Assembly: GCA_029265435.1 (NCBI GenBank)
Contig: JAJUJH010000012.1
Coordinates: 1-32,052 of the forward strand
From: Clostridiales bacterium
Lineage (GTDB): Bacteria > Bacillota > Clostridia > Christensenellales > SZUA-584
Direction: 5' to 3'
Length of the DNA stretch: 32,052 bases
Of this stretch, positions 1 to 32,052 are shown one piece after another (the stretch's first letter is position 1; every line of letters starts with the position of its first letter). The position numbers and the translations under genes were made by a program. The notes below the pieces were generated by a model. It did no database searches. It was given only the letters and a program-made list of their open reading frames with translations, and was not told the origin of the DNA.

Positions 1-1
1 G

Positions 2-184
2 AAACCGGATGCTGGCTCTTCTTACTGCCTAGCTCCAAAGATATTGTCTGCCGCCGCAGTCAACGTACAGGGCAGAATTGATTCCGCAATGAAGAATATT
101 CGCCTGCCCATTTTAGCGGCAGGTCAATATACACCAACCTATATGGCTTTGAGGGGATTGGCTTATCGTAATACTGTCATGTGA
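2..184 (+). CDS. C-terminal tail of an unidentified protein (5' end outside window)
   Basis: An open frame runs from the window edge to a TGA at 182-184, giving about 60 residues that end in ...LAYRNTVM. I recognise no family. The composition is plausible for protein (mixed hydrophobic and polar, no obvious low complexity). However, a 60-codon open frame at a window edge is weak evidence, and a chance open frame is a real alternative. The next gene has its own promoter about 40 bp further on, which fits this being the end of an upstream gene. Confidence 0.25.
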   Translation, partial: KPDAGSSYCLAPKILSAAAVNVQGRIDSAMKNIRLPILAAGQYTPTYMALRGLAYRNTVM

Positions 185-226
185 TTTCCCTACAGTGGGT
201 TGACGCGATCGTCTTTATCAAGCGAT

Positions 227-255
227 TTGCCTTTGATTCCATTTTATTGTATAAT
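227..255 (+). promoter_or_regulatory. Sigma-A type promoter for the small lipoprotein gene
   Basis: The -35 is TTGCCT (227-232), the spacer is 17 bp, and the -10 is a perfect TATAAT (250-255). Transcription should start near 262. An ATG at 262 would then be almost leaderless. This favours the TTG start at 283, which has its own AGGAA ribosome site at 274-278. Confidence 0.65.
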
Positions 256-282
256 GACCATATGTTCAGTCACAGGAACCCT

Positions 283-567
283 TTGAAAAAAACGGCCGTC
301 GTATTGATGACAGCGCTTGTCCTTCTTCTTTGCGGCTGCGTCAGCGAAACAGCGGCGCAGGGCGGCGTTGTGGTGCGCGGCGCGTCTCCCACCGAGCCGC
401 CTTTATCCGCCATTCGCCTGCCCGATAACGAAACCATCGTTTATGTCATGCCGTCGGGCAAAAAATACCATACGGCAGGCTGTTCCGTGCTCAACGATTC
501 GGCGATACCCGTCACGCTGGAGCAGGCAAAGCTGGAAGGGCTGGAGCCTTGCAAGCGCTGCCACTGA
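283..567 (+). CDS. Small lipoprotein with a C-terminal Cys/His metal-site-like motif
   Basis: This is a predicted surface lipoprotein of about 94 residues. I chose the TTG at 283: AGGAA lies 4 nt upstream, and the protein then begins with a compact signal peptide (MKKTAVVLM...) ending in a lipobox-like LLCGC. An in-frame ATG at 262 would add seven residues and sits at the predicted transcription start. After a Pro/Ser/Thr linker, the C-terminal 45 residues carry the pattern YVMPSGKKYHTAGC...VTLEQAKLEGLEPCKRCH. This is the small Cys/His module often found at the C-terminus of secreted nucleases and of many short exported proteins, and resembles Ada-type metal-binding modules. No catalytic domain is present, so the role is unknown. 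The gene converges on the aldehyde dehydrogenase with no gap: the stop codons are adjacent at 565-570. Confidence 0.75.
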   Translation: MKKTAVVLMTALVLLLCGCVSETAAQGGVVVRGASPTEPPLSAIRLPDNETIVYVMPSGKKYHTAGCSVLNDSAIPVTLEQAKLEGLEPCKRCH

Positions 568-1932
568 TTACAGGAACCGCTTGATAAACCCGAACTTTTC
601 GGGATACGGCGCATATCGCGGCAGATCAAGCGCCAGATGCCTGTAAACCACCGAGCGCTTATGGGAGAATGTTTCAAAGCTGTGCCGCCCGTGGTAGCAG
701 CCAAGCCCCGAATGGCCCTTGCCGCCGAACGGCAGATGCGGATTCGCGCTGTGAATCACCGTATCATTCACCACGGCGTCGCCCGACGAGCGCATCATCA
801 GATACTTCCGCACGCGTTTCTTGTCTCTGCTGAATATGTAAAACGCGAGCGGCGTCTCCATCGCCTGCAGCGTGCGAAGCATCTCATCCTCGTCGTCATA
901 TGCGATAATGGGAAGCACAGGCCCGAATATCTCCTCGCTCATCACTTTATCGTTAAACGTCACGTCCGTCATCACTGTGGGCGCAATATACCGGCTGTCC
1001 GCATCCGTTTGACCGCCGAACGCCACCTTGTCGGGGTCGATAAGGCCGCGCACCCTTTCGAAATGGGACGGCGTGATGATGCGCGGAAAATCGGGGCTTT
1101 TTTGCGGATCATCGCCGTACATGCGCCTGACCTGCGCCTTCAGCGCGTCCACCAGCGCCGGAACCACCGAGCGGCTGGCCATCACATAATCGGGCGCGAT
1201 GCATGTCTGCCCCGCGTTCAAAAACTTGCCCCAGCAAAGCGACTTCGCCGTTTTCGAAATATCCGCCGTTTCGTCCACGATGCACGGGCTTTTGCCGCCA
1301 AGCTCAAGTACAAGCGGCGTCAGATTCCTCGCGGCGGCGCTCATCACCACCTTGCCGACCGCGGTGCCGCCCGTGAAAAATATGAAGTCATACCGCTCGT
1401 TCAACAGCGCTTCGTTGACGTCGCGGCCGCCCTCGAACAACGCAATATACTCATCCGGAAAGTTCGCCTCGATAATGCGCTTCATCAGCGCCGCGGTTTG
1501 CGGTGTATACCGCGACGGCTTGACCACCGCCGTGTTTCCCGCCGCCATCGCACCGATCAGAGGCGCCATCGTCAGCTGAAACGGATAATTCCACGGAGAC
1601 ATGATCAGCGTCACGCCGAACGGTTCATGCACAATCGTGCTTTTGGCGTGAAATGTCGCCATTGTCTTCGGCACTGTCTTCGGTCTTGCCCATGCTTTCA
1701 GATGCTTTTCAAATTCGTTGATGCCGCTCAAAACAAGGCCGATCTCGGTGGCATATGTCTCAAATGCGCATTTGCCGAAATCCGCTTTAAGCGCCTGCTC
1801 GATATCCGCCTCCCGCTTCACGATCTCCCGTTTCAGCTTCCTTAACTGTTCAATGCGAAAGCCGATATCCCTCGTATGCCCCGCATTGAAAAATGCGCGC
1901 TGCGCGCCGATCGTCCGCTTGATGTCCTCCAT
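568..1932 (-). CDS. NAD(P)-dependent aldehyde dehydrogenase, class 3 type
   Basis: The protein oxidises an aldehyde to the carboxylate with NAD(P)+. At 454 residues it matches the shorter ALDH3/AlkH/CALDH-like branch (about 450-490 residues). Visible motifs in order are SPWNYPF at 112-118 with the conserved Asn115, the cofactor-loop motif FTGGTAVGK at 186-194, the general-base Glu210 in LELGGKSP, and the nucleophile Cys244 in NAGQTC. The C-terminal [11 protein letters not shown] is also typical. The ATG at 1932 is preceded by a GGGAGG ribosome site. The gene appears monocistronic, with a -10 TATAAT at 1971-1976. The substrate cannot be told from sequence; medium or long-chain fatty aldehydes are typical of this branch. 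Confidence 0.93.
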
Positions 1933-1970
1933 CCGTCCGCCCTCCCAAAAAAATGAATGACTTTACGGTT

Positions 1971-1999
1971 ATTATACAAAAGCTCGAATACCCGAATAA
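1971..1999 (-). promoter_or_regulatory. Candidate promoter of the aldehyde dehydrogenase gene
   Basis: On the minus strand a perfect TATAAT (1971-1976) is preceded at 17 bp by a poor -35, TTATTC (1994-1999). It sits about 40 bp upstream of the ATG at 1932. The -10 is convincing; the -35 is not. Confidence 0.45.
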
Positions 2000-2027
2000 G
2001 TCTTTTGGCTTAAAATTCATCGATCGT

Positions 2028-2549
2028 TCATTTTTCTTCGTTTAAAATCTTCTGATATGCGACGACATCCAGCATCCTGCCGAACTTCTTGCCGATTTCT
2101 TTGTAATGCGCGCATTTTTCGTATCCGCTTTTCTCGAAAAGCCGGATGCTGCGGCTGTTCTCTCCGCATATTGTGGAAACCAGCACATGGATGCCTTTTT
2201 TTCGTGCGTAATTTTCAATATACGCAAGCGCTTTGCCGCCGATTCCCTGTCCTAGGCGGTCGTGCCTTAAATACAGCGCCACCTCCGCCGTCAGATGATA
2301 GGCTTCTCGTTTTTTATACGGCGACAGCATGACATAGCCGCAGACCTGTTCGCCGTCGAGAACCACGAACGTCTTGTATTTGGAGCCGTCAAAAAACACG
2401 ATCTGGCCCATCTCTTTTTCGGTGATTCTGCGCGCATGAAACGTCGCGGTGGTATTCAGCACATAATATGTATATATCTCAAGCAAATCGGGCAGATGCC
2501 GAAGCTTGACCTCTTCAAATGTGATATCCGGCACATTGTTCACCCGCAT
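2028..2549 (-). CDS. GNAT N-acetyltransferase, phosphinothricin/methionine-sulfone acetyltransferase-like
   Basis: The protein transfers acetyl from acetyl-CoA to an amine. Its 173 residues match the PAT/MnaT-like branch of the GNAT superfamily. The acetyl-CoA loop RLGQGIGG is at 98-105. The downstream pattern CGENSRSIRLFEKSGYEK, followed by a GRMLDVVAYQKIL ending, is characteristic of that branch. Family members acetylate phosphinothricin, methionine sulfone or related amino-acid analogues; the true substrate here is unknown. The gene stands alone, with its own promoter at 2567-2595. Its ribosome site is weak (GGAAA directly before the ATG), so translation may be modest. Confidence 0.88.
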   Translation of the reverse strand: MRVNNVPDITFEEVKLRHLPDLLEIYTYYVLNTTATFHARRITEKEMGQIVFFDGSKYKTFVVLDGEQVCGYVMLSPYKKREAYHLTAEVALYLRHDRLGQGIGGKALAYIENYARKKGIHVLVSTICGENSRSIRLFEKSGYEKCAHYKEIGKKFGRMLDVVAYQKILNEEK

Positions 2550-2566
2550 TTTCCGGTTATGTCCTT

Positions 2567-2595
2567 ATATTACCACGCAACGCTTCCGAACACAA
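2567..2595 (-). promoter_or_regulatory. Promoter of the acetyltransferase gene
   Basis: The -35 is TTGTGT (2590-2595), the spacer is exactly 17 bp, and the -10 is TAATAT (2567-2572), read on the minus strand. The predicted start is near 2560, so the 5' leader before the ATG at 2549 is only about 11 nt. Confidence 0.6.
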
Positions 2596-2627
2596 TCGTC
2601 CCTATTGACGGCTTTCGCGGGTACAAT

Positions 2628-2651
2628 AAAAATCCCCCGGCGAGCTGGGGG
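2628..2651 (-). terminator. Rho-independent terminator of the beta-helix lipoprotein gene
   Basis: On the minus strand a CCCCC/GGGGG stem (2634-2638 with 2647-2651) closes an 8-nt loop and is followed by a T run (2628-2632). It lies about 50 bp past the lipoprotein stop and just before the acetyltransferase promoter, separating the two units. Confidence 0.65.
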
Positions 2652-2699
2652 TACAGACTGTCAATAAAGCTGAAATTATCATATGTGGGCAAGACGGGT

Positions 2700-4052
2700 T
2701 TAGTTTACCGCTTTACCGTTCACATAGAGCGTGTGGCCGTTTGTCACCACGTTGCTGAGGCTGCCGTTGAATGCTGTGACATAGCTGTCTCCCGTCAGCG
2801 TCCATGTGCTTGTGCCGTCCAGTGTGACCGTCAGAGAAGCCGCTTCCGTTCCGTCCGTATTGATCGCGCCTGTGTAAGACGAGGAATCGGCAATCGTCAT
2901 GTCAAGCTGCGATATCGCGTCCACCATGATATCGCCTGACACGGTCTGCCCCGAAAGCTTGAAAGTGCAATTGCCTCCGTTAGACCCTTGAGAGCCCCAC
3001 CCGCGCGAACCGTCGTTGCCCGCCGCCAGCAGCAGGTATGTCCCGTCGGCCAGCGTAAGATCAACGCCGGAAAGCGTAATGACGCTGCTGGTATTGGTGA
3101 CATAAAACATGTCGCCGTTTTTTGAAACGAGCGTACCGCCCGTCATTGTGAAGCTGCTGGTTCCCTGTTCGGCGTCGCCCGACATGCTTTGGTACAGCAT
3201 GACATTATGGATGTTCTCACCGCTGTTTTCTCCGTAAGTGCCCGATATATTCCCCGTCACGTTGCAGTTGTTGAGCGTGACCGAATTGAACCCTTCCACC
3301 ACAACCGCTTCGGAATCGTTGGCCGTCAGCGTCGCATTGCTTACGGTGATATCTGCGGTGCTGTAAACCGCAGGCGCGCCGGAACTGCCGGCGGTCGTAT
3401 ATGTGCCGCCGTCAACCACCATCGTTCCGCCGCCCCTGTCGCTGCGAATCGCCGCCTTGACGGTGGAACTGACCTCAAGGTTGGTCGCGTACATGACGCC
3501 GCCTCCCGCCACCTCAATGCCGCCCGCGTTTCCGCCGGATACATTGATGACCGTATCCTTGATATTGACCGTTGCGCCGTTGTAAGCAAATACGCCGTTA
3601 GCGCCTTCCGCCGAAGCCGTCACCGTACCGCCGTTTATATTGAGTGTGGCGTTGTCAAGCGCCAGCACAGCCGCATTGAGCCCGTAAAAGCTGCTCGCAT
3701 CGTTGCTTGATGCCGCGCCGTCCGTTTTTTCCACCGTCACGCTGTTAAGCGTGGCCTCGATTTCGCCCTCGGCGCGCACCGCGTTTTCATCCGCGCTGGT
3801 CGATTCATACGTGCCGCCGTCCAGCGTTTCTCCGTCGGTCAGCACATAAGCTCCCGTACCCGTAGAAACAGACGCACCGTTTCCGCCGTCCGGCGGCGCG
3901 CCCATCTGGCCGCCCATCTGGCCGCCCGGCGGTGCGCCCATGCTTTGTGCCGATGCTTCCGCAGTGTTTTCTGTCGAGCCGCATCCCGCAAACATCGCCA
4001 GCATCATGAGAGCGGCACAGACAGCCGCCGTTACGCGTATCAATATCTTCAT
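2700..4052 (-). CDS. Surface lipoprotein with a predicted right-handed beta-helix
   Basis: The protein has 450 residues. The N-terminus is a lipoprotein signal with the lipobox FAGC (Cys24). Residues about 32-61 form a Gly/Met/Pro/Gln-rich linker with the duplicated unit GGQM. From about residue 65 to the end the protein consists of short strand-turn units rich in Asn, Thr, Gly and Val (for example NINGGTVTAS, VNIKDTVINVSGG, VDGGTYTTAGS), the signature of a parallel beta-helix. No catalytic triad or lyase motif is apparent, so a carbohydrate-binding, adhesive or surface-scaffold role is more likely than an enzyme, but this is inference. GAGGGG precedes the ATG at 4052. It is a single-gene unit with a terminator at 2628-2651 and a 9-bp inverted repeat in its promoter region (4098-4133). 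Confidence 0.8.
   Translation of the reverse strand: MKILIRVTAAVCAALMMLAMFAGCGSTENTAEASAQSMGAPPGGQMGGQMGAPPDGGNGASVSTGTGAYVLTDGETLDGGTYESTSADENAVRAEGEIEATLNSVTVEKTDGAASSNDASSFYGLNAAVLALDNATLNINGGTVTASAEGANGVFAYNGATVNIKDTVINVSGGNAGGIEVAGGGVMYATNLEVSSTVKAAIRSDRGGGTMVVDGGTYTTAGSSGAPAVYSTADITVSNATLTANDSEAVVVEGFNSVTLNNCNVTGNISGTYGENSGENIHNVMLYQSMSGDAEQGTSSFTMTGGTLVSKNGDMFYVTNTSSVITLSGVDLTLADGTYLLLAAGNDGSRGWGSQGSNGGNCTFKLSGQTVSGDIMVDAISQLDMTIADSSSYTGAINTDGTEAASLTVTLDGTSTWTLTGDSYVTAFNGSLSNVVTNGHTLYVNGKAVN
3901..3924. repeat. Two-copy 12-bp tandem repeat in the lipoprotein linker
   Basis: The 12-mer CCCATCTGGCCG occurs twice in direct succession (3901-3912 and 3913-3924). It encodes the repeated GGQM in the linker of the beta-helix lipoprotein. 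The copies are identical at the DNA level, consistent with recent slippage, and the linker length may vary between strains. Confidence 0.7.
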
Positions 4053-4097
4053 ATGATTCCCCTCTTTCTTTTTTGGATGCTCAAATTGTAATCACAG

Positions 4098-4133
4098 ATA
4101 TTGTTCGCATATTCACAATAATATGAACAATAT
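4098..4133. promoter_or_regulatory. Inverted-repeat operator candidate upstream of the beta-helix lipoprotein
   Basis: ATATTGTTC (4098-4106) and GAACAATAT (4125-4133) are perfect 9-bp inverted arms separated by 18 bp. A minus-strand -10-like TACAAT lies at 4085-4090, with no good -35 at 17 bp (AATATG at 4108-4113, inside the repeat). This arrangement suits a dimeric regulator acting at a weak promoter. There is no T run after the repeat, so it is not a terminator. Confidence 0.5.
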
Positions 4134-4153
4134 GAAAACGGTTAACGGACATA

Positions 4154-4182
4154 AACAAAAATGCGGACTACTAAGTCCGCAT
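4154..4182 (-). terminator. Rho-independent terminator of typA
   Basis: A perfect 9-bp stem, ATGCGGACT (4161-4169) with AGTCCGCAT (4174-4182), has a 4-nt loop. On the minus strand it is followed directly by TTTTTGTTT. It begins 11 bp after the typA stop. Confidence 0.9.
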
Positions 4183-4193
4183 CCGCTGTAATT

Positions 4194-6008
4194 TCAATTT
4201 GCCTTATAAAGCTTGGCCCTTTCGCCCTTGTCCAGCACTGCCTTGCGCAGCCGTATGCTTTTGGGCGTCACCTCCACCAGCTCGTCGTCCGCGATAAACT
4301 CAAGCGACTGTTCAAGGCTCAAAACCGTCGGCGGCGTAAGGCGAAGCGCTTCGTCCGAACCGGACGCGCGCGTGTTGGTCAGCTGCTTTTTCTTGCACAC
4401 GTTGACCACAATATCCTCCTGCCGCGCGTTTTCACCCACCACCATGCCCGCATATACGGGCACGCCAGGGCCGATGAAAAGGCGGCCGCGCTCCTGCGCA
4501 TTAAATAGACCGTAGGCGGTGGCTTCGCCCTGCTCATGCGCGATCAGGGAGCCTCTCTGCCGTTCCGGGATATCGCCCGCCCATTCCTTGTAGCCGCTGA
4601 ATATATGGTTCATGATGCCGTTTCCCTTTGTGTCCGTCATGAACTCGTTGCGGTATCCGATGAGCCCGCGCGACGGAATATTGAACGACATGCGCGTTGT
4701 CGCACCCTCGCTGCTCATATCCACAAGCGACGCCTTTCGGGGCCCCAGCTTCTCAATCACAACGCCCGCGTAATCGCCGGGAACGTCGATAAGAAGCAGC
4801 TCGTAAGGCTCCATCGTGACGCCGTTTTCCTTTTTGAGTATCACGCGCGGACGCGATACCGAAAACTCGTACCCTTCGCGCCGCATGGTTTCAATCAGTA
4901 TCGAAAGGTGCAGCTCGCCGCGTCCCGATACCTTGAACGAATCTGTGGAATCCGTTTCCTCCACCTTCAGGCTCAGGTTGGTCTCCATCTCGTGCCAAAG
5001 CCGTTCGCGGATGTTGCGCGATGTCACATATTTGCCCTCGCGGCCCGCAAACGGGCTGTTGTTGACGATAAAGTTCATCGACACGGTGGGCTCGTCGATC
5101 TTGACAAACGGCAGCGGCTCGATGCATTCGGCGTCGCAGACCGTTTCGCCGATCTTCACGTCGGGCAGACCCGCGATCGCCACGATATCGCCGAAGCGCG
5201 CTCTTTCCGTCTCGATGCGCTTAAGCCCCGAAAACTCGTAAAGCCGCGTGATCTTCACATTCTGCGCCGTACCGTCTTCACGGCAAAGCGCCGCCGCCAT
5301 GTTACGCTGCACGCTGCCCCGCTCGATGCGTCCGATCGCGATGCGCCCCAAATAATCGTCGTAATCAATGCTCGATACGAGCATCTGAAGCGGCCCCTCC
5401 GGCTCTCCGGCAGGGGCGGGCACATGCTCGATGATCGCATCAAAAAGCGGCGTGATATCCGCTGATTCGTCGTCCGGCTTGAGGGACGCCGTTCCCGCTT
5501 TCGCGGACGCGTAAACGACGGGAAACTCAAGCTGGTCCTCGTGCGCGTCCAGCTCGATAAAAAGGTCGATGATGCCGTCAAGCACCGTTTCGGGGCGCGC
5601 CCCCGGCCTGTCTATCTTGTTGATGACCGCAATCACGTGTTTGCCGAGCATCAGCGCTTTTTTCAGCACGAAGCGCGTCTGCGGCATACATCCCTCAAAC
5701 GCGTCCACAAGCAGCAGCACGCCGTCCACCATTGTGAGCACGCGCTCCACCTCGCCGCCGAAATCGGCATGCCCCGGCGTATCCACAATGTTGATCTTGA
5801 CGCCCTTATATTCAACGGCCGTATTTTTCGAGAGTATCGTGATGCCTCTCTCCTGCTCCAGCTCCTCCGAATCCATCACGCGCTCGCGCACCACTTCGTT
5901 GGCCCGAAATATGCCCGATTGTCTCAGCATCTGATCGACGAGCGTCGTTTTGCCGTGGTCAACGTGCGCCACTATGGCGATGTTTCTGATGTTGTCCTGT
6001 TTCCGCAT
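4194..6008 (-). CDS. typA: Ribosome-associated translational GTPase TypA/BipA
   Basis: This is a translation-factor GTPase that binds the 70S ribosome and supports 50S assembly and stress or cold adaptation. Its 604 residues match the family length (about 605-615). G1 is AHVDHGKT at 14-21, the GITI switch element lies near residue 55, G3 is DTPGH at 76-80, and G4 is NKID at 130-133. The elongation-factor-like domains follow, with PRKASLVDMSSEGATTR and SRGLIGYRNEFMTDT, which are diagnostic of TypA rather than EF-G or LepA. The ATG at 6008 is preceded by a GGGG-type ribosome site. The gene has its own strong promoter (6043-6071) and a perfect terminator (4154-4182), so it is monocistronic. Confidence 0.97.
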   Translation of the reverse strand: MRKQDNIRNIAIVAHVDHGKTTLVDQMLRQSGIFRANEVVRERVMDSEELEQERGITILSKNTAVEYKGVKINIVDTPGHADFGGEVERVLTMVDGVLLLVDAFEGCMPQTRFVLKKALMLGKHVIAVINKIDRPGARPETVLDGIIDLFIELDAHEDQLEFPVVYASAKAGTASLKPDDESADITPLFDAIIEHVPAPAGEPEGPLQMLVSSIDYDDYLGRIAIGRIERGSVQRNMAAALCREDGTAQNVKITRLYEFSGLKRIETERARFGDIVAIAGLPDVKIGETVCDAECIEPLPFVKIDEPTVSMNFIVNNSPFAGREGKYVTSRNIRERLWHEMETNLSLKVEETDSTDSFKVSGRGELHLSILIETMRREGYEFSVSRPRVILKKENGVTMEPYELLLIDVPGDYAGVVIEKLGPRKASLVDMSSEGATTRMSFNIPSRGLIGYRNEFMTDTKGNGIMNHIFSGYKEWAGDIPERQRGSLIAHEQGEATAYGLFNAQERGRLFIGPGVPVYAGMVVGENARQEDIVVNVCKKKQLTNTRASGSDEALRLTPPTVLSLEQSLEFIADDELVEVTPKSIRLRKAVLDKGERAKLYKAN

Positions 6009-6042
6009 AATATCCCCGTATCATAGAATTCAAACGTGAATG

Positions 6043-6071
6043 ATTATAAGCTTTGAACGGTCATAATACAA
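6043..6071 (-). promoter_or_regulatory. Promoter of typA
   Basis: On the minus strand the -35 is TTGTAT (6066-6071), the spacer is 17 bp, and the -10 is a perfect TATAAT (6043-6048). It is 35 bp upstream of the typA ATG. Confidence 0.7.
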
Positions 6072-6184
6072 GATTTTTCGGAAGGCATCTCAGGTTTGTC
6101 GGACAGTATTTCAGCGGTCGGCGCCACGGTCCGATTCTTCAAGCAATTCGCGGGTTTATGTAAAATGACGAAAACGGACGGATG

Positions 6185-6703
6185 CTACGGCTCAAGAAAG
6201 TGCGTAAAAAGCGGTTTGTAGACGAGCTTTTCCGCCTCGCGTGTGCTTTCAAAAAGAATTACTTTGTCCACACAAAAATCGTTTCGCGTTGCGTCAACGG
6301 CGGCCGCATCAAAAGCGCCGAATGGCCGGAACCGGCGGACAAGCGTGATGTGCGGCTTGAAAGGCCGCCGCTCCGGCTCAAAACCGCAGCCGATGAGCGC
6401 GCGCTCCACTTCGTCGTGCAGGGCGGAGAGCCGGCCCATCTCCCCGCCCACTTTGGCCGACAGGATGTCGCGTCCGAATGCCTGCACGCCTTCGCAAAAG
6501 AGCATGAAACGGCCGAGTCTTATCCGGCCGAGAGCGCCGCATATGGCCTGCGCCTTATGAGGCGGCACTTCGCCCAGAAATTCCAGCGTCATGTGCAGGT
6601 TCTCCCTGCGCGTATAATTGCCGCCGCCAAGCTTTTTCAGCTGCCGCTGCAGCGCTTCGAGATATTCCTCGCAGCCCGTTTTCACGCCGATGAACAAACG
6701 CAT
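6185..6703 (-). CDS. thpR: RNA 2',3'-cyclic phosphodiesterase (2H phosphoesterase, ThpR type)
   Basis: The enzyme hydrolyses RNA 2',3'-cyclic phosphates and belongs to the family historically called 2'-5' RNA ligase. Its 172 residues are standard for the family. Both catalytic H-x-T motifs are intact: HMTL with His37 and HITL with His118, the second followed by VRRF as in typical ThpR. The N-terminal MRLFIGVK is also characteristic. The start is only 4 nt past the htpG stop, so the two genes should share a transcript and thpR may rise on heat shock with htpG. There is no strong ribosome site, so coupling to htpG translation is likely. I see no U-tailed hairpin between its stop and the typA promoter. 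Confidence 0.93.
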   Translation of the reverse strand: MRLFIGVKTGCEEYLEALQRQLKKLGGGNYTRRENLHMTLEFLGEVPPHKAQAICGALGRIRLGRFMLFCEGVQAFGRDILSAKVGGEMGRLSALHDEVERALIGCGFEPERRPFKPHITLVRRFRPFGAFDAAAVDATRNDFCVDKVILFESTREAEKLVYKPLFTHFLEP

Positions 6704-6707
6704 TTTT

Positions 6708-8588
6708 TCAGCCCATCAGCTTGCAGATGTTGTTGCTGAACGCAAGAGGATCCTCAACGCTGAGCCCCTCCATCAGCAGCGCCTGATTATAAAGCAAATC
6801 CGTAAAGAGCTTGAATTTTTCCTCGTCGTGCTCAAAAGCGTTTTTGAGCGCGGCATATACGCTGTGAGACGGATTGATCTCCAGCACCTTCTCCGCCGTG
6901 ATGTTCGGGCTGCCCGGCATCGTTTTGAGTATCTTCTCCATTTCGATAGATACGGCGCCGTCGCTGACGAGACACACCGGATGCGATTTGAGCCGCTTGC
7001 TTAACCGGATGTCTTTAATCTTGCCGGAAAGCAGCTCCTTCATCTTATCAAAGAGCGCCTTATCATCCTGAGCCTGCGTCTCGGCCTGCTTCTTCTCCTC
7101 ATCCGTCTCAATATCCACATCGCTTGCGGATACGGACTTGAACGTTTTCTCTTTATAGCTCATGAGCACCTGAATCGCGAACTCGTCCACGTCCTCGGTC
7201 AGATACAATATCTCATAGCCCTTGTCGCGCACCATTTCGGTCTGCGGCATTTTGTCGATGCGGTCAATGGACTCGCCCGCCGCATAATAGATATGCTTCT
7301 GGTCTTCCTTCATACGCGCCACGTATTCGGACAGCGTCACCATCTTTTTCTCCGACGATGAATAGAACATCAGCAAATCCTGCAGGTCTTCCTTATCCGC
7401 GCCGAAACTGTTGTATGTGCCGAACTTGAGCTGACGCCCGAACGACTGGTAAAACGCCTCGTATTTCTCGCGGTCATTCTTGATGAGATTCTCAAGCTCC
7501 GCCTTTATTTTATTTTTGATGTTTTTGGCAATCAGCTTTAATTGCCGGTTGTGCTGAAGCAGCTCCCTTGAAATGTTCAGCGACAAATCGTCTGATTCGA
7601 CGATACCGCGCACAAAGCTGAAATAATCGGGCAGCAGGTCGGGGCACTTGCTCATAATCATCACGCCGCTTGAATACAGCTCAAGCCCTTTTTCAAAGTC
7701 CTTTGTGTAAAAATCAAAAGGCGTCTTTTCGGGTATGAACAATATCGCATTGTACCGCACCGAGCCCTCCGTTTTGATATGCAGATGCGCGACCGGTTTA
7801 TCGAAGCCGAAATGCTTTTCAGAATAGAACCGCTCATAGTCTTCGTCCGTCAGCTCGGATTTGTTTTTGCGCCAGATGGGCACCATGCTGTTTAATATCT
7901 GTTCCTCCACCACGTCATCGTACTCGTCTTTTTCACCTTCCTTGAGGCGCCTTTCGTGTATATCCATCTTGATGGGATAGCGGATGAAATCCGAATACTT
8001 TTTCACGAGCGCGCGCAGGCGGTATTCTTCGAGAAACTCGTCGTAATTTTCTTCTTCGGTGTTGCTTTTGATGTGCAGAACAATTTCGGTGCCCACATTT
8101 TCCTTCGCGCAGGGCTCTATCGTATAGCCGCTTTCCCCTTCGGATTCCCACTTATACCCTTCGTGGCTGCCGAGCGCTCGGCTGATGACCGTCACCTTAT
8201 CGGCCACCATAAAGGCGGAATAAAAACCCACGCCGAACTGGCCGATGATGTCGTAACCGTCCTTGAGCTCATATTCCTTCTTAAAATTCAGCGAACCGCT
8301 TTTGGCAATGGTGCCGAGGTTGTCCTCAAGCTCCTCTTTGGTCATGCCGATGCCCGTATCGATCACGCGCAGCGTCCGGCTCGCCTTATTCGGCTCCAGC
8401 CTGATATAATAATCCGCACTGTTGAAGCTGATGGATTCGTCCGTCAGCGCCTTGTAATAAATCTTGTCGATCGCGTCGCTGGCGTTGGATATAAGCTCCC
8501 TTAAAAATATCTCTTTGTGCGTATAGATTGAATGAATCATGAGATTCAGCAACTGTTTTGATTCGGCCTTAAACTGCTTTTTTGCCAT
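6708..8588 (-). CDS. htpG: Hsp90 chaperone HtpG
   Basis: This is a cytosolic ATP-dependent Hsp90 chaperone of 626 residues from the ATG at 8588. The GHKL ATP-site motifs are ELISNASD (31-38), DTGIGM (77-82) and [11 protein letters not shown] (116-126). The middle and C-terminal domains are complete and, as in bacteria, there is no MEEVD tail. An in-frame GTG at 8594 exists, but the AAGGAG ribosome site (8598-8603) is only 3 nt from it and 9 nt from the ATG, so the ATG is preferred. Upstream lie a promoter (8644-8672) and a perfect CIRCE operator (8613-8639), showing direct HrcA control. It is followed after 4 nt by thpR. Confidence 0.98.
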
Positions 8589-8612
8589 TCTCACCGTCTC
8601 CTTTTTCGTTTG

Positions 8613-8639
8613 TTAGCACTCACGCCTTCCGAGTGCTAA
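8613..8639. promoter_or_regulatory. CIRCE operator (HrcA-binding site)
   Basis: TTAGCACTC (8613-8621), nine spacer bases, then GAGTGCTAA (8631-8639) match the CIRCE consensus at all 18 arm positions. It lies just downstream of the htpG -10 and upstream of the ribosome site, so bound HrcA would block initiation or early elongation. As it is transcribed, it also forms a 9-bp stem in the mRNA leader. Confidence 0.97.
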
Positions 8640-8643
8640 ACGT

Positions 8644-8672
8644 ATTTTAGCACCATTTGTTTCCGAGTTCAA
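8644..8672 (-). promoter_or_regulatory. Sigma-A type promoter of htpG-thpR
   Basis: On the minus strand the -35 is TTGAAC (8667-8672), the spacer is 17 bp, and the -10 is TAAAAT (8644-8649). The predicted start falls at the upstream end of CIRCE, the classical layout of HrcA-controlled promoters. Confidence 0.8.
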
Positions 8673-8730
8673 CACCCGCGCATGATGAACCGGCCAAACC
8701 GAAATATGATTTCAATGGATATTGGCTTGC

Positions 8731-8768
8731 AAAAAATATCGGGAGCACCCGTGTGCCGGATGCTCCCG
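8731..8768 (-). terminator. Rho-independent terminator of the isomerase gene
   Basis: CGGGAGCA (8740-8747) pairs with TGCTCCCG (8761-8768) in a perfect 8-bp stem. On the minus strand a T-rich tail follows, with six T at 8731-8736. It lies about 30 bp after the isomerase stop and upstream of the htpG promoter. Confidence 0.85.
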
Positions 8769-8796
8769 TTTCAATTCTGATTTGTTCCCGTCTTTT

Positions 8797-10284
8797 TTAC
8801 TTCACGAAGGGATTTTCTGTCGGATAATAAACCCCTTTGGGCCTGTTGAACGAAATTTTGCCGACGCCCAGGAGCTTCATCACTTCAAATATCTGACGGC
8901 CGACGTTGCCGAACGCCACAGCGCCGTGATGCGGATAGCCGTCTTCGATCAGCACATGGCGGTAAAACCGTTCCATTTCGGGGATGCCGAACACGCCGAT
9001 GCCGCCGAAAGACTGGGTTTCCACAGGCAGCACCTCGCCGTCCGCAATGTAGCTTTGAAGCTGCGAGTCGATATTGCCCTGCAAACGGAAGAACGTGATC
9101 TTGTCGGGCGCGATATCGCCTTCAAGCGTTCCGCGTGAAATATCCGGCTCTTTGTCCGGCTCTAGGCAGCGGTGCATAATCAGCTGATATTTCATCGTGC
9201 CTTTTTTCAGGCGGCTGATGGGCGTGTTTCCGCAGTGGAAGCCCATGAACACCTCGTTGTCGCCGTACGGCTGCTTGCCTTTGATGGACTGCTCGTACAT
9301 CTCGGCCGGCACCGTATTGTTGATATCGAGCAGCGTGACGGGAGCGCCCGTGACGCATGTGCCGATATACTCGCTGAGCGCGCCATAGATGTCCACTTCG
9401 CACGCGACGGGAATGCCCCTCGCCGTCAGCCGTGAATTCACATAGCACGGCACGAAACCGAACTGCGTCTGGAAAGCGGGCCAGCATTTGTTCGCCATTG
9501 CCACATACTTCGCGGCGCCCTTGTTTTCCGCAATCCAGTCCAGCAGCGTGATTTCATACTGCGCGAGCTTCGGAAGTATGCCGGGCATCTTGTTGCCTTC
9601 TCCAAGCTCCGCTTCCATATCCGCCACAACGGCGGCAATCCGCGCGTCGCCCTTGTGCGCGTTGAACGCCGCAAAAAGGTCAAGCTCCGAGTTCTCCTGC
9701 ACGTTGACGCCGATTTTGAAAAGCGGCGCGATGGGCGCGTTGCAGGCGAGAAAATCATACGGGCGCGGCCCGAACGTGATGATCTTGAGGCCTTTCACGC
9801 CGATATAGGCGCGCGATATCGGATAAAACTCCTCGATCAGGCTCGCGATATGCGCCGCTGTTCCGACCGGTTTTTCCGGAATGTACGCGTTCACCTTGCG
9901 AAGCTTCAAGTTATAGCTCGCGTTCAGCATGCCGCAGTAAGCGTCGCCGCGGCGGCTGGAAAGCACCGAAATGTTTTCCTCGGCGGCCGCGCAGAACATG
10001 ACAGGCCCGTCGAATTGCTGCGCCAGCATGGTTTCCGGCCCTTCGGGGCCAAAGTTGCCAAGAAAAACGACCAGCGCATTCGCGTCGTTTTCTTTGAGTT
10101 CTTCAAGCGCGCGCATGGCGTCATGCTCGTTTTCGATTGTCGTCTCAACCTCAATGATGTCGATGTTTTTCTTGCGGCAAGCCTCAACCACGGCTCTGCG
10201 CCTTTCAACGGACAGGTCGATAGGGAAACAATCGCGGCTGACGGCCACAATACCCATCTTCACTTCGGGAATGTTAATCATCAT
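8797..10284 (-). CDS. L-fucose/L-arabinose isomerase family protein
   Basis: This is a predicted aldose-ketose isomerase of the FucI/AraA superfamily, about 495 residues. The metal-site acids are visible: Glu296 in ACEVDIYG and Asp320 in LLDINNT. They are 24 residues apart, the same spacing as E. coli FucI Glu337/Asp361. The C-terminal PHHGAVAFGN (His452/453) matches the third metal ligand. The N-terminal substrate-entry domain is shorter than in FucI (591 residues), so it belongs to the shorter fucose-isomerase-like group and its sugar is uncertain. AGGAG (10289-10293) lies 4 nt from the ATG at 10284 and 7 nt from a second ATG at 10281; either may be used. No kinase, aldolase or transporter gene adjoins it, and it has its own terminator. 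Confidence 0.9.
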   Translation of the reverse strand: MMINIPEVKMGIVAVSRDCFPIDLSVERRRAVVEACRKKNIDIIEVETTIENEHDAMRALEELKENDANALVVFLGNFGPEGPETMLAQQFDGPVMFCAAAEENISVLSSRRGDAYCGMLNASYNLKLRKVNAYIPEKPVGTAAHIASLIEEFYPISRAYIGVKGLKIITFGPRPYDFLACNAPIAPLFKIGVNVQENSELDLFAAFNAHKGDARIAAVVADMEAELGEGNKMPGILPKLAQYEITLLDWIAENKGAAKYVAMANKCWPAFQTQFGFVPCYVNSRLTARGIPVACEVDIYGALSEYIGTCVTGAPVTLLDINNTVPAEMYEQSIKGKQPYGDNEVFMGFHCGNTPISRLKKGTMKYQLIMHRCLEPDKEPDISRGTLEGDIAPDKITFFRLQGNIDSQLQSYIADGEVLPVETQSFGGIGVFGIPEMERFYRHVLIEDGYPHHGAVAFGNVGRQIFEVMKLLGVGKISFNRPKGVYYPTENPFVK

Positions 10285-10415
10285 ACTTCTCCTTTGCTTG
10301 ATATATTAATATTATAATCTGTAAGAATTCCGCAAGGCTTTTTGGCTTATATATATATTATATAGCAATATTCGTTATAATTAAATGCAATTCTTCCATG
10401 ATTCTTCAGTTTTTT

Positions 10416-10490
10416 GGTATTCCTTTAAAAATATGCGCCTGCCGGCTATCCGAACCCTATGATATGATGGATATCCGTTTAAGGAATACC
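10416..10490. repeat. Long-range inverted repeat in the ileS upstream region
   Basis: GGTATTCCTT (10416-10425) is perfectly complemented by AAGGAATACC (10481-10490), with a 55-nt interval. This could be a structured RNA or a pair of regulator half sites. No U run follows on either strand. Confidence 0.5.
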
Positions 10491-10618
10491 GCTTCAGCCG
10501 ATTTCAGCCGAGCGTCCGAAACGGCCGGCGGGCATCATCTGGTCCGTTTTCGAAATCAACATGAAAAAACTATCTTTTGTGAGCGATATGGCGTAAAATA
10601 GGGGATATCCGATATCGG

Positions 10619-10647
10619 TTGACATCGGCGTTCATATAAGATAGATT
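10619..10647 (+). promoter_or_regulatory. Promoter of ileS
   Basis: A consensus -35 TTGACA (10619-10624), a 17-bp spacer and a -10 TAGATT (10642-10647) predict a start near 10654. The leader is then only about 30 nt, too short for a T-box. The palindrome CCGATATCGG (10609-10618) abuts the -35. Confidence 0.65.
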
Positions 10648-10684
10648 ATTTTCAAGCAGTTAATAACTCCGAGGTGGTATTTTT

Positions 10685-13600
10685 TTGAAACGTTTCAATC
10701 TTAGCAGCAGCCTTGATATTCCAAAGCTCCAGGATGAAGTGCTGGAATTTTGGAGAGAAAACAATATTTTTGAAAAATCCGTCCAAAAAAACAAAAAAGG
10801 GGAAATCGTGTTTTATGACGGGCCGCCGTTCCCGACGGGAAAACCGCATCACGGCACCGTTCTGGTTTCGTTTATTAAAGACATGATCGCCCGCTACTGG
10901 ACGATGCAGGGTTATTCCGTTCCGAGAGTATGGGGCTGGGATTGCCATGGTCTTCCGATTGAAACGCAGGCGGAAGCCGCCTTGGGCATCAAGGATAAAA
11001 AAGAAATCGAATCAAGCGTCGGCGTCGATAAGTTCAACGACCAATGCTTTGACATCGTTTCCGCCAACAACGAAACGTGGAGAAAATACGTCGAAAAAAT
11101 GGCGCGCTGGGTGGATTACGAGGGCGCTTACAAAACAATGAACCCCGATTACATGGAGAGCGTGCTTTGGACGTTTAAACAGTGCTACGACAAAGGGCTG
11201 ATTTACAAGGATTATCGTGTCACGCCATACTGCTTCCGCTGTGAGACGTCGCTTTCATTGTCGGATACCCGGGAGTCGGACTCGACGCGTCCGCGTCAGG
11301 ATCCGTGGGTCATCGCCAAGTTTGCGACGGGGCAGGAAATGCAGGGCATGCCCGTTTACTTCCTTGCGTGGACGACCACGCCATGGACGCTTCCGTCCAA
11401 TATGGCGTTGGCGGTCGGTGCGGATATCGGATACGCGTATGCCGTCGTCGGCTCGGAAGTTTACATCGGCTGCGAATCGCTGATGTCCAAGTATCCCAAA
11501 GTCTTCGGTGACAAGCCCCAGATCATCGCCCGCTGCAAGGGCGAAGACCTGATCGGCAAAAAATATACGCCCCTATTCAGCTATTTTAAAGAAAAGGAAG
11601 CGGAAGGCGCTTTTCGGGTGATCGGAGCCGGCTTCATCGACGCCAGCGAAGGCATCGGCATTGTTCATATCGCTCCCGCTTTCGGTGAGGACGACTACTG
11701 GGTCGCCAAGAGCAGCGGTGTTCCTTTGGTGAATCCCGTTGACCATCGCGGGCTGTTTACCGATGAGGTCGGTGATTTTGCCGGACGAAACGTCATCGAG
11801 GCCAATCAGGATATCATCCGTTTCCTCAGGGCAAGAAATCAAGTGATCGCCGACGGTACCATCGAGCATAATTATCCGCACTGCTGGCGGTGCCGGCAGC
11901 CGCTTATCTATAAGGCGATGGAAGCGTGGTATCTCAACATTGAAATGATCAAAGACCGGCTCATCGAGGTCAACAACGAGATTAACTGGGTACCCGAAAG
12001 CGTGAAATACGGCCGTTTCGGAAATTGGCTCGCCAACGCAAGGGACTGGAACATATCGCGGAACCGGTATTGGAGCACGCCGATCCCCGGATGGGAATGC
12101 GAGCAGTGCGGCAAGCGCCGCGTGCTTGGCAGCGTACAGGAAATCTATGAGGCGAGCGGCAAGCGCCTCACCAATCTGCATAAGCAATACATGGATGAGG
12201 TCGTTCTCACATGCGAATGCGGTGGAACGATGAAACGCATACCGGAGGTCATCGACTGCTGGTTTGAATCCGCCGCCGTTCCGTATGCACAGAAACACTA
12301 TCCTTTTGAAAACAAGGATTGGTTCGAGACGCACCATCCGAGCGACTTTGTGGTGGAATATACAGGGCAGATCCGCTGCTGGTTTTATTACCTGCATGTG
12401 ATGTCCGTCGCGTTGTTCGACAAGCCGGCGTTTAAAAACTGCGTGGTTCACGGCACCGTGCTCGCGAAGGACGGCAAAAAGCTGTCGAAATCCTCCAAGA
12501 ACTACACCGATCCGATGCTGCTGATGGACAAGTACGGCACGGACGCTTTCCGTCTGTATATGTATCAGTCCAACGCCATGCTCATCGGCGATTTGCTGTT
12601 CGAGGAATCCGGCATTCTCGGCGCGCTTCAGCAAATCCTTCTGCCGTTCTGGAACGCATGCAGCTTCTTTGCATCATACGCGAATATCGACGGGTTCTCC
12701 CCCGACAGCGCTGCGGAGCCTGAATCAGACAACCAGCTCGACAGGTGGATTCTCGCCAAGCTGTATGAAACGGAGAAGGCCATTGCCGACAAGATGGACC
12801 GCTATCAGGTCAATCAATATGTCGGTTATATCGCCGCGCTGATCGACGGGCTTACCAATTGGTATATCCGCCGTTCAAGACGGCGTTTCTGGGGCTCCGA
12901 CTTTTCGGCGGATAAGAAGAGCGGATATGCGACGCTGTATTATGTGCTTGTAAATACGTGCAAGCTGCTCGCGCCTGTCGCGCCGATCATTGCGGAAAAG
13001 CTGTATAAGGAGCTGACGGGCGAAACCTCGGTCCATCTTGCGGACTGGCCCGATATTCCCGAAAAGTATAAGGACGAACGGCTTTTGAAAGAGCTGGATA
13101 CCGTTCAGGAGATCATCCATCTCGCGCGTTCGATACGCAGCAAGAGCGGCATCAACAACAGACAGCCTTTGACGAAGCTTCTCGTTGCGCTGTCCGACAG
13201 CGACGAGGCCGCCGATATCGAGAAATATCGGCAGGTCATCGGCGAGGAGCTCAATGTGAAGGAGGTCGAATTCATCGACAACGTGGAAACGATCGCGTCC
13301 GTGCATTATCTGCCGAACCTTCCCGCGCTCGGCCCGCGCTACGGTAAACAGCTTGGCCCCATCACAAAGGCGATAAAAGAAAAGCAGTTTCAATATGAAA
13401 ACGGCGGCATCAAGCTCACGCTTCCAAACGGTGAAAACGTCCTTTTGGAGCAAAGCGATGTGATCGTCAACTATCAGGCAAAGGAAGGCCTGCACATCAT
13501 GAACGGCTTCGGCATCGTCGTATCGCTTGATCTGACCCTGACCGATGCGCTCAGGCGCGAGGGCCTGGCGCGTGAAATCGTGAGAAAGATTCAGGATTCG

Positions 13601-13795
13601 AGAAAACAGCTCGGCCTTCAGATTTCCGACAGGATCGGCCTTCAGTTTACGGGAGGCTGTCCCGAAGAATGGGTGGATTACATCCTCAGCGAAACGCTGG
13701 GTGACATCTGCGAAATTTCAATCGCCGATGCGCAAATCGAGCTTGAGGATGAAAAAGGCGGCCCGGTCGTCGTCAAAATACAAAAGAAAGCCTGA
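10685..13795 (+). CDS. ileS: Isoleucyl-tRNA synthetase, eukaryote-like type 2
   Basis: The enzyme charges tRNA-Ile with isoleucine and has an editing domain. At 1036 residues, with no C-terminal zinc finger, it fits the eukaryote-like type 2 IleRS. Type 2 enzymes are generally less sensitive to mupirocin than type 1. The start is TTG at 10685, with GAGGTGG (10671-10677) 7 nt upstream. The class I signature is altered: GKPHHGT gives H55-H-G-T58 where HxGH is expected. The KMSKS loop is KLSKS at 599-603. The editing domain shows TTPWTLPSN and HIAPAFGEDD, and four Cys pairs (CFRC, CWRC, CEQC, CEC) mark the zinc-bearing insertions. The region around NWYIRRSRRRFW begins the anticodon-binding part. 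It is a single gene with its own promoter and terminator. Confidence 0.96.
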   Translation: MKRFNLSSSLDIPKLQDEVLEFWRENNIFEKSVQKNKKGEIVFYDGPPFPTGKPHHGTVLVSFIKDMIARYWTMQGYSVPRVWGWDCHGLPIETQAEAALGIKDKKEIESSVGVDKFNDQCFDIVSANNETWRKYVEKMARWVDYEGAYKTMNPDYMESVLWTFKQCYDKGLIYKDYRVTPYCFRCETSLSLSDTRESDSTRPRQDPWVIAKFATGQEMQGMPVYFLAWTTTPWTLPSNMALAVGADIGYAYAVVGSEVYIGCESLMSKYPKVFGDKPQIIARCKGEDLIGKKYTPLFSYFKEKEAEGAFRVIGAGFIDASEGIGIVHIAPAFGEDDYWVAKSSGVPLVNPVDHRGLFTDEVGDFAGRNVIEANQDIIRFLRARNQVIADGTIEHNYPHCWRCRQPLIYKAMEAWYLNIEMIKDRLIEVNNEINWVPESVKYGRFGNWLANARDWNISRNRYWSTPIPGWECEQCGKRRVLGSVQEIYEASGKRLTNLHKQYMDEVVLTCECGGTMKRIPEVIDCWFESAAVPYAQKHYPFENKDWFETHHPSDFVVEYTGQIRCWFYYLHVMSVALFDKPAFKNCVVHGTVLAKDGKKLSKSSKNYTDPMLLMDKYGTDAFRLYMYQSNAMLIGDLLFEESGILGALQQILLPFWNACSFFASYANIDGFSPDSAAEPESDNQLDRWILAKLYETEKAIADKMDRYQVNQYVGYIAALIDGLTNWYIRRSRRRFWGSDFSADKKSGYATLYYVLVNTCKLLAPVAPIIAEKLYKELTGETSVHLADWPDIPEKYKDERLLKELDTVQEIIHLARSIRSKSGINNRQPLTKLLVALSDSDEAADIEKYRQVIGEELNVKEVEFIDNVETIASVHYLPNLPALGPRYGKQLGPITKAIKEKQFQYENGGIKLTLPNGENVLLEQSDVIVNYQAKEGLHIMNGFGIVVSLDLTLTDALRREGLAREIVRKIQDSRKQLGLQISDRIGLQFTGGCPEEWVDYILSETLGDICEISIADAQIELEDEKGGPVVVKIQKKA

Positions 13796-13823
13796 TCATA
13801 TCGGAATCATGGCTTTGCGGTTC

Positions 13824-13857
13824 AAGGCGGTTATTCTTATTCTTAGCCGCCTTTTCT
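13824..13857 (+). terminator. Rho-independent terminator of ileS
   Basis: AAGGCGG (13824-13830) pairs with CCGCCTT (13847-13853). The stem extends to about 10 bp with one G-U pair, has a 10-nt loop, and is followed by a T-rich stretch on the plus strand. It begins about 28 bp after the ileS stop. Confidence 0.8.
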
Positions 13858-13868
13858 ATCTTCGTATC

Positions 13869-13905
13869 CAAACAAAACAGCCCGCAGGCGCTGATCCCGC
13901 GGGCT
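13869..13905 (-). terminator. Rho-independent terminator of the sugar ABC transporter operon
   Basis: AGCCCGC (13879-13885) pairs with GCGGGCT (13899-13905) across a 13-nt loop. On the minus strand it is followed by TGTTTTGTTT. It starts about 17 bp after the last permease stop and faces the ileS terminator. Confidence 0.8.
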
Positions 13906-13921
13906 TGAATCGATATACGTA

Positions 13922-15049
13922 TTAAGACGGCAGATCGCTTTCGACTTTCCCGGCTTTGACTTTTATCTGTTCGGAAAGTTTCAGCTTGATGCCTCCCCTG
14001 TTCCGAATCTCTAGAATCACGCTCTGAATTATTATAAAGAAGCAAAGCATAAGACCGGTGGTAATGCTCTGCCAATACGGCTCTCTGAGCCCCGAAGCAA
14101 CCACGATATTGCTGATCGTCTTTAATGTCAGCACGCCGAAAAGCGTCCCGACGATATTGCCCACGCCGCCGGTCAGTAATGTACCGCCGATGATGGCGGA
14201 AGCAATCGCCTGCATTTCCGCGGTGGTGGCGTTGGAGGCGTTGCCCGCGCCGGTATGCAGCAGATAGACATAGCCGCCGATTCCTGATAACAAACCGCTC
14301 ACCAGATAGGCATAGAAGCTTGTACGCTTGACGTTAATGCCGAGCATCAGCGCGCTCTGCCTGTTTCCTCCCACCGCATAGAGATTGCGTCCGAACCGCG
14401 TCCATCTGAGCATTGCAAACACGGCGATTACGATCAAGATGGCGACCACCACGCCGATCTCGATTTTTGCGGGAATGAAATTACCGCTTTTACCGTAAGA
14501 GCCGATTCCCGGAATAATAATACGGGATTCCTTGAGGGCGACAAAGGCCTCGTGCGCCGCAGTGCGCGGAGTTGCGCTGACGATGGTCGTCATGCCTTTT
14601 GCAAAGAACATGCCCGCCAGTGTCACAATAAACGGCTGTATCTCCAAATAGGAAATCAACGTACCCTGAACCAATCCGAACGCTATCCCGATGCCCAATG
14701 CCAGGCCCACCGAACCAATGACGCTGCCGCCATGATCGTCAAGATAGACGACGCACGCCATTGTCACCAGCGCGGTGATGCCGCCCACCGAGATATCGAT
14801 GCCGCCCGCTATCATTACGAGCGTTACGCCGCATGCGATCACGATCAAGAACGAATTGTTATTGAAAATATCGAGAAATTGCTGAGGATTTAAGAAACCG
14901 CCGCCCCATATCAGCATGGCCAGCACATACATGCATATAAACGTGCATATCGTGATGGTCAGCAGCAGGTTCGTATTCGAAATCGGTTCCCTGCGTTTTT
15001 TGTCCCGCTTTTCGGCAACCAAACCATTATTACTTGTCATATCATTCAT
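13922..15049 (-). CDS. Sugar ABC transporter permease, YjfF-like
   Basis: This is an integral membrane permease of the ribose/galactofuranose type (BPD_transp_2), 375 residues with about 8-10 hydrophobic segments from residue 28 on. The conserved GGIDISVGGITALV near residue 82, and GNRQSALMLGINV and GGTLLTGGVGNIVGT later, are standard for RbsC/YjfF proteins. It is the last gene of the operon and overlaps the preceding permease gene by 8 nt, so the two are translationally coupled. The order binding protein, ATPase, permease, permease matches E. coli ytfQ-ytfR-ytfT-yjfF, the galactofuranose importer. The sugar here is not proven. The C-terminal tail (about 25 residues) is lysine-rich and cytosolic. 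Confidence 0.93.
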   Translation of the reverse strand: MNDMTSNNGLVAEKRDKKRREPISNTNLLLTITICTFICMYVLAMLIWGGGFLNPQQFLDIFNNNSFLIVIACGVTLVMIAGGIDISVGGITALVTMACVVYLDDHGGSVIGSVGLALGIGIAFGLVQGTLISYLEIQPFIVTLAGMFFAKGMTTIVSATPRTAAHEAFVALKESRIIIPGIGSYGKSGNFIPAKIEIGVVVAILIVIAVFAMLRWTRFGRNLYAVGGNRQSALMLGINVKRTSFYAYLVSGLLSGIGGYVYLLHTGAGNASNATTAEMQAIASAIIGGTLLTGGVGNIVGTLFGVLTLKTISNIVVASGLREPYWQSITTGLMLCFFIIIQSVILEIRNRGGIKLKLSEQIKVKAGKVESDLPS

Positions 15050-16103
15050 TCTCCGTCACTTTTGTCGGTCTTTTTACCAGTTTATCGCGCAGCATGAGGG
15101 CGTACTTCTTCACGACCGGCGAGCTGATGACAACAATGGCGATAATCACGATCGCTTTGTACGCTTTTACCGCCGTCGACGAAACCTTCATGGCGTAAAG
15201 CGTGATCGTCAGCGCCTGAATGATATATGCCCCTATTACCGAGCCGCTCAAGCTGAATTTTCCGCCGCCGAGCGAATTGCCTCCGATGGCAACCGCCAAG
15301 ATCGCATCCATTTCAATGTCCAAAAGCAGCGTCTCATGGTTGATAAGCCCTATTCGGCTCACGCCGATGCAGCCCGCTATCGCGACGCATACGCCCAGAA
15401 TCATAAACGACAGCAGCTTCATCCACGCGGTGTTGATACCGTTCAGGCGCGCGGATCTTTCATTGATGCCGACAGACTGCGTATACAACCCGAGGTTGGT
15501 GAACCTCAAAACGAGAGAAACCAGCAGCACGAATATGATGACGATGATGATCGGCGTGGGTATCGGTATGCCCGGAATAAAGCTGCCGATATTCCCGAGC
15601 AGCGGGCTTTCAACCGTCGGCGTCGCCCCGCCGTTGATCCAGTATGCGATGGGACGCCCGGCCGTAAACAATATCAATGTCGCAATCATCGGCTGTATTT
15701 TGAACGCGGCCACCAATGTGCCGTTGAACGCGCTGAATATGACCGCAACAACACAGCTTGCCAAAAAGGCGAGAAGCATGATGGGAACTGTCACCTCATT
15801 TGCCCTCAGCACGCTGACAAAAACGCTGCCGGCTATGGCCGCCACCGCGCCGACGCTGATATCCTGTCCTCTGGATGACGCCGTGACCAAAGTCATACCG
15901 ATCGATATAATGGCAAGCTCTGACGCGCCGTTTAATATACTGATCAAATTCCCCGAAAGAACGGTGTTCCCGTCGTTGTTGGTGGTAATGGATAACGAGA
16001 AAAACGAAGGATCCCGTATCAAGTTGAAGATGACCAGCAATAAAAGCGCAAATAACGGGAAAACCAATTGAGATCTCGCTAATTTTTTCAACCCCTTAAC
16101 CAT
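15042..16103 (-). CDS. Sugar ABC transporter permease, YtfT-like
   Basis: This is the first of two membrane permeases (353 residues, BPD_transp_2 family). The conserved motif SRGQDISVGAVAAIAGS is near residue 83, and the C-terminal half holds AIGGNSLGGGKFSLSGSVIGA. Two different permeases rather than one homodimer is the arrangement of the YtfQRT-YjfF group. The ATG at 16103 overlaps the ATPase stop by 8 nt, and its own stop overlaps the next gene by 8 nt, which favours equal production of the two subunits. Confidence 0.93.
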   Translation of the reverse strand: MVKGLKKLARSQLVFPLFALLLLVIFNLIRDPSFFSLSITTNNDGNTVLSGNLISILNGASELAIISIGMTLVTASSRGQDISVGAVAAIAGSVFVSVLRANEVTVPIMLLAFLASCVVAVIFSAFNGTLVAAFKIQPMIATLILFTAGRPIAYWINGGATPTVESPLLGNIGSFIPGIPIPTPIIIVIIFVLLVSLVLRFTNLGLYTQSVGINERSARLNGINTAWMKLLSFMILGVCVAIAGCIGVSRIGLINHETLLLDIEMDAILAVAIGGNSLGGGKFSLSGSVIGAYIIQALTITLYAMKVSSTAVKAYKAIVIIAIVVISSPVVKKYALMLRDKLVKRPTKVTENE

Positions 16104-17616
16104 TTTGGACAGCCTCCCCCGCGATTGTGTGCATGATATTGGCCTGAGTCATGTCTTCACCTTTCAGCTCGCCCACGATTTTGCGGTCGCGCATCACGAT
16201 CAGCCGTGAGCATGTACGAAGCATTTCTTCGATTTCGGATGAAATGAACGTGACGCTGACGCCTTCCTCGGCAAGTTTGAGCACAAGCTTTTGAATCTCC
16301 ACCTTTGTGCCCACGTCAATGCCGCGCGTCGGTTCGTCCAAAATCAGATATTTGGGATTTGTCAGCAGCCATCGCGCCAGTATGACTTTCTGCTGATTGC
16401 CGCCCGAAAGGGACTTGATGGGTGTGTCCGTCGAAGCGGTCTTGATCTCAAGCAGCTTGATATACTCGTCCGCAAAGGCCTCCGCCTCCGCTTTGGAGAA
16501 CGGCCTGAAAAAGCCCTTCAAAACCTGCAGCGCGAGTATGATATTATCACGAACGGATAATTCATCGATGATGCCGTCCTGTTTTCTGTCCTCCGGAAGA
16601 TACCCGATGCCTTGTCTCATCGCATCTATGGGTTTAGCTATCCTGACGTATTTCCCGTTCACTTTTGTCCTGCCGCCCGTCACCTTATCGGCGCCGAATA
16701 TTGCGCGGACGCTTTCGCTGCGGCCGGAACCGAGAAGCCCGGTAAACCCGTTGACTTCTCCCTTGTGAATCTTAAAATCAAACGCCCTTGTTCCCGCTGC
16801 GCTGGATAATCCATACGCCTCGAATACGGGCGTTTCCTCCTCTTTGACCTGTGAAACCTTTCTGTTTTCCAATGCCGAAATGTCGTCAAGCTCCTTGCCC
16901 ATCATTTTTGATATGAGCTGGACGCGCGGCAAGTCCTTAACCTCGTACTCCCCGACAAGCTCGCCGTTCCTTAAAACGGTGATCCTGTCGCATATCTCGT
17001 AAACCTGCTCAAGAAAATGGGTGATGAAGATGATGCCGACGCCGCGGGCTTTCAGTTCCCGCATCAGCGAGAAAAGCTTTTCAACCTCGTGTTCGTCCAG
17101 CGAGGATGTCGGCTCGTCGAGGATCAGCACCTTGCAGTCCATATCCACCGAACGGGCGATGGCCACCATCTGCTGAACGGCCAGCGAGCAGGTGGCAAGC
17201 TGCTGCGTGGCTCTCGCGGGGATATTCAGTTTCGCAAGAATCTCCGTCGTCTTTCTGACCATTGAGCGCCAGTTCACAAAGCTGTAATTGCCCCGCCCGA
17301 TAAACATATTTTCGGCAACCGTCAGGTTGGGGCAAAGCGTGATTTCCTGATAAACCGTGCTGATGCCTAAATTCTGCGCCTCCTGAGGCGATTTGACCGT
17401 GATGTCTTTGTCGATGCCCGCTATGTGGATCTGTCCTGAATCTTTCGGGTATACGCCTGTTAAAACTTTGACCAATGTCGATTTGCCGGCTCCATTCTCT
17501 CCCATCAGCGCATGAATTTCGCCTTTGCGAAGAGTAAAATCCACATTCTGCAAAGCACGGACTCCGGGAAATGCTTTGCTTATATTCCGCATGGATAAAA
17601 CGATGTCGTTTTGCAT
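16096..17616 (-). CDS. Sugar ABC transporter ATPase with two nucleotide-binding domains, YtfR/RbsA-like
   Basis: The protein powers sugar import. I start it at the ATG at 17616, with GGATGG 9 nt upstream, giving 506 residues as in RbsA/MglA/YtfR. Upstream in-frame codons to 17703 run through a stem-loop and lack a ribosome site. The first domain has Walker A GENGAGKST at 39-47 and Walker B VLILDEPTSSLD, with a degenerate signature (LAVQQ). The second has a degenerate Walker A (GLLGSGRSES) but an intact LSGGNQQ signature and LILDEPTRGID. This asymmetry is normal for the family. It lies 129 nt after the binding-protein gene, with a strong hairpin between, and overlaps the first permease by 8 nt. 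Confidence 0.95.
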   Translation of the reverse strand: MQNDIVLSMRNISKAFPGVRALQNVDFTLRKGEIHALMGENGAGKSTLVKVLTGVYPKDSGQIHIAGIDKDITVKSPQEAQNLGISTVYQEITLCPNLTVAENMFIGRGNYSFVNWRSMVRKTTEILAKLNIPARATQQLATCSLAVQQMVAIARSVDMDCKVLILDEPTSSLDEHEVEKLFSLMRELKARGVGIIFITHFLEQVYEICDRITVLRNGELVGEYEVKDLPRVQLISKMMGKELDDISALENRKVSQVKEEETPVFEAYGLSSAAGTRAFDFKIHKGEVNGFTGLLGSGRSESVRAIFGADKVTGGRTKVNGKYVRIAKPIDAMRQGIGYLPEDRKQDGIIDELSVRDNIILALQVLKGFFRPFSKAEAEAFADEYIKLLEIKTASTDTPIKSLSGGNQQKVILARWLLTNPKYLILDEPTRGIDVGTKVEIQKLVLKLAEEGVSVTFISSEIEEMLRTCSRLIVMRDRKIVGELKGEDMTQANIMHTIAGEAVQNG

Positions 17617-17665
17617 AGGTACCAACCATCCTTTAAGCGTCGGAAGTTTCGCAAAGACGGCGGCG

Positions 17666-17692
17666 GGTGTATGGGGAATGTCCCCATACACC
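17666..17692 (-). promoter_or_regulatory. Intercistronic stem-loop between binding protein and ATPase genes
   Basis: GGTGTATGGGG (17666-17676) pairs perfectly with CCCCATACACC (17682-17692) around a 5-nt loop. No U run follows, so it should not terminate fully. In other sugar transport operons such hairpins protect the upstream binding-protein mRNA from 3' decay and let it exceed the membrane components. That role is inferred here. Confidence 0.75.
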
Positions 17693-17745
17693 GTACCGCA
17701 CACTCATACGAAATCCCTGTTATGAGGGTGTTTTAAGCCGACCGA

Positions 17746-18789
17746 TTATTCGCCGAGACCAAATGTGTCTATGTCAGCCTGGGTGATCGTCGTCGCGTCG
17801 AAACCGCGCTCTTCAGAAATAACCTTCTTCTGTGTCAGCTTCTCGCCGGCTTCAAGCTTCTTGATCATCTCGTCGATAACGGAAGCCTGGAAGGGGCTGC
17901 ACTGACCGTCGTAGTTCCAATTGCCCGCAAGCAGCTCTCTTAAAGCCCACTTGTTGCAGTCAAAGCCCATGATGATGACGTCTTTGCCAACGCCGTGGGT
18001 AATGCCAGCTTCGTCAAGCGCCGCAACAGCGCCCTTCGCCATGCCGTCGTTTTCAGCATAAATCACGTTGAATTTCTCTTTGGAGTTGATGACGGATTCC
18101 ACGATTTTCTTGGCTTCAGCTTCGTCCCAGTTTGCGGTCTGCTGAACGACTTTTTTCATCGTGCCGGCAGCAAATTCCGCATCCAGCGCGCCCGTGCGGC
18201 CGATCTGGGCATCACAGCCCATAACGCCCTGAATGTGGACCACGTTATATTCGGGAAGCTTCTGCGCTTTGAGCCAGTCCACAGCCGTCTTGCCTTCCTG
18301 CGCCATATCCGACACAACGGCAGCCTCATACAGGCTCTCGTCCGCGTTCAGCATACGGTCGAAAAGGAACACCTTGACGCCGGCTTCCTGCGCGCTCTTC
18401 AAAACGGTCTCCCAGCCGTCCGTCGCGGCGGCGGAGAGAAGCAGATAGTCCACACCGTCTGTGATGAACTGCGAAGCCGCACTCAGTTGCTCGTCGTTCT
18501 TCAGGCTGTAGAATGTCTGGACATCGTATCCGTTCTCTTTCGTGAAGACTTTTTCAAAGTCCGCCACGTTCGCGGCGCGATAACCGGATTCAGCCGGAGG
18601 ATTGTTGATGATGCCGACCTTGATCAGCCCGCCGTCAGCTTCCGCTGAAGGAGCTTCGGACGATTCGGACGGAGCCTCCGACGGAGCCACGGACGGCGCC
18701 TCCGAGGACTGTGACGCAGCGGGCGCGGCGCACGCCATCATGCCGAATGCCATCGCAACAACTAAGAGAACAACCAACAGTTTTTTCAT
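17746..18789 (-). CDS. Sugar-binding lipoprotein of the ABC transporter, YtfQ-like
   Basis: This is the extracellular solute-binding protein that delivers sugar to the permeases. It has 347 residues, with a lipoprotein signal ending GMMAC (Cys20) and then a Ser/Glu/Ala/Pro-rich linker to about residue 53. The rest is a type I periplasmic-binding fold (Peripla_BP_4). Conserved points shared with YtfQ and with the second binding protein at 19124 are AESGYR (Arg71), FDR, AQIGR, ENDG and FD in the hinge/ligand region. It is first in the operon, with a good ribosome site (AAGGAAATTGAAGG region) and a promoter at 18849-18877. The stem-loop behind it suggests higher expression than the other subunits. 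Confidence 0.94.
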   Translation of the reverse strand: MKKLLVVLLVVAMAFGMMACAAPAASQSSEAPSVAPSEAPSESSEAPSAEADGGLIKVGIINNPPAESGYRAANVADFEKVFTKENGYDVQTFYSLKNDEQLSAASQFITDGVDYLLLSAAATDGWETVLKSAQEAGVKVFLFDRMLNADESLYEAAVVSDMAQEGKTAVDWLKAQKLPEYNVVHIQGVMGCDAQIGRTGALDAEFAAGTMKKVVQQTANWDEAEAKKIVESVINSKEKFNVIYAENDGMAKGAVAALDEAGITHGVGKDVIIMGFDCNKWALRELLAGNWNYDGQCSPFQASVIDEMIKKLEAGEKLTQKKVISEERGFDATTITQADIDTFGLGE

Positions 18790-18848
18790 ACCTTCAATTT
18801 CCTTTCCATATTTTTTACTTGAAGCTATACATACTTGAGCTCATACCC

Positions 18849-18877
18849 ATATTAGCCATCCGAATATTCAAAAACAA
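18849..18877 (-). promoter_or_regulatory. Promoter of the sugar transporter operon
   Basis: On the minus strand the -35 is TTGTTT (18872-18877), the spacer is 17 bp, and the -10 is TAATAT (18849-18854). The start is predicted near 18842, giving a leader of about 53 nt. The -35 is imperfect, which suits an activated promoter. Confidence 0.6.
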
Positions 18878-19094
18878 CGTTCCAAGGCAAAGCAAGTAAA
18901 AATTCAAACCATCTCGGTTAGAATGCGAACCGCCGCCGTTCAAGCCGGAGCAGCGCCGTTATGTGCTGAAAATTTTCTACCGTTAACAATAAAAAACAAA
19001 CAACAGGCGCTTTGAACCAGAGTATATTCTGTTATCCAATCAACATTTGTCCCTGTGCTTTAAAGTCTTGTATATATCGTATATGTGACAATTT

Positions 19095-19117
19095 GAAAAA
19101 TAAGAACAGCCGTCCTT
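19095..19117 (-). terminator. Weak terminator candidate after the sensor operon
   Basis: On the minus strand AAGGAC and GTTCTT can form a 6-bp stem with one G-U pair and a 4-nt loop (19102-19117), followed by ATTTTT. The stem is short, so some readthrough into the transporter operon is possible. Confidence 0.4.
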
Positions 19118-19123
19118 GCCGCT

Positions 19124-20119
19124 TTAATATGGCCTGCTGTCGATCATTTTCTGTGTAATGGTAAAGCAGTCGAACTGGGTTTCATCGATGTATTTTTCTC
19201 TTTCCACCTTCTCTCCCCTTTCGAGCTTTTGAATGATATCGTGCACATAAGGGCCCTGAAGCGGATTGCATTCGACCGAAAGCGCAATCTTTCCCGCAAG
19301 GCAGTATTCGAGCCCCAGCCTTGTCGCGTCAAATGAAATCACGATGACGCCGTCCTCCGCATTGCATTTCAGCCCGGCTTTTTCCATCGCGTCGATCGCG
19401 CCGAGCGCTTCGCCGTCGTTCTCGCAGTATACCACATCAATATCCTTTGTCTTCTCGAGAATAGCCTCCATGACTTCCAAAGCCTTGGCTCTCGTGAAAT
19501 CGCCGCATTGCCGCTCAATGATATGCCAGTTGGCGTTGCGCACCACTCCTTCATCCAAAGCGGCCGTCCGCCCGATCTGGGCGGAGGATTCCATCGTCCC
19601 CTGTATGTGGACAATATTGATGGTATCGTTCGTTCTCCCCTGCTTTTGCAGCAGGCTTTCAAGCCATGCAACGGCTTTCTCGCCCTCTTGCCGGAAGTTG
19701 GAGCCGATATATGCCGTATACAGTCCCTCATCCTCCGCTTCGATATACCTGTCTGTCACGATCACCGGTATGCCGGCATCCTTCGCTTCTTTGAGGATCG
19801 AATTCCAGCCCGTCTCAACCTTCGGGGAAAACACGATGTAGTCGACGTCCTGCTGAATAAAAGTGCGTATCGCTTTGATCTGGTTTTCCTGCTTCTGCTG
19901 TGCGTCGTTGAAAATCAGCTCGTATCCGTTTTTTTCGCTGAATGTGGCCTTCATGTTCTCGGTATTGGCCACGCGCCATTCCGATTCGGCGCCGACCTGA
20001 GAAAAACCGACCAGAATCAGGTTCTCTTCGGAAACGTCCGAAGCAGGCTTTTCAGCGCTCAAACAGCCCGAAAGCATGAGCATCGCACATACGGCCGCCG
20101 CACACACCGATTTTTTCAT
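19124..20119 (-). CDS. Second sugar-binding lipoprotein, likely sensory partner of the histidine kinase
   Basis: The protein has 331 residues, with a lipoprotein signal ending LSGC (Cys19). The mature part is clearly YtfQ-like: VGFSQVGAESEWR near 37-49 (Arg49), then QQKQENQIKAIRTF, TGWNSILKEAKDAGIP, SGDFTRAK-like CGDFTRAK, ENDG and SFDATR. Its ATG at 20119 overlaps the kinase stop by 4 nt (ATGA), so it is produced with the kinase and regulator rather than with the transporter. In known three-component systems a binding protein presents the sugar to the extracellular domain of a LytS/YesM-like kinase. I infer the same here. It could also serve as an alternative binding protein for the transporter. 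Confidence 0.92.
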   Translation of the reverse strand: MKKSVCAAAVCAMLMLSGCLSAEKPASDVSEENLILVGFSQVGAESEWRVANTENMKATFSEKNGYELIFNDAQQKQENQIKAIRTFIQQDVDYIVFSPKVETGWNSILKEAKDAGIPVIVTDRYIEAEDEGLYTAYIGSNFRQEGEKAVAWLESLLQKQGRTNDTINIVHIQGTMESSAQIGRTAALDEGVVRNANWHIIERQCGDFTRAKALEVMEAILEKTKDIDVVYCENDGEALGAIDAMEKAGLKCNAEDGVIVISFDATRLGLEYCLAGKIALSVECNPLQGPYVHDIIQKLERGEKVEREKYIDETQFDCFTITQKMIDSRPY

Positions 20120-21558
20120 TGTTTCATCTCCTCATCCATGAATTGTATGGGAATCGTGACGATGACTCTGGTGCCCGCATCCGGCTTGCTTTCGATGGCT
20201 AATCCGTACTGCGTGCCAAAGAGAATCTGAATCCGTTGATGCACCGTTCTCAGCCCGAAGCCGCCGCTTTTGTCGTCCGCGAGCGACGCCCTTATCTCGT
20301 TAAGCCGATCCTCTGTCATGCCGGACCCGTCGTCCGTCACTTCCAACACAACGCATTCATTCCGCAGCCTTCCGGTCACGCGGATGAAGCCTTTGCGCCG
20401 CGAGACCTTGATACCGTGATACAGCGCGTTTTCAACGATCGGCTGCAGGGTGAGTTTCGGCAATATGCATTTTTTGATATCGTCCGAAATATCGATTTCA
20501 TACTCCATCAAATCCCTGTAGCGCATCTGCTGAATCTCAAGGTAGCTGCGGATATGCTTTTCTTCCTCCGCAAGCGTAATCACGTTCTGCCCGCGGCTCA
20601 GCGAAAAACGAAAGAAATTGGACAGGCTGTCCACCATCGTGAGCGCGGAGTTGATTTCTCCGGATTCGATCAGCCATATGATTGTATCGAGCGTGTTGTA
20701 GAGAAAATGCGGATTGATCTGAGCCTGAAGCAGCGCCAGCTCGGTGCTGCGCTTTTGTTTCTCCTGTTCGGCGTTTTTCTCGATCTGCCTCTTCAAACGG
20801 CCCACCATGCTTTCAATGCCATCCGAAAGGAGCTGCACCTCCTCCACCTCGGCCTGAATCGGTTCACAGACAAGCAGGCTGCCTTTGCCGATCGCTTCAA
20901 GGCGCTGGCAAATTTCGTCGATCGGGTCCACAACCCTGTGGCTCAGCCTTCTCGAGTAGTTCAAAAGGAAGTACAGCAGCACCAGCGCGGCCGCCAGAGC
21001 GGCAACCATCAAAATGATCATGTTTTCAATCATGGCCGTCTGCAGAGCGTTCAAATGCACCGCTTCGTAATAAAGGTAGGTATACATGTATTGCTGAATC
21101 AGCTCTGTATCGACGTAAATATTCTGATCAAGCTGAGTCTGGCGGGAGTCGTACTCTTCCGTCTGCTCGATCTGCAGCATCTTTTCCTCAAGATTCTTGC
21201 ACAGATTGAGCACGCTGTTGATGGCGCGAAGGCTGTCCTTTTCCGTCGTCGTTTCAATCAGCTTTAAGGCGATGTTTTCGGCGGACTGTACCTCCTCAAG
21301 CGGAAGCCCCACCGAATACTGGCTGTCTATCACATAATAATACATCTTCAGATCCACGTCGGGCTTGAAGTCCTGGTTGAAATCCGAAGCCACCGTCACA
21401 TTATTCAGTATCGCGCGATACTGAAACGCATACACAACCCCGATCGTCGCAATAACAACAATCACAATCATCAGCGGCAGCGCCACGATGAGCACCATCT
21501 TCCAGAGCTTTTTGTGCATCGTGATCTTGCCGGTTCTCGTATCCTGCCTAAGTTTCAC
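20116..21558 (-). CDS. Sensor histidine kinase, YesM/LytS type
   Basis: This is a membrane sensor kinase of 480 residues. The N-terminal transmembrane helix is at about 21-43. An extracellular domain of about 135 residues is mostly helical by composition and has no recognisable ligand-binding fold. The second helix is at about 180-200. A HAMP-like segment follows, then a His_kinase domain with the phospho-acceptor His284 in NPHFLYNTLD. The ATPase domain shows LQPIVENALYHGI and VTDDGSGM. GTG at 21558 is the start, with AAGGAAG 6 nt upstream; its GTGA overlaps the regulator stop. A second ATG 13 codons in is less likely. The absence of a sugar-binding fold in the extracellular part fits sensing through the binding protein encoded next. 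Confidence 0.95.
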   Translation of the reverse strand: MKLRQDTRTGKITMHKKLWKMVLIVALPLMIVIVVIATIGVVYAFQYRAILNNVTVASDFNQDFKPDVDLKMYYYVIDSQYSVGLPLEEVQSAENIALKLIETTTEKDSLRAINSVLNLCKNLEEKMLQIEQTEEYDSRQTQLDQNIYVDTELIQQYMYTYLYYEAVHLNALQTAMIENMIILMVAALAAALVLLYFLLNYSRRLSHRVVDPIDEICQRLEAIGKGSLLVCEPIQAEVEEVQLLSDGIESMVGRLKRQIEKNAEQEKQKRSTELALLQAQINPHFLYNTLDTIIWLIESGEINSALTMVDSLSNFFRFSLSRGQNVITLAEEEKHIRSYLEIQQMRYRDLMEYEIDISDDIKKCILPKLTLQPIVENALYHGIKVSRRKGFIRVTGRLRNECVVLEVTDDGSGMTEDRLNEIRASLADDKSGGFGLRTVHQRIQILFGTQYGLAIESKPDAGTRVIVTIPIQFMDEEMKQ

Positions 21559-23171
21559 AGTTTGCTTCCTTTGCGGTATTCACTGGGCGTGCAGCCCGAA
21601 ACCTTTTTAAACACAAAGCTGAAATAGTGCGGGTCCTTATATCCCACGGAAAACGCGATTTCACTGGAGCGCTTGTCCGTTTGGCGGAGCATGCGCTTTG
21701 CCTCGTTGATCCGCTTGTTCGTCAGGTATTCGACAAACGTCTGCCCCACTTCCTGGCTGAACATCGCCGAAAAGTAATTGGGGCTGATATTCACTTTTCT
21801 GGCCACGCGGTCAAGCGAAATGGCTTCTTCGGAATAATGGCTGTCAATAAAAGCGATCGCCTGAGACAGAAGCTGGCGCTGCTGCTTTTTGCTTTCGCTG
21901 TCGCGCAGCCTTATGGCCTGCGTCATGATCTGCCGCGCAAACTGCCGCGCTTCCTCCGGCGATGACGCGCTGTCGGTCGGGCGAAGCTCGGTCGACCAAT
22001 AGCTGTCCGCACGGCAGCCGATCGAATTCAGATACGCGTCCGACGCATAATAAACCGTCAGCGTCAGATACCGGCAGAACAGCGGCATGGAAACCGCCTC
22101 TTCCCCGGCGCTTTGAAACAGCTGATCGATGAAACGGTCAATTTCTTCCGCCGCGCCGCCGCTTAAGAAATTACGGATGCACTCCTGATTGATATCCGCT
22201 TTGCACGTATCGCTTTTTGTCCCGCCCGTTTTCTGCAAATGCCTGATGCAGTCTTCCGAAAGGATATGCTCTTCGGGACACAGGTAACGATAAGACAATA
22301 TGCGGCTGGCTTCCGTCGCGCAGGCCGGAATGGCGCTGAGACGCGATACCGGCGAGCCGCACGCGATATGCCAGCTGACGTCACGCCCCGCCTCGGCGCA
22401 GCGCCTTTGGATATTGTCGATACATTCGCGCGTTTTGCTTTCAATGCTGTCCTCGCCGCCTTTTACCAGAACGGAATAGGTGGTCACATTCCAGTTGAAC
22501 AGAATCATATCCGAACGGCTTTCGATGAATTGCCGGATTGTATCCTGCAGCGCCTCAAGCGCGTCCGTATAGCTTTCGGGCGTGCTGCCATCGTATCCGG
22601 CACTGCTAAGCGAAAAAAGCACAATATTATAAAAAGGAGCGTTCACATCAATGCCGAGCGTCTTTGCGGTCTCGCAGATTTCCGACACGCTCAGCCCGCC
22701 CGTCACCAGCTGTTCAAAAAACCGCCTTCGCGAGAACACTTCGTACTCGCGGGCTTCACGCTGAAACTGCGCAAGATACTCCTGCTGCCGCCGTTCTTCT
22801 TCCATTTTTTTGTGCAGCTCGATCAGCAGCTCCACCATCTTCTCCTTCATAATGGGCTTCAAAAGATAGCGGTCAACCCCAAGGCGGATCGCCTGCTGCG
22901 CATAGGAAAAGTCGTCATAACCGCTGATGATGACGATTTTCGCTCTCGGCAGCTCCCTGCGCACGAGCTCGATCAGTGAAAGCCCGTCCATAAAAGGCAT
23001 TTTGATATCGGTGATGAGCAAATCGGGCTGTATCTGGCGGATCAGCGGAAGTGCAAGCTCGCCGTCCGGCGCATCGCCGGTATACTGAAAGCCATACTGC
23101 TCCCAAAGGATATTATTGCGTATGCCTTCGCGTACAACGATCTCGTCTTCGACAAGAAAGACCTTATACAT
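21555..23171 (-). CDS. Response regulator with AraC-type DNA-binding domain, YesN type
   Basis: This is a transcription regulator of 538 residues. The receiver domain spans 1-120, with the acidic pocket at the N-terminus, phospho-acceptor Asp55 in ITDIKMP, and the conserved Lys in LLKPI. A long middle region of about 300 residues has no recognised motif. The C-terminal 100 residues are a double helix-turn-helix AraC domain (ISPNYFSAMFSQEVGQTF, IAFSVGYKDPHYFSFVFKK). It is first in the operon, with AAAGGAAG ahead of the ATG and a promoter at 23244-23272, and overlaps the kinase gene by 4 nt. The obvious target is the adjacent transporter promoter. Autoregulation and an effect on the divergent rnf promoter are possible. 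Confidence 0.95.
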   Translation of the reverse strand: MYKVFLVEDEIVVREGIRNNILWEQYGFQYTGDAPDGELALPLIRQIQPDLLITDIKMPFMDGLSLIELVRRELPRAKIVIISGYDDFSYAQQAIRLGVDRYLLKPIMKEKMVELLIELHKKMEEERRQQEYLAQFQREAREYEVFSRRRFFEQLVTGGLSVSEICETAKTLGIDVNAPFYNIVLFSLSSAGYDGSTPESYTDALEALQDTIRQFIESRSDMILFNWNVTTYSVLVKGGEDSIESKTRECIDNIQRRCAEAGRDVSWHIACGSPVSRLSAIPACATEASRILSYRYLCPEEHILSEDCIRHLQKTGGTKSDTCKADINQECIRNFLSGGAAEEIDRFIDQLFQSAGEEAVSMPLFCRYLTLTVYYASDAYLNSIGCRADSYWSTELRPTDSASSPEEARQFARQIMTQAIRLRDSESKKQQRQLLSQAIAFIDSHYSEEAISLDRVARKVNISPNYFSAMFSQEVGQTFVEYLTNKRINEAKRMLRQTDKRSSEIAFSVGYKDPHYFSFVFKKVSGCTPSEYRKGSKL

Positions 23172-23243
23172 GCGGATCTTCCTTTCTGACTGTCATGATT
23201 TTTCAATGTGATGGGGCTTATCAATTTGCATATACCCCCATGT

Positions 23244-23272
23244 ATATTACGACATAACGGAGAAATAACCAA
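23244..23272 (-). promoter_or_regulatory. Promoter of the regulator-kinase-binding protein operon
   Basis: On the minus strand the -35 is TTGGTT (23267-23272), the spacer is 17 bp, and the -10 is TAATAT (23244-23249), about 75 bp before the regulator ATG. A short inverted pair, ATATAC and GTATAT, flanks a C run just downstream (about 23230-23248). Confidence 0.5.
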
Positions 23273-23399
23273 TAGACCATTTTACGAAAATTGTTGATTA
23301 TTCTATTAGAAAAAAAGAAAGCGTCAGTGTTTTTTCCATATATATTCAGTTTCAAAAATCAAAGAATTTCAGTAATTCATATATTTCGGCGGTGTATTG

Positions 23400-23408
23400 T
23401 GCTATAAT
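23400..23408 (+). promoter_or_regulatory. Extended -10 promoter of the rnf operon
   Basis: TGCTATAAT is a perfect extended -10 (TG at 23400-23401, TATAAT at 23403-23408). No good -35 lies 17 bp upstream, as is usual for extended -10 promoters. The leader to the rnfC ATG is about 33 nt. Confidence 0.6.
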
Positions 23409-23447
23409 ACGGTTTTGGAAAGAAATCAACAGATCGAAGGAGACCGT

Positions 23448-24776
23448 ATGGCCAGCAAACTGACATTTAAAGGCGGTATCCATCCTCTGCGCGGCATCCA
23501 TCACGGCAAGCCTCTGTCGGAAAAACGGCCGATTGAAGCATGCAGTGTGCCCGAGGAGGTTGTACTGCCGCTCTCACAGCATATAGGCGCGCCCTCCGTC
23601 CCCGTCGTGAAGGCGGGCGACAGGGTGGATCTGGGCCAGATGATTGCGGATGCAGGCGGATATGTGAGCGTCCCCTGTTTTTCAAGCGTTTCGGGAACGG
23701 TCAAGGCCATTGAGCCCCGCCCGCATATTTCGGGACGCCCCATGTTGTCCGTGGTTATACAGAACGATTTTGAGGACAGGCTGTATCCGGGCATCAAAAG
23801 CGCGGGCAGCCTTGAAAGCCTTTCTCCAAAACAGATTGTCGATATCATCAAAAGCGCGGGCATCGTGGGCATGGGCGGCGCCGCCTTCCCGACGCACGTC
23901 AAGCTTTCGCCGCCGCCCGAAAAGAAGATCGATACGGTTATCGTCAACGGGGCGGAATGCGAGCCGTACCTGACCGCCGACCACCGTCTTTTGCTCGAGC
24001 ATCCCGACGAGATCGTTCACGGCCTTGAAGCGGTGATGAAGGCGCTCGGCGTTGGGGAAGCGTGCATCGCCGTCGAAGAAAACAAGCCCGATGCGATTGC
24101 CGCAGTCTCCAAAGCGGCACAGGGCAAGAATATCCGCGTGCTGACGCTGCGCGTCAAGTATCCGCAGGGCGCCGAAAAGCAGCTCATTTATGCGGTCACG
24201 AAGCGGCAGGTACCGTCCGGCGGGCTGCCGATGGATGTGGGCGCGGTGGTCGTTAACGCGGGAACCGCCTATCAGATCGACCAGGCGGTCAGCAAAGGGC
24301 TGCCGCTTTATCAGCGCGTGGTGACCGTCACAGGCTGCGTCAACAATCCCTCCAACCTGATGGTGCGCCTCGGTACGCCGCTGTCGCATGTGATCGCTTA
24401 CGCGGGCGGTTTTTCCGGCCGCATCGAAAAGCTGATCGCAGGCGGCCCGATGATGGGCATCACGCAGTATAACCTCGATGCGCCCGTCATGAAAGGAACG
24501 TCGGGCATACTCGCTCTCGACGCAAAAACGGCGAGAAGCGCGCAAGCGTCGGCCTGCATCCGCTGCGGCAAATGCATCGCCGTCTGCCCGATGGGGCTGC
24601 AGCCGTATCTTTTGAGCGACTATGCCGAAAACGAGCGGTTTGAGGACGCGGAAAAAGCGCATGCGCTCGACTGCATCGAATGCGGAAGCTGTGCGTATGT
24701 CTGTCCGGCAAATCGTCATCTCGTGCAGGAAATCCGGCTGGCCAAATCGCAGATCATGCAAAAACGCAAGAAATAA
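23448..24776 (+). CDS. rnfC: Rnf complex subunit RnfC
   Basis: This peripheral subunit of the Rnf complex contributes to electron transfer between ferredoxin and NAD+. The start is the ATG at 23448, with AAGGAG 6 nt upstream; an ATG at 23397 lies at the promoter and is excluded. It has 442 residues. The N-terminal region starts TFKGGIHP, typical of RnfC. The NADH/FMN-binding SLBB region shows GMGGAAFPTHVKL and NGAECEPYLTADHRLL. Two 4Fe-4S motifs are complete: Cys370, 373, 376, 380 and Cys409, 412, 415, 419. It lacks the long C-terminal extension of the enterobacterial protein. It is the first gene of rnfCDGEAB, the clostridial order. Confidence 0.97.
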   Translation: MASKLTFKGGIHPLRGIHHGKPLSEKRPIEACSVPEEVVLPLSQHIGAPSVPVVKAGDRVDLGQMIADAGGYVSVPCFSSVSGTVKAIEPRPHISGRPMLSVVIQNDFEDRLYPGIKSAGSLESLSPKQIVDIIKSAGIVGMGGAAFPTHVKLSPPPEKKIDTVIVNGAECEPYLTADHRLLLEHPDEIVHGLEAVMKALGVGEACIAVEENKPDAIAAVSKAAQGKNIRVLTLRVKYPQGAEKQLIYAVTKRQVPSGGLPMDVGAVVVNAGTAYQIDQAVSKGLPLYQRVVTVTGCVNNPSNLMVRLGTPLSHVIAYAGGFSGRIEKLIAGGPMMGITQYNLDAPVMKGTSGILALDAKTARSAQASACIRCGKCIAVCPMGLQPYLLSDYAENERFEDAEKAHALDCIECGSCAYVCPANRHLVQEIRLAKSQIMQKRKK

Positions 24777-24801
24777 CCTTAGCATCTTCAGGGAGGTTTG
24801 A

Positions 24802-25737
24802 ATGGACCAGTATATCATGTCCTCGTCGCCCCATGTGCGTTCCAGGGAAACCACGGCACGCATCATGCGCGACGTGATCATCGCGCTGCTGCCCGCAACG
24901 GCATTCGGCGTCTATATTTTCGGCTTGAACGCGCTTTGGACGGTCATTGCGGGCACCGCGTCCGCCGTGCTTGCGGAAGCGGCAATACAGCTTTTAATGC
25001 ACAAGAAGGTCACCGTGAGAGACGGAAGCGCCGCCGTGACGGGTCTGCTGCTCGCTCTCAATCTGCCCCCGTCCGTTCCGATCTTTATACCCGTCATCGG
25101 TTCCGTTTTCGCCATCACAATCGTCAAGCAGGCGTTCGGCGGGCTTGGGCACAACTTCATCAATCCCGCGCTCGCGGCGCGCGCGTTCCTGCTCGCGTCG
25201 TGGCCGTCGCTGATGACCGCATGGATCATTCCCGGCGCGGACGCGGTTTCGTCCGCCACACCTCTCGGCGCGCTCAAAATGGGTGAGCCGCTCGCGCGCT
25301 ATTCGGATATGTTTTTCGGAACTGTCGGCGGCTGCATCGGTGAAACAAGCGCATTGGCGCTCATCATCGGCGGCCTTTACCTGATCGCGCGGCGCGTCAT
25401 CGATCCGCGGATTCCGGTCGTTTACATCGGAACGGTCGCTCTGTTCACGTGGATTGCCGGTCCGTCCGGCCTGTTCACGGGAGACGCGCTTTACCACATA
25501 CTCGGCGGCGGTCTGATGCTCGGCGCGTTCTTCATGGCGACGGATTACACCACGTCTCCGATGAGCGGCGCAGGCAAAGCTTTATTCGCGGCGGGCTGCG
25601 GCGTTTTAACCAGCGTCATCCGCCTGTGGGGCGGCTATCCGGAGGGCGTATCCTATTCGATACTGCTGATGAACCTTACCGTGCCGCTTATCGACAAAGC
25701 CTTCGTTCCCCGGCGGTTTGGAGGTGCGGTGAAATGA
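24802..25737 (+). CDS. rnfD: Rnf complex membrane subunit RnfD (covalent FMN)
   Basis: This is a membrane flavoprotein subunit of the ion-translocating ferredoxin:NAD+ oxidoreductase, 311 residues with many hydrophobic helices. The covalent FMN attachment site is visible as SSATPLGA, with Thr153. GGGAGG precedes the ATG at 24802. It starts 25 bp after rnfC and overlaps rnfG by 4 nt. The RPHHxN-type loop GLGHNFINPALAARAFL near 115-130 is characteristic of RnfD/NqrB. Confidence 0.96.
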   Translation: MDQYIMSSSPHVRSRETTARIMRDVIIALLPATAFGVYIFGLNALWTVIAGTASAVLAEAAIQLLMHKKVTVRDGSAAVTGLLLALNLPPSVPIFIPVIGSVFAITIVKQAFGGLGHNFINPALAARAFLLASWPSLMTAWIIPGADAVSSATPLGALKMGEPLARYSDMFFGTVGGCIGETSALALIIGGLYLIARRVIDPRIPVVYIGTVALFTWIAGPSGLFTGDALYHILGGGLMLGAFFMATDYTTSPMSGAGKALFAAGCGVLTSVIRLWGGYPEGVSYSILLMNLTVPLIDKAFVPRRFGGAVK

Positions 25738-26309
25738 AAAGGATCATCGTGATTGCTCTCAAGCTCGTCGTCATCACTGTAATCGCGGGGCTGGCGCTCG
25801 GCGTCGTCAACAGCATCACCAAAGAGCCCATCGCGCAGCAGGAAATGAAAAAAGCCACCGAGGCGCGAAAGGCCGTATTCCCCGAAGCGGCGGACTTTCA
25901 GAAGATGGATATCGGCATCCCCGAAGAATACGCCATCATCAAAGAGGTTTATACGGCGCTTGACGGAGAAGGCAATGCGATCGGCATTACGGCGGCGGTC
26001 GTGACAAAAGGATACAGCTCCGGTCTCAACCTGACTGTCGGCGTCGGCGCAGACGGAACCATCAAGGGTGTAAATATCGGCAGCAACAACGAATCGCCCG
26101 GTTTCGGCTCAAAGGCGCCCGAGGAGCTTGCGCCGCAGTTCAGCGAGGGCCGGCCGTACGACGAGCCGTTTGTCGTGGTGAAAGGCTCCGCCGCCGGCGA
26201 TAATGAAATACAGGCCATCTCCGGCGCAACGATTACGTCCAAAGGCATCGTCAGCGCCGTCAATACGGTGGTCGAGTTCTATAAGCAGACAGCGGGAGGC
26301 GCGCAATGA
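25734..26309 (+). CDS. rnfG: Rnf complex subunit RnfG (covalent FMN)
   Basis: This is a membrane-anchored flavoprotein subunit of 191 residues. One N-terminal transmembrane helix (about 5-25) precedes an extracytoplasmic FMN-binding domain. The attachment motif SGATITS is at 163-169, with flavinylated Thr168. The GSNNESPGFGSK segment is standard for RnfG/NqrC. The ATG at 25734 overlaps the rnfD stop (ATGA), with GGAGG shortly upstream inside rnfD. It overlaps rnfE by 4 nt. A flavin transferase (ApbE) is needed to load FMN and is not encoded in this window. Confidence 0.96.
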   Translation: MKRIIVIALKLVVITVIAGLALGVVNSITKEPIAQQEMKKATEARKAVFPEAADFQKMDIGIPEEYAIIKEVYTALDGEGNAIGITAAVVTKGYSSGLNLTVGVGADGTIKGVNIGSNNESPGFGSKAPEELAPQFSEGRPYDEPFVVVKGSAAGDNEIQAISGATITSKGIVSAVNTVVEFYKQTAGGAQ

Positions 26310-26926
26310 AGAACAAAGTGAAGCCAATGGCCGTACTCAAAAACGGCATGTTCACCGAAAATCCGACATTCCGGCTTGTGCTGGGCATGTGCCCCACGCT
26401 TGCCGTCACAACGGCCGCGTTCAACGCGATCGGCATGGGACTGGCCGCCACATTCGTGCTCGTCGGCTCCAACGCGGTAATCTCCTTGCTGCGCAATTTT
26501 ATACCGTCCAAGGTACGCATTCCCGCATACGTTGTCATCATCGCGGCGTTTGTGACGATCGTGCAGATGCTTCTCAAGGCGTTTGTTCCCGCGCTCAACG
26601 AATCGCTGGGCCTGTTTATACCGCTCATCGTCGTCAACTGCATCATACTCGCGAGAGCCGAAGCGTATGCGTCCAAAAACGGCGTGTTCGCCTCGCTTCT
26701 GGACGGCGTCGGCATCGGTCTTGGGTTTACGGGCGCAATGCTCATCATATCCACCATCCGCGAGGTCGTCGGCAAGGGTCAGTTTTTCGGCATGAGCCTT
26801 TTCGGAGACGGCTTTCAGGGCATGGCGATACTCGGGCTCGCACCGGGTGGTTTCATCACATTGGGTCTGGTGCTGGGGCTTATCAACTTCATCGGTCTTA
26901 AAAGAAAAAAGAAGGGGGCGCAATAG
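26306..26926 (+). CDS. rnfE: Rnf complex membrane subunit RnfE
   Basis: This is an integral membrane subunit of 206 residues with six predicted helices. The opening ENPTFRLVLGMCPTLAVTT carries the conserved Cys of the RnfE/NqrD family, which with the matching Cys in RnfA holds an intramembrane iron-sulfur centre. It is translationally coupled to rnfG by a 4-nt overlap and is followed after 3 nt by rnfA. The C-terminus is lysine-rich. Confidence 0.96.
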   Translation: MKNKVKPMAVLKNGMFTENPTFRLVLGMCPTLAVTTAAFNAIGMGLAATFVLVGSNAVISLLRNFIPSKVRIPAYVVIIAAFVTIVQMLLKAFVPALNESLGLFIPLIVVNCIILARAEAYASKNGVFASLLDGVGIGLGFTGAMLIISTIREVVGKGQFFGMSLFGDGFQGMAILGLAPGGFITLGLVLGLINFIGLKRKKKGAQ

Positions 26927-26929
26927 CGA

Positions 26930-27514
26930 ATGGACGGTTTTTCAGGCATACTGCTGATATTATTAAGCTCGATTCTCGTCAACAACTTCATCCTTTCGAG
27001 GTTCCTTGGCATCTGCCCGTTCCTCGGCGTCTCCAAGAAGGTGGAAACGGCGCTCGGCATGGGCTTCGCGGTTACGTTCGTGATGGCGCTCGCGTCGGTG
27101 ATTACGTATCTCGTCCAATATTATATCCTTGTGCCTCTCGGGATAGAATATCTTCAGACGATCGCGTTCATACTCGTGATCGCGGCGCTGGTGCAGCTTG
27201 TGGAAATGGCGCTTCAGAAGATGGTGCCGGCGCTGTATAAGGCGCTCGGCGTGTATCTGCCGCTGATCACCACAAACTGCGCGGTGCTCGGGGTCGCGAT
27301 ACTCAACATCAACGAGCATTACAACCTGCTGCAGACGCTTGTCAACGGTATCGGCGGCGCGCTCGGCTTTACGCTCGCCATCGTGCTCTTTGCGGGCATC
27401 CGAGAGCGGCTGGAGCTTTCGAACATCCCCGAGCCTTTGAAGGGCTTCCCCATCGCGCTCATTTCCGCGGGCCTGATGGCAATCGCTTTTCTCGGTTTTT
27501 CCGGGCTCGTTTAA
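26930..27514 (+). CDS. rnfA: Rnf complex membrane subunit RnfA
   Basis: This is an integral membrane subunit of 194 residues, paralogous to RnfE and inserted in the opposite orientation. The motif [23 protein letters not shown] carries the conserved Cys, and [11 protein letters not shown] the second one. It starts 3 nt after the rnfE stop, with a G-rich ribosome site about 12 nt upstream. Confidence 0.96.
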
Positions 27515-27529
27515 CGGAGGTCAACAACT

Positions 27530-28360
27530 ATGCTGAACGAAATCATCTGGCCCGTCGCCGCGCTTGGCGGCCTCGGCCTGCTTCTGGGGCTCGGGCTGGC
27601 CATAGCGTCTAAGGTGTTCGCGGTGCAGACAGACGAAAATATCGAAAAAGTCCGCGAGCTTCTTCCGGGCGCCAACTGCGGCGGATGCGGCTTTCCGGGC
27701 TGCGACGGTCTCGCCAAGGCGCTTTGCGCGGGCGAAGCCAACGTCAGCCAGTGCAGCGCGCTTTCGTGCGAAAATCTGAACGCCATTGCAGCTCTGCTGG
27801 GCATGGACGCCGCGCCCGCCGAGAAGATGGTGGCGCGCGTGCTGTGCCGCGGCGACAGTGAAAACTGCGTATCGCAATATACCTACTCGGGCATTTCCGA
27901 CTGCCGCGCGGCGGCCATGGTGGCGGGCGGCCCCAAGTCGTGCGCGTTTGGATGCGTCGGACTTTTGACCTGCGCCAAGGTATGTCCCTTCGGCGCGATT
28001 TACCTGAGCGATAAAGGCATTGCGGCTGTCGACGAAAGCATATGCACCGGCTGCGGGCAATGTGTGAAGGCCTGTCCCAAAAACGTGATCAAGGTGATGC
28101 CGCAAAGCCACAGTGTGTTCGTGACATGCCGCACCACCGAAAAAGGCAAGGCGGTCACGGCCAACTGCAAGGCGGGCTGCATCGCTTGCGGGCTGTGCGC
28201 CAAAAAATGCCCCGAGGGCGCGATCGAAATCAAAGACAATCTGCCCGTGATTGACTACGAAAAATGCACCGGCTGCGGCACATGCGCCGAGGTCTGCCCC
28301 AAGGGAAGCATCGCGTATATGCACAAAATCGAAAACAGCTGCAAGGTGTCAAACGGCTGA
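27530..28360 (+). CDS. rnfB: Rnf complex ferredoxin-type subunit RnfB
   Basis: This is the electron-entry subunit that receives electrons from reduced ferredoxin. Residues 1-27 are a membrane anchor. The next domain has the RnfB cluster motif at Cys50, Cys53, Cys58 and Cys75. After it come ferredoxin-like clusters: LTCAKVCP, CTGCGQCVKACP, CIACGLCAKKCP and CTGCGTCAEVCP. At 276 residues it is longer than enterobacterial RsxB, as in Clostridia. GGAGG precedes the ATG at 27530. It is the last rnf gene; maf starts 1 nt after its stop. Confidence 0.96.
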   Translation: MLNEIIWPVAALGGLGLLLGLGLAIASKVFAVQTDENIEKVRELLPGANCGGCGFPGCDGLAKALCAGEANVSQCSALSCENLNAIAALLGMDAAPAEKMVARVLCRGDSENCVSQYTYSGISDCRAAAMVAGGPKSCAFGCVGLLTCAKVCPFGAIYLSDKGIAAVDESICTGCGQCVKACPKNVIKVMPQSHSVFVTCRTTEKGKAVTANCKAGCIACGLCAKKCPEGAIEIKDNLPVIDYEKCTGCGTCAEVCPKGSIAYMHKIENSCKVSNG

Positions 28361-28361
28361 T

Positions 28362-28916
28362 ATGGATGACAAGCGCGTGATACTCGCGTCGGCATCGCCC
28401 CGCCGCAAAGAGCTTCTGACTTACATCATTCCCCGATTCGACGTGGTGCCGAGCGGCATTGATGAAACGGCTTCGGGAACGCCAGCCGAGCAGGTAAAAA
28501 AGCTCGCGCTCGACAAGGCGCTGGACGTCGCGTCAAAGCACCCCGATGCGCTGGTCATCGGCGCGGATACGCTGGTGGCCGCAGGCCGCCGAGTGCTGGG
28601 CAAACCGGCAAGCGAAGCGGAGGCGGCCGACATGCTGAGACTGCTGTCCGGACGTGAACACAAAGTGTATACCGGCGTGGCGGTGGTTTCGGACGGAGCC
28701 GCAAAGGCGGATGTGAACATGACGCGCGTGCTTTTTGCCCCGTTGTCCGATGCCGAAATCCGGGACTATATCAAGACGGGCGAGCCGATGGACAAGGCGG
28801 GCGCTTACGGAATTCAAGGATACGGCGGAAAGTTCATCAGAGCGGTTCACGGCTGCTATTTCAATGTGATGGGCCTGCCTCTGAATATGCTCTACAATAT
28901 GCTCAAAAAAATTTAA
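28362..28916 (+). CDS. maf: Maf-family nucleoside triphosphate pyrophosphatase
   Basis: The protein hydrolyses non-canonical or pyrimidine nucleoside triphosphates (dTTP/UTP type) and is linked to septum control in Bacillus. Its 184 residues match the family. The N-terminal ASASPRRKELL, the middle GADTLV, then KPASEAEAADML and the HKVYTGVAV motif are all present, and the C-terminal YGIQGYGGKF is typical. The ATG at 28362 is 1 nt past the rnfB stop; only a distant AAGGTG lies upstream, so translation probably depends on coupling to rnfB. A terminator follows at 28925-28960. Confidence 0.95.
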   Translation: MDDKRVILASASPRRKELLTYIIPRFDVVPSGIDETASGTPAEQVKKLALDKALDVASKHPDALVIGADTLVAAGRRVLGKPASEAEAADMLRLLSGREHKVYTGVAVVSDGAAKADVNMTRVLFAPLSDAEIRDYIKTGEPMDKAGAYGIQGYGGKFIRAVHGCYFNVMGLPLNMLYNMLKKI

Positions 28917-28924
28917 ACGATAGC

Positions 28925-28960
28925 AAGGCTTGAATGAGATAACATTTCGGGCCTTTTTTT
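28925..28960 (+). terminator. Terminator of the rnf-maf operon
   Basis: AAGGC (28925-28929) pairs with GCCTT (28951-28955), with a second short inner stem (AATG with CATT), then a run of T on the plus strand. It starts 9 bp after the maf stop. Confidence 0.7.
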
Positions 28961-28978
28961 ATTATCGAGTGTGGTGAC

Positions 28979-29016
28979 GGAAACGCTTTCCAATGCGTTT
29001 GTCTTTATGGTATAAC
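28979..29016 (+). promoter_or_regulatory. Promoter and palindrome upstream of the flavodoxin-like gene
   Basis: The -10 is TATAAC (29011-29016) and the -35 is TTTCCA (28987-28992), with an 18-bp spacer. The 13-bp palindrome GGAAACGCTTTCC (28979-28991) overlaps the -35. It resembles a catabolite-control (cre) or LacI-family operator but deviates from the cre consensus at about three positions. Confidence 0.45.
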
Positions 29017-29045
29017 CTTGTTGAATATTAATTTGGAGGTGTCTT

Positions 29046-29465
29046 ATGACGACCGCAGTCATATACCATTCGGTCACGGGAAACACGAGAAAGGTGGCGG
29101 AAGCCATTGCGAAGTCGCTCTCATGCGCGGCACAGCCCGTCAAGGAATATCCCCTCGACAGCGAAGCGGATGTGATGTTCATCGGCGGCGCCGTCTACGG
29201 CGGCAGGCTGGATGCCGTGATGGATTCGTTTTTGAAGGCGCTTTCGCCGCAGAAGGTGAAGCGGGCCGTGCTTTTCTCCACAAGCGTCAAAGAATCCAAA
29301 GCAATCGGTCTTATGAGAGACATTCTAGTCAGGCAGGGCATTGCCGTGGATAACGAAACCTTTGTTTGCAAAGGCAAGTTTTTGTTCTTCAATCTGAAGC
29401 ACCCGAACAAAACGGATCTGGAACAGGCCGAAGCGTTCGCTCAGAATGTGATGCGCAAACGGTAA
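29046..29465 (+). CDS. Flavodoxin-domain protein
   Basis: This is a small FMN-binding electron carrier or flavodoxin-like reductase of 139 residues. The phosphate-binding loop SVTGNTRKVAEAIA is at 9-22, and the flavin-contact segment GGAVYGGRLD is near 47-56. It resembles short flavodoxins of the HemG/FldA-like type, but I cannot assign a partner. GGAGG lies upstream of the ATG at 29046. It is a single gene, placed close to rnf but with its own promoter and behind a terminator, so co-function with Rnf is only suggestive. Confidence 0.85.
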   Translation: MTTAVIYHSVTGNTRKVAEAIAKSLSCAAQPVKEYPLDSEADVMFIGGAVYGGRLDAVMDSFLKALSPQKVKRAVLFSTSVKESKAIGLMRDILVRQGIAVDNETFVCKGKFLFFNLKHPNKTDLEQAEAFAQNVMRKR

Positions 29466-29491
29466 CGGAAGCCGCCGAACGCGGCCTCCGT
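29465..29491. terminator. Possible bidirectional terminator between convergent genes
   Basis: ACGGA-A-GCCGC, a 5-nt loop, then GCGGC-C-TCCGT form a 10-bp stem with one mismatch, occupying most of the 35-bp gap between convergent stops. Neither side has a clear U run, so termination efficiency is uncertain. Confidence 0.45.
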
Positions 29492-29500
29492 CCGCATAAG

Positions 29501-30421
29501 TCACATCACCGTCACCGGCACGCAGATATCCACCGTCATTTTGCCGTTTTCATCGCATTCGCTGCCGATATAGCGCTCAAACGGCGCTTCGGGCGCGGGC
29601 TGATAGCCGCTGTCCGGCAGCCACTCGCTGTACATGTAATCCCATGCTTCGCTGTATTCCTGCGTGCCCAGCACAAAACGGCCCACGCCATATGTGCCGC
29701 CGGCTATCGTCATTTCTCCGATTTCGCCGGACACCTGCACATCGCCGCCGATCGGCACACAGATGCTCATACGCAGCTTGTCGCCGTCCGTCACCTTCGG
29801 ATCGTCGTGGTAAATGATATACGTGATGGACACGTCGATGCCGCGGGGAACCGCCCACGCGAAAAAGCGCTTGTACAGCCTCTCAAACAGCTCGCCGTCA
29901 GCCGCGTATGGACCCACATAGCGCAGGTACGCGACGCGCATCGGCTCGATTTTTTCGATCTTCACTTCGGGTTTCATGGCAAACCTCCGTTTTTTTCTGC
30001 CATTATACCCGCTCTCGCACGAATATGCTTTCCCGTCGTTGCGAAGCAGTTGACTTAAGCTGCTTTTTTCTTGACTTTCCTTGCTTCTGCGAAATTCCGA
30101 CGGAGCGCAGCCGAAACGCTTCTTGAATGCGCGCGAAAAAACCGCCGGCGACGAAAAACCGTATTCCGCGCCGATCCGCGTCACGCTTATATCCCCGTCG
30201 ATAAAAAGCCGCATCGCGGCTCGCTCAAGGCGCAGCCGCTGTATGAAGCTGAAAAGCGTTTCACCCGTCATTGCCGCGAATATGCGATGAAAATGGTACT
30301 CCGAAAAACCTGCCACATCCGCAAGCTCTGCGAGCGTCATGTCGTCTCCGATATGGCTGTCGATATAATCGCACACCTTGTTAATGCGCACAATGTATTC
30401 ATTGGCCTGGCTTTTTTTCAA
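29501..30421 (-). CDS. AraC-family regulator with GyrI-like effector domain
   Basis: This is a transcription regulator of the Rob/SoxS-like group that carries a small-molecule-binding GyrI-like domain. I start it at TTG 30421, because AAGGAG lies 6 nt upstream and the TTGA overlaps the stop of the amidase gene; this gives 306 residues. Residues about 10-110 are a double helix-turn-helix (LAELADVAGFSEYHFHRIF, ISVTRIGAEYGFSSPAVFSRAFKKRFG). After a Ser/Lys-rich linker, residues about 147-306 form the effector domain (VRVAYLRYVGPY-like start, CVPIGGDV, and a CVPV-type end). Such proteins often regulate multidrug or stress genes; no target is visible here. Confidence 0.92.
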   Translation of the reverse strand: MKKSQANEYIVRINKVCDYIDSHIGDDMTLAELADVAGFSEYHFHRIFAAMTGETLFSFIQRLRLERAAMRLFIDGDISVTRIGAEYGFSSPAVFSRAFKKRFGCAPSEFRRSKESQEKSSLSQLLRNDGKAYSCESGYNGRKKRRFAMKPEVKIEKIEPMRVAYLRYVGPYAADGELFERLYKRFFAWAVPRGIDVSITYIIYHDDPKVTDGDKLRMSICVPIGGDVQVSGEIGEMTIAGGTYGVGRFVLGTQEYSEAWDYMYSEWLPDSGYQPAPEAPFERYIGSECDENGKMTVDICVPVTVM

Positions 30422-31191
30422 TCGCCGCTCCTTTGCCCGCCGAAATAGCGTTCGGTGCCCTCGCATATCGCGCCGGCAATGATCTTTCGATACTCTTCGC
30501 GCGCGAGATTGGCTTCCTCAAGCGCGTTGCTGATATAGCCGCATTCCACAAGCACACAGGGCTGGCTGCCGCTCATTAGTATGTAAAGCGAATTGCTCCG
30601 CGCGCGGCCGTCGGCGTTTAAAGCGTCGTTCAGACTGTCCATAATGTCTTCCGCGAGACGTTTCCCGTTTTCCGAACCCGGCATAAACAGCACGAGTGGC
30701 CCTGATACAGATGGGTCCGTATGCGAATTCATGTGAATGCTGATCACGATATCCGAGCCGCTTTGCTCGATAATGCGCCGGCGTTCGGCCATATCCTCAT
30801 CCTTCGTATCCGCAATCGCATCATCGGTGCTGCGCGTCATGATCACCTCGGCGTCTCTTTCCTCAAACGCGGCTTTTAAAAGCTTGGCCACCTTCAGATT
30901 AAGCTCGTCCTCACGCAAGCCCGATGCGCCGATCGCACCCGGGTCAAAGCCGCCGTGTCCCGCGTCGATGACGATGCACCTGCCCGACAAGACATCAGCG
31001 CCGTTTTGCGGGGAAGCGGTTTTCCCGGCATATGCGGAAGCGGGCCAACTGGCAAAATGCGAAACGGCCAGCCCGATCAGCGCAGCCATGCACCCGAAAG
31101 AAATCAAGGTCACGCCAAGCTTTTTGGCGTTAAAACGGTATCTGCGTCGGCGCGGTGCCTCAACCTCCATTTGATGCCGCGGTTTTTCCAT
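30418..31191 (-). CDS. N-acetylmuramoyl-L-alanine amidase, CwlD-like
   Basis: This is a zinc amidase (Amidase_3) that cleaves the muramic acid-peptide bond of peptidoglycan. It has 257 residues. A basic N-terminus and one membrane helix (about 26-45) place the enzyme outside the membrane. Zinc and catalytic residues are His79 in DAGHGG, Glu94 in REDELNL, His153 in SIHMNS and Glu216 in VECGY. The length and single domain fit CwlD, which with GerS makes spore-cortex muramic-lactam; a vegetative autolysin cannot be excluded. AAGGTG precedes the ATG at 31191. It is co-transcribed with the AraC-type gene (4-nt overlap), from a promoter at 31293-31321. Confidence 0.92.
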   Translation of the reverse strand: MEKPRHQMEVEAPRRRRYRFNAKKLGVTLISFGCMAALIGLAVSHFASWPASAYAGKTASPQNGADVLSGRCIVIDAGHGGFDPGAIGASGLREDELNLKVAKLLKAAFEERDAEVIMTRSTDDAIADTKDEDMAERRRIIEQSGSDIVISIHMNSHTDPSVSGPLVLFMPGSENGKRLAEDIMDSLNDALNADGRARSNSLYILMSGSQPCVLVECGYISNALEEANLAREEYRKIIAGAICEGTERYFGGQRSGD

Positions 31192-31292
31192 CGAATCACC
31201 TTATCCCTTTATGAAGTTTGCCACCCAACACCAAAACGCTCCGCCGATATGCCGGCCACTTGCGGGAAAGAATGTCAAATCAGTATGCGTAT

Positions 31293-31321
31293 ATTTTAAC
31301 GCCGCATCTTGTTTGTGACAA
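31293..31321 (-). promoter_or_regulatory. Promoter of the amidase-AraC operon
   Basis: On the minus strand the -35 is TTGTCA (31316-31321), the spacer is 17 bp, and the -10 is TAAAAT (31293-31298). The leader to the ATG is about 95 nt. The inverted pair CTTGT/ACAAG (31308-31322) overlaps the -35. It is a sigma-A pattern; I see no clear sporulation-sigma motif in its place. Confidence 0.6.
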
Positions 31322-31461
31322 GACAAAATGCAATGCGCGCGGCATAAAATCCCGTCCGGCGCTTTCCAAAGCCGGGCGCGGCGGCCTTTCATGAAAAACC
31401 GAATGTATAAAAACGGCCTATATAGGAAGAATTATAGCATTGCATTTTATGGAGGTTGTCT

Positions 31462-32052
31462 ATGTTTTCATTCATGGCGCCATGCCTCGGCATCGACCTT
31501 GGTACGGCGAACACACTCGTCTATATGAAAGGCAAGGGAATCATTCTTCGCGAGCCTTCCGTCGTGGCAATGAAAAACAACAGCAATAAAGAGATTCTGG
31601 CTGTCGGCGAGGAAGCGAAAAAGATGATCGGACGGACGCCCGGCGGCATCGTGGCGGTGCGCCCGCTTAAAGACGGCGTGATTGCCGACTATCAAACGAC
31701 CGAAATCATGCTCAAATATTTCATCGGCAAAGCGCTGCCGCAGGGCATCATCAGGCGCAGCCCGCGGCTTGTCGTGTGCATACCGTGCGGCATCACCGAG
31801 GTGGAGAAACGCGCTGTGGAAGAAGCCGCTCACGCTTGCGGCGCGCGCGAGGTGCTGCTTTTGGACGAGCCCATGGCCGCCGCAATCGGCGCAGGGCTCA
31901 ATGTGCATCAGGCGAAAGGCTGCATGGTGGTGGACATCGGCGGCGGCACCAGCGAGGTCGCCATCATCTCGCTTGGCGGCATCGTGACCGCCAAATCGCT
32001 TCGCATCGGCGGCAATCACATGGACGACGCGATATTGAAGCATATCAAAAAA
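31462..32052 (+). CDS. mreB: Actin-like cell-shape protein MreB/Mbl (3' end outside window)
   Basis: This is an ATP-dependent actin homologue that organises lateral wall synthesis. The first 197 residues are present and the frame is open to the window end. The ATG at 31462 has GGAGG 6 nt upstream. Phosphate-1 loop [12 protein letters not shown] is at about 10-21, the segment [16 protein letters not shown] near 113-128, [13 protein letters not shown] near 134-146, and phosphate-2 loop [13 protein letters not shown] near 155-167. All are typical of MreB/Mbl/MreBH. Which paralogue it is cannot be decided without the rest and the neighbours (mreC/mreD). The gene diverges from the amidase. No clear -35/-10 pair was found in its upstream region. 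Confidence 0.95.

Follow-up and report, generated by a model that had tools for sequence, protein, structure and literature searches.

A candidate three-component sugar sensor with a YtfQ-class binding lipoprotein beside a YtfQRT-YjfF-like transporter operon in a Clostridiales draft genome

The window, which is the whole analysed stretch of 32,052 nucleotides (G000:C157:1-32052), belongs to a draft genome of 2.59 Mb and encodes a YesN-type regulator, a YesM-type kinase, a binding lipoprotein and a sugar transporter (Table 1). An earlier note on this DNA had described the first three genes as coupled through 4-nt overlaps at both junctions, and the gene coordinates confirm this: the regulator and kinase genes share GTGA (21555-21558) and the kinase and lipoprotein genes share ATGA (20116-20119). 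One operon therefore holds a binding protein (SBP) gene together with a kinase and its cognate regulator. The regulator combines Response_reg, GGDEF_2 and AraC HTH domains, and thus has the receiver and AraC-type HTH of a YesN-type protein; its phospho-acceptor D55 is present in ITDIKMP. The kinase matches His_kinase (PF06580) with 92.2 bits and HATPase_c with 46.6 bits, both above the cut-offs, and its phospho-acceptor H280 is present in QINPHF. The YtfQRT-YjfF-like operon that the note had placed downstream in the same direction is indeed there; the transporter is complete and comes with a second binding protein of its own. The gene for this protein, SBP2, follows the sensor lipoprotein gene on the same strand after a spacer of 334 nt and directly precedes ytfR, so that a separate SBP is present for the neighbouring transporter. 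The family alignment of the YtfR-like ATPase starts at residue 35, and its true start probably lies downstream of its GTG. Counts from the promoter and terminator scanner were near the shuffled means and were therefore not taken as evidence.

Table 1. Positions of the genes and predicted features of the sensor and transporter region in the window.
Feature	Position	Strand	Description
YesN-type response regulator	21555..23171	-	538 aa; receiver (D55), GGDEF-like middle domain, AraC-type HTH
YesM-type histidine kinase	20116..21558	-	480 aa; H280; two TM helices
Kinase ectodomain, residues 37-184	21007..21450	-	predicted four-helix bundle; conserved among related-locus kinases; no Pfam family
Sensor lipoprotein, YtfQ/GafA-class, dedicated sensor clade	19124..20119	-	331 aa; domain, family and tree evidence
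Predicted operator block AB	18965..19002	-	two half-sites ~22 bp apart; models from relatives
Predicted operator block CD	18893..18932	-	two half-sites 21 bp apart; models from relatives
SBP2, the transporter's own binding lipoprotein, diverged YtfQ relative	17746..18789	-	domain and family models
YtfR-like ATPase	16096..17703	-	domain and family models
YtfT-like permease	15042..16103	-	domain and family models
YjfF-like permease	13922..15049	-	domain and family models
Terminator-like stem-loop, 3' of transporter operon	13879..13905	-	pattern match only

The flanks of the region hold other functions. An Rnf-type electron transport operon (23397-28360, plus strand) is directly divergent from the regulator gene. 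At 10685-13795 (plus strand) an IleRS with a DUF5915 tail is encoded, and since its scores of 710-727 bits against the MupA/MupB models are far under the 1900 cut-offs, it was not called resistant. The gene at 8797-10284 (minus strand), beyond ileS, encodes an L-fucose isomerase C-terminal domain (PF02952), and its product could belong to the sugar use of the region.

The sensor lipoprotein has a Peripla_BP_4 domain and the lipobox MLMLSGC. Among curated families it matches YtfQ (NF041827, an equivalog) best, with 233.1 bits, below the cut-off of 510. SBP2, which is also lipoprotein-like, reaches 128.5 bits against the same model and has diverged further within this family. Since both proteins stay below the 510-bit equivalog cut-off, we treat them as YtfQ relatives and not as YtfQ. 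The pocket residues W37, R38 and D111 (E. coli YtfQ precursor numbering) named for GafA/YtfQ (PMC10191376) are conserved in the sensor lipoprotein, which keeps the furanose-pocket motifs ESEWR, TDR and DFTR. SBP2 has ESGYR, FDR and NWDE; W37 is replaced by Y, F191 by W and R193 by E. Our reading of the pocket takes W37 as the upper Trp and also assigns the Phe below the sugar ring. With the furanose pocket kept in the lipoprotein and changed at several positions in SBP2, the two proteins may prefer different sugars or different forms of a sugar.

The transmembrane helices of the kinase lie at residues 21-39 and 181-199 and leave about 141 residues between them. Identity of this ectodomain to other kinases of these loci is mostly 20-77% in Clostridia and 11-14% in Spirochaetes. 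A profile search against PDB sequences and Pfam gave chance helical matches only. The structure model (pLDDT 93.9) predicts a four-helix bundle, which supports the earlier statement that the extracellular part has no sugar-binding fold. Foldseek matched the model to MCP2201, Adeh_2942, Tar and LytSN of XylFII-LytSN, all of them four-helix-bundle receptor domains (for LytSN, 5xsj_L, TM 0.75 by target length and rmsd 2.7), with no match at E<=0.001, and four-helix bundles are common among folds, which limits the weight of these matches. The missing sugar fold had also been given as the reason why the lipoprotein is a natural ligand-presenting partner. This argument is insufficient alone, because small ligands are bound directly by other receptors with a four-helix bundle, among them Tar and MCP2201; the predicted fold is compatible with partner binding but also with direct ligand binding. 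The kinase could therefore bind the sugar itself through its bundle, with the lipoprotein only sharpening the response. The top fold matches are such directly binding bundles, and the two-component pair of the CuaDSR system alone still responds to cellobiose (PMC10384115). However, the CuaS ectodomain on its own did not bind any tested sugar (PMC10384115) and LytS binds XylFII through the same kind of bundle, and we consider direct binding quite unlikely.

A search for relatives of the lipoprotein yielded 80 named loci, and most of the Clostridia loci found have the order regulator-kinase-SBP-transporter. The conserved linkage of SBP, YesM and YesN genes to YtfQRT-YjfF-like operons in Clostridia, for which the earlier note had suggested a search, was found: regulator, kinase and lipoprotein genes together with a transporter recur in at least 12 loci of several Clostridia families, which argues against chance. 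The linkage is conserved but not limited to dedicated sensors: most loci have one YtfQ-class SBP, which is encoded downstream of a kinase of this type and is the only one of the transporter. The spacing of the genes separates the two kinds of loci. In all 29 one-SBP loci the sole SBP, which presumably serves the transporter, lies 120-351 nt after the kinase, whereas the kinase-SBP gap is -11 to +30 nt in 10 of the 12 two-SBP loci. L010 becomes an eleventh two-SBP locus with a kinase-abutting SBP once its frameshifted kinase is read through, and the exception is L018 with a gap of 111 nt. Since loci within a clade are not phylogenetically independent, the Fisher value of 6e-8 for this difference overstates the case. 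In the tree, the lipoproteins coupled to a kinase group in a single clade (UFBoot 100, SH-aLRT 98), and the transporter SBPs of the two-SBP loci come from several lineages. This suggests that the dedicated sensor lipoprotein apparently arose once and was then retained, so the coupling rule does not reflect many independent events.

Locus L009 has kept the sensor trio beside a transporter and transporter SBP of another lineage. Its regulator, kinase and lipoprotein are 72, 73 and 71% identical to those of the window, as in other orthologs, whereas SBP2 (36%), YtfR (65%), YtfT (48%) and YjfF (43%) fall below the 67-86% of other orthologs. Evolutionary distances in two-SBP loci correlate at 0.92 between lipoprotein and kinase domain, at 0.85 between transporter SBP and YtfR and at 0.53 between lipoprotein and YtfR; in one-SBP loci the lipoprotein correlates at 0.71 with YtfR and at 0.14 with the ectodomain, which amounts to a double dissociation. 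Co-variation of ectodomain and lipoprotein beyond that of the kinase domain and shared history was not detected in nine two-SBP loci (partial correlation 0.00). Together, the gaps, the clade, L009 and the correlations support a lipoprotein that is inherited and evolves in company with the kinase and not with the transporter. These data also bear on whether the lipoprotein is a second substrate donor that is co-transcribed with the kinase by chance, while the kinase senses something else. Several binding proteins can serve a single transporter, the pocket motif of the lipoprotein is intact and, in one-SBP loci, the transporter has no binding protein other than the ortholog, all of which would suit a donor. 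Still, such a donor would not be expected to stay with the kinase where the transporter differs, as in L009, or to co-vary more with the kinase than with YtfR, and its gene lies upstream of the predicted operators, not behind them. We therefore regard this explanation as unlikely and favour a sensory role.

The three-component system is patchily distributed. A close ortholog (74%) was found in one same-order genome (G048) among 60 relatives, and none in the two same-genus and two same-family genomes sampled. In a same-genus genome (G001), locus L120 (397-7282) has the order SBP-kinase-regulator-SBP-YtfR with a 4-nt overlap of SBP and kinase (6278-6281), and this sister species would then have the same design in a different arrangement.

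Both predicted operator blocks, AB and CD, lie in the spacer upstream of SBP2, and their tandem repeats are conserved in the clade of the window. In the spacers of the 29 one-SBP loci, 21-bp direct repeats are strongly enriched (z 11.5); among 25 less redundant loci z is 8.4, with all other lags from 14 to 45 at or below 2.4. A period of 21 bp is the spacing of tandem AraC half-sites (araI1-araI2). In a scan of 1.09 Mb of this genome, models built from relatives only, with the window left out, ranked AB and CD first (29.6 vs 18.8 and 35.1 vs 15.2), though AT-rich intergenic DNA somewhat favours matches to such models. A half-site-pair model, also trained without the window, placed the window sites first (30.1) and fourth (26.2) and the araB promoter third (27.6), with background from 21.5. 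Since one of the top four matches, at L205 7840-7879 (28.7), lies between convergent genes and is a probable false positive, the araB site is not proof of control. The blocks AB and CD were placed by eye before modelling, and held-out loci are therefore the fairest test. In the held-out genome L119, where blastn at 1e-20 finds no similarity to the training loci, the CD model scored 40.5 bits in the same spacer and the next match 5.8. The scan covered 12 two-SBP loci, of which six were never in training (L018, L026, L031, L046, L050 and L060), and in all 12 the best match was upstream of the transporter SBP. From these patterns the tandem-repeat sites are predicted to be operators of the YesN-type regulator. 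Upstream of the regulator gene itself, matches in the window were only 10-12 bits and autoregulation is not claimed; the corresponding regions of L119 (21.5) and L010 (16.9) match more strongly.

Arabinose genes were not found adjacent to the sensor and transporter genes in the window. Elsewhere in this genome, contig C162 carries an araBAD-like operon (FGGY kinase-araA-araD) with a predicted operator about 70 nt upstream of the likely start codon (L153 12339-12378; G000:C162:25339-25378). Among the relatives, araA lies beside L011 and L012, and araD with an FGGY kinase beside L046; the third best site of L011 is upstream of araA. Regulators of the GntR/LacI type are found beside L010, L011, L031 and L046. 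The predicted site before araBAD and the relatives beside araA or araD make L-arabinose the leading and likely ligand. Given its furanose-type pocket, the lipoprotein might read L-arabinofuranose, which is short-lived and freshly released from plant polymers, while SBP2 takes another form or sugar, an idea that is possible but rather doubtful. If true, the cell would register ongoing polymer breakdown and not the bulk of the arabinose, and separate proteins for sensing and uptake would have arisen from one shared transporter SBP. The araBAD-like operon is itself part of a second three-component-like locus in the same genome (L153 2171-16233), with the order ABC sugar importer, SBP, YesM kinase, YesN regulator, another SBP and FGGY kinase-araA-araD. 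There the first SBP gene (6919-7911) overlaps the kinase gene (7908-9449) by 4 nt, and the locus looks like the AraPST-araEGH type.

We propose as the probable function of the locus a three-component sugar sensor, in which the lipoprotein presents sugar to the kinase and the regulator induces the transporter operon. The lipoprotein, anchored outside the membrane, would bind the sugar and present it to the YesM-type kinase at its four-helix-bundle ectodomain; L-arabinose is the most likely sugar, perhaps in the furanose form. The kinase would then phosphorylate the YesN-type regulator, which would bind the two tandem-repeat operators (period 21-22 bp) in the spacer and induce the transporter operon, with uptake proceeding through SBP2. 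Further probable targets of the regulator are the araBAD promoter elsewhere in the genome and, in relatives, the promoter of the regulator gene itself. We infer both the contact of lipoprotein and kinase and activation as the direction of the response, and nothing in the sequence sets the sign of control. An unliganded (or liganded) lipoprotein could instead hold the kinase off, so that sugar releases rather than activates the complex. Ligand-dissociated complexes of SBPs and sensors have been reported, as cited in PMC10384115, but for the sugar systems closest to this one induction of the transporter is described, which makes the opposite sign highly improbable.

The three-component design itself is known from a few bacteria (AraPST, XylFII-LytS-YesN and CuaDSR). 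AraPST of Geobacillus stearothermophilus functions with arabinose, the same likely sugar as here, while its partner transporter is of the ChvE/AraEGH type and not YtfQRT-YjfF-like. The gene order regulator-kinase-SBP also differs from AraPST. As in the window, AraPST has a second sugar SBP with YesM and YesN beside an importer with its own SBP, and a Parageobacillus PF13407 SBP-YesM-YesN locus is grouped with it as the closest precedent (PMC13068155, PMC4194401); the two-SBP design is stated in PMC10384115. In all three systems, sensing and uptake are the tasks of two different SBPs (PMC10384115, PMC13068155). Of the precedents that had been put forward earlier, XylFII-LytS is a good one, with the LytS domain among the fold matches, but the closest, AraPST and CuaDSR, had not been named (PMC10384115, PMC13068155). 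In XylFII-LytS-YesN of Clostridium beijerinckii an SBP, a kinase and a regulator likewise control an importer with its own SBP; however, it senses xylose with an XylF-class SBP, and its ectodomain has no detectable sequence relation to that described here. CuaDSR of Ruminiclostridium cellulolyticum shares with our locus a sensing lipoprotein SBP and a separate uptake SBP, a class-I kinase with HAMP, a 538-aa YesN/AraC regulator and a transporter operon downstream of the sensor operon (PMC10384115). Unlike our locus, it is a cellobiose system with a family-1 SBP and the corresponding transporter, and its kinase ectodomain has about 265 aa compared to about 141 aa. The mechanism proposed here is a prediction from these close precedents.

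The transporter and both SBPs of the window belong to the family of the GafABCD and YtfQRT-YjfF furanose importers, for which, in contrast to the locus here, no kinase partner or sensing role is described. In agreement with the claim that a YtfQ-class protein in such a role is little described, we found no sensing YtfQ/GafA protein in the open-access literature. New points are a sensor protein of the YtfQ class, a predicted operator with a predicted regulon, and the series of one-SBP and two-SBP loci. The YtfQ/GafA class thereby joins the binding proteins that appear to act as co-sensors of kinases, and the predicted regulon, operator and ligand are testable. Since the SBP follows the transporter in one-SBP loci and the kinase in two-SBP loci, the series opens a way to study by experiment how dedicated sensory binding proteins arose.

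Other arrangements were seen among the related loci. Five Spirochaetes loci (L032, L043, L044, L047 and L055) have SBP-first triads of a YtfQ-like SBP, a kinase and a regulator beside complete YtfQRT-YjfF-like operons, and their triad SBPs form a clade of their own. Ten Paenibacillus/Cohnella loci (L064-L068, L071-L073, L076 and L077) have a divergent kinase-regulator pair with a much longer ectodomain of about 268 aa; in these loci yjfF is followed by a second SBP gene. In L018, L031, L046 and L050 a GntR-LacI chimeric regulator of AraR-like architecture is encoded between sensor SBP and transporter SBP. Lastly, L119 has, between the genes for its sensor lipoprotein and its transporter SBP, an open reading frame (6909-7712) that resembles, as judged by eye, an amino-acid-type periplasmic binding protein.
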